From assembly GCA_028870715.1 (NCBI GenBank), contig JAGWOZ010000002.1, positions 1 through 59,449 on the forward strand: 59,449 nt of DNA, in the 5' to 3' direction. Position 1 is the stretch's first letter, and each line of letters begins with the position of its first letter. A program made the translations under genes and the position numbers. The notes below the pieces were generated by a model, which saw only the letters and a list, made by a program, of their open reading frames with translations, ran no database searches and was not told the DNA's origin. This document shows positions 1 to 59,449 of this stretch, in pieces. The stretch comes from Betaproteobacteria bacterium. GTDB taxonomy: Bacteria > Pseudomonadota > Gammaproteobacteria > Burkholderiales > Burkholderiaceae_C.

Positions 1-260
1 GTGAGCTGAGCAAGCGTGACGGGTTGCGCACCCAGGAAGATTTGCTGGTCTTTCTGAATGGACACTGAAAGGCTCTTGGGTGTCTGGTGCGCCGGGGGGG
101 TATCGATCTTGGGCAGATCCACCGCAATGCGTCCGCTCAGGAGCGGTGCAGTAATAATGAAGATCACCAGCAAGACAAGCATGACGTCGATCAGGGGCGT
201 CATGTTGATATCGCTCATCGGGGTATCGTCGGCCCCGCGATCGAATCGGCCGAAGCTCAT
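1..260 (-). CDS. ExbD/TolR-family biopolymer transport protein (C-terminus off the window)
   Basis: This is an inner-membrane partner of the upstream ExbB/TolQ protein, forming a proton-driven motor that energises TonB or Tol. The gene is not in the ORF track because its 3' end lies outside the window. Reading the minus strand, the start ATG overlaps the tolQ/exbB stop as ATGA. The protein begins MSFGRFDRG and reaches SDINMTPLIDVMLVLLVIF, the family hallmark, whose Asp in the single transmembrane helix is the proton-carrying residue. The periplasmic part follows (SGRIAVDLPKI). About 86 codons are visible of a usual ~140. Sequence alone does not separate TolR from ExbD. No tolA/tolB is visible, so the role is left at family level. 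Confidence 0.85.
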   Translation of the reverse strand, partial: MSFGRFDRGADDTPMSDINMTPLIDVMLVLLVIFIITAPLLSGRIAVDLPKIDTPPAHQTPKSLSVSIQKDQQIFLGAQPVTLAQL

Positions 261-943
261 GGCGGCGTGTTGCCGCGCTCCGGACCGGTCGCCCCCGTGA
301 GCAGGTGCTGCAGGTCCAGAGCGTAGCCCTCCAGTTCGGCGTCGAGGGCGCGTGCACGCTTGCCCAGTGCGTTGTAGGCCAGCACAGCCGGTATGGCCAC
401 CGCCAGGCCGGCGGCCGTCATGATCAGCGTCTCGCCCACAGGACCGGCCACCTTGTCGATGCTGACTTGCTGGGTGGCCGCGATCGTGGTGAGTGCATGG
501 TAGATGCCCCAGACGGTGCCGAACAGGCCCACGAAGGGAGCTGTGCTGCCCACGCTGGCGAGCAGCACATGCCCTGCGTGTAGCTGGCGGCTGGCCGCAT
601 TCAAGGCGCTGCGAAGCTCGCGACGCACGCGGTCGGGGTAGCTTTGCCAGCCAGCCGCATCGGGACTTGTGGGCAGGCGTGCGGCCACGTCAGCCAGCAG
701 TGCTGCGAGTCCTTGGGGATCGGCAGCGAGAGCGGCGGCGGGGGCCTCGCGGCGGACCGGCGCCGCCCAAAATGCGGCTATGGCGCGTGGCACCCGGCGC
801 GTGGCGGAAGTCAGCATGGCCGACTTCCACAAAATGACGAACCAACTCGCCATGGACATCGCCAAGAGCAGCACTGCGACGGTGTGAATCAGTGCATCGC
901 CGCCCGCCCAGAACGCTGCCAAACCGCCGACACTGCCATTCAT
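257..943 (-). CDS. ExbB/TolQ/MotA-family proton channel protein
   Basis: This is the inner-membrane proton-channel subunit that works with the ExbD/TolR protein translated directly after it. The 228-residue length fits TolQ/ExbB. The first hydrophobic helix lies near residues 15-40. The conserved C-terminal two-helix block contains ASVGSTAPFVGLFGTVWG (about residues 128-146) and GPVGETLIMTAAGLAVAIP, both typical of the family. The stop and the exbD start overlap (ATGA), so the two are translationally coupled. It lies 15 bases downstream of dapB in the same direction, making a bamE-dapB-exbB-exbD gene string. ExbB versus TolQ is unresolved, because neither tonB nor tolA is in the window. Confidence 0.9.
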   Translation of the reverse strand: MNGSVGGLAAFWAGGDALIHTVAVLLLAMSMASWFVILWKSAMLTSATRRVPRAIAAFWAAPVRREAPAAALAADPQGLAALLADVAARLPTSPDAAGWQSYPDRVRRELRSALNAASRQLHAGHVLLASVGSTAPFVGLFGTVWGIYHALTTIAATQQVSIDKVAGPVGETLIMTAAGLAVAIPAVLAYNALGKRARALDAELEGYALDLQHLLTGATGPERGNTPP

Positions 944-958
944 CGTGCGACCCCCGCC

Positions 959-1822
959 TCACGATGTCAGGCCGAGCACGGCCTGCATGTCAAACAGGCC
1001 ACTGCGCTTGCCGGCCAGAAAACGCGCAGCGCGCAGGCTACCGGCGGCGTACGTGGCGCGGCTGCTCGACTTGTGGGTGATTTCGATGCGCTCGCCGCTT
1101 CCTGCGAAGAGAACCGTGTGGTCGCCCACGATGTCACCCCCGCGAATGACGGAAAAGCCGATGGAACCGGCTTGGCGCTCGCCAGTGTGACCGTGGCGAG
1201 TCCAAACGGCATCGCGCTCCAGATTGCGACCTGTCGCCTGCGCCACCACCTCGCCCATCTTCAGGGCCGTGCCCGACGGCGCATCCACCTTGTGGCGGTG
1301 ATGCGCTTCGATAATCTCAATGTCGTAGCCGTCGGCCAGAGCGCGGCCGGCCTGCTCGAGCAGCTTGAGTACGACATTCACGCCGATGCTCATATTGGGA
1401 GCCATGACGATCGGAATCCGTTCCGACGCCGCACGGATGCGCTGAAGCCCCGACGCGTCGAATCCGGTGGTGCCGATGACCATCGCCACGCTGTGGCGCA
1501 GGCACATATCCACGTGATTGAGCGTGCCCTCGGGGCGTGTGAAGTCGATTAGGCACTGGGCGTCTTGCAAGCCTGCGTCGAGGTCGCTGCTCACGGTCAC
1601 GCCAGTGGTCAACCCCAGAGGGGAACCGGCGTCCTGCCCGATTGCCGGGGACTCCGCGTGGTCGAATGCCGCCGCAAGTCGGCAGTCGCTTGTGGCAGCG
1701 ATTGCTTCGATCAACATGCGGCCCATGCGGCCGCTGCTGCCCGCGACCGCGATCCGCAGGGGGGCTGTGCCGACGTCGTGCATCATGCGAGTTTGGCGCG
1801 GTGGGTCCGTTGGTTCATGCAT
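959..1822 (-). CDS. dapB: 4-hydroxy-tetrahydrodipicolinate reductase
   Basis: This cytoplasmic enzyme of lysine and meso-diaminopimelate synthesis reduces 4-hydroxy-tetrahydrodipicolinate with NAD(P)H. The N-terminal dinucleotide fold shows [13 protein letters not shown]. The catalytic and substrate region shows [20 protein letters not shown], with the conserved His-His and Lys. The NAD-binding segment around FTRPEGT and GTTGFD is also present. The stop of bamE overlaps the first possible start by one base (TGATG), which favours coupling and the 287-residue form. An internal ATG pair 12-13 codons later would give about 275 residues, closer to the usual length, so the start is uncertain. The neighbour order bamE-dapB is common in betaproteobacteria (family knowledge). 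Confidence 0.93.
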
Positions 1823-2493
1823 CAGGGTGCGGCAGTGCTGGCGGGGGCCGCTGGCGCCGAGGCCGCGTCGGGCGCCGGTGCGGGTGTGGCCAGCGCCTCA
1901 AGCTTGCTGATTTCCGATGGGGGAGCCACCATGATCAGCGGACCCTCGGGTGCGGAAGCCATCGCCTCAGGCTTGCGCTCGCTCAACTTCTTTTGCGCGG
2001 CAGCGATCTCGGCCTGAAGCTGAGCTTCGGTCATGATTTTGGGTTTGGTGCCCCTTTCGCGCAGGGCGCTGATCTGGGCAACAAATTGGTTTTCAGAGGG
2101 CAGCGGATCGCCTTCGGTGCGGATCATTTTGCCGTCCTTGTCAAAGAACACGGTGAAGCGCCGCACGATGGGTGCGTGGTACCCCTGGCGCAGGCTGAAC
2201 ACGTATTCCCAGCGGTTGGCGTGGAAGATATCCTGAAGCAGCGGGGTGCCGAGGATGTCACGCACCTGTTCCTTGCTCATCCCCGGTTTGAGCTCGTCGG
2301 CCATTTCCTTCGACACGAAATTGCCTTGGATCACGTCAATCCGATAGGGCTTTAGAGCATTGGTGAGGTCGCGTTGTTGTGTGAGGTTGCTACATGCGCC
2401 CAGGGCGAGGGCGCATGGCAGCGCCACGACCAGCAGCCACGCGTGCAAGGAGGGCGTTGCGCGGCGAGCGGAACAGGTACGCAGGACTTGCAT
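1822..2493 (-). CDS. bamE: Outer-membrane protein assembly factor BamE (SmpA/OmlA lipoprotein)
   Basis: This is a small outer-membrane lipoprotein of the BAM complex, which inserts beta-barrel proteins. The N-terminus carries a signal peptide ending in a lipobox (ALALGAC), so residue Cys is the lipidation site. The SmpA/OmlA domain follows, with [26 protein letters not shown] and [10 protein letters not shown], the typical BamE core. The C-terminal third is longer than in E. coli BamE and is Ala/Pro-rich (ending [11 protein letters not shown]), probably a flexible tail. The ORF track starts one codon early at a TTG; the ATG is used here. It is divergent from fur, as in many betaproteobacteria, and its stop overlaps dapB. 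Confidence 0.92.
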
Positions 2494-2563
2494 CAAGGGT
2501 TTGGCGGGGGATTCCCGTCGAGTGGGTGAACTATGATGTTCATTCTAAACATCCATCATCGCC
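2494..2563. promoter_or_regulatory. Divergent bamE/fur promoter region
   Basis: A 70-base AT-richer gap separates the bamE and fur start codons. On the minus strand a TAGAAT hexamer (complement at 2542-2547) could be the bamE -10 element. On the plus strand TATGAT at 2532-2537 could serve fur. Neither has a convincing -35 hexamer at the right distance. No classical Fur box was recognised in the gap. Confidence 0.35.
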
Positions 2564-3025
2564 ATGCCGGTTTCCAACGCTCAGGGTTTGCGCAGCACAG
2601 GGTTGAAGGTCACGCAGCCGCGCCTGAAAATTCTGGAAATTTTCCAGAAGAGCGCCATGCGCCACATGACGGCTGAAGATGTCTACCGTGAGTTGCTCAA
2701 TGACAATTCGCGCGACGTTGGCTTGGCCACCGTGTACCGCGTGCTGACCCAGTTTGAGCAGGCGGGCATCCTGTCGCGCACGCACTTTGAGTCGGGCAAG
2801 GCCATTTTCGAGATCAACGAAGGCAAGCACCACGACCACCTGCTGTGCCTGGACTGTGGCCGCGTGGAAGAATTCGTGGATCCTGAGATCGAGCGCCGTC
2901 AGAAGAAGATCGCGGCCGAGCATGGTTTCGCATTGCAGGAGCACTCACTGGCGCTTTACGCCACGTGCACGCGCGAGGGCTGCCCCCACCGGCCGGCCCA
3001 GCCCAGTGCATTCGAGGGGACGTAG
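2564..3025 (+). CDS. fur: Ferric uptake regulator Fur
   Basis: This is an iron-responsive dimeric DNA-binding repressor. The 153-residue product has the winged-helix domain (GLKVTQPRLKILEIF, then MTAEDVYRELL and VGLATVYRVLTQFEQAGI, the recognition helix). The metal-binding dimer domain carries GKHHDHLLCLDCGRVEEF, with the His cluster and Cys pair that bind iron and zinc. A second Cys pair (ATCTREGC) lies near the C-terminus. The start gives the normal Fur length. It is divergent from bamE and convergent with hprK. Confidence 0.95.
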   Translation: MPVSNAQGLRSTGLKVTQPRLKILEIFQKSAMRHMTAEDVYRELLNDNSRDVGLATVYRVLTQFEQAGILSRTHFESGKAIFEINEGKHHDHLLCLDCGRVEEFVDPEIERRQKKIAAEHGFALQEHSLALYATCTREGCPHRPAQPSAFEGT

Positions 3026-3036
3026 ACAGGACAGGG

Positions 3037-3056
3037 AGGCCATCCAGCATTGGCCT
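3037..3056. terminator. Weak hairpin between convergent fur and hprK
   Basis: A perfect 6-bp inverted repeat AGGCCA / TGGCCT with an 8-base loop lies between the two convergent genes. A second short GC stem (CGGTC tcg GACCG) follows a few bases later. Neither has a T-tract, so termination is only inferred from position. Confidence 0.25.
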
Positions 3057-3081
3057 GAGCGCATCGGTCTCGGACCGGGCT

Positions 3082-4038
3082 TCAGTCGTCGCCGCCCTCA
3101 AGCATCGCGAGGCGCTGGCGGTCCTGGAATTCCTTGAAGGTATCAATGCCGCGCAACTGCAGGATCGTATTGCGCACAGCCGCCTCCACCAGCACGGCCA
3201 AATTGCGCCCGGCCTCCACCGGAATGAGCACCTTGCGAATGGCGACACCGAGCACGTCCTGTCGCACATTGCCCGTGGGCAGGCGCTCGAAGTCCTGATC
3301 CTGGGTGTCGCGTCGCACCAGATGCACGATCAGCCGCAGGCGCAGTTTGCGGCGCACGGCCGTTTCGCCGAAGATGGTTTTGATGTCGAGAATGCCGATG
3401 CCACGCACCTCGAGCAGATTTTGAAGCAGAGGGGGGCAATGCCCCTCAATGGTGATTTGTGACGTGCGCATGAACTCCACGCAGTCGTCGGCGACCAAGC
3501 CATGACCGCGCGAGATGAGTTCCAGCCCCAGTTCGCTCTTGCCAAGCCCCGACTCGCCGGTGATGAGCACGCCCAAGCCCAGGATGTCCATGAACACACC
3601 GTGAAGCGTGGTGCGATTGGCAAAAAGCTTGGACAGGTAGGCGCGCAGCACATCGATGACGAAGGCGGCAGGCTCCTCCGTAATGAACAGCGGAATGGCC
3701 GCATCGTCCGCGGCTTTCACGAGCGCTTCGGGCGGGACCTGGTTGTCTGCGATGACCAGCGCGGGCGGTTCCAATCCGACCACGCGGCGCACGCGGCGGC
3801 TGCTGTCGGCTTCCTCGGCGTGCACGAGATAGTGCACCTCGCGCCAGCCGAGGATCTGCACCCGGTACGGGTGGATGTAATTCAGGTAGCCCACGAGATC
3901 GGCGCCCGAGCTCGCGCCTTCCACGGCGGCGTCGTCAAAACGGCGTTCAGGGTTACTCTGACCGGCCAGCCACTTCCATTTGAGCAGGGCAGCGTTCGCC
4001 TCGAAAAGGCTGTCAGCGGAGAGGGTGGCGGCTTTCAA
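3082..4038 (-). CDS. hprK: HPr kinase/phosphorylase
   Basis: This is a bifunctional enzyme that phosphorylates and dephosphorylates HPr on serine, linking carbon or energy status to regulation. The 318-residue length is normal. The N-terminal domain (about 1-135) is followed by the catalytic domain with Walker [15 protein letters not shown], then [14 protein letters not shown] and the HprK signature region [17 protein letters not shown]. No HPr (ptsH) or EI (ptsI) gene is in this window. In proteobacteria hprK usually belongs to a regulatory PTS with ptsN rather than sugar transport (family knowledge). It is 36 bases downstream of ptsN and on the same strand, forming hpf-ptsN-hprK. Confidence 0.95.
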
Positions 4039-4074
4039 GGCGTGGAGCGCGATCCCGAGCGGGGTCCGACCTCA

Positions 4075-4545
4075 TCAAGCTGCATGTTGGAGGCTGGCCC
4101 AGTCATGGACCAGGCGGTGCATGGTTGGCGCGTCCGGTGCATCCAACAAGCGCTGGCGGAAGCCATCGTCCGAAAGCATCTCAGCGATGGTGGAGAGGAT
4201 TTCCAGGTGCTTGCCTGATGCAGCCTCGGGAACAAGCAGGAACACCAGCAGCTGCACGGGCTGGTTGTCGGGCGCCTCGAACGGCACCGGGGTCGCCAAG
4301 CGCACGAGGGCGGCGCTGGGGTGCTTCAGACCTTTGATGCGGCCGTGCGGAATGGCCACGCCCTGACCGAGTCCGGTGGAACCAAGGCGTTCGCGCGCAA
4401 ACAAGTTGTCGGTGACGACGGCGCGCGCCAGCCCCAGTTGGTTTTCGAAAAGCAGACCCGCAAACTCGAACGCGCGCTTTTTGCTGCTGGCCTCCACGTT
4501 GAGCTGAACATGCGCAAGCGGCAGAATCTGGGCCAATTGATTCAT
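4075..4545 (-). CDS. ptsN: PTS IIA-like nitrogen-regulatory protein PtsN (EIIA-Ntr)
   Basis: This cytoplasmic phosphoryl acceptor of the nitrogen-related PTS controls potassium, phosphate and nitrogen functions by protein contacts. The ATG beginning MNQLAQILPLAHVQL gives 156 residues, the family length. The longer ORF-track start would add an atypical Arg-rich leader. The active-site region GQGVAIPHGRIKGLKHP contains the phosphorylated His (residue about 72) in the standard 'AIPHGR' motif. It lies between hpf and hprK on the same strand, a common arrangement after rpoN in proteobacteria. Confidence 0.93.
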   Translation of the reverse strand: MNQLAQILPLAHVQLNVEASSKKRAFEFAGLLFENQLGLARAVVTDNLFARERLGSTGLGQGVAIPHGRIKGLKHPSAALVRLATPVPFEAPDNQPVQLLVFLLVPEAASGKHLEILSTIAEMLSDDGFRQRLLDAPDAPTMHRLVHDWASLQHAA

Positions 4546-4697
4546 GGCATGGTATGGGGTGAGGAAAATTCGCGAGTGTATCGGCTTGCGCTGACACCGG
4601 GGCAAGCGTCGCCGTGCTTGCGTCGTCGCCGGCTCCAAGACTCACGGCATGCTACGCCCGACCGGCTTTGCGCGATCGGACGCAGCAATGCGCCGTT

Positions 4698-5036
4698 TCA
4701 AGAGGCAAGATCGAGATGCTTGCCCGGCACAGCTTGGTGGGAGCGCGTGCGATTCTTGTGCTCCACGACTTGGCGGTCGAGCTTGTCGACCAGTTCATCA
4801 ATGGCGGCGTAAAGGTCCTGGTCTTGGCATTCCGCAAAGATGTTCTTGCCCTTTAATTGAAGATTGCATTCGGCCTTTTGGCGGCGCTCCTTTTCCTTTT
4901 GTTTCTCCACAGAGAGAAGCACGTTGACACTTATCAGCTGATCGAAATGGCGCGCCACCCGGTGCAGCTTGGATTCGACATAGCTGCGCAAGGCGGGGGT
5001 GACGTCCACATGGTGGCCGCTGATGGTCAGGTTCAT
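4698..5036 (-). CDS. hpf: Ribosome hibernation-promoting factor / sigma-54 modulation protein
   Basis: This small protein binds the 30S decoding centre and helps 70S ribosomes dimerise into an inactive state. The start [17 protein letters not shown] is preceded by a strong ribosome-binding site (ccaggaggg a few bases before the ATG). The ORF-track start 34 codons earlier is therefore rejected. The 112-residue product contains [15 protein letters not shown] and the basic segment [15 protein letters not shown] typical of short HPF. rpoN, which usually precedes hpf in this cluster, is not adjacent here. A 0.68-kb gap and corA lie upstream instead. Confidence 0.92.
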
Positions 5037-5160
5037 AAATCCCTCCTGGTACACGGTTAAGCAAAATGGTTGAAGGAAAACACGGGCCAGGGTACGCGGC
5101 GCCTGCAACTTTCTTGCGTTTCGCGGCAACGCAACCATGGCGATTGCAGTGTGCGCCCGC

Positions 5161-5184
5161 CGTTGGCCAAAATCAAGGCCAACG
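5161..5184. repeat. Perfect 8-bp inverted repeat in the hpf leader
   Basis: CGTTGGCC and GGCCAACG are separated by AAAATCAA. If the promoter below is real, the repeat lies within the hpf 5' untranslated RNA and could form a hairpin. It has no T-tract and so is not an obvious terminator. Confidence 0.5.
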
Positions 5185-5271
5185 CGTCATCAGGCCACCC
5201 GGCCTCGCGATGCATGACGCGTTAATGTCCCTAAAATGTCCTATCATCGCCTATCGTGTTTCGTTCCTCTA

Positions 5272-5300
5272 CTTACAGCGATCTTTTGCAAAGTTGTCAA
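5272..5300 (-). promoter_or_regulatory. Probable sigma-70-type promoter for hpf-ptsN-hprK
   Basis: On the minus strand a consensus -35 TTGACA is followed by a 17-base spacer and a TGTAAG -10 (4 of 6 matches). It points toward hpf and would give a leader of about 230 nucleotides. The surrounding sequence is the most AT-rich part of the gap. Confidence 0.5.
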
Positions 5301-5334
5301 ACGTCTATTTCTGGTTGCGTGGCGTCTGTCGAGG

Positions 5335-5354
5335 CGATTTGCATGGGCAAATCG
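5335..5354. repeat. Perfect 20-base palindromic hairpin sequence
   Basis: CGATTTGC and GCAAATCG flank the 4-base loop ATGG. It sits about 35 bases upstream of the hpf -35 hexamer, on the corA side. It could be an operator or a short hairpin; there is no T-tract. Confidence 0.45.
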
Positions 5355-5712
5355 TGGCTTGCATGCGGCCCCAGCGCTGCGTCGTGAGCGCGCGACCCAT
5401 GGCCGGCCCGGCAATCGGATAGGGCGCGGGCATTTGCGCGCAGGCAAGTGAAGGCCGCGTCGGCGCGCGCGGACCACGGTTCGCCACCCGGAACCACGCA
5501 TTGGGGGCCCGGTGAATACCCTCGCGACCTAGCGCAACGCGGCGTCGCCGAGAAGTGTGCGGTGATTTTGCCCAAGCCGCCGGGCACACCCGCAACCCAC
5601 GATGGGGACGCGGGCCCCGAGGCTCCTGTCCCCCGACGAGGTGGTGATGCCATACCCGCCAAGGAAGGATGCCTGCTACCGGTTGATCCGCCGCTGCAAT
5701 ATGCTTGTCACC

Positions 5713-6675
5713 ATGCTCAACGTGTTCAATCTGCAAGGTGGCCGTCTGGTCCAGCATGAAATCGACAACGCCAATAGCCTGGCGGAGCTTGATCCCGTGT
5801 GGGTCGACCTGGATGAGCCCGAAAGTTGGGAACTGGCTTGGGTGGAGGAGCGTTTGGGTGTGACCGTGCCTGCCGACGCGCTGGGCGAGGATCTGGAGGA
5901 GTCGGCCCGCTTTTACGAGGCGGAGGACGGCGGTCTGCACTTGCGCACGGACTTCCTGGTGATGGACGACGCAGGTGCGCAGACCATGCGGGTCGCGTTT
6001 ATCTTGCATGGCAAGCGACTGATTTCGGTGCACCGAGCCGATTCGGCCGTCTTTCGGCTGCTGCGGCTGCGCGCGCGCCGGATGCCCGGCCTGGTGGAGG
6101 ACGGGCTGGACGCCCTGCTCGCCTTGTTGATGACCGATGCGGAATATTCCGCCGACGCCCTCGAGGGGGTTTACCTGGCGCTGGAAAATATCAGCCAGAC
6201 GATCGTGCACCCGGGTGCCACCGATGCCAATGCTGCCGAAGCGCTGGCTGGCATCGCGCTGCAGGAGGACCTCAACGGCCGTATCCGGCGCAACGTCATG
6301 GATACGCGCCGCGCCGTGAGCTTTCTCATGCGATCGCGCCGCCTGAGCGCGGAGCAGATTCGTGAAGCCAGCCAGATCACGCGCGACATTGACTCCCTTG
6401 ATGGCCACACAGCTTTTCTTTTCGACAAGATCAACTTCCTGATGAGTGCAACGGTGGGCTTCATCAACATCAACCAGAACAAGATCATCAAGTTGTTCTC
6501 GGTGGCCTCCGTCGCGCTGCTGCCGCCGACGCTCATCGCCAGCATTTACGGCATGAATTTCAAGTTCATGCCGGAACTGGACTGGGGCATGGGCTATCCC
6601 TTTGCTCTGGGCTTGATGGCCGCTTCGGTTGCGGTGCCCTTCTATGTCTTCCGCCGCAAGGGGTGGCTCAAATAG
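5713..6675 (+). CDS. corA: CorA-family magnesium/divalent-cation transporter
   Basis: This inner-membrane pentameric channel imports Mg2+, and sometimes Co2+ or Ni2+. The cytoplasmic domain occupies most of the protein. The two C-terminal helices are seen as IIKLFSVASVALLPPTLIAS and a final hydrophobic segment before FRRKGWLK. The family signature YGMNF (GMN motif) ends the first helix and is followed by the periplasmic loop KFMPELDWGMGYP. The chosen start, MLNVFNLQGGRL, matches the usual CorA beginning and gives 320 residues. ATG codons at 5701 and further upstream are possible alternatives. It is a monocistronic gene, convergent with the NTF2-like gene. Confidence 0.93.
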   Translation: MLNVFNLQGGRLVQHEIDNANSLAELDPVWVDLDEPESWELAWVEERLGVTVPADALGEDLEESARFYEAEDGGLHLRTDFLVMDDAGAQTMRVAFILHGKRLISVHRADSAVFRLLRLRARRMPGLVEDGLDALLALLMTDAEYSADALEGVYLALENISQTIVHPGATDANAAEALAGIALQEDLNGRIRRNVMDTRRAVSFLMRSRRLSAEQIREASQITRDIDSLDGHTAFLFDKINFLMSATVGFININQNKIIKLFSVASVALLPPTLIASIYGMNFKFMPELDWGMGYPFALGLMAASVAVPFYVFRRKGWLK

Positions 6676-6684
6676 CTGGCAGGG

Positions 6685-7143
6685 TCAGATCGCGCGCAGA
6701 TGACTCTTGACCGTGCGTAAGAGCGCACCAAGGAGAGGGAGGTGCTCGTACAGCTCCTCGGCTGCGTCCCAGTAATCGCGGTGCAGCGCCACCAGACCCT
6801 GCGCATTGAACTCCAGGCGACTCGCACCGTGAATCGTCCAGTTGCGCCCGCCTCGCCCCTTGCTTCGAAAGTGAAAGTCCCAAGTGACGTAACCCTGCGT
6901 CGCATCGCCCAATGCGTGCAACACGACGAAGCGCGGCTGCTCAGTTGTGACGAACATATGCGCAAAAATGCTCCGGACCGCGTCCAGCCCTTGCACTGCG
7001 TTGAATGGGTCCCTGAAGCGCGCGTCCGCCGCGTAGATCCGGCCGATTTCGGTGAGCGTCAGCGGTGTGAGGCTTTCGAAATAGGCTTGAAAGCGAGCCA
7101 GCGGCGTGGCGTTGCGGGAGGCAGAACCCTGCGATGCGAGCAT
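6685..7143 (-). CDS. NTF2/SnoaL-like protein, last gene of the lipid/photo-oxidative cluster
   Basis: The 152-residue soluble protein has a cone-shaped NTF2-like fold by motif pattern: YFESLTPLTLTEIGRIYA, DARFRDPFNAVQGLDAVRSIF, and C-terminal aromatic strands (YVTWDFHFRSKG, YWDAAEELY). The R-F-x-DPF segment is typical of SnoaL-like domains. No catalytic function can be assigned. It begins 4 bases after the SDR gene and ends the minus-strand string that runs from the FAD oxidoreductase. Similar small NTF2-like genes accompany cyclopropane-synthase/DUF1365 clusters in other proteobacteria (family-level recollection), so a role in lipid modification is inferred, not shown. Confidence 0.8.
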   Translation of the reverse strand: MLASQGSASRNATPLARFQAYFESLTPLTLTEIGRIYAADARFRDPFNAVQGLDAVRSIFAHMFVTTEQPRFVVLHALGDATQGYVTWDFHFRSKGRGGRNWTIHGASRLEFNAQGLVALHRDYWDAAEELYEHLPLLGALLRTVKSHLRAI

Positions 7144-7147
7144 TGAC

Positions 7148-7909
7148 TCACAGCCCTGTGAAGCGGCTCACAGCTGCGAAATACAGCCGGTCCGGCAAGA
7201 GACGCAACAAGCGCAGCCAGAGGGTGAAGCGCTTGGGAAAGTGAATGTCGAAGCGCCCCCGCTCCAGACCGCGCACGATGGCCGAAGCCGCTTGGGTCGA
7301 AGTCAGCAGCGCAGGCATGGCGAAGCTGTTTTGCGCCGTGAGCGGGGTTTCGACGAAACCGGGATTGATCACACTCACGGCAATGCCGGCCTCGCGCAAA
7401 TCGGTGTGCAGCACCTCGGCCAGATTGATGAGTGCGGCCTTGGTGGGCCCATAGGCCAGCGCCTGCGGCAAACCGCGCCAGCCCGCCACGCTGCTGACCA
7501 GCGCAACATGGCCGCTGCCTTGCGCCTGCAGCACAGGCAGCACAGCTGCCAGCGTGTGCAAGGCGCCACGGTAGTTGATGTCGTCGTGCGCCAGCGCCGA
7601 GGCCAGATCGAAGGCCGTCGCGCGCTGGGGCGCGTACGTGCCGGCGCAATACACCAGCAGGTCCAGCCCGCCAAACTCCGCTTGTATCCGCTGCATCGCA
7701 ACGTGCAAGGCGGCGGCGGCGCGCACGTCCAGCGGCAGCGCCAGGGCGCCAGTGATGGCGGCGAGCTTGTCCGCGCTGCGTGCCGATACGGCCACACGCG
7801 CGCCGCGCTCGAGCAGATCACGCGCCAGTGCGGCGCCAATGCCGCTGGAGGCGCCGACGATCCAAACCCGCTGCGCGGGCCAGTTCGTGATGGGAGGGTT
7901 CAGCGCCAT
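7148..7909 (-). CDS. Short-chain dehydrogenase/reductase (SDR)
   Basis: This is a classical NAD(P)-dependent oxidoreductase of unknown substrate. The cofactor motif WIVGASSGIGAALAR is at about residues 17-31. The structural motif LLVYCAGTYA (NAG-like), the active-site Ser in ALVSSVAGWRG, and YGPTK (YxxxK catalytic pair) follow in the right order. The start MALNPPITNW avoids overlap with the DUF3833 gene, which ends 34 bases upstream; the ORF-track start would lie inside it. The C-terminus is basic and hydrophobic (RLLRLLPDRLYF), which may bring it to the membrane. It lies in the cluster of lipid-modification genes. Confidence 0.9.
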   Translation of the reverse strand: MALNPPITNWPAQRVWIVGASSGIGAALARDLLERGARVAVSARSADKLAAITGALALPLDVRAAAALHVAMQRIQAEFGGLDLLVYCAGTYAPQRATAFDLASALAHDDINYRGALHTLAAVLPVLQAQGSGHVALVSSVAGWRGLPQALAYGPTKAALINLAEVLHTDLREAGIAVSVINPGFVETPLTAQNSFAMPALLTSTQAASAIVRGLERGRFDIHFPKRFTLWLRLLRLLPDRLYFAAVSRFTGL

Positions 7910-7943
7910 GGAGCGAAAATCATGATGGCTTGGACGACGCGCA

Positions 7944-8501
7944 TCAGGGCTTGTGGAAGGCGATGAAGATGCTGGCCACACGGAAACCGAACTTGGTCAT
8001 CACCGTGTGGTTGAGCAGGACATGGTCGCTCATCTGGTACATCCAGTCGTCCATCTGCACGTTGTAGACCGTGCCATCCACCGGCAAAGCCAGGGTGTAG
8101 TGCCAGTTAAAGGCATTGCCTTCGGCGTAGCCATGGGCGGTGCCGACGACATCGCCGGCGGTCCCCTCATAGCGTCGCTCGCCGTCTTTGCCGGGCAGGC
8201 GCGTGAGCTTCCAGATGCGTTCCTGCTTGGTGCCGTCGCCGTAGACGAAATGTTCAACAAGGGTACCGTCGCTCCCCTTCCAGGTGCCGGTGACGTCGAC
8301 ATGGAATCGCTTGATCACCTTGCCCGAGCGGTTGAACACCACGCCGTCGGCGCTCAATGGCCCGCTGAAATAGTTCTCCAGCTCCAGCGTCGGTCTCTCA
8401 CCGCGATAGTCCATCGGTGTGACGCTGGCGCACCCGCCCAGTAGTGCGGCAAACAACAAGGCGATGCCGCCCAGTCTCAGATGCGCCCAGAATGCGTTCA
8501 T
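7944..8501 (-). CDS. DUF3833-family lipoprotein
   Basis: This is a predicted lipoprotein of 185 residues. The N-terminus MNAFWAHLRLGGIALLFAALLGGC is a signal peptide ending in a lipobox. The body is beta-rich with LENYFSGPLSADGVV, RFHVDVTGTWKG and WHYTLALPVDGTVY, a pattern I associate with DUF3833 (lipocalin-like). The long ORF-track entry to 9236 is an artefact of an open frame through the MFS gene. The real start ATG overlaps the MFS stop as ATGA. DUF3833 genes commonly sit with DUF1365 and cyclopropane-synthase-like genes. The biochemical role is unknown. Confidence 0.85.
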   Translation of the reverse strand: MNAFWAHLRLGGIALLFAALLGGCASVTPMDYRGERPTLELENYFSGPLSADGVVFNRSGKVIKRFHVDVTGTWKGSDGTLVEHFVYGDGTKQERIWKLTRLPGKDGERRYEGTAGDVVGTAHGYAEGNAFNWHYTLALPVDGTVYNVQMDDWMYQMSDHVLLNHTVMTKFGFRVASIFIAFHKP

Positions 8502-9889
8502 GGCAAGGTTCTCGGTTGTTGTTGACAAAATTCGGGGTTGCCCGCGAGCCGCATCCAGCCGAACCAAAGCAGGGCGCCCGCCAGCAGCTTGAGTGCGCAA
8601 GGCAACAGGCAATACGCCATCACCAGTGGTGGCAGGGTTCCTATTGCAGGGGTGCCCGGGGTATAGCCCAGATCGGCCAGCAGCGGCAGGGCAATGCCTG
8701 CCGCCAGCGCCAAGGTCAGCTTGGTCGCCATGCCCCAGATGCCAAAGTAAGACCCCTCCAGCCGGCCACCGTGACCCAGGCTGCGGATCAACCCGGCAAG
8801 CAGCGCCGGCGGCAGCACCAGGTCGGACCCAAGCGCCAGCCCGGAGGCGGCGCACACGGCGGCATAGGCCCAGCGGTCGCCGGGTTGCAGCAGCGCCGCC
8901 CATAGAAAAACGGCGACGGTCAGCGCCATGCCCAGCAGCCAACTCGCCGCCGCACCGTAACGCCGCACCGCGCGCAACCAGAGTGGCACGCAGGCGGCGC
9001 CAAAGGCGAAGTAGATGAATAAATACAGCCCTGAGAGATCCGCCGCCTCGATGCGGTCGCGGATGAAAAACAGCACCAGCGTGGCCGGCACTGAGGCAGC
9101 CACGCCACTGGTCAGATACACCAGCAGGAGGCGACGGAAGGCCACATGGTGCAATGGCTCCAGCGCCGCGCGCAGCCCTTGTAACGTTTGCTGACCGAGG
9201 GCGTGGCGCGGCATGGGCGCGGACTTCACCAGCCACAGCCCGAGCACCAGACTGATGGTGAACACCACGGTGAAGCCAGCGGCGCCGCCGAGTTGTGTCA
9301 CGGTTGCGGCCACCAGAACGCCGGCGAGTCCCAAGGATTCGCGCCAGGCGAACGTACGGGCACGTTCGGGTTCGTTATGCCCCAGGCCTGCGCCCCACGC
9401 TTGATGCGTCACCCCCACGGCGCTGTAGCCGGCGTAGGTCAGCAGCAAAGCCAGGCCCATAACGGCGGCGAAGGCGCCGGGCTGTGGCGCGTAAGGCAAG
9501 GCAGCGGGAAAGCTCAGCAGCAATGCGAAGCCGAACACCAGCACCACACCGCTGGAGGCCATGAATCGCCAGCCGTGACCTGTGCCCATCATGCGATCGG
9601 CAAGCCTGCCGATGATGGGATCGAGCACGGCGTCGGCCATGCGCGCCAGCAACAGCACGGCGCCGAGAAAGCCGAGCGGAACGGCGTAGCGCGTGGCGAA
9701 ATGCTCGGGCAGAAAAACGTACAACGGCAGTGCGACGAAGCTCAGCGCAAACTGCGGTGCGCCATAGCGCGCCAGCTCGCCGGCGGTGTGGGGGACGGGG
9801 GCCGCACCTAGCGGAGGGTTCACCAAAACCGGCGGAGCCAAGGGTGCTGCAGCCAAGGCTTGAGCTTGGAGCGCCGATGCAGGGTTCAT
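8498..9889 (-). CDS. MFS transporter, GPH (MFS_2) type
   Basis: This is a multi-helix inner-membrane carrier of 463 residues, starting MNPASALQAQALAAAPL. Hydrophobic segments are spread along the whole length, about 12 in total. The family-type loop MADAVLDPIIGRLADRM (resembling the GPH motif with its Asp-Pro and Asp-Arg) follows helix 2. GPH-type carriers move sugars or lipids by cation symport; MelB and the lipid carrier MFSD2A share this family. The substrate is unknown. Overlaps of 4 bases (ATGA) with both neighbours show tight translational coupling in the cluster. A lipid or precursor substrate is an inference from context only. Confidence 0.87.
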   Translation of the reverse strand: MNPASALQAQALAAAPLAPPVLVNPPLGAAPVPHTAGELARYGAPQFALSFVALPLYVFLPEHFATRYAVPLGFLGAVLLLARMADAVLDPIIGRLADRMMGTGHGWRFMASSGVVLVFGFALLLSFPAALPYAPQPGAFAAVMGLALLLTYAGYSAVGVTHQAWGAGLGHNEPERARTFAWRESLGLAGVLVAATVTQLGGAAGFTVVFTISLVLGLWLVKSAPMPRHALGQQTLQGLRAALEPLHHVAFRRLLLVYLTSGVAASVPATLVLFFIRDRIEAADLSGLYLFIYFAFGAACVPLWLRAVRRYGAAASWLLGMALTVAVFLWAALLQPGDRWAYAAVCAASGLALGSDLVLPPALLAGLIRSLGHGGRLEGSYFGIWGMATKLTLALAAGIALPLLADLGYTPGTPAIGTLPPLVMAYCLLPCALKLLAGALLWFGWMRLAGNPEFCQQQPRTLP

Positions 9890-10503
9890 GGCGCCGCCTG
9901 GGCCAGCAGCGCTGTGCGCAAATCGGGCGCAATGGTTTGAGCCGAAAGCCAGATGGAAAAAAACCCCAGCGCAAAGCCATTGCCTGGCACCGTACCAACT
10001 GCTTTGCCGTTGAACAAAAACACCGTGCGCGGGCCGCCTGCGGCCGTGGGTTCGAATAGACCGCACAGCGCATCGCCATCGCTGACATTTGGGAAAATGG
10101 CGCGCATCTGCGCCAACCAGCTGTCCTGCTGCGCAGCGCTGCCAAAGCCCAGTTTGCGGATCTCTTCGATGGATTTACCGGCAATGGCCGCGCCTTTCAG
10201 ACCGCGCGCATAACGCAGCTCCAGCGCGAACGGTGCCGCGGTCAGGCGCGCAGTATCAAGACCCTGTGGGCCGACCCAGAGTGCCGCAGAGTACACCGTA
10301 AAGCCCCACCAGCGAAACACGCCGCTGCCGGCCAGGCGCACGTGTGCAAGGGTGCTGGCAACGAGTTCGGGCGGTGCTCCCACTGCCGCCGCTGCATGCG
10401 CCAAGCCAGGCGCAGCTCCCGCCGCCCATGCCATCGCGACGGCACCGCGCCAGAAACCGCGTCGGGAGAAGGTGGCGTTAGGCATGTGGCCTGAATGCAG
10501 CAT
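9886..10503 (-). CDS. Chalcone-isomerase-like exported protein
   Basis: The 205-residue protein begins with a twin-arginine-like signal (SRRGFWRGAVAMAWAAG, cleavage near AHA-AA), implying export. The mature part has the chalcone-isomerase-like pattern: LVASTLAHVRLAGSGVFRWWGFTVYSAALW, then FALELRYARGLKGAAIAGKS and a C-terminal GKAVGTVPGNGFALGFFSIWL. In bacteria these domains probably bind fatty acids rather than flavonoids (family knowledge). An alternative ATG six codons later is equally possible. It lies between the CFA-synthase-like gene (50-base gap) and the MFS gene (ATGA overlap). Confidence 0.82.
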   Translation of the reverse strand: MLHSGHMPNATFSRRGFWRGAVAMAWAAGAAPGLAHAAAAVGAPPELVASTLAHVRLAGSGVFRWWGFTVYSAALWVGPQGLDTARLTAAPFALELRYARGLKGAAIAGKSIEEIRKLGFGSAAQQDSWLAQMRAIFPNVSDGDALCGLFEPTAAGGPRTVFLFNGKAVGTVPGNGFALGFFSIWLSAQTIAPDLRTALLAQAAP

Positions 10504-10553
10504 GGCAGGGTTGGGGTTCAGGTCAGATTGACGCGTGGGTTTGGTGCGCCCGC

Positions 10554-11825
10554 TTAAGCGCTGCGGATATGCCGCAGCGTGAACTGCACCACGTCAATGG
10601 TTTGCTGCGCGAAACCAGCTTCACAGTAGGCCAGGTAGAACTCCCAGAGCAAGGTGAAGCGTTTGTCGAAGCCCTGGCCGTGGACCGCGTCGAGCTGCGC
10701 CAGATAGCGCTCGCGCCATAGCGCCAGGGTGGTGGCGTAATCCTGCCCAAAGGCCCGGGTGTCGACGACTTCAAGACCGACACGCCTGGCCTGCTCGGCA
10801 AAAGCGGTTTTGCTGGGCAACATGCCGCCCGGGAAGATGTATTGCTGAATGAAGTCGGTTCCGCGGCGGTACTGTGGAAAAATGGCTTCGGAAATGGTGA
10901 TGGTCTGGATGCAGGCGCGCCCGCCGGGTTTGAGTTGGCTGGCAACGGTCTTAAAAAAGATCGGCCAGTAGGTTTCGCCCACAGCCTCGAACATCTCGAT
11001 GGAGGCAATGCCGTCATACCCACCGGTCGGGGCGATGGCGCCCACATCGCGGTAGTCGCGCAATTCCAGTCGCACCTGCTCGGCCAGGCCGGCGGTCTGC
11101 AAGCGGTGCTGCGCATAGCCGAGTTGCTCGGTTGATAGTGTGAGCCCGTCCACCCGCAGGCCGCTGCGCGCGGCCGCCTCGGCAAAGCTGCCCCAGCCGC
11201 AGCCGATTTCCAGCACACGGCTGCCTGCTGGCAGGTCGAGTTGGCGCAGCACGCGTTCGAGCTTGGCGTCTTGCGCGGCGTGCAGGCTTTGCCCGGGCGC
11301 GCTGAATAGCGCGCTGGAATACGTCATGCCGGGGTCGAGCCAGAGTTCGTAGAAGGCGTTGCCGATGTCGTAATGCTTGTGGATGTTGTGACGGCTGCCG
11401 CTGCGCGAATTGCGGTTGAACAGATGGCGAATGCGCGAAAACAAGGTGCCCCAAGCGCTGCCGTGCAGCGCGCGCTCGACCGCCAGGCGATTGGCCAGCA
11501 GCAGCTTGAGTAGGCCGGGCAGATCCGACGTGCTCCACTGGCCTCGGAAGAAGCCTTCGGCAAAGCCGATATCGCCTCGCCGCAGCACGTTGGCGAACAC
11601 GGACCAATCATGCACATGCATGCAGGCGGGCGGCGCGCCGGTGTCATGGCCGCCGAAGCGCAAGACGCGTGCATCGGGAAGGCGCACTTCCAGGCGACCC
11701 CGATCCAGGCGTTTCAACAAGGCCAGGACCGTGCGCGCGGCAAGTGGCATGCCGGCGCCTGGACGCGGCTGCGCAAGCGCCGGTCGGTCAGTCGTTGCGG
11801 AGGCCGTGGACAAACGTGTGTTCAT
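10554..11825 (-). CDS. Cyclopropane-fatty-acyl-phospholipid synthase-like methyltransferase
   Basis: This SAM-dependent enzyme modifies unsaturated acyl chains of membrane phospholipids. The ORF-track entry of 604 residues is an open-frame artefact. The true start MNTRLSTASATT overlaps the DUF1365 stop as ATGA and gives 423 residues, the CFA length. Signature segments are KHYDIGNAFYELWLDPGMTY, SAM motif I LEIGCGWGSFAEAAA, and GYDGIASIEMFEAVG. In alphaproteobacteria, related enzymes in RpoE-ChrR regulons take part in furan fatty-acid formation. With the adjacent FAD oxidoreductase and DUF1365, either a cyclopropane or a furan/methylated acyl product is possible. The product cannot be read from sequence. 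Confidence 0.92.
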   Translation of the reverse strand: MNTRLSTASATTDRPALAQPRPGAGMPLAARTVLALLKRLDRGRLEVRLPDARVLRFGGHDTGAPPACMHVHDWSVFANVLRRGDIGFAEGFFRGQWSTSDLPGLLKLLLANRLAVERALHGSAWGTLFSRIRHLFNRNSRSGSRHNIHKHYDIGNAFYELWLDPGMTYSSALFSAPGQSLHAAQDAKLERVLRQLDLPAGSRVLEIGCGWGSFAEAAARSGLRVDGLTLSTEQLGYAQHRLQTAGLAEQVRLELRDYRDVGAIAPTGGYDGIASIEMFEAVGETYWPIFFKTVASQLKPGGRACIQTITISEAIFPQYRRGTDFIQQYIFPGGMLPSKTAFAEQARRVGLEVVDTRAFGQDYATTLALWRERYLAQLDAVHGQGFDKRFTLLWEFYLAYCEAGFAQQTIDVVQFTLRHIRSA

Positions 11826-12733
11826 CGCGTCACCCCGCTTCGAGGCGGCGCCGGCTTGGAAAAGAGGGGCACGCGCTTGCGCCACAGCTTGAGCGCCTGC
11901 CAGTGAATGCCTGCCATGACCCCCACCGTCATGAAGGGGTGAGCGAGCACTGCGGCGCGTGCGCTCGCCGCCGTGAGTGGGCGCAGCACTCCGCTGATGC
12001 TTGTCAAGACAAGGGGCCCTTGGGCATCGTCGTGGTCGATGCGCGCCACCATGCGCTCGAGTTCGAGCTCGCTGTGGCCGTGAGGCGCGACGCGACGCCG
12101 GCGCAGGAACCGAAATCGGTAGGTGCCTTCCACGGCGCAAAACGGCGAGACGTGGAATACCTTGGAGGCATGCAGTTGCTGTCCCCAGGCCACAGTTCCC
12201 AGCGCGCCGTCCGGCGATGCCGAGGTGAGCAGGTAGCAATGGCGCTCGCCGAAGGTGTTGTTGACCTCGGCAAGGATGGCGCACAGCGTACCGTCGGCCC
12301 TGTGGCAGTACCAAAAGCTCACTGGATTGAAGACGTAGCCAAGCACTCGGGGGAATGTCTGCAACCAAATCTCACCGTCGGCATCCTTGATCCCTTGCTC
12401 ATGTAACAAGCTGAGCAGCCAGGCCTGAGAGTCAGCGCCACCGTCGCCATGGTCGCAGTCGTGAAAGCTGACAAGCCCGCGCCGGTTGCGAGGGATGCAC
12501 AAAAGCTCCGGACTGGTAGCCAGGGTGCGCATGGGCAACATCAGGAAGAACACGCGATGGGTAAAACGATGGAGCGCGGGACGCAGGCGCTGGTGGTGAA
12601 CCACGCCGTGCGCGATCATGGGAGTCGCGGAAGCGCTCGCGCGCTCTGCATGGACGGCACGCGCCTGCCGCCGCGTCGCGGCGCCGCCACCTCCGAGCGG
12701 GGCGCCGGGTTGCAGGAAACTCATCGGGTTCAT
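11822..12733 (-). CDS. DUF1365-family protein
   Basis: The 303-residue protein shows DUF1365 hallmarks: HRFTHRVFFLMLPM, LVSFHDCDHGDG, RVLGYVFNPVSFWYCH and AEVNNTFGERHCYLL. The function is not known. DUF1365 genes almost always neighbour an FAD oxidoreductase and a CFA-synthase-like gene, and both are present here with ATGA overlaps on each side. That three-gene core (oxidoreductase-DUF1365-methyltransferase) suggests a single lipid-modification pathway. The N-terminal 35 residues are low-complexity and the true start could be later. Confidence 0.92.
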   Translation of the reverse strand: MNPMSFLQPGAPLGGGGAATRRQARAVHAERASASATPMIAHGVVHHQRLRPALHRFTHRVFFLMLPMRTLATSPELLCIPRNRRGLVSFHDCDHGDGGADSQAWLLSLLHEQGIKDADGEIWLQTFPRVLGYVFNPVSFWYCHRADGTLCAILAEVNNTFGERHCYLLTSASPDGALGTVAWGQQLHASKVFHVSPFCAVEGTYRFRFLRRRRVAPHGHSELELERMVARIDHDDAQGPLVLTSISGVLRPLTAASARAAVLAHPFMTVGVMAGIHWQALKLWRKRVPLFSKPAPPRSGVTR

Positions 12734-14055
12734 TGCGCCCCCGCCGGCACGGCTTCACGCACGAATGGCGCGGGGTGGCGCCGAATTTGCGTCAGCAGTG
12801 CGTCCGCCGCAGCGTAGCCCGCTTGCAAGCCATCTTCGTGGAACCCGTAGCCACACCATGCGCCGCAGTAATACGTGCGGCGCAGCCCCTGCAGTGCGCC
12901 CACATGCCTCTGGGCGGCGATCGCGGCGGCATCGAACACTGGGTGCGCGTAGCTGATATCCCTCAAGACACAGCGCGGATCAAGCTCGCGCAGGGGATTG
13001 AGGGAGACGATGACGGGTTGCTTGAAGGGCACAGGCTGCAGTTTGTTGATGAGGTAATGCAGGCACACTGTGGGACTCTCAATGCTTGCGCTTGCCTGCG
13101 CGCTTTCGTAGTTCCATGCCGCCCACGCCTTGCGGCTTCGGGGCAGCACGCGGCTATCGGTGTGGAGCACGGCGCGGTTTGGCTGATACGTGATGGCCGC
13201 GAGCACCGTTCGCTCGGCGTCGCTCGGGTCGGCGAGCAGGCGCAGGGCTTGGTCGCTGTGACAGGCGAGTACCACATGGTCAAACCATTCGGTGCCCGCG
13301 TCGGTGCTGACCTCAACACCCACATCGAAGCGCTTGATGCGCCGGACCGGCGTTTGCAACCGGGCATCGGCAAGGTGTCCAACGATGCGCTGCACATATT
13401 GCCTCGAGCCGCCACGCACGGTGAGCCATTGGGGTCTGTCTCCCACCTGCAGAAGACCGTGGCTATGACAAAAGCGCACCATGGTCGACACGGGAAAGTC
13501 CAGAATCTGCTTCGTGGGGCAGGACCAGATGCAGGCGGCCATCGGCAGGAAGTATGAGTGTGCAAATTCGTCGCTGTAGCGACCGTCTCTCAGGAACTCG
13601 CCAACGCTGCGTGTTTCGCGGCTGAGGCCCTCATGCGCCTTGGCAAGGGCAGTGGCCTCGCGGTTAAAGCGGAGGATGTCCCGGAGCATGCCCCAAAAGC
13701 GCGGGCGCAGGACATTCGAGCGCTGCGCGAAAACCGTGTTGAGGCTTGCGCCGTTCCATTCGAGCTGACCCCCTCCGGGAAGCGCCCGCTGCACAGAGAA
13801 CGACATGTCGGACTCCGCAATGGAGACGTCAAGTTGCGCGAACAACCCAAGCAGGCCCGGATAGGTGCGGCGGTTCAGGACGAGAAAGCCGGTGTCGACG
13901 GGGTAGGTGATGCCGCCCACCGTGGCATCGACGGTTTGCGCATGCCCACCGAAATGACTCCCAGCCTCGAACACGGTGACTCGCGCGTGCCCGCGTAGCT
14001 GCCACGCTGCTGCAAGGCCCGAGATCCCGGAGCCGACAATTGCCACGCGCATCAT
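12730..14055 (-). CDS. NAD(P)/FAD-dependent oxidoreductase (amine-oxidase/desaturase-like)
   Basis: This flavoprotein of 441 residues probably acts on acyl lipids. The start MMRVAIVGSGISGLAAAW places the Rossmann FAD motif (GxGxxG) at the very N-terminus, as expected; the ORF-track start adds 40 atypical residues. FAD contacts continue with VFEAGSHFGGHAQTVD and a C-terminal GAWCGYGFHEDGLQAGYAAA. The closest functional idea is the flavin desaturase/oxidoreductase that accompanies the CFA-like methyltransferase in furan fatty-acid clusters. The stop overlaps the DUF1365 start as ATGA. It is the first gene of the lipid string, 318 bases downstream of folE2. Confidence 0.88.
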   Translation of the reverse strand: MMRVAIVGSGISGLAAAWQLRGHARVTVFEAGSHFGGHAQTVDATVGGITYPVDTGFLVLNRRTYPGLLGLFAQLDVSIAESDMSFSVQRALPGGGQLEWNGASLNTVFAQRSNVLRPRFWGMLRDILRFNREATALAKAHEGLSRETRSVGEFLRDGRYSDEFAHSYFLPMAACIWSCPTKQILDFPVSTMVRFCHSHGLLQVGDRPQWLTVRGGSRQYVQRIVGHLADARLQTPVRRIKRFDVGVEVSTDAGTEWFDHVVLACHSDQALRLLADPSDAERTVLAAITYQPNRAVLHTDSRVLPRSRKAWAAWNYESAQASASIESPTVCLHYLINKLQPVPFKQPVIVSLNPLRELDPRCVLRDISYAHPVFDAAAIAAQRHVGALQGLRRTYYCGAWCGYGFHEDGLQAGYAAADALLTQIRRHPAPFVREAVPAGAQ

Positions 14056-14373
14056 GGCCTGGCGGGTGCGGAGGTCGAACGCTGCGTCGGCACGTGCTGA
14101 CGGGGCACGGTGGAGGCGCCACGGTGCAAGGGCGAGGCCGGAATGCCGCCCAGGCGCGGCACGGGGCGCCGGCAAACGCTGGGCTTTGGCGCAACCACGA
14201 TCCGCTGCGGCAAAGGAGCGGGGGTTGCTTGACCTCGGGCATCGAAGCGTTCGGCGAGGTGATGGGTCATGGCGCTGTGCACGCGTGATGGCGTGGGGGA
14301 TGGACGACGTCGCTCAGGGCAGCCCTGAGCAAACGCCTTGATGTGCCGATACGGCAAGCCGTGGCGTGTGGCT
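14056..14373. other. Upstream region of the lipid-modification gene string
   Basis: This 318-base gap between folE2 and the FAD oxidoreductase should hold the string's promoter. It is GC-rich. I found no sequence close to the RpoE-ChrR type promoter (TGATCC and TAAGA) and no copy of the TGTCC-type repeats seen upstream of gpx/litR. Frames open through the gap look like shadows. Confidence 0.5.
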
Positions 14374-15195
14374 TCATGGTGCACGCGTGAACGCGATGCG
14401 CGCGTAGGCCGAATGGTTGTGGATCGACTCGAAGTTCTCCGAAGCCACGCTGAAGGCGTCAACGCGCATGTCTGACCGAAGGGTGAGCGCCACATCGCGG
14501 ACGAGATCCTCGACGAATTTGGGGTTGTCGTAGGCGCGCTCCGTGACATGCTTTTCATCCGGGCGCTTGAGCAGGCCCCAGAGTTCGCATGACGCTGAGG
14601 TCTCCGCAATCCGGATCAGCTCCTCCAAGTGCATGTCGGCGTTGAGCTCAACTGCGAGTGTGAGGTGCGAGCGCTGGTTGTGCGCGCCGTAATTGGAAAT
14701 CTCGCGTGAGCACGGGCAAAGGCTCGTCACCGGCACCTGGACGGTCTGTTGCACCTTCGCGGCCTCACCCGCTCGGCCAGCGATGTGCAGCTTCACCTCG
14801 TAATCCAGCAGGCTGCTCACACCGGACACGGGTGCCTTTTTCTGCATGAAGTAGGTGAAGCTGAGCGTGATTTCGCCCTCCCCGGCCTCGAGGCGCTCAA
14901 GCATCCGCGCAAACATGGTGCGCAGGCTGCCAGGATGGAGGGCCTCGCCGGCGTGGGCTTCGAGGAGCTCGACGAAGCGTGACATGTGGGTGCCCTTCGT
15001 GTCGGAGGGCAGGCCAACGTACAGATCAAACGTCGCAATGCTTGGCTGGGCCGAGCCGTCCCTGGTGCGGATGAGCACCGGGTAACGAACGCCTTTGACG
15101 CCCACTTGCTGAATGGGCAGGTTTCGGCGGTCAACGGTGGACTGGATGTCGGGCAAGGGTATGGCGCTTTGGAAAATCTTTTCTGGAGCGTTCAT
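14374..15195 (-). CDS. folE2: GTP cyclohydrolase FolE2 (type IB)
   Basis: This enzyme converts GTP to 7,8-dihydroneopterin triphosphate, the first step of tetrahydrofolate and other pterin synthesis. The 273-residue form begins [19 protein letters not shown] with an AAAGGACAG ribosome-binding site just upstream, so the ORF-track start 19 codons earlier is rejected. Family motifs are [20 protein letters not shown], with the catalytic Cys, and the C-terminal [16 protein letters not shown]. FolE2 works with metals other than zinc and is often a stress or metal-limitation paralogue. Its place between gpx and the lipid string, all on one strand, suggests joint regulation. Pterins are also photolyase antenna cofactors (inference about why it is here). 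Confidence 0.93.
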
Positions 15196-15320
15196 CTGCT
15201 GTCCTTTCGAATGGTTGTGCCAAAATGCATGGAGCAAATCGGCACGTTGCAAAGACGGGAGTGCGGGGGCTGGGCCGACGCGGCGACCGCTGCGAAAAGC
15301 GTCGCGTGAGCCTGCAGACC

Positions 15321-15932
15321 TCAGCCTTTTTGCTTGAGGAGGGCTTCAATCTTGCTGATGAACGCTGTGTTTTCCGGCGTCGTCAGGCTGGAATAAACCG
15401 CCACGACCTTGCCTTCGCGGCTAATCAGATACTTGTAGAAGTTCCACTTTGGCTGGTCGCCGGAGGCGGCGATGAGCTTCTTGAAGAAGTCATTCGGATT
15501 GGGTTGCGTCACATGCGAGGGTGCAAACATGGGGAACTGAACGTTGTAGGTGTCCTTGCAGAACGCAGCGATCTTGCCTGGATCGTTCATTTCCTGGTTG
15601 AAGTCGTTGGACGGGAAGCCGAGCACCACCAACCCTTGCGGTCCATACTTGCTGTAAAGCGCCTCCAGTCCTTTGTATTGCGGCGTGAAGCCGCAATAAC
15701 TCGCGGTGTTGACGACCAGGATGACCTTTCCGGCGTACTGGCACAAGTCGATGGGCTTGTCATCCTGCAAACGTCGAACGGTTTGGTCGAGCAGGGACGG
15801 GCAGGTGCCAGATGCCATCGTTGCGGCAGTGTGCAGGGGGGGCGACGCCGGAGCGCCTGCTGCATGGGCGCACGGGTCAAGTCCGAAACAGCTCAGCAGC
15901 ACGGTGGCTGCGAACGCTATGAGTTGGCGCAT
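15321..15932 (-). CDS. Exported glutathione peroxidase (thiol peroxidase, Cys type)
   Basis: This enzyme reduces lipid or organic hydroperoxides with glutathione or thioredoxin. A signal peptide ([18 protein letters not shown], cleavage near AHA-AG) places it in the periplasm. The catalytic Cys is in [19 protein letters not shown]. The WNFYKYLI segment supplies the conserved Trp and Asn. The usual Gln motif (NQF) reads SNDFNQE, so Asp stands where Gln is common. The start ATG gives 203 residues; the ORF-track extension runs through the operator region and is rejected. It is divergent from litR and sits above the lipid-modification genes, consistent with defence against lipid peroxides. Confidence 0.9.
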
Positions 15933-15990
15933 CACGATATTCCGGTTTAGGGTGGACGAGGCTTGGTGACGTGGGATGGATGATGCAGGA

Positions 15991-16062
15991 TGTCCTAGAC
16001 AAAACACAAACGCGGCTGGATTTGTCCTGGACAACAAAGGGGTTTTATCCACGATTGTCCAA
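15991..16062. promoter_or_regulatory. Operator-like repeat array between gpx and litR
   Basis: Three related sites occur at a regular spacing: TGTCCTAGACA (15991-16001), the perfect inverted repeat TTGTCCTGGACAA (16022-16034), and the half site TTGTCCAA (16055-16062). The TTGTCC starts (ATGTCC at the first site) are 32 and 33 bases apart, about three helical turns. The array lies in the divergent gap between the peroxidase and the MerR/LitR-like gene. It is the natural place for LitR to control both directions. Promoter hexamers are not clear. Confidence 0.6.
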
Positions 16063-16172
16063 CCGCACCTAGGATGCTGCCAGTCAAACGCGCAACTTCG
16101 CGCTCTACCCCAAGCCGATCAACGTCAATCCCGACCTTTTGGATTCATGCCATTGCCTTTGCTGCCTCGTCG

Positions 16173-17135
16173 ATGAATGACCGCTCGCATTCCATTGCGT
16201 TGACCGTGAGCATTGCCGCGGTAGAGCGCGATACAGGGATCCCGAAGGACACGTTGCGTGTCTGGGAACGTCGCTACGGTTTCCCCATGCCACTGCGCGG
16301 GGCGTTGGACGAGCGCCTGTATCCGCCAGAGCAGCTCGAGAAGCTGCGCCTGATCAAGCGATTAATGAGCGCAGGGCATCGGCCTGGGCGTATCGTGAAG
16401 TTGCCCGTGGAGCAGCTTGAGGCCCTCGTGCGAGAGCAAGCCGGAGCGCACCGCGGTGCAGTACCTGCGAGCGCAACGGGAGGGGAAGTTCCCACGGCGC
16501 GCTTCTACCTGCAATTGCTCAAACAGCACGACGCCGAGCGTCTGCGCCGCGAGCTGCTGCAAAGTCAGATGCGCCTGGGTCTAGGGCGCTTCGTCGCCGA
16601 AGTCGTTGCCCCGCTCGCAACTGAAGTGGGTGAAGCGTGGATGCGTGGTGATCTCGAGATCTTCGAGGAACATCAATTTTCCGAAACCGTTCACCGCGTA
16701 CTGCGCGCGGGAATCTCTGGCGTGCCGAGCACGGACGTGCCAGCCGCAGCGCGGCCGCGCGTATTGCTCACCACGATCCCGAATGAGCCGCATGGGCTGG
16801 GCCTTCTCATGGCCGAGGCCATGCTGGTGCTGGAGGGGTGCCAATGCGTGTCATTGGGCGTGCAGACACCGGTGTGGAACATGCTTCTGGCTGCCCAGGC
16901 CCACCGCAGCGATGTGCTGGTCCTGAGTTTCTCCAGCGTGCCCACGCAGGCGCAGGTCCTGGATGCGCTGACGGAGTTGCGCGAAAAGCTTCCGGCCGGC
17001 GTCGAACTCTGGGCAGGCGGTTCGGCGCCCGCACTCAAACGCGCGCCGGCCGGGGTGCGTGTGGTGCGTGCACTCGCGTCTTTGACCGAGGCGGTCGCCG
17101 AGTGGCGCGCCAGCCATGCGCCTGCGCCCGACTGA
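16173..17135 (+). CDS. litR: MerR-family regulator with cobalamin-binding photoreceptor domain (LitR/CarH-like)
   Basis: The N-terminal MerR winged helix starts LTVSIAAVERDTGIPKDTLR and continues VWERRYGFP. A helical bundle follows with W-x9-EH (WMRGDLEIFEEH), the cap over the adenosyl group in CarH. The Rossmann-like B12 domain contains NEPHGLG, matching ExHxxG, whose His is the lower axial cobalt ligand. These two motifs are the hallmark of adenosylcobalamin light sensors that repress in the dark and release DNA on illumination. The 320-residue start at MNDRSHSIALTV is chosen for domain position, but it lacks a clear ribosome-binding site; an ATG at 16074 in frame is an alternative. It is divergent from gpx and next to the lipid cluster. 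Confidence 0.88.
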   Translation: MNDRSHSIALTVSIAAVERDTGIPKDTLRVWERRYGFPMPLRGALDERLYPPEQLEKLRLIKRLMSAGHRPGRIVKLPVEQLEALVREQAGAHRGAVPASATGGEVPTARFYLQLLKQHDAERLRRELLQSQMRLGLGRFVAEVVAPLATEVGEAWMRGDLEIFEEHQFSETVHRVLRAGISGVPSTDVPAAARPRVLLTTIPNEPHGLGLLMAEAMLVLEGCQCVSLGVQTPVWNMLLAAQAHRSDVLVLSFSSVPTQAQVLDALTELREKLPAGVELWAGGSAPALKRAPAGVRVVRALASLTEAVAEWRASHAPAPD

Positions 17136-17309
17136 TGGGCCGTGGCGCAATCGCTCAAGCGTGCCGCGAGATCCTTGAGCAGAACACGCGAGGTGCAAGC
17201 CATGCCGCATGGGCGGCCAGCCGTATCGGCGCTCCAGCGCGACCGTTCCGGCTGCCAGGCACTGACCCTCGACCGCGCTCCTCGGCCCGGAGGCTTTGTC
17301 GCCTCGCGC

Positions 17310-18719
17310 TCATTCCGCGGTGCCGTTGCGTGTCGCCAGTGACTTCGGATCCAGAGTGACGGCGCTTGGAAAGGCGCCATCTGAAGCAGATCCAAACGCA
17401 CCGTGCTCGCCCTCTTTGAGACCCAGCGCCTCGGCGTAGACGGAGCGATGGCGCAGCAGGCTGCCAATCACAGAGGCAATCACGCACGCGGGCATCGCGG
17501 CCATCACCACGTTGTAGTTGCGGGTGATCTCGAAAACCATGATGGCGGACATGGCCGGGGCGTGGGTGGTCGCGGCCAACAGGCTGCCCATGCCCACGAG
17601 CGTCCACAGCGCCTGCGAGTGGCTCGCCTCGGGCACGAGAAAAAGATGGGACACCATCAGACCCAATGCCCCTCCCAGGGCCAACGTGGGCGTGAGCACG
17701 CCGCCAGGGATGCCTGCGGCGCTTGCTGCGGTGACAGCGATCGTGCGAAGCAGGAATACCGCCGCCACGGTGGACAGTGCCCAATGCTCAACGAGGAACG
17801 ACTGAACGACGCTGTAACCGTTGCCCCACACCTCCGGCATGAGCAATGACAGCAGCCCGATAACGAGGCCGGCCAGTCCCATGCGCAGCGGCAGGAACGT
17901 GACAAGTGACTGGTATTTGCGCCGCGAGCTGTCGAGGAGCCAGAGGAACATCGGGCCGACGAAGCCCGCCAGAAGGCCCAGAAGCGAGGCATCCACGAGA
18001 TCGATGAAGCTCACGGGCGGCACCGCGTGCGCCAAGTACAGTGGACCCGTGGCGAAAAGACTTTGCGTGGTCAGCTCACCCATCACAGCTGCCACCAGCA
18101 CGGCGGCAATCTCACGCAGCGGCAATCCTCCGAGGATGATTTCGGCGACGAACAGCGTTCCTGCGATGGGTGCATGGTAGGCGCCGGCGAAACCCGCCGC
18201 TGCGCCGCAGGCCACAATCAGCCGTTGGTGCGCCGCATCTGCGCGGCCAATCCGCCCGATGATGGATGAGATCACCGAGGCAAACTGAATCATCGTGCCT
18301 TCGCGGCCGATGGTGATGCCTCCGCTCACGGCCACCAGAGAGGAGCCCGTGCGCACGAGGTTGGGAACCAGTGGCAGCCGCCCATCGCCGACACGCACTG
18401 CCTCCATGTACTCCGGGCCGCGCGGGCGCTTGATCCAGCGGTGTCCAGCCCACATGACGAGACCACCGATCACGGCGGCGATTGGTGGAATGAGCGCCCG
18501 CTTCCATAGCGGCAATCCCGCTGCTGCCGCCACCAGGTGCTCGTGCGTGCTGTATATCCGGATGACCGCATACATCGTCTGGCGAAATCCCTCCACCGCC
18601 ACCGAGCTGACGAACCCGACGGCAGCGGCGATCAGCATCATGGGCACCATCGGGTCAAGCCCAAATCGCATTTGGGCGAGCAGTGCGTGCAGGCGGTCCG
18701 AGAAGGAGGAGTCAGACAT
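17310..18719 (-). CDS. CLC-family voltage-gated chloride channel / H+:Cl- exchanger
   Basis: This integral membrane protein of 469 residues moves chloride, in exchange for protons in many bacteria. The family blocks are VAVSGGITIGREGTMIQF (GREG-type filter segment), AAGFAGAYHAPIAGTLFVAE and AAGIPGGVLTPTLALGGA. Compared with E. coli ClcA, GKEGP reads GREGT, and no C-terminal CBS domain is present. Start: ATG at MSDSSFSDRL. It stands alone, convergent with litR (174-base gap) and divergent from the heptose adenylyltransferase. Exchanger versus channel cannot be decided here. Confidence 0.9.
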   Translation of the reverse strand: MSDSSFSDRLHALLAQMRFGLDPMVPMMLIAAAVGFVSSVAVEGFRQTMYAVIRIYSTHEHLVAAAAGLPLWKRALIPPIAAVIGGLVMWAGHRWIKRPRGPEYMEAVRVGDGRLPLVPNLVRTGSSLVAVSGGITIGREGTMIQFASVISSIIGRIGRADAAHQRLIVACGAAAGFAGAYHAPIAGTLFVAEIILGGLPLREIAAVLVAAVMGELTTQSLFATGPLYLAHAVPPVSFIDLVDASLLGLLAGFVGPMFLWLLDSSRRKYQSLVTFLPLRMGLAGLVIGLLSLLMPEVWGNGYSVVQSFLVEHWALSTVAAVFLLRTIAVTAASAAGIPGGVLTPTLALGGALGLMVSHLFLVPEASHSQALWTLVGMGSLLAATTHAPAMSAIMVFEITRNYNVVMAAMPACVIASVIGSLLRHRSVYAEALGLKEGEHGAFGSASDGAFPSAVTLDPKSLATRNGTAE

Positions 18720-18900
18720 GGCGTGTCGGGTAGGTTGCGCGCGGCCATCGCGGCGAGGCAATCAGCCAGCGCAAATGGTATCGGCTCGCGTGGCGGAAGA
18801 CCGTGAAAATTGGTGAATGACCGCAGCGCCGGCGCACGCGCATCCCGGTTTGCTGCGGCGCGCAACGGCGCGCGGCTGCGGCTTTGCGACAATGTGCGGC

Positions 18901-19416
18901 ATGCCCCGTCACCCAGTATCCAATGCGCTCGTGGATCCACCCTTCTTGCGGAAGGTCTGCCCCAGGGCGCTGCTGCTTGAAGCCGTGGCGGCCCTGCCGC
19001 GTCCGCTGGTGTTCACCAACGGCGTCTTCGACATCCTGCACCGTGGACATGTGACCTATTTGGCGCAGGCTCGGGCGCTGGGGGCCAGCTTGATGGTGGG
19101 CCTTAATTCTGATGGTTCGGTGCGCACGCTGAATAAGGGCTCGGAGCGACCGCTAAACCCGCAAGACGATCGTGCGGTCGTGCTGGCGGCGCTGGAAAGT
19201 GTGAACCTGGTTACGCTCTTTGACGAAAGCACTCCGCTTGCGCTTCTGGAGCAGGTGCGCCCCGATGTGTACGTCAAGGGTGGCGACTATGCCATTGAGA
19301 GCCTGGCTGAGACGGCGCTGGTGCGTACCTGGGGCGGAAAGGCTCTGGCCATTCCCTTGGTGGCGGGGCGCTCCACAACCAATCTCGTGCAGCGCATCCG
19401 CGCCGCGCGGGACTGA
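18901..19416 (+). CDS. rfaE2: D-glycero-beta-D-manno-heptose 1-phosphate adenylyltransferase
   Basis: This nucleotidyltransferase makes ADP-heptose for the lipopolysaccharide inner core. It is the stand-alone counterpart of the C-terminal domain of E. coli HldE. The HxGH signature is in TNGVFDILHRGHVTYLAQA, followed by LMVGLNSDGSVR and the family segment RPDVYVKGGDYAIESL. The C-terminus has GRSTTNLVQRI, the usual nucleotide-contact motif. The start MPRHPVSNALV gives 171 residues; the ORF-track start would add a Cys/Arg-rich leader that is unlikely. No heptose kinase gene is in the window. Convergent with cbbY. Confidence 0.92.
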   Translation: MPRHPVSNALVDPPFLRKVCPRALLLEAVAALPRPLVFTNGVFDILHRGHVTYLAQARALGASLMVGLNSDGSVRTLNKGSERPLNPQDDRAVVLAALESVNLVTLFDESTPLALLEQVRPDVYVKGGDYAIESLAETALVRTWGGKALAIPLVAGRSTTNLVQRIRAARD

Positions 19417-19556
19417 CCCCTGCCTGCCTGCCGGCTACGCCAGCCACGCAGCTAGGCCCGCCGGCGGATCAATTCGACATGGCTGCACCAGGCGCTGCCT
19501 GCGCGCTCCAGCGGCCGCATCATGCGCCGCGCCCCTCGGCGAGGCTGCGCTGGCCG

Positions 19557-20333
19557 TCAGGCTTGGGTTTGAACCCAGGCGCTCAACGCATCAAGGTCGA
19601 CCACGCCGCTCCATGCAGCCTCGCGCGCACGGCCGCTCGCGGGTTCCCCGGGCTCACCCAGACCGTCCAGTTGCGCCAGCGCCCCTTCAAAGGACTCCTC
19701 TGCCGTGTAGGCGCCCGTGGTCACAATCGTGTCCAACCCTGCCGCGCGTGCTGCCAGCCAGCCATTGCGCGAGTCTTCGAAGGCCAGGCATTGGCCTGGC
19801 TCGAGGCGCATCTGCTCCAGAACCCAGCTGTAAATCGCTGGGTCCGGCTTCTTGCGCGGGACGATATCGCCCGCGCCAATGACCTCAAACAGCGAAGGCG
19901 CATCCCGACCCAGGGTCGCGCCGAGCAAGGCCACGACGTTCTCGGGTGTGGTCGTCGTGGCGATGGCCAGCCGCAAGCCCGCGTCGCGCGCTTCGTTGAG
20001 GAGGCGCCGAACGCCAGGGCGCAGGCTGATGGCGCCCTCGCCGACAAGGTGCACATAATGCGCGGTCTTGCGGCGGTGCAATTCGGCCACCGTCGTGATC
20101 GCCTGCGGATCCCGGGCGCCTTGAGGATCGATGCTCTGCCAGTAGTGCAGGATGCGCTCCTTGCCACCGGTAATCGCAAGCAACTGCCCATACGTCTCCA
20201 CGTCCCAATGCCATGGCAGCCCCGCTTCTGCAAAGGCCTGATTGAAGGCAACCCGGTGACCATCACGCTCCGTCTCGGCCAGCGTGCCGTCGACGTCAAA
20301 GATCAGCGCGTGGCGCTTGCAAGTCTTGCCCAT
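19557..20333 (-). CDS. cbbY: CbbY-type HAD phosphatase (probable xylulose-1,5-bisphosphate phosphatase)
   Basis: CbbY removes xylulose-1,5-bisphosphate, a misfire product that inhibits RuBisCO. The HAD motif I is IFDVDGTLAETERDGHRVAF, with both catalytic Asp residues and the CbbY-type ETERDGHR cap contact. Motif II is IATTTTP, and motif III/IV is in PRKKPDPAIY and CLAFEDSRNG. The 258-residue length is standard. It is the last gene of the cbb operon. Its ATG directly follows the redoxin stop (TGAATG), so it is coupled to it. Confidence 0.92.
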   Translation of the reverse strand: MGKTCKRHALIFDVDGTLAETERDGHRVAFNQAFAEAGLPWHWDVETYGQLLAITGGKERILHYWQSIDPQGARDPQAITTVAELHRRKTAHYVHLVGEGAISLRPGVRRLLNEARDAGLRLAIATTTTPENVVALLGATLGRDAPSLFEVIGAGDIVPRKKPDPAIYSWVLEQMRLEPGQCLAFEDSRNGWLAARAAGLDTIVTTGAYTAEESFEGALAQLDGLGEPGEPASGRAREAAWSGVVDLDALSAWVQTQA

Positions 20334-20891
20334 TCAGCCTGCATCCTTCCATTTAATGGAACAGCCGATGCTGGGGTACTGCTCCTCGGGTCCATGCCCG
20401 GTTGCAGCGATCAGCTTCATCGCCTCAAACAGATCGCGCCGCGCATCGGGCGCAGCGGCCTGTCTGCGCGATGCATCAAGATGGCCTCGGTACTCCAGTT
20501 TGAGATCAGCGTTGAACCCAAAAAAATCCGGAGTGCACACTGCACCAAAAGCGCGGGCCACGCCCTGCGTTTCGTCGAACAAATACGGGAAGCCAAAGCC
20601 ATGCTGCGCGGCGAACAGCTTCATGTTGTCGAACGAGTCCTCGGGGTAAGCAATGGTGTCGTTGCTGTTGATCGCCACCGCGTGCACGCCCAGGGCACGC
20701 AACGCATCGCTATCGCGTTTGATGCGCGCCGCCACTGCCTTCACGTAAGGACAGTGGTTGCAGATGAACATCACAAGCAGGCCCTTCGGGCCCCGCAGTT
20801 CGCTTACGCTCCAGGTGCGGCCGTCGATGCCGGGAAGCGCGAAGTCGGGCGCGGGAAACCCGCGCTGCAAAGGATCGGCAGTTGCAGCCAT
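20334..20891 (-). CDS. Thioredoxin-fold redoxin (AhpC/TSA-like) inside the cbb operon
   Basis: The 185-residue cytoplasmic protein (no signal peptide from MAATADPLQ) has the thioredoxin-fold pattern of the peroxiredoxin-like subgroup. Segments are FPAPDFALPGIDGRTWSV and VMFICNHCPYVKAVAARI, a CxxC-like active site CNHC, then FPYLFDETQGVARAFGAVCT. It may reduce disulfides or peroxides; the substrate is unknown. It lies 102 bases after fba and touches cbbY, so it is very likely transcribed with the Calvin-cycle genes. A redox link to carbon fixation is an inference from position. Confidence 0.85.
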   Translation of the reverse strand: MAATADPLQRGFPAPDFALPGIDGRTWSVSELRGPKGLLVMFICNHCPYVKAVAARIKRDSDALRALGVHAVAINSNDTIAYPEDSFDNMKLFAAQHGFGFPYLFDETQGVARAFGAVCTPDFFGFNADLKLEYRGHLDASRRQAAAPDARRDLFEAMKLIAATGHGPEEQYPSIGCSIKWKDAG

Positions 20892-20993
20892 GCATTTCTC
20901 GTCTTGGCAGGTGGCGGAGCGCCGTCTTGACGGGACCACGTGTGAAGACCCGGCGGGGCTGCCGCCGGAATCCGCTGACGCGGTGCTACAAAG

Positions 20994-22058
20994 TCATTTC
21001 ACCTTGGGGTCGAGTTCGCCCTTGTCGTAGCGCTTGACCATGGCTTCCAGGCTCAGTGGCTTGATTTTCGAGGCGTTGCCTGCCGTGCCGAAGGCTTCAT
21101 AACGCGCCTTGCAGATGTCCTTCATGGCCTTGGTCGAGGCAATCAGGAATTTGCGTGGATCGAACTCCTTGGGATGCTGGGCCAGGTACTGGCGGGTAGC
21201 CCCGGTCGATGCCATGCGCAGATCGGTGTCGATATTGACCTTGCGCACGCCGTGTTTGATGCCCTCGACGATCTCTTCGACGGGCACCCCGTACGTCTCG
21301 CCCATGTCGCCGCCGAAAGAGTTGATGACCTTGAGCCATTCCTGCGGCACGGAGGATGAGCCATGCATCACCAGATGGGTGTTGGGAATGCGCGCGTGAA
21401 TTTCCTTGATGCGGCCAATCGCCAGAATGTCACCAGTGGGGGGGCGGGTGAACTTGTATGCCCCATGACTGGTGCCAATCGCGATGGCCAGCGCATCCAC
21501 GCGGGTCTTCTTGACGAAGTCGGCTGCCTCCTCGGGGTCGGTCAGCAGCTGGCTGTGATCGAGCACGCCTTCGGCGCCGATGCCATCCTCCTCACCAGCG
21601 GTTCCCGTTTCCAGCGAGCCAAGGCAACCGAGCTCGCCTTCGACGGACACGCCACAGGCGTGCGCCATTTCGACCGTGCGGCGCGTGACGTCGATGTTGT
21701 ACTCATAGCTCGTGGGCGTTTTCCCGTCCTCGCCCAGCGAACCATCCATCATCACGGAAGAAAAACCGAGCTGGATCGAGCGTTGGCACACGGCCGGGCT
21801 CGTCCCGTGATCCTGATGCATGCACACGGGAATATCGGGGAACTCTTCGATCGCGGCCAGGATGAGGTGGCGCAGAAAGGGGGCTCCGGCGTACTTGCGT
21901 GCGCCTGCGGAAGCCTGGACGATCACCGGGGAGTCGGTCTCGGCAGCGGCTTCCATGATGGCGCGCATCTGCTCGAGGTTGTTCACGTTGAAGGCGGGGA
22001 CGCCGTAGCTGTGCTCGGCCGCGTGGTCGAGCAGTTGACGAAGGGAAATGAGGGCCAT
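20994..22058 (-). CDS. cbbA: Class II fructose-bisphosphate/sedoheptulose-bisphosphate aldolase
   Basis: This zinc-dependent aldolase condenses triose phosphates (and erythrose-4-phosphate) in the Calvin cycle. The 354-residue product starts [20 protein letters not shown]. Metal-binding and catalytic segments are [14 protein letters not shown] (Asp and His), the [14 protein letters not shown] loop, and [10 protein letters not shown] and VMHGSSSVP (zinc His residues). The length and sequence type are those of CbbA of autotrophic betaproteobacteria. The gene follows pgk by 32 bases. Confidence 0.95.
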
Positions 22059-22090
22059 GGTGGTACTCCGGTTCGGATGGGTTGCGTGAA

Positions 22091-23296
22091 TCAGGACAGG
22101 GGCGTGCGCGAGCGCTGCTGAAGGATCTCGAAGGCGGGCAGTGTCTTGCCCTCCAGAACCTCCAGGAACGCGCCGCCTCCGGTGGAGATGTAGCCGATCT
22201 TGTCGGCAATGTCGTACTTGGCAATCGCGGCCAACGTATCGCCGCCGCCGGCGATGGAAAAGCCCTTGCTCGTTGCAACAGCTTGGGCCAGCGTTTTGGT
22301 ACCGTTGGAGAATGCATCAAACTCAAACACACCTACCGGACCGTTCCAGACGATCGTGCCCGCAGCCGTGAGCTTGTGGGCAAGCTTGGCGGCTGTCTTC
22401 GGGCCGATATCCAGGATCAGATCATCGGCAGCGACGTCGTGCGAGGCCTTCACGGTGGCTTCCGCAGTGGCGCTGAACTGCTTGGCCACGACAACGTCCT
22501 CGGGAATCGGCACTTCGGCTCCGCGCGCCTTCATCTTGTCGATGACTTGGCGGGCCTCGCTCAGCAGGTCAGGCTCGGCCAGGCTCTTGCCGATGGGCAG
22601 GCCACATGCGAGCATGAACGTATTGGCGATGCCGCCGCCAACGATCAGACCATCGACCTTGTCAGCCAGGCTCTGCAGGATCGTGAGCTTGGTCGACACC
22701 TTGGAGCCGGCCACGATGGCCATCAGCGGGCGCGCGGGATTGGCCAGCGCGCGATTGACAGCGTCGATTTCAGCGGCCAGAAGCGGGCCCGCGCAGGCGA
22801 TGGGCGCGTACTTCGCGATCCCGTATGTGCTGGCCTCGGCACGATGCGCAGTGCCGAAGGCGTCGTGCACGAAGATGTCGCAGAGCTTGGCCATCTTCTG
22901 CGCGAGCGCATCATCGTTCTTCTTCTCGCCCTTGTTGAGCCTGCAGTTTTCAAGCAACACGACGTCGCCGGGATAGACCTGAAAGCCACCATCCACCCAG
23001 TTGCTCACCAGCGGCACCGGGCGTCCGAGCAACTCGGACAGGCGGCGAGCAACCGGGGCGAGGGAATCTTCGGGCTTGAATTCGCCCTCGGTGGGCCGCC
23101 CAAGGTGCGACGTGACCATGACGGCGGCGCCGGCATTGAGGGCCATCTGAATGGCGGGCACCGAGGCCCGAACCCGCGTGTCCTCGGTAATTTCACCTGT
23201 GGCGCTGAGCGGTACGTTCAGGTCGGCACGTATGAAGACGCGCTTGTCCTGCGCGAACCCGCGTTTGCAGACTTCTTCGAAGGTCAGGATATGCAT
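22091..23296 (-). CDS. cbbK: Phosphoglycerate kinase
   Basis: This enzyme phosphorylates 3-phosphoglycerate with ATP in the Calvin cycle and runs in reverse in glycolysis. The 401-residue, two-domain protein has [19 protein letters not shown] at the N-terminus, then [15 protein letters not shown] and [15 protein letters not shown]. The nucleotide-binding C-terminal segment reads [19 protein letters not shown] and [15 protein letters not shown]. It sits between gap and fba in the cbb operon, which argues that it serves CO2 fixation; a second housekeeping copy elsewhere is possible. Confidence 0.95.
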
Positions 23297-23378
23297 GGAG
23301 CTCTTTTCAATTCAGGCGGACTGCTGAAGGCGCGTGCCGCAACGCGCAGAAAGCGCGGTACGCGGCTGTTCAACAGAA

Positions 23379-25167
<1,789 letters not shown>

Positions 25168-25190
25168 AGTCAACGCACTCACTCCAAGCC

Positions 25191-27284
25191 TCAATTCATC
25201 GAACGCACGACGTTGCTGTCCTCGGACTCGTGACGCGAAACATGCATGCGCAACACGGCCTGGGCGACCTCGGCCGTATGCTCGGGGGTGATCTTGAAAT
25301 GCTTGTAGAGATCGATGGCGGGCGCCGATTCGCCAAACGCGGCAATACCGACAACGCCGCCCGACAATCCCACATACTTACGCCAGAAATCGGGCTGCGC
25401 GGCTTCGACTGCCACGCGTGGCACATACAGCGGTAGCACGGTATTGCGGAAGGCCTCGTCTTGCCGGTCAAACACATTCGTACAGGGCATGGAGACAACG
25501 CGCGCGGCCACGCCGGCCTCGGCCAGCAGTTTTTGCGCCTTGAGCGCGATTTCGACCTCGGAACCGGTGCCAATCAACACCACCTGGGGCTGGCCGCCAG
25601 CCGCCTCCGACAGCACGTAAGCGCCGCGCGCAATCTGGGCTTCGGCGCCCTCGGGATGCTGCGACGCCACCAGATTCTGACGCGATAGGAGCAGGGCGCT
25701 CGGCCCGGTCTTGCGCTCCACTGCGCATTTCCAGGCGACTGCCGTTTCCAGCACGTCAGCCGGACGCCAGACATCCAGGTTGGGGATCAGCCGAAGACTC
25801 GGCGCCTGCTCGATGGCCTGGTGCGTGGGACCGTCCTCGCCAAGGCCAATCGAGTCGTGCGAGAAGACGTGCACCACGCGCTGTTTCATCAGCGCGCTCA
25901 TGCGCACCGCGTTGCGCGAGTAGTCGGAAAACATCAAAAAGGTCCCACCATAGGGCAGGAAGCCGCCGTGCAGTGACATACCGCTCATCATGGCGGCCAT
26001 GCCGAATTCACGCACGCCATAGGAAAGGTAGTTCACCGGCTCGCCATCCTTGGCGCCGGCCCAGGGCTTGGACCCCTTCACCGCCGTCAGATTGGATCCT
26101 GTGAGGTCGGCGGAACCGCCAAACATCCCTGGCAAGGCCGGCACGAGGGTTTCCAGCGCGATCTGCGACGCCTTGCGCGTGGCGGTGGAAGCCGTCACGC
26201 CACGCGCGGACGCGTATAGGGCCTGAACGGTTTGCGCCCAGTCGGCGGGGAGATCGCCACTCATGCGGCGCGTGAACTCGGCAGCGAGCTCGGGGTGAGC
26301 CTTGGCGTAGGCGGCGAACCGGTCGTTCCAGTCGGCCTCCAGCTTGCTGCCATGGCCGCGTGCATTCCATGCGTCGTAGATATCTTGCGGAATCTCGAAC
26401 GGCCCGTACGTCCACCCCAGAGCATGACGCGTGGCCTGCGCCTCCGCAGGCCCCAACGCCGACCCATGCACGTCGTGGGTCCCGGCCTTGTGCGGCGAGC
26501 CCCACCCGATCGTGGTCTGGCAGATGATGAGCGTGGGCTTGTCAGCGCTTGTCTTCGCCTCCGCAGTCGCTTGCTCCACGGCCTGTGCATCATGGCCGTC
26601 GATCGGGCCGATCACGTTCCAGCCGTAGGACTGGAAACGCAACTTGGTGTTGTCGGTAAACCAGTGCTCGACATGCCCGTCAATGGAAATGCCATTGTCG
26701 TCGTAATAGGCGATGAGCTTGTTGAGCTTGAGCGTACCCGCCAGCGAGCAGGCCTCGTGGCTGATGCCTTCCATCAGACAGCCGTCGCCCACGAACACAT
26801 AGGTGTGGTGGTTCACGATGGTGTGGCCGGGCTGATTGAACCTGCGGCCCAGCATCTGTTCGGCGAACGCCATACCCACGGCGTTGGCGAGTCCTTGACC
26901 GAGCGGGCCGGTCGTGGTCTCAACACCCGGCGTGTACCCTACTTCGGGATGACCCGGGGTCTTGCTGTGCAACTGGCGGAAGCGTTTGAGCTCCTCGATG
27001 GGCAGGTCATAGCCCGTGAGATGCAGCAGCGCGTAGATCAGCATCGAGCCATGGCCGTTCGACAACACGAAACGATCGCGGTCGACCCAGTGCGGGTTTG
27101 CCGGATTGTGATGCAGGTGGTTTCGCCACAGCACCTCGGCAATATCGGCCATGCCCATGGGCGCGCCGGGGTGACCGGATTTGGCAGCCTCCACTCCGTC
27201 GATGGCGAGAAAGCGTATGGCGTTGGCAAGACGGCGACGTTGCGTGGGATCAATGACGGGGAAAAGTGCGTTGTGCGCGTTCAT
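25191..27284 (-). CDS. cbbT: Transketolase
   Basis: This thiamine-diphosphate enzyme rearranges sugar phosphates in the regenerative phase of the Calvin cycle. The start [18 protein letters not shown] gives 697 residues, within the usual range; the ORF-track extension into the prk region is rejected. Key segments are [18 protein letters not shown], ThDP motif [18 protein letters not shown] ending in DDNGISIDG, and the pyrimidine-binding [17 protein letters not shown]. The C-terminal domain shows [20 protein letters not shown]. It is the third gene of the cbb operon. Confidence 0.95.
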
Positions 27285-27322
27285 GGGTTCATTCTCGCGA
27301 ATTGGGGGACGACAAACCGGTG

Positions 27323-28198
27323 TCAGCCGGCGCGGCGCTTGATGTCCATCAGGCGCAGGATCATGGGGGTGAAGATGAGCTGCATCGCCAATCCCATCTT
27401 GCCACCGGGCACCACGAGCGTATTGGGCCGCGTCATCCATGAATCGTGCAGCATGGAGATGAGGTAGGGGAAATCAATGCCATGCGGATCGGCAAACCGG
27501 ATCACGACCATGCTCTCATCTAGGCTCGGGATGTCCTTGGCGATGAACGGATTGGACGTATCCACGGTCGGAACCCGCTGAAAGTTCACATGCGTGCGCG
27601 AAAACTGCGGCGCGATGTGGTGCACATAGTCGGGCATGCGGCGCAGGATCGTGTCCATGACGGCCTCCTGCGAGTAGCCACGCTGGACTTGGTCGCGGTG
27701 CAACTTCTGGATCCACTCCAGGTTGATGATGGGCACCACGCCCACCAGAAGATCGACCTGTTTGGCAACGTTGATCGCCTCATCGGCGTAGCCCCCGTGG
27801 AGGCCTTCGTAGAACATGAGATCCGAACTTGCGGTGATGTCTTTCCACGGCGTGAAATTGCCCGGCTCGACGCCGAACTCCGCCGATTCGCCAGCATCGT
27901 GAATGTATTTGCGCACCTTGCCGCCGCCTGTGGCGCCGTAGGTCTTGAAGAGATCCTCCAGCTCACCCAGCAGGTTGGCATCCGGCCCGAAATGGCTGAA
28001 ATTGCGGTTGCCCGCAAGTTCCTGCTTTTTCATTTCCTCCCGCATTTCCGTGCGGTTGTACTTGTGGAAGGAGTCACCCTCGATAATCTGCGCGGTAAGC
28101 TTTTCGCGTCGAAAGATGTGCTGGAAACTGCGCATCACCGTGGTGGTGCCGGCTCCCGACGAGCCCGTGATGGCGATGATGGGGTGTTTAGCTGACAT
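27323..28198 (-). CDS. cbbP: Phosphoribulokinase
   Basis: PRK makes ribulose-1,5-bisphosphate from ribulose-5-phosphate and ATP and is diagnostic of the Calvin cycle. The start [20 protein letters not shown] has the P-loop directly at the N-terminus. The 291-residue length is that of bacterial class I PRK. Other conserved blocks are [36 protein letters not shown] and [20 protein letters not shown]. It lies between fbp and tkt. No RuBisCO gene is in the window, so the substrate produced here must be used by RuBisCO encoded elsewhere. Confidence 0.96.
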
Positions 28199-28310
28199 GG
28201 CGTGAAGGTACGAAAGGAATAATCCGGAAAAGCTGAAGGCAGCATCCGCCAACCGTAGCGTGCGGATGCTCGATGTCTCGTGTACTGGCAATACCAGCGC
28301 GCAGCAGGGC

Positions 28311-29390
28311 TCAGGCCCGCACGTCGTCGTTGTACAGGGAACGATCCTTGAACAGCGGCGAGGCGAAGGGCTTGTCTTCCCCGCTATCGTATTCCCGGTG
28401 GTAGCGCTCCAGGCGCTCAATCTCGTTTCTCGAGCCCAACATCACCGGCACGCGTTGGTGCAGTGACGTTGGCTGCACCGTGAGAATGCGGCCACGGCCA
28501 GTGGAGGCGGCCCCTCCGGCCTGCTCGATGATGAAGGCGATGGGATTGGCCTCGTACATCAGGCGCAGGCGGCCTGGCTTGCTTGGATCCTTGGCATCCT
28601 TCGGGTACATGAAAATCCCTCCGCGCATGAGGATGCGGTGCACGTCAGCGACCATGGAGGCGATCCAGCGGGTGTTGAAATCGCGTCCGCGGTCGCCGGT
28701 CTTGCCGGCCTTGCATTCGGCGACATAGCGCTGCACCGGCGGCTCCCAGAACCGCTCGTTGCTGCTGTTGATCGCATATTCGACCGTATCGGCCGGAATC
28801 TGCAGGTCGGGATGGGTGAGAATGAAATTGCCGATCTCACGATCAAGCGTAAAACCATGCGTTCCCTTGCCAACGGTCAGGACCATCATGGTCGACGGAC
28901 CGTAGATGGCATAGCCGGCCGCGACTTGTTCCACGCCCGGGCGCAGGTAATCGGCCACCGTGGGGTCACCGATCTTGCCATGGCGCAGGACGGAGAAAAT
29001 GGTTCCCACCGACACGTTGACGTCGATGTTGGACGAACCGTCGAGCGGATCGAACACGAGGAGGTAAGGACCGCGCTCAAACTCCTTCGGCAGCGTGTAG
29101 GGGTCATCCATTTCCTCGGACGCCATCCCCGCCACCAATCCGCCCCATTCGCAGGCCTGGATCATCGCATCGTTGGAAAGCACGTCCAGCTTTTTCTGGG
29201 TTTCGCCCTGCACGTTCTCGGTGCCCAACGAGCCGAGGAATCCACCGAGCGCGCCTTTGGCTGTCATCGAGGCGATGGCCTTGACGGCGGCCGTGACATC
29301 GATCAGGAGCGCGGCCAGGTCGGACTGGTCTTCTGAGCCGCGGAGTTGTTCGATGAGAAATTTGGAAATGGTGGTGCGGCCTTGCTGCAT
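28311..29390 (-). CDS. cbbF: Fructose-1,6-bisphosphatase, class I
   Basis: This Mg-dependent phosphatase acts on fructose- and probably sedoheptulose-bisphosphate in the Calvin cycle. The 359-residue product starts [15 protein letters not shown]. The active-site block is [20 protein letters not shown], followed by [10 protein letters not shown]. The C-terminal [10 protein letters not shown] and [20 protein letters not shown] are family landmarks. It is the first gene of the operon, about 550 bases from cbbR, and appears to carry an unusually long leader. Confidence 0.95.
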
Positions 29391-29462
29391 GATGAGTCTC
29401 CAGGTTCGAAAACAGAACGGCAAGCCCCGCCAGGGGGCTGAGGCACTCAGGGCGCGCTGCCC

Positions 29463-29493
29463 TTCGGTCCTGCGCGTGGCGCACAGGACCGAA
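29463..29493. repeat. Perfect 10-bp inverted repeat in the cbb leader
   Basis: TTCGGTCCTG and CAGGACCGAA flank an 11-base GC-rich loop. It lies about 75 bases upstream of the cbbF start codon, inside the predicted leader. It has no T-tract in the cbbF direction. Confidence 0.55.
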
Positions 29494-29651
29494 AGAAACG
29501 CGACCCGGGCTCGTGTCGGGTTCGGGACAATCGTCTTGTCGATCGTTGCCCGCGATTGTTGGGTGCTGGCCGGCAGACGCGCAAGACCTGCCCCGGCGAG
29601 GCCGCGCCTCGCTGGCCATCATTGCGCGCCAAACCTTGCCGGCTCCTGACT

Positions 29652-29701
29652 GCTTTTTCAAACACCCTGCGCCGCGACGCACCCAGGACGCTTGAAAAAG
29701 C
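29652..29701. repeat. Perfect 10-bp inverted repeat (GCTTTTTCAA/TTGAAAAAGC)
   Basis: The two arms are 30 bases apart. One arm contains the T-tract that follows the neighbouring GC-rich stem on the minus strand, so the two structures share sequence and could be mutually exclusive in cbbF leader RNA. Confidence 0.5.
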
Positions 29702-29753
29702 CCGCAGCCAGAATTAACGGAGACTCGCATGAACAGAACATTGCGGCTGCGGG
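29701..29753 (-). terminator. Terminator-like stem with T-tract in the cbbF leader
   Basis: On the minus strand CCCGCAGCC pairs with GGCTGCGGG across a 35-base loop, and the stem is followed immediately by CTTTTTC. This has the parts of an intrinsic terminator, though the loop is long. It lies between the predicted cbbF promoter and cbbF itself, so it could act as an attenuator. Confidence 0.35.
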
Positions 29754-29842
29754 AAAAGCTCATCGGTTACCCTTTGAGCCCGTTCACAACTGGCAAGCGC
29801 CCCCACCGCAGATCTGCTGAGGCGACGCTCGATACACCTTGA
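29729..29842 (+). CDS. Possible 37-codon small ORF upstream of cbbR
   Basis: The frame MNRTLRLREKLIGYPLSPF... is basic and has a plausible ribosome-binding site (AACGGAG about 7 bases before the ATG). It has no recognised motif or membrane segment. It lies on the cbbR strand, about 100 bases upstream of cbbR, and its start codon falls inside the loop of an inverted repeat. It may be a chance frame. Confidence 0.22.
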   Translation: MNRTLRLREKLIGYPLSPFTTGKRPHRRSAEATLDTP

Positions 29843-29880
29843 GGATTGCCACCGTTTCAGGTGCAACTCTCTTGCGTGTA

Positions 29881-29909
29881 AATATAAGCCAAGGCGCAAT
29901 TAAGGTAAA
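29881..29909 (-). promoter_or_regulatory. Probable cbb operon promoter
   Basis: On the minus strand TTTACC (4 of 6 -35 matches), a 17-base spacer and TATATT (5 of 6 -10 matches) point to cbbF. Transcription would begin about 480 bases upstream of the cbbF start codon. The -35 hexamer lies inside the CbbR-like inverted repeat. Confidence 0.5.
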
Positions 29910-29917
29910 TTCACCTT
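29901..29917. promoter_or_regulatory. CbbR-type LysR binding site
   Basis: TAAGGTAAATTCA fits the TNA-N7-TNA pattern described for CbbR sites. It is part of the near-perfect palindrome AAGGTAAATTCACCTT (one mismatched pair), 28 bases upstream of the cbbR start. Confidence 0.55.
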
Positions 29918-29944
29918 TTCTTGATTGCGAGTTCAGGATTTCTG

Positions 29945-31009
29945 ATGATGAACATCACCTTGCGCCAGTTGCGTGTGTTCGTTGCCGCGGCGCGGCATCT
30001 GAACTTTGGAAAGGCCGCCAAGGATCTACACCTCACGCCCCCGGCCATTTCCATGCAGATTCGCGATCTGGAACTGCAGGTGGGCTTGCCGCTGTTTGAA
30101 CGCAGCGGCAAATCGGTCAGTCTGACCATGACCGGGGAATACCTTTTGCTGTACGCCCGGCGCATGCTTGCCACCCTCAAGGACGCCGAGGATGCTCTGG
30201 CGCGTTTTCGCGGCCTGCAGACAGGCCGCCTGACAATCGGCATGGTCAGCACCGCGAAGTATTTCGTGCCGCGCCTGCTCAAGCTGTTTCGCGAAGAGCA
30301 CCCCCACATCGAGATCCGCCTGGTGGTCGGCAACCGTGAGCAGCTGGTGTCGCAGTTGCAAGGCAATGATCTGGACCTCGCCATCATGGGTCGCCCACCC
30401 CGTGAGATTGACACACGCGCGGAACCCTTCGCGGCTCATCCACTGGGCGTCGTGTGCGCCCCGGAACATCCGCTGATGGGCGGTGAGCCCACCACAGCCG
30501 CGGCGCTGGCCAACTACGGGTTCATCATTCGTGAAAGCGGCTCAGGAACGCGCACGGCCATGGAAGAGTACCTCCGTCAGCATCGCGTTGACGTGCGCAT
30601 CGAGATGGAGCTGGCCAGCAACGAGACCATTAAGCAGGCGGTGATGTCCGGCATGGGCATCAGCTTCCTGTCGCTGCACAGCATCGGAATGGAATTGCGC
30701 ACGGGCATGATCGGCGTACCCGAAGTTGAAGGCCTGCCGCTCATCCGGCGCTGGCATGTGGTCAATACCGCAGCAAAGATGCTCTCGCCCTCGGCCGAAG
30801 CATTCCGCTACTTTGTTCTGGAACATGGCGAGTCCTATCTGGCGCAGGAATTCGGGCGCTTACAGCCACTTGCACTCGAAGCTGCACAAGCCAAGCCTTC
30901 GGGGGCCAGTCCGTCCTCCCACGTCAATCCTGCAGCGCCAGCCCCCCCAACGCCGCCAGAAAAACCAGCGGTGCCGTCTCGGCGCGCAGCACGCGCGACC
31001 CGAGGCTGA
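29945..31009 (+). CDS. cbbR: LysR-type regulator CbbR
   Basis: This activates the divergent cbb operon in response to metabolites such as NADPH, ATP or PEP (family knowledge). The N-terminal HTH is MMNITLRQLRVFVAAARHLN followed by PPAISMQIRDLELQVGLPLF. The effector domain shows LTIGMVSTAKYFVPRLL, the GNREQLVSQL segment and GSGTRTAMEEYL, all typical of CbbR. Either of two adjacent ATG codons may be the start. At 354 residues it is longer than the usual ~310-325: the end is a Pro/Ala/Arg-rich tail (PAAPAPPTPPEKPAVPS) lying over the 3' end of rsmE on the other strand. Confidence 0.94.
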   Translation: MMNITLRQLRVFVAAARHLNFGKAAKDLHLTPPAISMQIRDLELQVGLPLFERSGKSVSLTMTGEYLLLYARRMLATLKDAEDALARFRGLQTGRLTIGMVSTAKYFVPRLLKLFREEHPHIEIRLVVGNREQLVSQLQGNDLDLAIMGRPPREIDTRAEPFAAHPLGVVCAPEHPLMGGEPTTAAALANYGFIIRESGSGTRTAMEEYLRQHRVDVRIEMELASNETIKQAVMSGMGISFLSLHSIGMELRTGMIGVPEVEGLPLIRRWHVVNTAAKMLSPSAEAFRYFVLEHGESYLAQEFGRLQPLALEAAQAKPSGASPSSHVNPAAPAPPTPPEKPAVPSRRAARATRG

Positions 31010-31712
31010 CCGGCGCAAAGCCCGCGGCCCGCGCCCGCGCCGCTTCCTCGGGGTCCAGGCCACCCTCCGGGCCGCTCAGCGCCAGGATCGAGCGCGCAGC
31101 CAGGGGATCCGCCTGCAAGCTCGCTTCATATCGGGCCGCCCACGCCGCAAAAGGCGCTGCATTCCCCTCGCGCGGTGCGGCCAGCAGGCACCGCGCGCGC
31201 CCTGCCGCATCGCCGCCATCAAAGGCCGGCAAAGTTGCAAGCCAGCTCTGAAGCGAAAGGACCGGCCGGACCTCGGGTATGCGGTTGCGCCCGCACTGCT
31301 CGCATGCTGCAACGACGACGGCCTGCCAATGCGCGACCCGGCGTGCGGCTCGTTCACCCTCCAGGCGCAACACACTGCGCACGGTCATCAAGGGCTGGAT
31401 CGCCGCAACCCCTATTTCGGTCGCCTTTTCCACCAGCCAATCCATGCGGTCATTGGCGGGCATACCCACCGCCAGTGTCACAGCCCACGGCAGCTCTCGC
31501 TCAATCGGCACATGGCCAAGGATCTCGGCGCGCGCCGGGCCTGCGGTCGAGACAAGCCGCGCTTCCCACTCGCCACCACGCCCGTCGAACACATGGAATT
31601 CGTCCCCCGGACGCAGCCGCAACGCATGCAGATGGCGCACCGTGTCTGCCGGCATGTCAAGCACACCCGCGGCGATCGGGCCTGGCAGATGCAGTCGGGG
31701 CACGGAAGACAC
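30924..31712 (-). CDS. rsmE: 16S rRNA (uracil-1498-N3)-methyltransferase
   Basis: This SPOUT-class enzyme methylates U1498 in 16S rRNA. The 262-residue protein has an N-terminal PUA-like region (MSSVPRLHLPGPIAAGVLDM). The knotted SAM-binding domain follows, with WLVEKATEIGVAAIQPL, ILALSGPEGGLDPEEAARA and SLGSRVLRAETAPLVFLAAL, the RsmE hallmark. The 3' end overlaps that of cbbR by 86 bases on opposite strands. It follows tal by 32 bases and is likely cotranscribed with it. Confidence 0.93.
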   Translation of the reverse strand: MSSVPRLHLPGPIAAGVLDMPADTVRHLHALRLRPGDEFHVFDGRGGEWEARLVSTAGPARAEILGHVPIERELPWAVTLAVGMPANDRMDWLVEKATEIGVAAIQPLMTVRSVLRLEGERAARRVAHWQAVVVAACEQCGRNRIPEVRPVLSLQSWLATLPAFDGGDAAGRARCLLAAPREGNAAPFAAWAARYEASLQADPLAARSILALSGPEGGLDPEEAARARAAGFAPVSLGSRVLRAETAPLVFLAALGGLALQD

Positions 31713-31744
31713 TCCGGGAGACGTCAGCGAAACAGCGGCACGGC

Positions 31745-32695
31745 TCAGCGCTGCAAAAGGTCCAGCAATGCCACCGTGTCGGCGGAAAACTGCGCGATGC
31801 CCTCGCTGAGTTTGGTCGTACCCATGACGTCCGTCGCAAGTTCCGCGTCGAATGCCGCCTGCGTCAGGGCAAGGGGCCTGTCGTCCTCGGGGTCGCCGGC
31901 TTGCTCGGGGTCAAGTCGGCGCGGCATCGGGTCGTCGGATTGCGCCAGGGTCTCAAGCAGTGCCGGGGCAATCGTGAGCAGATCGCACCCCGCGAGCGCC
32001 TCGATTTGCGCCGTGTCGCGAAAGCTTGCACCCATCACTTCGGTGCCGATGCCCCGTGACTTGTAGAAACGCCAGATGCGCAACAGGGCGCGCACGCCCG
32101 GATCGCCCGGGCCGCGCATGGCCTGCGCGTCCCAAGCCTCTCCTGCCTGCGTCCGATACCAGTCGGTGATGCGCCCGACGAAAGGTGAAATCAGCTGCAC
32201 GTCGGCGGCCGCGCAGGCTCGCGCCTGAACAAAGGAAAACAGCAGGGTCATGTTGCAGGCGATGCCATCGGCCCGGAGCCTGCGCGCGGCCTCGATCCCG
32301 GCCCAGGTGGAGGCGATCTTGATCAACACGCGCTCACGCGCCACCCCCTGCGCCGCATAAAGCGCATGGATGCGGTGCGCGCGCTTTACTGTCGCCTCAC
32401 AGTCGTGCGAGAGCCGCGCGTCGACCTCGGTGGACACCCGGCCGGGAATGCGCTCGAGGATCTCACAGCCAAAACGCACCAGAAGACGATCCATCGCTGC
32501 GTCGGGGTTGCCACGCACATCCTCGCGCACCTCGGGCAAGGCCAGCAAGGGCGCGTATTCGCGCTGGCGTGTGGCGCGCAGCACGAGGCTCGGGTTCGTG
32601 GTTGCATCTTGTGGCTGCAGGCGCGGCAATTGCAGGTATTCGGCGGTGTCGGCCACGATTGCGCTGACGCGACGTAAAGCTTGCAGGCTATTCAT
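31745..32695 (-). CDS. tal: Transaldolase
   Basis: This pentose-phosphate enzyme transfers a dihydroxyacetone unit through a Schiff-base Lys. The N-terminal DATTNPSLVLRA is the family signature. The catalytic Lys is in RVLIKIASTWAGIEAARRL, and the CNMTLLFSFVQARACA segment follows. The C-terminal EVMGASFRDTAQIEALAGCD also fits. The 316-residue length is normal. It lies outside the cbb operon but next to it. It allows carbon to leave or re-enter the regenerative pathway. Confidence 0.94.
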   Translation of the reverse strand: MNSLQALRRVSAIVADTAEYLQLPRLQPQDATTNPSLVLRATRQREYAPLLALPEVREDVRGNPDAAMDRLLVRFGCEILERIPGRVSTEVDARLSHDCEATVKRAHRIHALYAAQGVARERVLIKIASTWAGIEAARRLRADGIACNMTLLFSFVQARACAAADVQLISPFVGRITDWYRTQAGEAWDAQAMRGPGDPGVRALLRIWRFYKSRGIGTEVMGASFRDTAQIEALAGCDLLTIAPALLETLAQSDDPMPRRLDPEQAGDPEDDRPLALTQAAFDAELATDVMGTTKLSEGIAQFSADTVALLDLLQR

Positions 32696-32755
32696 GGTTG
32701 CATCGTAATGAACATTTGCCCGCGCATTCCCCGTCCCGGCGTGGCACGGGAGCCT

Positions 32756-35515
32756 TCAAGCGGGAAGCGTGCTCGGTTGTTGCGGTGCAGTGGGCTGCTG
32801 CTCGGATGGCGTGCCCAGCACGATGGCCGTCAGGGCCCGCACCGCGGCCCGCTCACGGCTCACGTCTTCAGGCTCGACATGGGCTGCGTGTTTTGCTCCG
32901 CTCAGGCGCGCTTGGTGCTGCAGCCGGCGCAAGTTCCGGTAGGCGTCGGCCGCCCTGTGACCAAGGCCTGCGGGCAAAAGGCCCAGCCGCTCGGCGATCT
33001 GCAGCAAAGCAATGTTTCCCGCATTGGCCACAAGTTCGGGATAAACCGGTGCGTACTCCAAAACCAGTGCCTGCACGGCGAATTCCACGTCCACCATGCC
33101 GCCCTCATCGTGCTTGAGGTCGAACAGGCCGGACCGGTTTGGATGCCCCTCAGCAACCTTGCGCCGCATGGCCAGTATCTCTGCTTGCAGCGCCGCCCTG
33201 TCCCGCGGCATGCGCAGCACCCGCTCGCGGATCATCTCGAAGCGCGCGCCGAGCGCCGCGTCGCCAGCACAGAACCGTGCCCGGGTGAGTGCCTGATGCT
33301 CCCAGGTCCAGGCGGTGTTGCTGCCGCGGCCGAGCTGGTATTGCTCAAAGGCGGCGAGTGTCGTCACCAGCAGGCCCGCGTTGCCGTTGGGGCGCAGGCG
33401 GGTATCGATCTCGAACAATCCGCCCGCTGGCGTGGACGCCGTAAGCCACCACACCAGCTTTCTCGCGAAATTGCCATAGCGCTCAGGAGCGTCAGGATGG
33501 GAGTCGTCGAACAGGAACACGACATCCAGATCGCTTCCATAGCCCAGCTCCTTGCCCCCAAGCTTGCCATAGGCGATGACTGCAAAGGCCGGCTGTTCGC
33601 GGTGGCGGCGCGGCATCTCGCCCCAGCACCAGCGAATGGCCACACCGATCACGGCATCGGCCAGGCCCGAAATCTCGTCCGCCACCTGCTCCACCGTCAG
33701 TTGGCCTGCGAGGTCGCGCACCAGCGTGCGGAACAGCTCCGTGTGAAAACCGCGTCGGAGGATGTCCAAACCCTCGCCAGCATCCCAGGTGGCACGCTGC
33801 ACAAGCCGCGCGCGCTGTTGCTCACATTGCTCGACACAGTCCCGTGCGCTGAAACGCTCGCGCGGCGCGTCAAGAAGTTCGTCCACCACCATGGGGTTGC
33901 GCTTGATGTAATCAGCGGCCCAACTCGACGCTTCCAGAGCGCTCATGAGTCGGGTCAGCGCCTGAGGCTGCTCGGCGAAGAAAGCCAGATAGGTTTCGCG
34001 TCGCCCGATGGCCTCCAGGACGTCGAGCAGGCGCGCCAGCGTCAAGTCTGCATCGCGGCTGCTGGCAGCAATCGCGATGCCGCGCTCGATCACGCGCAGC
34101 ATGCGTGCCCTTCCCGCATCCGACAGGGCTGCATAGCGGGGCGACTGTTCCAGGGCCTTGAGGCGCGCATGGCTGGCCTCGCCGGCGATGCCCGACTTGG
34201 CCAGACTGTGGCGCAGCGCGTCGAGGCTTTCGGCCGGTTTCTTGCAACCCACGCAACGTGGCCCCGTATGCAACAGGGCATCGAACTCTCCGGCCACGAA
34301 TTCGCGTACCGCGTCCAGTGCGCTCAGCAATGCACACACCGGGCGTTTGGACTGAAGATGCGCAGCCGAGAGCTGCGGGCCCATCGCCTGCGCGAGTTGC
34401 TCGAGGTCGGTGTCATCAGTGGGCAGGCTATGGGTCTGCGCATCGTCCAGGTATTGGATGCGATGCTCCAGCTGTCGCAAAAAGGTGTAGCTCTCGGCCA
34501 GTCTGGATGCTGTGTCAGCCTGCAGCAAACCAGCTTGCACAAGCAGCGGCAAAGACTGCAAGGTATTGCGGTTGCGAATCTGCGGCATGCGCCCACCGCG
34601 CACAACCTGCAAGAGCTGCACGATGAACTCGATTTCCCGGATCCCGCCGCGCCCAAGCTTGACGTCGTTCGCGCGGTCGGGCCGGGCCGTAGCGCGGCGG
34701 GTCGCCTCAGCGCGGATTTGGCGGTGCAATCCGCGAAGGGCTTCAAGCATGGCAAAGTCGAGGTACCGCCGCCACACGAAAGGCTCGACCACCGCGTCGA
34801 GCCCATGCAGGGCCATCTGGGCCTGACTGGCACCCACGGGCGATACCACCCGGCTCTTGAGCCAGGCAAAGCGCTCCCACTCCCGGCCCTGGACCTGGAA
34901 ATACTCTTCGAGCATGGCCAAGCTCACCACAGGCGGGCCGCTGTCACCGTTGGGCCGCAGCCGGGTGTCGACGCGAAACACGAAGCCGTCTTCCGTCATG
35001 TCCGAGAGCAACGGGACGAACCGGCGCACGACCTGCGCAAAATACTCGAAATTGGACAGCGGCACGGCGCCGTCGCTCTGCCCGTCCTGATCGTAGACAA
35101 ACACCAGGTCGATGTCGGATGACACATTGAGCTCGTACCCGCCGAGCTTACCCATGCCCACGACCAGAAACTGGGCCTGAGCTCCCTCGGGCGTGCGCGG
35201 CACACCGTGGCGCGCAACAAGCTCCGCATCGGCGTGCTGCAAAGCGTGTGCAATGGCGCTTTCAGCCATGTCGCTTATGCATCGGCACACCGCAACGAGT
35301 GATGCCCCCGACAGCAGATCCTGCTCGATGAGGCGCAGCATGAGCGCACTGCGCACGCGCCGCAGAGCCGCACCGAGCGGCTGGCTGCCGCGCAGCGCCT
35401 GGACCGCAACGTCGATCTCGCCCCGACTCGGCAAACCCGGCTGCCACAGCGCGAGTACATCGTCGAAACGGCCCGCATGGCGGCGGTAAAAGCGGGAATA
35501 CGCGTCGAGTTGCAT
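32756..35515 (-). CDS. glnE: Bifunctional glutamine synthetase adenylyltransferase/adenylyl-removing enzyme
   Basis: GlnE adds or removes AMP on glutamine synthetase under control of PII, setting ammonium assimilation. The 919-residue protein has two nucleotidyltransferase domains. The first carries LNVSSDIDLVFVYDQDG (residues about 125-145), and the second carries ELGYGSDLDVVFLFDDSH (about 655-675). Each has the paired Asp metal ligands. The helical linker contains FAWLKSRVVSPVGAS and the RGGIREIEFIVQLLQVV block. It is divergent from yhdP. The antisense 813-residue frame in the ORF track is a shadow. Confidence 0.95.
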   Translation of the reverse strand: MQLDAYSRFYRRHAGRFDDVLALWQPGLPSRGEIDVAVQALRGSQPLGAALRRVRSALMLRLIEQDLLSGASLVAVCRCISDMAESAIAHALQHADAELVARHGVPRTPEGAQAQFLVVGMGKLGGYELNVSSDIDLVFVYDQDGQSDGAVPLSNFEYFAQVVRRFVPLLSDMTEDGFVFRVDTRLRPNGDSGPPVVSLAMLEEYFQVQGREWERFAWLKSRVVSPVGASQAQMALHGLDAVVEPFVWRRYLDFAMLEALRGLHRQIRAEATRRATARPDRANDVKLGRGGIREIEFIVQLLQVVRGGRMPQIRNRNTLQSLPLLVQAGLLQADTASRLAESYTFLRQLEHRIQYLDDAQTHSLPTDDTDLEQLAQAMGPQLSAAHLQSKRPVCALLSALDAVREFVAGEFDALLHTGPRCVGCKKPAESLDALRHSLAKSGIAGEASHARLKALEQSPRYAALSDAGRARMLRVIERGIAIAASSRDADLTLARLLDVLEAIGRRETYLAFFAEQPQALTRLMSALEASSWAADYIKRNPMVVDELLDAPRERFSARDCVEQCEQQRARLVQRATWDAGEGLDILRRGFHTELFRTLVRDLAGQLTVEQVADEISGLADAVIGVAIRWCWGEMPRRHREQPAFAVIAYGKLGGKELGYGSDLDVVFLFDDSHPDAPERYGNFARKLVWWLTASTPAGGLFEIDTRLRPNGNAGLLVTTLAAFEQYQLGRGSNTAWTWEHQALTRARFCAGDAALGARFEMIRERVLRMPRDRAALQAEILAMRRKVAEGHPNRSGLFDLKHDEGGMVDVEFAVQALVLEYAPVYPELVANAGNIALLQIAERLGLLPAGLGHRAADAYRNLRRLQHQARLSGAKHAAHVEPEDVSRERAAVRALTAIVLGTPSEQQPTAPQQPSTLPA

Positions 35516-35615
35516 GAGCGAGTGGGGACGCCCGGTCCTTCGCCAACGGTTGATGATGGTCGCAGCATATTGCAGGAATGCGCCCTTTGCTCAGACCGGG
35601 TCTTGCCAACGAGGT

Positions 35616-35645
35616 CCAGTCTTGCTCAGGGTCAAGCAAGGCTGG
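35616..35645. repeat. Hairpin in the glnE/yhdP divergent gap
   Basis: CCAGTCTTGCT and AGCAAGGCTGG can pair over 11 positions (one G-U wobble) with an 8-base loop. It lies 37 bases upstream of the chosen yhdP start and has no T-tract. Confidence 0.4.
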
Positions 35646-35681
35646 CCTGTCTGCGCAAGGGTGATGCGCGCGTTCACTACC

Positions 35682-38600
35682 ATGGACCAACCCAGTGAGA
35701 ACCCGCCCGTGTCTGCCCTGCACATCTCCCTCAAACTGGCCACACGCCTGCTGGAAGCGGCCATCACCCTCGTGTTCGGCTGCTATCTGCTTCTTGGCGC
35801 AGGGCTGCTGACCCTGCGCTATGCCGTGCTGCCCAACGCCCAGGCGTTCGTGCCCTGGATGGAGCAGGCCAGCACCCGGTCACTGGGACTGCGCGTGCAC
35901 ATTGGCGCCGTGCAAAGCCAGTGGACTGGCCTTTTGCCCACGCTATCGCTGCGTGATCTGGTGATCGACAACCCCCAGGGCCAGCCAGCGTTGCGCTTTG
36001 CCTCGGTGGAGGCACTGCCGTCGTGGAAGAGCCTGCCGCGTCTGCAACTGAGCTTTGAGCAGCTCGCCATCAGCGGACCGCAACTGACCATTGTGCGAAC
36101 GGATGCCGCGCATCTGGACGTAGGTGGCATCCGGTTCAACCTGAACGCTCCCGGCAGTGGCGCCGCGCAGCGCTTCGCCGACTGGCTTTTCGAACAAGAC
36201 CAGATCCTGATTCAGCATGGCCAGATCACCTGGGTCGATGCGGCGCATGGTGAAGCGCCGCTGATCCTGCGCGACGTCAACCTCGACTTGCGCAACACCC
36301 AGCTACAGCACCGCGCGGCGCTCCAGGCCACGCCGCCGCTGGATCTGGGCACGCCCGTCGACGTGCGGGCCGACTTTCATCAGCCGCTGTTTCTGCGCCA
36401 CACCGCGGATTTCTCCCGCTGGCACGGGCAACTCTGGGCCAGCTGGCCGCGCGTGGACTTGGGTCAGCTCGCGCGCTACACGCCGCTGCCGGCGCAAGTC
36501 TTGGGAGGTCGTGGTTCGCTGCAAGCCTGGGTGGACGTGGGCACGCAATACACGCTCAGCCAGGCAACGGCGCTCGTTGCCCTGCACAACGCCCAAGCAA
36601 GACTCGCGCCATCTTTGCCGCCATTGGCCTTCACCGACCTGAGCGGGCGCATGACGGGCAAACCCCTTCCGGGTGGATTCCAGATCAGTGCCAGCGCTCT
36701 GCAGTTCAACACGCCACAAGGCGCAGGCCTGCCGGCGCTCGATGCCACGTTGAGCTGGCAGAACCCGCCTGGAAAAGGTGCGAGCGGAAGCTTGCGCACC
36801 GGGCCGCTCGACCTGCCGGCCCTGGACGCGGTCGCGGCGCAACTGCCCCTACCAGCCACCTGGCACGAACGCCTGTCCCAACTGCAACCGCAAGGCCGAA
36901 TCGACAGCCTCATGGCCACCTGGCAGGACCCAGCCGGCAGGGCACCCACGACCCTGCCGGCACAGTACAAACTGCAGATCGCATTTACTGGCTTGGGCTG
37001 GAACAGCCCTGCCGCGGCCATCACCAATGCGCCGCGGCGCGGCGCCAGCACGCCCTCAGGGGCCGGGTCTGCCGCCGCAGCGGCTGAGGCACTAGCGGGC
37101 GATGGCGCGCACCTTCCGCGCGACCTGCCTGGCGTGCAGAACCTGAGCGGCCGCATCCAGGCCGACCAGTCCGGCGGGCAAGCCCAGCTGACGATGCGGC
37201 GGGGCGCCATCGCTTTGCCAACAATCTTCGAGGCCGAGCGCCTCCCGGTGGATAGTCTGGCCACCACCCTGAGCTGGAGCCGTACGCCGGACGGACAATG
37301 GAGCGTGCAAGCCGCCAAGCTGCAACTCTCCACGCCGGATGCCAGCGGTACCGCAAGTCTGCACTACCAAACGCTCGCTCGAGGGCCTGGCCTGCTCAAC
37401 CTTACCGCCCGTCTGGACCGCGCCGAGGCGCGCGCCGTGCCGAAGTACTTGCCGCTGGGCATTCCCGAGGGGACTCGCGACTACCTTCGCACCGCCATCG
37501 CAGGCGGCAGCTCGAACGACGTGCGCTTCGTCGTTCAGGGCCCTCTTGCCGACTTTCCGTTCAAAAAACCCGGTAGCGGCGTGTTCTCGGTCACAGCGCG
37601 CATCGTGGATGGCGCGTTCAACGCAGCGCCCGTGCGCATCCTGACGAAACAGGAGCCGGCGCCGCCCCAGGATGTGCACGCCAACGCCACATGGCCGGCG
37701 TTCACGGACATCGCGGGCCTGCTCGAATGCACCGGCCAGGGCCTGCAGATACGCGGCGCCTCAGCCCATGTGTTTGGCGCAAGCCTGCGCAATGTCCAGA
37801 TCAGCCTGCCCGACTTCTCCAAACCGGTGCTTTCGGCGCGCGGTCAGGTACAGGCGCAAGCCTCGGATGCGCTGCGCTACCTGCGCGAAAGTCCGCTGGA
37901 CGCCAAGCTTGGCCACGCCCTCACGCAAGCCCAGGCCAGCGGCCCGTTGCAGGTCAACCTGGCGCTGGTGCTGCCCATACTGGACCTGAAAGGCAGCACG
38001 GTGCAGGGTCAGGTCAACCTGCTGGGTAACCAGCTGGACTACCTGCCCATCCTGCCGCCGTTCGATGGCGTACGTGGCACGGTTGACTTTAGCGACACCG
38101 GCTTTAGCCTGCGCGCCACAGCCCAGAATTTTCTCGGAGGCCCTTTGCAGGTGGCGGGTGGGCAGCGCACCGGCAAGCCGCTACAGCTCGATGCCAGCGG
38201 AACCGTCAGCGCGCGCGCGTTGAAGGCTGCGCCGCGTCTGGCGCCATGGCGCGGGCTGTTGCGCCACTTGCAAGGCAGCACGCAGTTCACCGCCCGCATC
38301 GGCACGACGCCCGCGGCCGAAGGCACGCAACCCCAGGTGCAACTGCAGAGCAGCCTGGTCGGCATGGCCATCGATCTGCCCCCGCCACTGGGTAAGGCGG
38401 CAACGGCGACCGACACCCTGCGCTTCGACCAGTCGGTCTCCACCCCTGCAGCAGGGCCGCCGCAGAGCGTGTGGCGCATCGACCTCGGCGGCGATTTGCG
38501 CGCGCAGTTCGTGCGCCACATCACGCCACAGGGTTCGACCTTACAAAGCGGTGGCATTGCGCTTGGGGTGCAGGCCGAGGTGCCAAACCCCACGCAGGGC

Positions 38601-39908
38601 GTTCAGGCAAATGTGCGACTGCCTCTGCTGGACCTTGACGCCTGGCAGCGCGCGCTGTCCGTCCCGACGGGCGCCCAGGCGGTACAGCCAGGCCAGGCCC
38701 CTCCCGCCGACATGTCGGGCTATCTGCCCCAGGCGATTTCGCTTCGAGTGGGCCAGCTGACCGTGTCCGATCGGCTCTTCGATGACGTCGTGCTCGGCGC
38801 GACACGAGCCGGTTCTTTGTGGCAGGCCAATCTGGATAGCAAACAGGTCGCCGGTTACGTGGCATGGCAAATGGGCAAGGGCGAGGCCCCCGGAAGCATC
38901 ACGGCGCGCCTGTCGCATTTGAGCCTGCCCAAGAGCGCCGACCCCGATGTGGAGCGCCTTCTGGAGCACCAGCCCCGGAGCATGCCAGCATTGAACGTGG
39001 TGGCCGACGACGTGGATCTGCATGGGCACCACTTCAGCCGTCTCGATGTGCGCGCCACCAACCGTGACGTTGGCGGGGTGAAGGAATGGCGGCTCAACAG
39101 CTTCTCGCTGGCCGCGCCCGAAGCCACGGTCACCGGCAGCGGAGACTGGTCGGCCACGGCACCGGGCGCGCTGGCCACGGGCGGCGCCTCCCCGCGGCGC
39201 ATGGCCATTGGCTTCAGGCTTGTGATCCAGGATGCGGGCGAGCTCCTCGCGCGCCTGGGCAAGCCCGGACTCCTCAAGGGGGGAAAGGGATCGATGCAGG
39301 GCACGGTTTCGTGGATCGGCTCGCCTTTGTCGATCGACTACCCCACGCTGTCAGGGCAGCTCAGTGTCGATCTTGGCAAGGGACAGTTCCTCAAGGCCGA
39401 TCCGGGCATTGCCAAGCTGCTGGGCGTGCTCAGCCTGCAAAGCCTGCCCCGTCGATTGCTGTTCAATTTCAGCGATCTGTTTGAGTCCGGTTTCGTGTTT
39501 GACAAGGTCGGCGCCGACGTGCAACTACGCGACGGCGTGGCCAGGACCAACAATTTCAAGATGAGTGGCGTGGCGGCAACCGTGTTTATCGACGGAAGTG
39601 CCGATCTGGCGCGGGAAACCCAGGATCTGTATGTGGTCGTGGTGCCCGAGATCAACGCGGGCTCGGCGTCGCTCGCCTATGCTTTGGTCAACCCAGCCGT
39701 CGGGCTGGGAACATTCATTGCCCAGCTCATTGCGCGCGAACCACTGATGAAGGCCTTTACGTACGGCTACCACGTCACCGGCACTTGGACGAAACCTGAT
39801 GTGCGCGCCGCCAGCGACGACAGGACAACGGGCTCTGAGAGCCCCAGTGCCACGGCATCCAGGGCCGAGCAGGCCCGGCAGACACCCGCACCGTCCCTTG
39901 CTCCCTGA
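35682..39908 (+). CDS. yhdP: YhdP-family AsmA-like intermembrane phospholipid-transport protein
   Basis: The protein is very large (1408 residues from MDQPSENPPVSALHISL). It has one N-terminal membrane helix (LLEAAITLVFGCYLLLGAGL) and a long repetitive beta-rich periplasmic body, as in AsmA-like bridge proteins that carry phospholipids to the outer membrane. The C-terminal end contains LARETQDLYVVVVPEINAGS and NPAVGLGTFIAQLI, the conserved YhdP ending. The ORF-track start is 56 codons earlier; the later ATG is chosen because it leaves a short cytoplasmic leader. It is followed after 48 bases by a nitrilase gene, a common betaproteobacterial pair. Confidence 0.9.
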   Translation: MDQPSENPPVSALHISLKLATRLLEAAITLVFGCYLLLGAGLLTLRYAVLPNAQAFVPWMEQASTRSLGLRVHIGAVQSQWTGLLPTLSLRDLVIDNPQGQPALRFASVEALPSWKSLPRLQLSFEQLAISGPQLTIVRTDAAHLDVGGIRFNLNAPGSGAAQRFADWLFEQDQILIQHGQITWVDAAHGEAPLILRDVNLDLRNTQLQHRAALQATPPLDLGTPVDVRADFHQPLFLRHTADFSRWHGQLWASWPRVDLGQLARYTPLPAQVLGGRGSLQAWVDVGTQYTLSQATALVALHNAQARLAPSLPPLAFTDLSGRMTGKPLPGGFQISASALQFNTPQGAGLPALDATLSWQNPPGKGASGSLRTGPLDLPALDAVAAQLPLPATWHERLSQLQPQGRIDSLMATWQDPAGRAPTTLPAQYKLQIAFTGLGWNSPAAAITNAPRRGASTPSGAGSAAAAAEALAGDGAHLPRDLPGVQNLSGRIQADQSGGQAQLTMRRGAIALPTIFEAERLPVDSLATTLSWSRTPDGQWSVQAAKLQLSTPDASGTASLHYQTLARGPGLLNLTARLDRAEARAVPKYLPLGIPEGTRDYLRTAIAGGSSNDVRFVVQGPLADFPFKKPGSGVFSVTARIVDGAFNAAPVRILTKQEPAPPQDVHANATWPAFTDIAGLLECTGQGLQIRGASAHVFGASLRNVQISLPDFSKPVLSARGQVQAQASDALRYLRESPLDAKLGHALTQAQASGPLQVNLALVLPILDLKGSTVQGQVNLLGNQLDYLPILPPFDGVRGTVDFSDTGFSLRATAQNFLGGPLQVAGGQRTGKPLQLDASGTVSARALKAAPRLAPWRGLLRHLQGSTQFTARIGTTPAAEGTQPQVQLQSSLVGMAIDLPPPLGKAATATDTLRFDQSVSTPAAGPPQSVWRIDLGGDLRAQFVRHITPQGSTLQSGGIALGVQAEVPNPTQGVQANVRLPLLDLDAWQRALSVPTGAQAVQPGQAPPADMSGYLPQAISLRVGQLTVSDRLFDDVVLGATRAGSLWQANLDSKQVAGYVAWQMGKGEAPGSITARLSHLSLPKSADPDVERLLEHQPRSMPALNVVADDVDLHGHHFSRLDVRATNRDVGGVKEWRLNSFSLAAPEATVTGSGDWSATAPGALATGGASPRRMAIGFRLVIQDAGELLARLGKPGLLKGGKGSMQGTVSWIGSPLSIDYPTLSGQLSVDLGKGQFLKADPGIAKLLGVLSLQSLPRRLLFNFSDLFESGFVFDKVGADVQLRDGVARTNNFKMSGVAATVFIDGSADLARETQDLYVVVVPEINAGSASLAYALVNPAVGLGTFIAQLIAREPLMKAFTYGYHVTGTWTKPDVRAASDDRTTGSESPSATASRAEQARQTPAPSLAP

Positions 39909-39956
39909 GACTGCTACGCAATGCCGCCCCCGACACTCACCAACCCAGGACACGCC

Positions 39957-40760
39957 ATGCATGTTGCCGCCATTCAAATGGTTTCAACCACCAAGGTCGA
40001 CACCAATCTCGCGCGCGCCGATGCGCTGCTTGCCGAGGCCGCCAGGCAGGGCGCGCGCCTTGCCGTGTTGCCCGAATATTTTTGCCTCATGGGTGCCAGC
40101 GAGACCGACAAGGTCGCCGCACGCGAGCCGCTCGGGGCCGGGCCCATCCAAGCCTTCCTGGCCGATTGCGCGCAGCGCTATGGCTTGTGGCTGGCCGGTG
40201 GTTCCATGCCTCTGGCGTGCCCTGATCCACAGCGGGTGCTCAACGCCACGTTGGTGTACGACCCGCAGGGCCGTCGCGTGGCGCGCTACGACAAGATGCA
40301 CCTCTTTGCCTTCCAGCGCGGACAGGAGCGATACGCCGAGGCCGACAGCATCACCCCTGGTGATGCACCCGTGGCGTTCGACTGCGAGGGGTTGCGCGTG
40401 GGCCTGTCGATCTGTTACGACCTGCGCTTTCCCGAGCTTTACCGCAAGCTCTCCACACCCGACCCCTGCGACGTCTTCCTCGTGCCCGCCGCATTCACGT
40501 ACACGACCGGCGAAAAGCATTGGGAAGTGCTCCTGCGCGCACGCGCCATCGAAAACCTGGCGTACGTGGTCGCCAGCGCGCAGGGAGGCCGTCACGAGAA
40601 TGGGCGCCGCACCTGGGGCCACAGCATGATCGTCGACCCTTGGGGCGAAGTGCTCGCGATGCAGGCCGAAGGCGAGGGCGTGGTCACCGCCCATCTGGAC
40701 CCCGAACGCATCAATACGCATCGCACCAGCCTTCCTGCACTCATGCACCGGCTCGTCTGA
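39957..40760 (+). CDS. Carbon-nitrogen hydrolase, nitrilase superfamily (Nit1/Nit2-like)
   Basis: This cytoplasmic amidase has the Glu-Lys-Cys triad. Glu is in LAVLPEYFCLMG, Lys is in YDKMHLFAFQRG and Cys is in GLSICYDLRFPELYRKL. The LRFPELYR sequence is typical of the Nit branch that repairs deaminated glutathione or hydrolyses omega-amides. The start MHVAAIQMVSTTK gives 267 residues; the ORF-track leader of 12 residues is atypical. It lies directly after yhdP on the same strand. tldD, which often follows in related genomes, is absent here. Confidence 0.92.
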   Translation: MHVAAIQMVSTTKVDTNLARADALLAEAARQGARLAVLPEYFCLMGASETDKVAAREPLGAGPIQAFLADCAQRYGLWLAGGSMPLACPDPQRVLNATLVYDPQGRRVARYDKMHLFAFQRGQERYAEADSITPGDAPVAFDCEGLRVGLSICYDLRFPELYRKLSTPDPCDVFLVPAAFTYTTGEKHWEVLLRARAIENLAYVVASAQGGRHENGRRTWGHSMIVDPWGEVLAMQAEGEGVVTAHLDPERINTHRTSLPALMHRLV

Positions 40761-40811
40761 CGCGCCTCCCGTCGCCGCATTCGCAACGGCCAACCGCATG
40801 AATCCGGCACA

Positions 40812-40851
40812 CCGTGCGGCATGGCCACCGCACGGCAAGGCCTTGATTTTT
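40812..40851. terminator. Terminator between the nitrilase and the OmpA-like gene
   Basis: A perfect 8-bp GC-rich stem CCGTGCGG / CCGCACGG with an 8-base loop lies in the convergent gap. A TTTTT run follows 11 bases after it on the plus strand, overlapping the stop codon of the lipoprotein gene. Confidence 0.45.
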
Positions 40852-41512
40852 ACTTCTGCGGCGGGTAGGCCACGTAGATTTCCACGCGACGGTTGAGCGC
40901 ACGACCCTCCTCGGTCTGATTGCTCGCGACAGGATTCTGCGGCCCCATGCCCTGCGTGGCAATGCGCTGCGGCGGCACGCCACGCGACACCAGGTAGTTC
41001 TTCACACTGAGCGCGCGGTTTTCCGACAAGGGGTAGTTGATCGCGTCACTGCCCGTGTTGTCCGTAAAGCCGAGGATCTGCACCGACTCGGTGGGGTTTT
41101 GCATGAGGCCATTGGCCAGTTCATTCAGCGCCGGGTAGAGGTTCGCATTGAGCTGGGCGCTTCCCGTGGCAAAGCCCGCAGCGGCGGGCACATTGATCTT
41201 CAGCCGGTTGTCTGCCGTTTGCGTCACCTGCGCGCCAGTTCCAGCAGTGGCCTGCTGCATCTGCTGCTTTTGCTTCTCCAGATGCTGGTTCCAGAGGTAG
41301 CCGCCCGCGGCGCCCACCGCGGCGCCCAGAGCGGCGCCCTGCAATGCACTGGAGCCCTTATTGCCGCCAGCCGTGAGCGCGCCGAGCACAGCACCAGCGG
41401 CCGCCCCGATGCCAGCCCCGGAGGCCGTGCTCTTCTGCGATTGGCTCATGTCCGCACAGCCACCGAGTCCGAGCGTGGCTGCGACGGTAAGGGCGATGCT
41501 TTTCTTCAGCAT
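40850..41512 (-). CDS. OmpA-family outer-membrane lipoprotein with glycine-zipper domain
   Basis: The N-terminus MLKKSIALTVAATLGLGGC is a lipoprotein signal ending in a lipobox. An AGGAG sequence 7 bases before this ATG decides the start. The next part is a glycine-zipper segment (GAGIGAAAGAVLGALTAGG and GAALGAAVGAAGGYLW). The C-terminal OmpA/MotB peptidoglycan-binding domain has SVQILGFTDNTGSDAINYPL, and SENRALSVKNYLVSRGV is the usual contact helix. The 220-residue protein would tether the outer membrane to peptidoglycan. It is similar to YiaD-type lipoproteins. Transcribed alone. Confidence 0.92.
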   Translation of the reverse strand: MLKKSIALTVAATLGLGGCADMSQSQKSTASGAGIGAAAGAVLGALTAGGNKGSSALQGAALGAAVGAAGGYLWNQHLEKQKQQMQQATAGTGAQVTQTADNRLKINVPAAAGFATGSAQLNANLYPALNELANGLMQNPTESVQILGFTDNTGSDAINYPLSENRALSVKNYLVSRGVPPQRIATQGMGPQNPVASNQTEEGRALNRRVEIYVAYPPQK

Positions 41513-41923
41513 GGTCATTCTCCTGATGTTGACGTGTCGACAAGGCCCGCGTGGGGGCACACCGGAGCCAGTGTACCGGCCAATCTGGCGCCATGACCAG
41601 GTTGCGGGCGTGCTGGTCAGGCCTGAGTTTCAGCGGCTCCTATGGCATTGCGGCCCGGTAAGGCTGGGCTGCAACTCAGGCGCCTTCACTTCGATTTGTT
41701 GGGAGCGTGGAACGCACCGGCAACCGCCGTCATCTGCCGGTGCGAATATGCGCGGATGGCGGCCGAATCGCCCTTTGGATTGGCTGTGCGCATGGCGCTC
41801 AAGCCGCAGTGGCTCGGCGCACCCCTACAGCCGTGGGTCGGGCGCGCCTTCGCCCCGATGAGGCGCCAAGTGCTGCGGCATTGACCGGCGAGACAGTGGC
41901 ACAACGCTCCGTGTCGAGAGGCC

Positions 41924-41942
41924 GTCAGCAAGCTGTCAGCAA
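41924..41942. repeat. Direct repeat GTCAGCAA, 11-base period
   Basis: Two copies of GTCAGCAA start 11 bases apart, one helical turn, about 75 bases upstream of the aorA -35 element. The spacing would suit an activator or repressor dimer. Confidence 0.35.
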
Positions 41943-42015
41943 ACCGATAAACGCAAGGTGGATGACGCTTGCGGCGATACCCGAGCGCGGTACTCGGATA
42001 CTTGTTCACGAGCGC

Positions 42016-42044
42016 TTTCCCGCGCGAGCGCAGCGGCCTATAGT
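42016..42044 (+). promoter_or_regulatory. Probable promoter of the aor operon
   Basis: TATAGT (5 of 6 matches to the -10 consensus) lies 17 bases after TTTCCC (3 of 6 matches to -35). Transcription would start about 85-90 bases before aorA, leaving an AAGGAGACGCAAG ribosome-binding site. The weak -35 suggests an activator. Confidence 0.42.
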
Positions 42045-42137
42045 GGGTTAGCGAGTGCTTTTTTGAGAGGGGAGTGCCCGGCCTCAAAGACGACCGGCAC
42101 CTGGTCCGAACGGACGCGCGAGACAAGGAGACGCAAG

Positions 42138-42614
42138 ATGCAAAAGTCGCTTCACATTGACCCGGATAAATGCACCGGTTGCCTTCAATGCGAGATGGCG
42201 TGCTCATATGAAAATTATGAGGTATTCAACACCGCAAAGAGCCGCATCAAGGTGTTCGATTTTCACGAGACCGGGCGCAAGGTTCCCTACACGTGCACGC
42301 AATGCGACGAGGCCTGGTGTCTGCACGCCTGCCCCGTGGAAGCCATCAAAGTCGATGCCGCGACCGGCGCCAAAATCGTGCTTGAGGACACCTGCGTGGG
42401 CTGCAAGGTCTGCACAATCGCCTGCCCCTTCGGCACCGTCAATTACGTCGCGGATACGGGCAAGGTTCAAAAGTGCGACCTTTGCGGAGGAGCGCCCGCC
42501 TGCGCCGAGGCCTGCCCAACCGGCGCCATTACGTATGTGGACGCGAGCTGGACCGGGCTGTCGCGCATGCAGCAGTGGGCTGACAAGCTCGGCAACCAGA
42601 ACGCTGCGGCCTGA
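42138..42614 (+). CDS. aorA: Four-cluster ferredoxin-like subunit of aldehyde oxidoreductase (AorA-like)
   Basis: The 158-residue polyferredoxin is an electron-transfer subunit. Sixteen cysteines form four binding groups: CTGCLQCEMAC, CTQCDEAWCLHAC, CVGCKVCTIAC and CDLCGGAPACAEAC, each supplying ligands for a [4Fe-4S] cluster. It lies 47 bases before aorB and has a strong AAGGAG ribosome-binding site, which fixes the start 60 codons after the ORF-track start. In Aromatoleum, AorA forms a filament of clusters that bundles AorB subunits (established for that enzyme). The same gene order is seen here. It is likely cytoplasmic, with no signal peptide. Confidence 0.9.
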   Translation: MQKSLHIDPDKCTGCLQCEMACSYENYEVFNTAKSRIKVFDFHETGRKVPYTCTQCDEAWCLHACPVEAIKVDAATGAKIVLEDTCVGCKVCTIACPFGTVNYVADTGKVQKCDLCGGAPACAEACPTGAITYVDASWTGLSRMQQWADKLGNQNAAA

Positions 42615-42661
42615 AGCCAAAGCTTCAGGATCCCCATCGATCAAAGCAAGGAGACAGAACC

Positions 42662-44509
42662 ATGACCTGGGCTGGAAAGATTTTGCGGGTGAACCTTACG
42701 CAAGGCACCGTCAAGAGCGAGCCGCTGAACATGCAATGGGCGCGCGAGTACATTGGACAGCGCGGCCTGGCCACCAAGTATTTTGTCGAGGAGGTCGACC
42801 CGAAGGTGGACCCTTTGTCCGCCGACAACAAGATCATCTATGCCACGGGTCCGCTCACGGGCACCATGGTCTCCACCGGCGGACGGTATTCCGTCATCAC
42901 CAAAGGGGCGCTGACTGGGGCGATCGCTTGCTCCAACTCCGGTGGTTACTTCGGCGCAGAGCTGAAGATGGCAGGCTGGGACATGATCATTGTCGAGGGG
43001 GAAGCCCCCAAGCCTGTGTATCTTTACATCGAAAACGAAAAGGCCGAGTTGCGTGATGCCTCCCCCATCTGGGGCAAGACGGTCTGGGAAACCGAGCCGT
43101 GGATCAAGAACCACCATCAGGATCCGCTCATCCGTGTCAATTCCATCGGCCGCACCGGAGAGAACGGCGTGATGTATGCAGCCGTGGTCAACGACCTGCA
43201 CCGCGCTGCCGGGCGCTCAGGCGTGGGCACAGTCATGGGGAGCAAGAAGCTGAAGGCCATTGCCGTACGCGGCACCAAGGGCGTGGGCAATGTGCGTGAT
43301 CCCAAGGCCTTCTTCAGCGCCGTCAACGCAGCCAAGAAGGTCCTCCACGACAACGCCGTCACCGGTCAGGGCCTGCCCAAGTACGGCACACAGGTGCTGA
43401 TGAACGTGATCAATGAGATCGGCGCCATGCCAACGCGCAATCACCGGGACGTGCAGTTCGAAGGCGCCAAGGACATCTCCGGCGAGGCCATGCACGAGCC
43501 GCGCAAGACGGACGGCAAACCGAACCTCGTCACCAACCAGGCCTGCTTCGGTTGCACGATCGCCTGTGGGCGGATCAGCAAGATTGACGAGCATCACTTC
43601 AGCGTGGAGAACAAACCTCAGTACTGGGGTGCCTCGGGCGGCTTGGAATACGAGGCGGCGTGGGCTCTGGGCTCGGCCAACGGCGTGAATGACCTCGAGG
43701 CCTTGACCTACGCCAATTTCATCTGCAACGAAGATGGCATGGATCCGATCACCTTTGGCGCCACCGTGGGCGCGGTCATGGAGCTGTACGACATGGGCCT
43801 GCTCACCAAGGAGCAACTTGGCGTGGAAGCTCCCTTCGGCTCAGCCAAGGCGCTCACGTATTTTGCCGAAATCACGGCGCGCGGCGAGGGTTTCGGCAAG
43901 GAAATCGGTCTGGGAAGCAAGCGCCTGACCGCCAAGTATGGCCATCCGGAACTATCCATGAGTGTCAAGGGCCAAGAGTTTCCGGCCTACGACAGCCGTG
44001 GCATTCAGGGCATGGGTTTGGCCTACGCCACATCCAACCGCGGAGCGTGCCACCTGCGCGGCTACACGGTGGCCTCCGAGGTGCTCGGCATCCCGGTGAA
44101 AACCGATCCACTCGTTACCGAGGGAAAGCCCGAGCTTGTCAAGGCGTTCCAAGACGCGACCGCCGTATTCGACTCGGCAGGCGTGTGCGTGTTTACGACC
44201 TTTGCATGGACTCTTGCCGATCTGCAGCCGCAACTGGCTGCCGCTTGCGACGACGGGTTCACCATGGAGAACTTGGCCACCATCGGGGAGCGCATCTGGA
44301 ACATGGAGCGCGATTACAACAACCGCGCGGGGTTCACGGCAAAAGACGACACCCTGCCGCCGCGCCTGCTCAACGAGCCGGCGAAGACGGGTCCTGCAAA
44401 GGGCCTTGTGAACAAGCTGCCGGAGATGCTGCCCAAGTACTACGAAATTCGTGGCTGGACACCCGAGGGCACGCTCAAGCCTGAAACGCGCGCACGACTG
44501 GGGCTGTGA
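42662..44509 (+). CDS. aorB: Tungsten-type aldehyde:acceptor oxidoreductase catalytic subunit (AorB-like)
   Basis: This enzyme carries a bis-tungstopterin cofactor and one [4Fe-4S] cluster and interconverts aldehydes and carboxylic acids. The 615-residue length is standard. The N-terminal domain has GKILRVNLTQGTV, GPLTGTMVSTGGRYSVITKG and SGGYFGAELKMAGWD. The cluster ligands are in ACFGCTIACGR, with the fourth Cys in SAGVCVFTTF. The tungstopterin-domain segments ASGGLEYEAAWALG and SNRGACHLRGYTVASEVLG are family landmarks. Sequence context rather than metal analysis indicates W over Mo. It sits between the ferredoxin and FAD subunits. Confidence 0.93.
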   Translation: MTWAGKILRVNLTQGTVKSEPLNMQWAREYIGQRGLATKYFVEEVDPKVDPLSADNKIIYATGPLTGTMVSTGGRYSVITKGALTGAIACSNSGGYFGAELKMAGWDMIIVEGEAPKPVYLYIENEKAELRDASPIWGKTVWETEPWIKNHHQDPLIRVNSIGRTGENGVMYAAVVNDLHRAAGRSGVGTVMGSKKLKAIAVRGTKGVGNVRDPKAFFSAVNAAKKVLHDNAVTGQGLPKYGTQVLMNVINEIGAMPTRNHRDVQFEGAKDISGEAMHEPRKTDGKPNLVTNQACFGCTIACGRISKIDEHHFSVENKPQYWGASGGLEYEAAWALGSANGVNDLEALTYANFICNEDGMDPITFGATVGAVMELYDMGLLTKEQLGVEAPFGSAKALTYFAEITARGEGFGKEIGLGSKRLTAKYGHPELSMSVKGQEFPAYDSRGIQGMGLAYATSNRGACHLRGYTVASEVLGIPVKTDPLVTEGKPELVKAFQDATAVFDSAGVCVFTTFAWTLADLQPQLAAACDDGFTMENLATIGERIWNMERDYNNRAGFTAKDDTLPPRLLNEPAKTGPAKGLVNKLPEMLPKYYEIRGWTPEGTLKPETRARLGL

Positions 44510-44510
44510 C

Positions 44511-45794
44511 ATGCGTCGCCACGTGATTATCGGCAACGGCCCGGCGGGGGTCGTTGCCGCTGAAACGCTGCGCAAAAATGCGCCGGCCGGCGATGCCATC
44601 GTGCTTATCGGTGACGAGGACACACCGCCCTATTCACGCATGGCGATCCCTTACCTTCTGCATGGCGACATCACCGAGCGCGGCACATGGTTGCGCAAGG
44701 ATCCACACCACTGGAAAACCCTGGACATCGCGCTCAGGCGCGACCGCGTTAAGGCACTGGATACCGGGCACAAGAGCCTGTCGTTCGAGTCCGGCGACAC
44801 GCTGTCATTTGACACCTTGCTGATTGCCACGGGCTCGAGCCCCGTGCTGCCTCCGATCCCCGGAATTCATGCGCAACGCGTGCACACGTGCTGGACCCTT
44901 GAGGATGCCCGCGCCATCGAGAAGTTCGCTGTCCCTGGCGCCCGCGTGATCCAGCTCGGAGCCGGGTTCATTGGATGCATCATCATGGAGAGCCTCGTGC
45001 GCAGGCGCGTGGCGCTCACCGTGGTGGAAATGGGCGACCGCATGGTGCCGCGCATGATGGGCGAGACCGCGGGGGGGATGATCCGGGACTGGGTACAGGC
45101 CAAAGGCGTGCAGGTGCATACGGGCGCCCGCATCGAATCCATCGAGTCCAACCCCCCAGACATGCAGGCGCCGCTGGCTGTGCGACTGTCCAGCGGGCAA
45201 CGCCTGGCCGCCGATCTTGTTATCAGCGCAGCTGGCGTCAAGCCCAATATCGTTTTTCTCGAGAACTCAGCGGTGCGATGCCTGCAAGGGGTTCTCACCG
45301 ATGAGACGATGCAAACCAGTGTGCCCGGCGTCTATGCCGCGGGCGACTGTGCCGAGGCGTTCGATGCGGTGTATGGCAAGCCCATTGTCAGCGCCATCCA
45401 GCCCAACGCGGTGGACCAGGCCTATGTCGCGGCGCTGAACATGGTTGGCAAACATGCCCAGCTGCGCGGCGTCACGCAAATCAACGTCCTGGACACGCTG
45501 GGGCTGATCTCCTGCAGCTTCGGCCAGTGGCAAGGGGTGCCGGGGGGGCAGGGTATCGAGCTGACCGACCGCGCCGGCTTCAAGCACCTCAGCTTGCAGT
45601 TCGACGGCGACGTCATGGTGGGCAGCAACAGCATTGGCACCACGGAGCACATTGGCGTGCTGCGCGGCTTGGTGGAAGGGCGCGTCAAGCTCGGCGCCTG
45701 GAAGGACAAACTGCTGGCCGACCCCACAGCGCTCATGGAAGCCTATCTTGCGACGGCTCAGGCCCAGAGCCGTCGCAGCCTGCTGGCAGCATGA
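44511..45794 (+). CDS. aorC: FAD/NAD-binding oxidoreductase subunit (AorC-like)
   Basis: This flavoprotein probably passes electrons between NAD(H) and the AorAB filament. The start MRRHVIIGNGPAGVVAAETL places the FAD motif (GNGPAG) at the N-terminus and follows the aorB stop by one base. A second nucleotide fold is seen at VIQLGAGFIGCIIMESLVRR, and the GVYAAGDCAEAFD segment closes the FAD site. There is no redox-active CxxxxC, so it is not a disulfide reductase. The length is 427 residues. The stop overlaps the MoaD-like gene as ATGA. The subunit role is taken from gene order and family. Confidence 0.88.
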   Translation: MRRHVIIGNGPAGVVAAETLRKNAPAGDAIVLIGDEDTPPYSRMAIPYLLHGDITERGTWLRKDPHHWKTLDIALRRDRVKALDTGHKSLSFESGDTLSFDTLLIATGSSPVLPPIPGIHAQRVHTCWTLEDARAIEKFAVPGARVIQLGAGFIGCIIMESLVRRRVALTVVEMGDRMVPRMMGETAGGMIRDWVQAKGVQVHTGARIESIESNPPDMQAPLAVRLSSGQRLAADLVISAAGVKPNIVFLENSAVRCLQGVLTDETMQTSVPGVYAAGDCAEAFDAVYGKPIVSAIQPNAVDQAYVAALNMVGKHAQLRGVTQINVLDTLGLISCSFGQWQGVPGGQGIELTDRAGFKHLSLQFDGDVMVGSNSIGTTEHIGVLRGLVEGRVKLGAWKDKLLADPTALMEAYLATAQAQSRRSLLAA

Positions 45795-46111
45795 CTGCGG
45801 TTCAAGCACCCCCTTCGGGATCCGGGTCCGGCCTTGCTGATGCGACTGCCGGCCCGAGCTTGCGCATCACGCTCAAGTTGATGGCCACGCTCACGGACTA
45901 TCTGCCGCAGCCACGCCAAGGGCATCAGATCGATCTGGAGCTGCTCGCGGGCACGACGATCCAGGACGTCGTCGAACGCTTCCACTTGCCTTGGCAACTC
46001 GTGCATTTGGTGTTGGTCGACGGGGTTTACATCTATCCGGACAAGCGTGACACACGCGAGCTGCGCGACGGCGAGACCCTGGCCATCTGGCCGCCCGTTG
46101 CCGGCGGCTGA
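45791..46111 (+). CDS. aorD: MoaD/ThiS-like small ubiquitin-fold protein (AorD-like)
   Basis: The 106-residue protein has a beta-grasp domain (LRITLKLMATLTDYLPQ, then IDLELLAGTTIQDVVERF and VLVDGVYIYPDKRD). It ends in Gly-Gly (PPVAGG), the sulfur-carrying tail of MoaD-type proteins. It probably supplies sulfur for the pterin dithiolene of the tungsten cofactor of AorB. The long ORF-track frame through aorC is rejected; ATGA coupling to the aorC stop fixes this start. The N-terminal ~28 residues are Gly/Ser/Ala-rich. Confidence 0.85.
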   Translation: MTAVQAPPSGSGSGLADATAGPSLRITLKLMATLTDYLPQPRQGHQIDLELLAGTTIQDVVERFHLPWQLVHLVLVDGVYIYPDKRDTRELRDGETLAIWPPVAGG

Positions 46112-46118
46112 GTTGCGC

Positions 46119-46418
46119 ATGTTCGGCGCTGACGCTCCAGCCTCGACAGAGCTCGATATGGCCATCACGCGCGCCGATTTCGCGCGGCAGCTGGCCATGG
46201 CCTTTGGCCCGCTGCAAACGCCGCACGCCGACACCTACGTCGGGCAAAGCGACTGCTGCGCCTGGTCCATCAGATTGCGACCCGCCACGCCCACACGCTT
46301 GGGACGAATCGTGCTGGAACGCTGGACCGTCAGCATCGAGCTCACCACGTCCACCCCTGAGGGGCGGGCGCAATGGTGGAGCCGCTTCGGCGCGTATTTT
46401 CAAAAAGGCGGCGGCTAA
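46119..46418 (+). CDS. Small conserved-looking protein at the end of the aor operon (AorE candidate)
   Basis: I do not recognise a domain in this 99-residue protein. It starts MFGADAPASTELDMAITRAD, seven bases after aorD. Visible features are QSDCCAWSIRLRP with adjacent Cys residues, and many Arg/Trp residues (GRAQWWSRFGAYF) near the C-terminus. It has no signal peptide or membrane segment. Its place as fifth gene of the operon suggests an accessory role in AOR maturation. The ORF-track start lies inside aorD and is rejected. Confidence 0.65.
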   Translation: MFGADAPASTELDMAITRADFARQLAMAFGPLQTPHADTYVGQSDCCAWSIRLRPATPTRLGRIVLERWTVSIELTTSTPEGRAQWWSRFGAYFQKGGG

Positions 46419-46599
46419 ACCTCACGCCGGGTTGCCATCGCACGGTGGCCTGCAGGGGGGCCCAGCTTGCGCGGTCAGAACGGCCAGTCCTGCGGTCAGC
46501 CTCATTTCACAGCTGAGCCGGGCGTGTCCCACCCTTGCGCACCGGGTCCATGCACGGCAAATCCGGCGCATGCCCCAAGTGGATGTTCTTGGCGTCCAG

Positions 46600-47811
46600 C
46601 TAGGCTTCACCGCCCTCAAGGACGGTGCTTGTCACACATGGGGTCAGCGCGCTGTCAAAACTGGGGGGCAAGTTCGCTTTGCGCTCCCGCGCAGCGGTCT
46701 GAAGGATTTGAGCGAGAATCGCCGGGATTTCGTACACGGCGCGGTTACGCCGCGCCCTAACCCGCCGCTGATACTGCCCGAGCTGCTGGGTGATGTGATG
46801 CACGGCAGCACGAATGCCGCGAAACGAGGGGAGCACCAGGCCCAGGCCTTCCTCGGCGAGCCACTGCGTGTTGTAGCGCTCCTGGGGCATGGTCCAGACA
46901 TTGCGTGTGACGATCGCAGGCAGACCCAAGTGCAGGGCCTCACTCAGCGAGCCTGGTCCAGGTTTGCCGATGAAAAAGTCGCCAAGCCGCATGAAGTCCG
47001 CAACGTCGGTCGTGAACCCCAGGATCACACGCGGGGCTGCCGCAGGAAGCGCACGCAGCTTGGCGGCCAGAGCGCCATTGTGCCCGCACATCAGAACCAG
47101 TTGCACATCAGGCAAGCGCTGTGCGATCGCCACCATGCTGCGCGAGCCGTGGCCGCCGAACATCACCACGCCGGTGGGCTGCGCGGGATCCAGCCCATGG
47201 GCGGCCGCATCCAGCGCTGGTGCCCGACGGTAGAAATCAGGGCGAATGACCATGCCTGACGTGGCGTGAATACGGCGCTCGTCAAAACCCGCCTGGCGCG
47301 CCTGCTCAACCGCCTTGGGCGTGCCGCAAATGAGGTGCTGATCCTGGCCGGGCTCGATCCAGAAATGCGGCGGATGGTCAGCCAAATCCGTGAGCACGGT
47401 CACATAGGGCACCCCTGGCAGGCTGCACGCGAGGCTTTCGAAGAGAGCGCGGTTGAAATTGGGAATGAGTGACACCACCATGTCCGGCCGTGTGCGCAAC
47501 CAATGCTGCCCCAGCACCTTGAGCAAGGTGGGATGCAACAGGCGGATCAACGCCTGCAGCAGGCGCAATTCCGTGTGCAGCCCCAAGGTCAAACCCCGCG
47601 CCAGCCGTGCGTTGTAATAGTCTTCCGGGGACAAGCCAAATTTCCGAAAGCTGCCCTGCGGGTCAAGCACCTCGGTGAGGTTCACCAAGCGTACAGTCCA
47701 GCCCAACCCGCGGTCGGCGATTGCTTGTTGCAGTGCCAAGGCGGAGGCACGATGACCACCGCCGGCGTTGAAATAGACCAGATCGACCGTGGGCACGCCA
47801 GACCTCTGCAT
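46600..47811 (-). CDS. GT28/MGDG-synthase-like glycosyltransferase
   Basis: The 403-residue protein resembles MurG and plant-type galactolipid synthases. The N-terminal domain starts VDLVYFNAGGGHRASALAL, the MGDG-synthase signature. The central region DMVVSLIPNFNRALF and the C-terminal donor-binding part GHGSRSMVAIAQRL, FFIGKPGPGSLSEALHLGLP and VTRNVWTMPQERYN follow the GT-B pattern. The acceptor may be diacylglycerol or another lipid; the sugar donor cannot be told. It lies just after the ABC importer genes, 17 bases downstream of the ATPase gene on the same strand. Confidence 0.82.
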   Translation of the reverse strand: MQRSGVPTVDLVYFNAGGGHRASALALQQAIADRGLGWTVRLVNLTEVLDPQGSFRKFGLSPEDYYNARLARGLTLGLHTELRLLQALIRLLHPTLLKVLGQHWLRTRPDMVVSLIPNFNRALFESLACSLPGVPYVTVLTDLADHPPHFWIEPGQDQHLICGTPKAVEQARQAGFDERRIHATSGMVIRPDFYRRAPALDAAAHGLDPAQPTGVVMFGGHGSRSMVAIAQRLPDVQLVLMCGHNGALAAKLRALPAAAPRVILGFTTDVADFMRLGDFFIGKPGPGSLSEALHLGLPAIVTRNVWTMPQERYNTQWLAEEGLGLVLPSFRGIRAAVHHITQQLGQYQRRVRARRNRAVYEIPAILAQILQTAARERKANLPPSFDSALTPCVTSTVLEGGEA

Positions 47812-47828
47812 CGCGGCTTGGCTGATAG

Positions 47829-49229
47829 TCAGGCCGCTGCGGCCTCGGCCTCGTCCTCGCCGGGATTGTCCAGGCTAAAAACGTCGGCGTTGTCGTCGTA
47901 GGCGTAACTCTCAGCGTACCGGCCCCAGTCAATCGCAGTATCCAGGACGCGCTCGGCCTCCTCCTCGCTGAAGTGATCCTCCAGCTCTGTCCGAAAGCGC
48001 GTTCCGGGAGCGCGGTGATTGTGGCGTTCGTCAAGCACGGCGCGGATGCGTGCAGCCAAGGGCACGCGGTCGATAAGGTGGCGTGCAAACAGCAGCTTGC
48101 GCTCCTGCACGTCGGCCTCGACAAACGCACGTCCAGCCGTGGTCAGTTCGATATCACCCTCCAGCACCTGGGCGAAGCCCAAAAGCTCCACCGACTCGAT
48201 CAGGGGAAAAAGGTCATCAACCGAGAAGTGCATGTCTTCAGCCAACTCGGGAAGGCTGATTTGGGTGTTGGCGGTGTTCTGCTCGAGCGAGGCCAGTTCC
48301 TCCAGCAGGCCGGCGAGCTGGTTGACTGACACGTGAGGCAACCGGTGGCCGATGCTGATGGCACCGCGCTGGGCAAGGTTGACGCTGGCGGCCGGGCGCG
48401 CGGTCATGATGCCGTAGATGTGCTCGACCAGGTCCCGAAACTCCTGGGACTCGCGCTCGCGAGGCTGCGGCAACGAGACGGGAATCTCGGCACGCACGCG
48501 CCCGGGGTTGGAGCCGAGCACCAGGATGCGGTCAGCCATCAGGGCGGCCTCCTCGATATTGTGCGAAACCAAAAGAATGCCGCGTGTGGGAATTTTGCGC
48601 TCTGCCCACAAGTCCAAAAGATCGGTACGCAGCGTCTCGGAGGTGAGCACGTCCAGGGCCGAGAACGGCTCGTCCATCAGAAGCACGTCCGGATTGATGA
48701 CCAGGGCCCGGGCGAATCCCACACGTTGGCGCATGCCCCCCGAGAGTTCACGCGGGTAGGCCGACTCGAATCCATCGAGCCCGATCAGATCGATCGCGGC
48801 AAGGGCACGCTGCTTGCGCTCCGCGGGCGGCACCTTCAGGGCCTCCAGGCCCAATTCAACATTCTGGAGCACGGTGAGCCAGGGGAACAGCGCGAAACTC
48901 TGAAAGACCATCGCCAGCCCCGGCAGCGGCCCCGTAATCGGCCGCCCGCGGTGAAGCAATGTGCCTTCGGTCGGCGGCACGAGGCCCGCGAGCATGCGCA
49001 GGAGGGTCGACTTTCCCGAGCCGGAGCGCCCCAGCAGGACGAGAATCTCGCCCTCACGCAGGTGCATGCTCATGTCGTCGAGGATGAGCAAGTCGGAGCC
49101 GTCCGGGGCTTTGAAGGCCTTGCGGACGTGTTCCGCTCGAAAGATGTCCACGCCATCCCGCGCACCAGTTGACTGCTCCGGGTGGCCGTCGCCTGTGGCG
49201 TGGTGCAGAAGCTGTGGATTGGCGACCAT
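47829..49229 (-). CDS. ABC transporter ATPase with C-terminal AAA-associated domain
   Basis: This ATP-binding subunit belongs to a nitrate/sulfonate/taurine-type importer. The start MVANPQLLHHATGDGHP gives 466 residues; the ORF-track extension through the permease gene is rejected. Walker A is LLGRSGSGKSTLLRML, the signature is RELSGGMRQRVGFARAL, Walker B is PDVLLMDEPFSALD and the switch His is in LLVSHNIEEAALM. After residue about 290 a second domain follows (MHFSVDDLFPLIESVELLG), the AAA-associated domain seen in some of these ATPases, ending in an acidic tail. It follows the permease gene by 29 bases. No binding protein gene is adjacent. Confidence 0.92.
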   Translation of the reverse strand: MVANPQLLHHATGDGHPEQSTGARDGVDIFRAEHVRKAFKAPDGSDLLILDDMSMHLREGEILVLLGRSGSGKSTLLRMLAGLVPPTEGTLLHRGRPITGPLPGLAMVFQSFALFPWLTVLQNVELGLEALKVPPAERKQRALAAIDLIGLDGFESAYPRELSGGMRQRVGFARALVINPDVLLMDEPFSALDVLTSETLRTDLLDLWAERKIPTRGILLVSHNIEEAALMADRILVLGSNPGRVRAEIPVSLPQPRERESQEFRDLVEHIYGIMTARPAASVNLAQRGAISIGHRLPHVSVNQLAGLLEELASLEQNTANTQISLPELAEDMHFSVDDLFPLIESVELLGFAQVLEGDIELTTAGRAFVEADVQERKLLFARHLIDRVPLAARIRAVLDERHNHRAPGTRFRTELEDHFSEEEAERVLDTAIDWGRYAESYAYDDNADVFSLDNPGEDEAEAAAA

Positions 49230-49258
49230 GGTGCGTCCTCGGAAATGCGGTGGAAGGC

Positions 49259-50971
49259 TCAGTCCAGGCGCACGCGGCGCGTGGCCAGTTCGTAGAGGCG
49301 GTGCCAGAACAGGCGGTTGACCAAAATGACATAAAGAGACATCACCCCCACGCCGAGCGCGATCTGCGCGCTTTTGCCTTGGGCCGTGGCTTGACTGATG
49401 AAGGCGCCCAGGCCCGTGGCGACCAACGTCTTGTCCCCCCAGCTCACCACCTCGGCAACAATGCTGGCGTTCCACGCACCGCCAGAGGCGGTGACAGCGC
49501 CGGTGATGAAGCCGGGGAAAATACCCGGCAAGTAAAGGCGCTTCCACAGCAGCCAGCCCTTGAGGCCGAGACTGCGTGCCGCCTCGCGCATGTCCGTGGG
49601 AATGGCAGAGGCCGCGCCGACCACCGAGAACAGGATGTACCACATGCTGCCCAGGATCATCAGTGGGGCCGTCCACGCATTCACGCTGAGATGCCAGTGA
49701 ACGATGGCCACGACGACAAGCGGAAACAACAGGTTGGCCGGGAATGCGGCCAGAAACTGCGCGAGCGGCTGGGCCGCTTGGGCCCAGCGCGGGCGCAGGC
49801 CAATCCACACGCCCACGGGCACCCAGATCAGGGCCGACAGGCCCACCAGGACGAACACCTTGAACCCGGTAATCAACCCGAGCCAAAGAACGTGCCCGAC
49901 CAGCGGCCATCCAAAGTCTCGCGGCAACACCCGCACCAGGCTGGCCAGCGCCCAGATCGCAAACGCGACCACTGCCGCGTAGAACAACCCGTCACCCCAG
50001 CGGCGGTGAGCTCCGGGTTTGGGGCGCTGCTCGCTCACACGCGGCGTCAGGCGCAGCGACAACTCCCACAGCGCGGCCGGGACCGCCGCCAGTTGACGCA
50101 GCAACTGGGTACGCCGCAGGAAGTCGAGCACAAAAGAGCGTGGCGCCTCGCTCGCTGTGGTCATCTCAAACTTGAACTTGTCCGCCCAGGCCACGATGGG
50201 CCGAAACATCAGGGTGTCGTAGAGCAATATGATGATGATCATCGCGCCGATGGCCCAGCCGATGGCCACCAGATCCTTCGCCGCGATCGCCTGGGCGATG
50301 TACGAGCCGATTCCAGGCACGGTCACGGTCTGGCCGGCCACGGTGATGGCTTCCGATGCCACGACGAAAAACCAGCCGCCGGACATCGACATCATGGTGT
50401 TCCACAGCAACCCCGGCATGGCGAAAGGCAATTCCAATTTCCAAAAGCACTGCCAGGCATTGAGCCGATACAGCGTTGCCGCCTCCTGCAGGTCGCGCGG
50501 CACCGTTTTGAGGGATTGGTACAGACTAAACGTCATGTTCCACGCCTGCGACGTGAACACGGCAAAAATTACCGATAGCTGCACGCCGATGAGGCTGTTC
50601 GGAAACATGGCCATGAATCCGGTCACGGTGATCGACAGATACCCCAGGATGGGCACGGATTGCAGCACGTCCAGGACGGGAATGAGCACGCGCTCGGCGT
50701 AGCGGTTGTGGGCCGCCAGCCAGGCGTAACTGAGCGTGAACACGAACGAGACCACAAGCGCCGCCAGCATGCGCAAGACCGTATACAGCCCATATTCGGG
50801 CAAAGCCAGAGGTGACAGCGAAATGGGCATGACCTGCCCCAGCCGATAGGGCACGGCCATCTGGTGTCCGGCATGGCTGACGATGAAGAACAGCGCGATG
50901 ACCAGAGGCAACGCAATCAAGTCGCGCCGGTTCGGCACGGGCAAGGGCAGGCGGCGCAGATCAAGGGACAT
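49259..50971 (-). CDS. ABC transporter permease, two fused BPD_transp_1 domains
   Basis: The 570-residue inner-membrane protein has two permease domains in one chain. The first domain loop is LQEAATLYRLNAWQCFWKLE, which carries the EAA-type ATPase contact. The second is REAARSLGLKGWLLWKRLYL. About 11-12 hydrophobic segments are visible. The start MSLDLRRLPLPVPNRRDL gives a short cytoplasmic leader. The fusion replaces the usual homodimer, so one copy would pair with two ATPases. Nitrate, sulfonate, taurine or bicarbonate are possible substrates. It is divergent from the CDF gene. Confidence 0.9.
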   Translation of the reverse strand: MSLDLRRLPLPVPNRRDLIALPLVIALFFIVSHAGHQMAVPYRLGQVMPISLSPLALPEYGLYTVLRMLAALVVSFVFTLSYAWLAAHNRYAERVLIPVLDVLQSVPILGYLSITVTGFMAMFPNSLIGVQLSVIFAVFTSQAWNMTFSLYQSLKTVPRDLQEAATLYRLNAWQCFWKLELPFAMPGLLWNTMMSMSGGWFFVVASEAITVAGQTVTVPGIGSYIAQAIAAKDLVAIGWAIGAMIIIILLYDTLMFRPIVAWADKFKFEMTTASEAPRSFVLDFLRRTQLLRQLAAVPAALWELSLRLTPRVSEQRPKPGAHRRWGDGLFYAAVVAFAIWALASLVRVLPRDFGWPLVGHVLWLGLITGFKVFVLVGLSALIWVPVGVWIGLRPRWAQAAQPLAQFLAAFPANLLFPLVVVAIVHWHLSVNAWTAPLMILGSMWYILFSVVGAASAIPTDMREAARSLGLKGWLLWKRLYLPGIFPGFITGAVTASGGAWNASIVAEVVSWGDKTLVATGLGAFISQATAQGKSAQIALGVGVMSLYVILVNRLFWHRLYELATRRVRLD

Positions 50972-51165
50972 GGGTATTGCAGGTACGCACCAGTGCCGCA
51001 AGCCGCGGCGGGTCATTCCAGCAGTCTATCGGCAGCATTGTGACAATGCCGCCACATGGCAACGCGAGGGTCGTCCGTTGGCCACCAAGACGATTCTCGC
51101 CACAGGTCGTTTTACCATGCGGCAATCGCTTCCTTGCCCCACGCTTGGCCCTGCGCCTTCAGTCC

Positions 51166-52065
51166 ATGCACATCCGCCGTTATCTGCACGTTTCGCTCGC
51201 CGCAGCCGCGGTCGTGATTCTGCTCAAGATGCTCGCATGGAAGCTCACTGGATCGGTGGGATTCCTGTCGGATGCCATGGAATCGCTCGTCAACGTGCTG
51301 GCTGCTGGCTTCGCCCTGTTGATGGTGAGTATCGCCGGTCGCCCTCCGGACGCTGACCACCCCTTTGGGCACACCAAGGCCGAGTACTTCTCCAGTGGCA
51401 TTGAAGGGCTGTTCATTGGACTGGCCGCCGCCCTGATCCTCGTCGAGGCCGCGCAGCGCCTCATTGCGCCACACCCCGTCCACTCCGTTCCGGTCGGTGT
51501 TGCGCTCATCGCCTTGGCCACGGCGGTCAACGGACTGGTGGCGGCATGGATGCTCAAAGGCGCGGAGCGCTTGCGCTCGATCGTTCTTGAGGCCGACGCT
51601 CGCCACCTTCTGGCTGATGTGTGGACCAGCGCCGGCGTCATGGGTGGCGTTGTCCTGGTCCCGCTGACCGGCTGGCTGTGGCTCGACCCGGTGGTGGGCA
51701 TCCTGGTGGCCCTGCACATCCTGCGCGAGGCTTACCAGCTCGTTGCGCGCTCAGTTGACGGACTGATGGACAAGTCCCTGCCGGACGTTGACCTTCTCGC
51801 GGTGGAGCAGCTTCTCGAGCCTTATCGGAGTGCCGACGTACAGTTTGACCATGTTCGCACACGCCGGGCCGGCACGCGCCGATTCGTGGGCATGCATATG
51901 CACATGCCTGCGCACTGGACGCTGGGCCAAGCGGCGCGCTGCCGCCTGGCCGTGGAAAAAACCCTCATGGACGCGATGCCTGGCATCGGACTGACGATCG
52001 AAACGCTGCCTCAGGGCGAGGAGAGCCACCAGGAGGAGCGGAGCCCCAGGGAGCCGATGCCCTAG
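51166..52065 (+). CDS. CDF-family cation efflux transporter
   Basis: This inner-membrane antiporter exports divalent cations such as Zn2+, Fe2+, Mn2+ or Co2+. The start MHIRRYLHVSLAAAAVVI opens directly into the first helix; upstream frame codons are rejected. Metal-site segments are GSVGFLSDAMESLVN and HPFGHTKAEYFSSGIEGL, then DARHLLADVWTSAGV (the HxxxD pair). The C-terminal cytoplasmic domain includes TRRAGTRRFVGMHMHMPAHW with several His. The length is 299 residues. Which metal it moves is unknown. Confidence 0.92.
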   Translation: MHIRRYLHVSLAAAAVVILLKMLAWKLTGSVGFLSDAMESLVNVLAAGFALLMVSIAGRPPDADHPFGHTKAEYFSSGIEGLFIGLAAALILVEAAQRLIAPHPVHSVPVGVALIALATAVNGLVAAWMLKGAERLRSIVLEADARHLLADVWTSAGVMGGVVLVPLTGWLWLDPVVGILVALHILREAYQLVARSVDGLMDKSLPDVDLLAVEQLLEPYRSADVQFDHVRTRRAGTRRFVGMHMHMPAHWTLGQAARCRLAVEKTLMDAMPGIGLTIETLPQGEESHQEERSPREPMP

Positions 52066-52211
52066 GCCACGAGCACAATCGGTGAGATCATTGCGGTGCG
52101 GGACACGCAAGCGCGGACCGGGGTAAATTGAAACCCGGCGCGGGTTTGCACCTGTGCCTGCGCCACTTTATCGCCACACGACCCCCATACGCCAAGACAC
52201 CGGAGCCCGCC

Positions 52212-52844
52212 ATGCGTCTCAGCAGCCGTTCTTTCCAGGATCAGCACGCCCTTGCGCCGCAATATGCGTTCTGCAAGCCCGCGTCCGTCGGACACGTCGC
52301 GCTTTCGGATAACCGCAATCCGCACCTCGCCTGGAGCGAGGCGCCAGCGCAGACGCGCAGTTTCGCGCTGATCTGCCATGACCCCGACGTGCCGAGCGCC
52401 GCCGATGATGTCAATCGTGAGGGCCATACGGTACCAGCGTCTTTACGCCGCGTGGATTTCTTCCATTGGGTTGTCGTCGACATCCCTGCCGATTGGCGTG
52501 AAATCGCCGAAGGTGCCATGAGCGCCGGTGTGACGGCGCGCGGCAAGGGCCCGCTGCCAGGCCCCGCGCCGCGTCACGGCATCAACGACTATACGGCGTG
52601 GTTCAAGGGCGACCAGGACATGGAAGGTTTGTATTACGGCTACGACGGCCCCTGCCCGCCGTGGAACGATGCGCTCCTCCACCACTACACGTTCACGCTA
52701 TTTGCGCTGGATCTTCCGCACTGTCCCGTGGACGGCGCCTTTACGGGGCAACAGGTGCGCGACGCCATCGCCGGCCACGTGTTGGCACAGGCGGCGATCA
52801 CCGGCACGTACACCCTCAATCCAAACCTGGCCAAAGGAGGCTGA
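52212..52844 (+). CDS. YbhB/YbcL-family phosphatidylethanolamine-binding protein
   Basis: The 210-residue PEBP-fold protein is predicted cytoplasmic and starts MRLSSRSFQDQHALAPQYAF. The ligand-pocket signature is LICHDPDVPSAADDVN and FFHWVVVDIP. HGINDYTAWFKGD and YYGYDGPCPPWNDALLHHYT form the conserved second pocket segment. The C-terminus FTGQQVRDAIAGHVLAQA is typical. It is longer than E. coli YbhB (about 158 residues), as in a common betaproteobacterial subgroup. The substrate is unknown. Confidence 0.9.
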   Translation: MRLSSRSFQDQHALAPQYAFCKPASVGHVALSDNRNPHLAWSEAPAQTRSFALICHDPDVPSAADDVNREGHTVPASLRRVDFFHWVVVDIPADWREIAEGAMSAGVTARGKGPLPGPAPRHGINDYTAWFKGDQDMEGLYYGYDGPCPPWNDALLHHYTFTLFALDLPHCPVDGAFTGQQVRDAIAGHVLAQAAITGTYTLNPNLAKGG

Positions 52845-52947
52845 GCCGCGCAGCGGTATCGGGCCAGCGGCCTGTCCGGCGCCCCAGTGCAGAGGGAAAC
52901 CAACAGCCATCTACACTGCGCGCATCCTTGCGCCAGCACACAACACC

Positions 52948-53208
52948 ATGTCCCAGGATGTCCCAAGCAAAAAGCCGCTCAATGTGCAACTCCAGGGCCT
53001 CATCGGCATCCTTGTGGGCATTCTTGCCCTCGTCATCGTCCTCGGGCTGCTGCGTTGGCGGCGCGATGGCTTGCCGGTCGACCCCGCCGAGCTGCAGATG
53101 AGCGCATCCTCCCCCTGCATGGTGCAGGCCATCAACGCCGCCACCGCGGGTGGCAAGCCCATTACCTACAGCCAGCTCGACACGCTCAAAGCCCGGTGCG
53201 GGCAATGA
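52948..53208 (+). CDS. Small single-pass membrane protein of unknown function
   Basis: The 86-residue protein has a polar N-terminus (MSQDVPSKKPLNVQLQ), one strong membrane helix (GLIGILVGILALVIVLGLL), then an arginine cluster (RWRR) and a short tail with two cysteines (SSPCMVQAI and KARCGQ). No family was recognised. The chosen ATG lies in an intergenic gap after the PEBP gene; the ORF-track start lies inside the PEBP gene and is rejected. It ends 24 bases from the end of sorB, convergently. Whether it belongs to sulfite respiration is unknown. Confidence 0.55.
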   Translation: MSQDVPSKKPLNVQLQGLIGILVGILALVIVLGLLRWRRDGLPVDPAELQMSASSPCMVQAINAATAGGKPITYSQLDTLKARCGQ

Positions 53209-53232
53209 GCCTGTCCTGGGCTTGCGACGGCC

Positions 53233-53580
53233 TTACTTCTTGCCCTTGATGCCGTCGATGTAGTCGGCGATCACGGCGACCTGCTCCTCGGGGATCGGCG
53301 CCTTGAACACGTTCTTCATCTTGTTGACCTCCGCCAGCCAGGCGGCCTTGCCAAGGTCTGGCTGGGTCATCACCATCCCCACCGAGTGGCACATCAGGCA
53401 GTAACTATTGGCGGCCTTGGCACCAGCCGAATCGCCCGGGAATACGCGCGTGCTTTCGGGCAGCTTGACGCTGGTGCTTTTGAGAGTGGCAGCCTCGGCC
53501 GTGTTGCCCAGGAGCGAGGCCACCGTGGCGGATGCGACGAGCGCCAGGCTGAAGGCTGCGATGCGTTGTGCGTTGTTCAT
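53233..53580 (-). CDS. sorB: Cytochrome c subunit of sulfite dehydrogenase (SorB-like)
   Basis: This is a monohaem periplasmic c-type cytochrome that accepts electrons from SorA. The signal peptide is MNNAQRIAAFSLALVASATV (cleavage near AEA-AT). The haem site is NSYCLMCHSVG, a CxxCH motif. A later Met in FKAPIPEE/NKMKNV regions could be the axial ligand, but this is not certain. The length is 115 residues. The start MNNAQRIAAF lies 15 bases downstream of sorA, so the two are one transcript. The ORF-track frame extends into sorA and is rejected. Confidence 0.9.
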   Translation of the reverse strand: MNNAQRIAAFSLALVASATVASLLGNTAEAATLKSTSVKLPESTRVFPGDSAGAKAANSYCLMCHSVGMVMTQPDLGKAAWLAEVNKMKNVFKAPIPEEQVAVIADYIDGIKGKK

Positions 53581-53594
53581 GCGTGTCTCCTCGT

Positions 53595-54836
53595 TCAAAC
53601 CGCCATCACGGTGGTGCTCTCCACCACGTTGCGCATGAACCCGCCGGGGTTCCAGTTCGGCGTCATGGGCTGCTGCAGGCCGTCGCTGTTGGTGCAGCGG
53701 GCCATGAGCGTTTGCGCGCCCCGGTCCAGCTTCACATGCGTGGTCCATTGGCGGAAGCTGTACTTGCCGTAGTCCCTGCCGAGCTGGGTCGGCATCCAGC
53801 TCTTGCCACCGTCGATCGACAATTCCACCATCTTCACGCCGGTATCGCCACCGAAGGCAATGCCGCGCACCAGCTCGGGTCGGCCTGCTGGCACCTTGGC
53901 GCCCGTGGTGAGGTTGGTGACGAAGGAGCGCGGCACCATCTTGTTGATGGGCACGAACTTCACATCCTTCTCGCCAGGCGTCATGTTGGCCTGCGGCCAG
54001 TTGTCGGGAATGGTGTAGGCCGGATGCATCCAGAAATTGGTGTCCTCGTGGTCAAGCACGGTGACGTGCTGCAGCATCTTGGTCCAGTAGGTGGCGTACC
54101 AGCCGGGAACGACGAGGCGGAAGGGAAATCCGTTGAGCAGTGGCAGCGACTGGCCGTTCATTGCCCAGGCGATCATCACTTCACCGTCTCGGGCATGGTC
54201 CACATTGAGCGATTTCTTCAGGTTCGGCGCCGTGGGAATCACCGGACGCTCGGAACCCTCAAACTGCACCTGCACGGCGCCGGGTTTGACCCCAGCCTCG
54301 TCCAGCACGTCCTTGAGCCGCACGCCCACCCAGCGGGCGTTGCCCATCGCACCATTGCTCCATTCGCCGCCGGCAACGCGCGGCTGAAAGAATCCACGTG
54401 AATTGCCTGAGCACTGATTCACCGCGGCGAGTTCGACGCGCTTGAACTTGCGCATGAGGTCGAAGACGGTGAGCTTGAGCTCCTTGTTCACATGCCCGCC
54501 GATGGTCACGGTATGGGTCCTGGGGTCCATGTGCGTGGGAATGTCGGCCCAGTGCCAACGCACGTAAAACTCATTGACCGGGGTGAACACACCCTTGTCG
54601 TAGACCGAAAACGGCGTCTCCAGCAGCGGTGGGCGAGTGCGCTGCAAAATCATCGAACCCTTTTGCGGAAAGGCATTGGTGAGCCGTCGCTCGTCCGGCC
54701 CGCCGGGCAATGGCAGCTTGATCATGTCGGCCGCCAGCGCACCACGCGCCAGCAGCGCCGAGCCCAGGCCAAGCGCGCCAGCCTGCAACAATTGCCGACG
54801 CAGAACGATGTCGATTTCGGGTTTCTTGGATGTCAT
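53595..54836 (-). CDS. sorA: Sulfite dehydrogenase, molybdopterin subunit (SorA-like)
   Basis: This periplasmic molybdenum enzyme oxidises sulfite to sulfate and donates electrons to cytochrome c. The 413-residue protein has a Tat-type signal (LRRQLLQAGALGLGSALLAR, cleavage near ALA-AD). The Mo-cofactor domain contains VNEFYVRWHWAD and the Cys ligand in NQCSGNSRGFFQP. FPFRLVVPGWYATYWTKML is the conserved pocket segment. The C-terminal dimerisation domain carries LVRGIAFGGDTGVKMVELSI. It is followed directly by sorB, the standard pair in sulfur oxidisers such as Starkeya and Thiomonas. Confidence 0.94.
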   Translation of the reverse strand: MTSKKPEIDIVLRRQLLQAGALGLGSALLARGALAADMIKLPLPGGPDERRLTNAFPQKGSMILQRTRPPLLETPFSVYDKGVFTPVNEFYVRWHWADIPTHMDPRTHTVTIGGHVNKELKLTVFDLMRKFKRVELAAVNQCSGNSRGFFQPRVAGGEWSNGAMGNARWVGVRLKDVLDEAGVKPGAVQVQFEGSERPVIPTAPNLKKSLNVDHARDGEVMIAWAMNGQSLPLLNGFPFRLVVPGWYATYWTKMLQHVTVLDHEDTNFWMHPAYTIPDNWPQANMTPGEKDVKFVPINKMVPRSFVTNLTTGAKVPAGRPELVRGIAFGGDTGVKMVELSIDGGKSWMPTQLGRDYGKYSFRQWTTHVKLDRGAQTLMARCTNSDGLQQPMTPNWNPGGFMRNVVESTTVMAV

Positions 54837-54880
54837 GATCGATGCCTCCTCCAGGTTTTCTCAGCCAATGCGCGCTTGAA

Positions 54881-54929
54881 ATCCGCCAGGAATGGCGGAT
54901 GGAGATATTCCATGTTGTTTCACGGACAA
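54881..54929 (-). promoter_or_regulatory. Possible sorA promoter and inverted repeat
   Basis: On the minus strand TTGTCC and TATCTC hexamers are 16 bases apart (complements at 54924-54929 and 54902-54907). Directly downstream lies the perfect 7-bp inverted repeat ATCCGCC / GGCGGAT (54881-54900), which would be near the start of the sorA mRNA. Both hexamers are only moderate matches. Confidence 0.35.
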
Positions 54930-55098
54930 AGACAAATCACTGTTTTCGATGAAATCAACGCAGTTTTCTGATGGATGATTCACCAATCAAGCCTTGCTTG
55001 GCGCACAGCGTCCACCGCCTGCGTATGCGCGACGACGCATAAACAAGCCTGTACGCGGCTCATGCGTTGATCCCGCCATGCTGTGACGGAGAAAACCG

Positions 55099-55137
55099 GA
55101 TTTCGCGAAATCACTATCCCCTGTATTTCGTTATATT
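55099..55137 (+). promoter_or_regulatory. Perfect 14-base palindrome plus -10 box upstream of ugpQ
   Basis: GATTTCGCGAAATC is a perfect palindrome at 55099-55112. TATATT, a good -10 hexamer, follows at 55132-55137. The palindrome overlaps where the -35 would be, so it could be an operator. If this promoter is used, the ATG at 55147 would be almost leaderless, which favours the later start at 55198. Confidence 0.42.
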
Positions 55138-55197
55138 TACAAGGATATGACGCCGACCGCTTCGAGTTACATTTGGTCACCTCTATCGCAAACGGCC

Positions 55198-56028
55198 ATG
55201 GAAAACCTGTTTACCTCGGCACTGTCGTGCCAGCGCATTGCGCATCGCGGCGGCGGCTGGCTGGCTCCGGAAAACACTCTTGCCGGTTTCCAGGCGGGAT
55301 TGCAAGCGGGGTTCAGGGCCTTTGAATGCGACGTCAAACTGAGCGCCGACGGCGTGCCCTTCCTGTTGCACGATGACTTGCTGGACCGCACCACCGAGGC
55401 CTCAGGGCGCGCCAGCCGGCAGGCTTGGGCGCGGCTGGCGCAACTCGATGCGGGCACCGCATGCAAGCCGCGCCTGGCTGACCAGGCCCCGCCGGGGGAA
55501 GGCCGTTTGCACACGACCGGGAGCCCCCAGCAGCGCATTGCGTCGCTGCAAAGCGTGGCGGCGCTGCTCGCCGGGCGGGACATCTGGCTCAATCTGGAAA
55601 TCAAGACCGACGCTGATGCGAGCGCCACGCGGCAGGCCGAGTGGGGCGCTCGCATTGCCCAGGCTGCAGCCAGACTCTGGGCCGATGCCGCGCAACCACC
55701 CTGCCTGTCTTCGTTCTCCATCCCGGCCTTGCAGGGCGCAATGCACGCGGCGCCGCTGCTGCCCCGTGCCTGGTTGTGCGAAGCCCTGCCGCCGCACTGG
55801 CGCGAGCCCGCGCAAGCTCTGGCGCTGCGCGCCTTGCACCTCGATGCCAGGGCGTGCACTCCAGAGCTCGTGCCAGCCGTTCACGCTGCCCGTTTGCGGC
55901 TGCGGCTGTACACCGTGAACGACACAGCGGCCCTGGCACAATGGTGTGCGGCGGGCGTCGACGGCATCTTCACCGACGCGCTCGAGCTCGGCCCGGGCGC
56001 GCCGCCCGCGGCCGGCCTCGACTCCTGA
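55198..56028 (+). CDS. ugpQ: Glycerophosphodiester phosphodiesterase
   Basis: This cytoplasmic enzyme splits glycerophosphodiesters into glycerol-3-phosphate and an alcohol. The catalytic segment is IAHRGGGWLAPENTLAGF near the N-terminus, followed by ECDVKLSADGVPFLLHDD, with the metal-binding Glu/Asp and second His. Other conserved parts are LNLEIKTDAD and the C-terminal VNDTAALAQWCAAGVDGIFT. The start at MENLFTSALSCQ gives 276 residues. The ORF-track start 17 codons earlier remains possible. The gene is divergent from sorA and 83 bases upstream of the nucleosidase gene. Confidence 0.9.
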   Translation: MENLFTSALSCQRIAHRGGGWLAPENTLAGFQAGLQAGFRAFECDVKLSADGVPFLLHDDLLDRTTEASGRASRQAWARLAQLDAGTACKPRLADQAPPGEGRLHTTGSPQQRIASLQSVAALLAGRDIWLNLEIKTDADASATRQAEWGARIAQAAARLWADAAQPPCLSSFSIPALQGAMHAAPLLPRAWLCEALPPHWREPAQALALRALHLDARACTPELVPAVHAARLRLRLYTVNDTAALAQWCAAGVDGIFTDALELGPGAPPAAGLDS

Positions 56029-56111
56029 GAACAACGCCAACTCGCCCGATCGTTTTCCTCCCGCTTGGGAGTGCCCGACCCGATACGGCAGATCCCGCAG
56101 CACGCACAGCC

Positions 56112-56879
56112 ATGACCGAACCCTCCCGCCTGGGCATTTTGTGTGCCATGCAGGCCGAGCAGCAGATGCTGCTGCAACAGCTCATCCCCACGCAGCCGCA
56201 CCGCCTGCATGGCAAGCGCGTTTATCACCACGGCCAGCTGCACGGGCACGAGGTGGTGATGGCGCTGTCGGGCATCGGCAAGGTGGCAGCCGCGACCAGT
56301 GCCACGAGCCTGATCGCCGAGTTCGGTTGCGATGTCCTGTTGTTCACAGGCACGGCCGGCGGATTGGGTCAATCGGTGCAAATCGGCGATATCGTTGTGG
56401 CGACGAGCTTCCTGCAGCACGACCTGGATGCCTCGCCCCTGTTCCCGCGTTTCGAGGTTCCCCTGACAGGGCGCAGCCGCTTTCCCGCCAACGACCTCTG
56501 GGCGACGCGGCTGCTGGCAGCCGCGCATGCAGCCGTGGACCGCACATCACACAGCGCTGCAGGCCGCGCGCGTCTGCAGCGGCTGAGCATTCAAGCTCCG
56601 CGCGCCCACGTGGGTCTGCTAATCAGCGGCGACCGCTTCGTCGGCGGCGCTGACCAGGCGCGGGGGATCCGCGCGTTGTTGCCCGACGCCATCGCGGTGG
56701 ATATGGAAAGTGCCGCAGTGGCCCAAGTCTGCGCAGACTATTCCGTGCCATTCGCCGCCGTGCGCAGCATCTCGGACCGCGCCGATGCGACCGCCCACAT
56801 CGACTTCGAGCGATTCACGGCGCTCGTGGCGCGGCACTACAGCGCCGCGGTGCTCAAACTGGCTCTGCAGGCGGCGTAG
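56112..56879 (+). CDS. mtnN: 5'-methylthioadenosine/S-adenosylhomocysteine nucleosidase-type enzyme
   Basis: This nucleoside hydrolase recycles MTA and SAH made by SAM-dependent reactions. The start MTEPSRLGILCAMQAEQQML matches the usual N-terminus; the longer ORF-track frame through ugpQ is rejected. Segments include VVMALSGIGKVAAATSAT, LFTGTAGGLGQSVQIGDIVV and AVDMESAAVAQVC, with the Met-Glu pair of the active site. The 255-residue length is slightly above E. coli MtnN (232). The 3' end overlaps that of the methyltransferase gene on the other strand by 26 bases. Confidence 0.9.
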   Translation: MTEPSRLGILCAMQAEQQMLLQQLIPTQPHRLHGKRVYHHGQLHGHEVVMALSGIGKVAAATSATSLIAEFGCDVLLFTGTAGGLGQSVQIGDIVVATSFLQHDLDASPLFPRFEVPLTGRSRFPANDLWATRLLAAAHAAVDRTSHSAAGRARLQRLSIQAPRAHVGLLISGDRFVGGADQARGIRALLPDAIAVDMESAAVAQVCADYSVPFAAVRSISDRADATAHIDFERFTALVARHYSAAVLKLALQAA

Positions 56880-58140
56880 CGTCAGCAATCCGGCGTGCAG
56901 GTCGCCCGGCCACCAGCGCGAAGGTGAAAAACCGGCACTCGATCGGCCCGTTGTAGACGACATGCCGGCGCGTGGGCTTCAACCGCAGGGCGCGATCCGC
57001 GTGCAGATCGGCCAGCAACAGCCCCGCGTGCCAACCCGCGAAGCGGCGCTTAAGCACGTCGCCCAAGCGCGGAAGAAATTCGTCAGCCTCGCTCCCCTTG
57101 GCTTCGATGCGCTCGGCATAGGGGGGATTGGTCACAATATGGCCAGCCTGACCGGCAGCGAGAACTGCTGGCGGCTGGGCATCCATCACATCGGCCTGTT
57201 TGAATTCGATGGCGTGCTCGACTCCGGCCAAGCGCGCGTTGGCTTGCGCGATCGCCACCATGCGCGGGTCGATGTCCGAGGCGATGATGGGCGCGGGCGC
57301 ATCGCGTCGCATGGCCCGTGCTGCCTCGCGCAGACCTTCCCAACGCGCAGCGTCGAAGCCCGCAAGCCGCTCGAACCCGAACGTGCGGTTCAGCCCCGAC
57401 GCAACGCGGCAAGCGCTTTGCGCTGCCTCGATGGCGAGCGTTCCCGCCCCGCACAGCGGGTCAAAGAAAACGTCCTGCGGCGTCCAACCGGACAGCCGTA
57501 CGAGACCTGCGGCCAAGTTTTCCTTGAGTGGGGCTTCCCCATGCTCGGCACGCCAGCCGCGCTTGAACAGCGCTTCCCCCGACGTATCCAGGTAGAGCAA
57601 CGCGTCCGCCGCGCCAAGGTGCAGGTGAATGCGCACGTCGGGGTTCTGGCGGTCCACACTGGGCCGCTCTTGCCCCAGGCGGCGAAAGTGGTCGCAGACG
57701 CCGTCCTTGACGCGCAATGCTGCGAACAGGAGGCTATCGGGAAAATTCGCGGATGGTGCGGATTCGACGCTGCTTCGCCAGACCGTGCGCGCCGCCGGCA
57801 CTTGCGGCGGCGGCAGCGTCGAGCCACGCTCGGCGGTCACGTCCACCCGCAGGGTCTGTTCGGGGGTGAACCAGCGCTCCCAAGGCAACGCAAGCGCCAG
57901 ACGGTACACGTCGTCCGCATGCGCCGCGGCGGCGCGACCCATGCGCAGCAGGACACGCGACGCAATGCGGCTATGCAAATTGAGAAGCATCACATCAGCG
58001 AGCGTTCCGCGCGCGGGCACGCCACTGGCCACCGGTTCGCGCACATGCAAGGTGGGGCTGGCAAGTTGCTCCATCTCGGCCACGAGCGACGCCTCCAGCC
58101 CGCGCGGGCAGGGCAGAAACAGGGAATGCTGATCGGACAT
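56854..58140 (-). CDS. THUMP-domain class I SAM-dependent RNA methyltransferase (RlmL-type)
   Basis: The protein resembles the N-terminal half of E. coli RlmKL, which makes m2G2445 in 23S rRNA. It starts MSDQHSLFLPCPRGLEASL. The THUMP region covers about residues 50-160. The methyltransferase domain has FFDPLCGAGTLAIEAAQSA (SAM motif), IIASDIDPRMVAIAQANA and the catalytic NPPYAER. The length is 428 residues. The second (RlmK) domain is absent, as in many betaproteobacteria. The 3' end overlaps mtnN convergently. Confidence 0.92.
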   Translation of the reverse strand: MSDQHSLFLPCPRGLEASLVAEMEQLASPTLHVREPVASGVPARGTLADVMLLNLHSRIASRVLLRMGRAAAAHADDVYRLALALPWERWFTPEQTLRVDVTAERGSTLPPPQVPAARTVWRSSVESAPSANFPDSLLFAALRVKDGVCDHFRRLGQERPSVDRQNPDVRIHLHLGAADALLYLDTSGEALFKRGWRAEHGEAPLKENLAAGLVRLSGWTPQDVFFDPLCGAGTLAIEAAQSACRVASGLNRTFGFERLAGFDAARWEGLREAARAMRRDAPAPIIASDIDPRMVAIAQANARLAGVEHAIEFKQADVMDAQPPAVLAAGQAGHIVTNPPYAERIEAKGSEADEFLPRLGDVLKRRFAGWHAGLLLADLHADRALRLKPTRRHVVYNGPIECRFFTFALVAGRPARRIADATPPAEPV

Positions 58141-58455
58141 GGCGTGCTCGCGGGAAAAGTTCGCAGCTTAGCGCCACAGACGAGCAGCGGGCGCCGTGCT
58201 TGCCTCTGCCGTGGAGGGCGAAGTAGCGTACGCGGGCCCGCGCCCGGACCTGCCGCATGCCGTCGAATCGTCGCGCGTGGTTGCGGCACGACCGGCTCCA
58301 CCGCTTGTGCGCACCAGCGGCATTGGTACAAGCTATAGGACCTGGCGCGCCGGCTCACAGGTAAGCTGACGTGAAACGGGGACATCCCTGGAGCGCGCGC
58401 ATGCAGCGACGCTGCGGGCCCTATCGCCATCTTTGCCCCTCTTGCACTTCGCACC
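58141..58455. other. Divergent gap between rlmL-like and the binding-protein gene
   Basis: This 315-base stretch is GC-rich with no gene. A CTATAGG segment could be part of a plus-strand -10 element, but no matching -35 is seen. Open frames through it look like shadows. Confidence 0.5.
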
Positions 58456-59364
58456 ATGAACCTCCGCATTCGATTTCTCTCACCCGCCGTCGTCGCGGCG
58501 CTCCTCGGTCTGGGATGCGCCGCCCACGCAACGCCCCTCCATGCGCAGTCCAACTGGGTGCTTGGGATCCAGAACGGTTTGGTCCAGGAAAACGCCGTCG
58601 CCTCTGGCAATACCTCGCAGGCCCTGGCCGATGTCATCGGCAATGCAACCGGCCATCGGGTGATCTGGGAAGACCACTTCACGGCCCAGGCGGCGAGTTC
58701 GGCACCGCAGGGGCAGGGATACGACTTTGCCTTCGTCAAGCCACCCAACCTGACCGCGTCGTTGCTGTCCAAGGGTTGGCGCCTGGTGGCTGTGGCGCAG
58801 TCGCCGGTCGAGTTCGGCACGGATCTCATCGCCCAACCCTGCCCCGACAAACCAGGCCAGGTGCTACTGGGCGGGCCGACTCTTGCGCTCCTGGGCCTTC
58901 AGCAAAACATTCCGCAGACTTGTGTGCCGCCGAGCGCTGTGTGGTCGTCGCCGGCAGCCTTCATCCTGGCCCCAGCCAAGGGAAGTCTGGTTGACGAGGT
59001 AGCTCAGAAAATGTGGCGCGAGCATGCGCCGGTCGTACCCGGACATGCGGTCTACGCGAAGTATCAGAATGCTGTCACGGGCTTCATGCAAACCACGCAC
59101 GTTGCCGTCATCGGTGCGGTCACACCCATCCTGTCCCGAGCCTGGAAAGCCCATGGCGGGGTGGTCCTGGCACACCAGCCCATGCCATTCTGGGCACTGC
59201 TCGCCGCGCCCAAGGTGCCCTCTGCCAGCGTCGTCAATGTGCGCACCGCATTGCTTGGCGCCGAATCCGGAAGCGTGAACAAGGCGTTGCACATCGCGGG
59301 CTGGGAGGCCGGCAGCGCCAAGCCCTATGTGGCGTTCATGCAATGGCTTCGCGAAAAGTCATGA
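58456..59364 (+). CDS. PhnD/SsuA-like periplasmic substrate-binding protein
   Basis: The 302-residue exported protein has a signal peptide MNLRIRFLSPAVVAALLGLG (cleavage near HAT/HAQ). The PhnD-like pattern includes GNTSQALADVIGNATGH and the YDFAFVKPPNLTASLLSKGW segment with an aromatic pocket. A second-lobe motif reads SSPAAFILAPAKGSLVDEVA. The final part KPYVAFMQWLREKS closes the fold. The ligand may be an anion such as phosphonate or phosphite, but this is not determined. No permease or ATPase is beside it in the window. The gene is complete and ends 85 bases before the window end. Confidence 0.82.
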   Translation: MNLRIRFLSPAVVAALLGLGCAAHATPLHAQSNWVLGIQNGLVQENAVASGNTSQALADVIGNATGHRVIWEDHFTAQAASSAPQGQGYDFAFVKPPNLTASLLSKGWRLVAVAQSPVEFGTDLIAQPCPDKPGQVLLGGPTLALLGLQQNIPQTCVPPSAVWSSPAAFILAPAKGSLVDEVAQKMWREHAPVVPGHAVYAKYQNAVTGFMQTTHVAVIGAVTPILSRAWKAHGGVVLAHQPMPFWALLAAPKVPSASVVNVRTALLGAESGSVNKALHIAGWEAGSAKPYVAFMQWLREKS

Positions 59365-59449
59365 CGGCGAGAGCGCGGATGGATCCAGGTGGACGTTGCT
59401 GCAAAGCCACCGGCCTTGATCGCCGAGCCCGTGCGGGAGGCCACGGGCT

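Follow-up and report, generated by a model that had tools for sequence, protein, structure and literature searches.

A predicted adenosylcobalamin-dependent LitR/CarH-type regulator of a betaproteobacterial photoprotective gene cluster lacks the His132 ligand of Thermus CarH

The window analysed here is a 59,449-nucleotide stretch of contig JAGWOZ010000002.1 from a Betaproteobacteria bacterium, and it encodes a MerR-type regulator, LitR, next to a divergent gene cluster. We consider it likely, from sequence comparison, that LitR is a class-I LitR/CarH-type repressor of this cluster that carries adenosylcobalamin (AdoCbl), is released by light and works without the His132 ligand switch of Thermus thermophilus CarH (TtCarH). 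The pocket residues, the fold, the B12 genes of the genome, the photo-oxidative type of the cluster and a conserved operator together make the AdoCbl light switch the best-supported function. The sequence-only reading had predicted such a switch from two intact motifs, and this prediction was supported in part; the standard CarH mechanism is not implied by these motifs, because LitR has other residues in place of TtCarH His132, Arg176 and Asp201.

The features of the locus are given in Table 1. An ATG at 16074 was rejected as the start of litR; alignments with many relatives begin at 16173, and the region surrounding 16074 resembles a conserved promoter element. Pfam and the AlphaFold model (pLDDT 87.7) gave the domain order of a MerR DNA-binding domain, a four-helix bundle and a Rossmann B12-binding domain. 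The MerR_1 and B12-binding_2 families scored above their cut-offs and the B12-binding domain slightly below (30.2 bits against 32.1). The top PDB sequence match was T. thermophilus CarH (1.6e-21) and the top fold match of the model was CarH 5c8d (5.3e-17); the B12-binding part alone fitted its fold matches with rmsd mostly of 3-4 A and target TM-scores of about 0.8. Thus, by Pfam scores and PDB sequence and fold matches, the resemblance of the motifs to CarH is homology and not chance.

Table 1. Features of the litR locus (positions in the window).
Feature	Position	Strand	Basis or remark
litR/carH-like gene, 320 aa	16173..17135	+	translation without internal stops, Pfam, CarH sequence and fold matches
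W156-x9-E166-H167 (W156-MRGDLEIFE-E166-H167), predicted adenosyl-side pocket	16638..16673	+	W and E in 92/92, H in 91/92 relatives
Met157 codon at the TtCarH His132 position, directly after Trp	16641..16643	+	His in 0/92 relatives
E205-x-H207-x-x-G210 (in N204-E205-P206-H207-G208-L209-G210), predicted lower axial His ligand	16785..16802	+	92/92 relatives
Operator copy 1 (predicted), ATGTCCTAGACAA	15990..16002	.	conserved upstream of litR in relatives
Operator copy 2 (predicted), perfect palindrome TTGTCCTGGACAA	16022..16034	.	32 bp from copy 1
Possible extra half-site TGGACA, weaker	16056..16061	-	
Glutathione peroxidase (GPx), first gene of divergent cluster	15321..15932	-	Pfam GSHPx, synteny
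folE2, GTP cyclohydrolase	14374..15195	-	NCBIfam FolE2 above cut-off
FAD-dependent amine-oxidase-type oxidoreductase, candidate UfaD by position only	12730..14055	-	Pfam, synteny
DUF1365 protein (domain of UfaO)	11822..12733	-	Pfam 258 bits; PMC7380195
CFA-type SAM methyltransferase, UfaM-like	10554..11825	-	Pfam CMAS
Chalcone-isomerase-like protein	9886..10503	-	Pfam, synteny
MFS_2 transporter	8498..9889	-	Pfam
DUF3833 protein	7944..8501	-	Pfam
Short-chain dehydrogenase, likely last cluster gene, start uncertain	7148..7981	-	Pfam adh_short; same place in relative locus L147

The Wx9EH and ExHxxG motifs had been described as intact and in the order of CarH, and the 320-residue translation confirmed both. 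A longer B12 motif that has been described in CarH proteins, D/ExHx2G/P-x41-SxT/V-x22-27-GG (PMC9304148), also fits in spacing (E205-H207-G210, x41, SxS, x27, GG), with Ser replacing its Thr/Val. The RxWERRY recognition helix is present as R29-V-W31-E-R-R-Y35 and is found in 91 of 92 relatives. Wx9EH and ExHxxG occur together in 91 of the 92 distinct relatives, which are mostly Burkholderiales of common ancestry, so that the conservation counts are not independent; their joint retention, earlier taken as distinctive, is therefore the rule in this group.

The residue next to the pocket Trp behaves differently. The equivalents of TtCarH W131, E141 and H177 are found in all 92 relatives and that of H142 in 91, while the adjacent position 132 is variable, being Met, Ala, Leu, Ile, Val, Thr or Ser with at least 27 changes on a tree of 109 sequences that includes distant relatives. 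In addition, Arg176 and Asp201, which form the dimer salt bridge of TtCarH, correspond to Pro206 and Gln231 in LitR, and among the 92 relatives neither the Arg nor the Asp occurs at all and Gln231 is shared by 91. From the dimer-dimer interface of TtCarH, Gly192 is kept (89/92 relatives) and Gly160 is Pro, as it is in 81 of the 92; a published survey found Gly160 or Gly192 often replaced by Pro in myxobacterial CarHs as well. Gly174 of the GxxH signature is Asn in LitR (Gly in 27 and non-Gly in 65 of the 92). The SignatureFinder signature of light-responsive B12 domains consists of GxxW, EH, GxxH and GxxxP (GxxH: PMC11796333), and LitR has three of these elements with NxxH in place of GxxH and so falls outside it. 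The 65 relatives without GxxH still keep the Trp, the Glu and the axial His, and the published GxxH mining signature probably undercounts such B12 light receptors. Furthermore, LitR scored 97 bits with the NCBIfam CarH equivalog NF052513, far below the cut-off of 400, which weighs against the light-switch reading.

Variation at position 132 was noted previously (PMC11796333), and a published survey reported His132 in many, not all, CarHs, including many from myxobacteria; what is new here is how widely and uniformly it is missing from a clade that has a conserved light-type cluster. In the small sample of distant sequences, His132 was seen in Thermus and in one divergent Gemmatirosa protein only, the latter without the pocket residues. 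A phylum-wide sample gave matches in 9 of 399 genomes, too few for a frequency of His132 across phyla.

In the light state of TtCarH, cobalt is ligated by His132, and this residue has been reported to be critical for the release of the tetramer (PMC10442372). For the TtCarH H132A variant, one group saw disassembly in light and another found it mostly tetrameric in light (both in PMC10442372). The latter report speaks against the light-switch reading of LitR, as the missing His132 could blunt its response; the replaced salt-bridge residues mean that its oligomerisation may differ, too. A variant of the same AdoCbl light switch would keep a bis-His light state by using His167 (TtCarH His142) as the upper cobalt ligand instead of His132. 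The retention of His167 in 91 of 92 relatives suits this idea, but H142 is also kept in proteins having His132, where holding of the adenosyl group explains its conservation. The light state of TtCarH H132A was hydroxo-Co(III) and not H142-ligated (PMC10442372), and SasPcob, the closest precedent, is a monomer with water/hydroxide Co(III) in light and no bis-His ligation (PMC10979010). The substitution of His132 by His167 is thus considered unlikely, and a switch that dispenses with bis-His ligation is preferred.

The litR gene and the divergent cluster are separated by a common 240-bp intergenic region with a conserved palindrome, TTGTCC-W-GGACAA. With up to two mismatches, it was found upstream of litR in 85 of 95 distinct loci, where shuffled sequences would give about 0.9, and downstream in 0 of 95. 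The consensus from 58 representatives less than 80% identical was TTTGTCC-W-GGACAAA. The spacings of the copies concentrate at 31-33, 52-55 and 62-65 bp, equal to 3, 5 and 6 helical turns, with a vector strength of 0.76 at 10.5 bp for 50 spacings that are not all independent. The known operators of Thermus and Bacillus CarH are tandem 11-bp TnnACA repeats, as described in a later survey. Tandem 11-bp repeats of the form nnnnTnnACAn were absent from the litR intergenic region, and TnnACA occurred only at 15996 and 16028 on the plus strand and at 16061 on the minus strand; the half-site TGGACA itself conforms to TnnACA. A scan of this region for the sigma-70 consensus gave no match. When the whole genome was searched, one more perfect match to a looser pattern of the palindrome was found within a predicted reading frame (C132). 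The other near-matches inspected were mostly inside reading frames with no clear promoter, so the regulon may be limited to the litR locus. The only DNA photolyase match in the genome (C87) had no operator-like site with up to two mismatches in the 6 kb examined.

The divergent cluster appears, by its gene content, to be of the photo-oxidative-stress type and is mostly kept across Burkholderiales. The FAD oxidoreductase, DUF1365, CFA, chalcone-isomerase-like, MFS and DUF3833 genes adjoin litR in the same order and orientation in most of the roughly 100 relatives, and these six genes recur on a Rhodocyclales plasmid too; the presence of GPx and folE2 varies. In some species of the same genus, only part of the set adjoins litR. 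UfaO, which has the DUF1365 domain, and UfaM belong to the enzymes of furan fatty acids, lipids that give protection from singlet oxygen (PMC7380195). Illumination of Pseudomonas mendocina induces litR (pmlR1), phrB and ufaM, and to a lesser degree fol genes (PMC9758184). A stretch of about 320 bp (14056-14373) that separates folE2 from the FAD oxidase has no recognised gene; it seems to exceed the corresponding gap in relatives such as L038 and possibly holds a decayed or very small gene. Downstream of litR, a convergent ClC chloride channel gene (17310-18761) was found, which is also present in Thiomonas-like relatives and absent from the other Burkholderiales examined. On a plasmid of Comamonas endophytica (L146, 5369-11504), a litR homologue is flanked on each side by a methyl-accepting chemotaxis gene, and a BLUF gene is close by; this arrangement suggests light control of motility there instead of lipid protection.

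The source genome is 86.5% complete and has near relatives including Thiomonas delicata, whose strain DSM 16361 has a relative of LitR with 70% identity. A single LitR-like gene was found in it, along with AdoCbl-related genes encoding BtuR/CobO and CobS and four cobalamin riboswitches, by which AdoCbl is probably available to the cell. The same pocket could serve a sensor of B12 status, in which bound AdoCbl would signal the supply of the coenzyme and light would play no part in the cell. The pocket is a predictor of AdoCbl binding but no proof of a response to light, and the standard light-state ligand and the TtCarH dimer salt bridge are missing, both of which leave room for such a sensor; but the cluster contains no recognised B12-dependent enzyme or B12-synthesis gene and resembles light-induced and singlet-oxygen gene sets, and AdoCbl has a photolabile Co-C bond anyway. 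We therefore hold a pure B12-status sensor to be quite improbable.

The source organism had been presumed to be a chemolithoautotroph, and its autotrophy is plausible because the window carries Calvin-cycle-type genes at 20994-31009 (FBP aldolase, PGK, GAPDH, transketolase and FBPase, with a divergent cbbR-like LysR regulator among them) and RuBisCO genes are found elsewhere in the genome, outside the window. A light sensor had seemed puzzling in such an organism; the puzzle fades with the finding that litR lies beside photoprotection genes in most of the betaproteobacterial clade, whether the members are chemolithoautotrophs or not. In such an organism, light control would serve to protect membrane and redox functions under illumination. 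The window also contains a 1464-aa open frame on the plus strand (35514-39908).

Taken as a light-released repressor, LitR would function as follows. In the dark, AdoCbl would be bound base-off through His207 with the adenosyl group held by Trp156 and Glu166/His167, and this binding is expected to stabilise a DNA-binding oligomer. The oligomer would occupy the helically phased palindromes between litR and the cluster and, judging from their position and conservation, repress both directions. Blue or green light would cleave the Co-C bond, the adenosyl group would depart and the oligomer would loosen without a His132 ligand switch, since that position is Met; the cobalt would most likely end as water/hydroxide-Co(III). 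The derepressed genes would yield protective lipids, a folate/pterin enzyme and a peroxidase. AdoCbl binding, light release, the oligomer change and derepression are all deduced here from sequence.

Beyond this locus, we see an even chance that CarH-type photoreceptors include a large class, mostly from betaproteobacteria, which switches without the His132 ligand switch and without the Arg-Asp dimer salt bridge on helically phased palindromes. If true, bis-His ligation would be confined to certain lineages and would not be at the core of B12 light sensing. The need for the His132 bis-His switch is disputed in the reports on TtCarH H132A (PMC10442372), and a natural clade that has the AdoCbl pocket, a photoprotective cluster and an operator and never His132 makes this dispute directly testable. 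Searches for B12 light sensors would gain a wider signature than the present one, by which most of the clade is missed, and these proteins could serve as optogenetic parts that differ in their light state.

Among known systems, TtCarH (PDB 5C8D/5C8E/5C8F) shares with LitR the domain order, the fold, Wx9EH, the axial-His motif and the RxWERRY helix, and its gene, too, is divergent from protective genes (phytoene synthase and photolyase). The two proteins are about 30% identical and differ at His132 (Met), Arg176 (Pro), Asp201 (Gln), Gly160 (Pro) and Gly174 (Asn). The LitR cluster has no carotenoid gene, unlike the surroundings of TtCarH, and its predicted operator consists of spaced palindromes, whereas that of TtCarH is described as tandem 11-bp repeats.

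For class II LitRs (PplR1-3 of Pseudomonas putida and PmlR1/2 of P. mendocina), later work describes repression of a similar light-inducible cluster, with an FAD oxidoreductase, UfaM, a short-chain dehydrogenase and fol genes in common, and symmetric TGTnCA-type sites like those of LitR, written TGTACA-N12-TGTACA against the TTGTCC-W-GGACAA pairs at litR. According to the same work, class II proteins keep the four-helix bundle only, whereas LitR has the Rossmann B12 domain. PmlR2 is released by a short LOV protein (PMC9758184), and control of similar genes in this manner raises the thought that LitR is class-II-like, set by a partner photoreceptor such as a short LOV protein or by another stress signal, with a vestigial B12 domain. 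Among the 92 relatives, however, the axial His and the residues in contact with AdoCbl are kept (the H142 equivalent in 91), which is unexpected for a vestigial domain, and no partner photoreceptor gene was seen at the locus next to litR, making this reading very unlikely. The AdoCbl-binding light switch finds closer parallels in the B12 domains of SasPcob and CtMerR, which share with LitR the AdoCbl photoreceptor pocket and a non-His residue at position 132 and have no bis-His light state. CtMerR, with Arg at position 132, loses the adenosyl group in light (PMC11796333), and is only distantly related to LitR (1.8e-05); SasPcob is a bilin-binding photocobilin without a MerR domain, unlike LitR. 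The B12-independent paralogue CarA of Myxococcus has, as LitR, a MerR domain and a B12-type domain with the axial-His motif, but it is without the Trp of Wx9EH, which LitR retains as Trp156.
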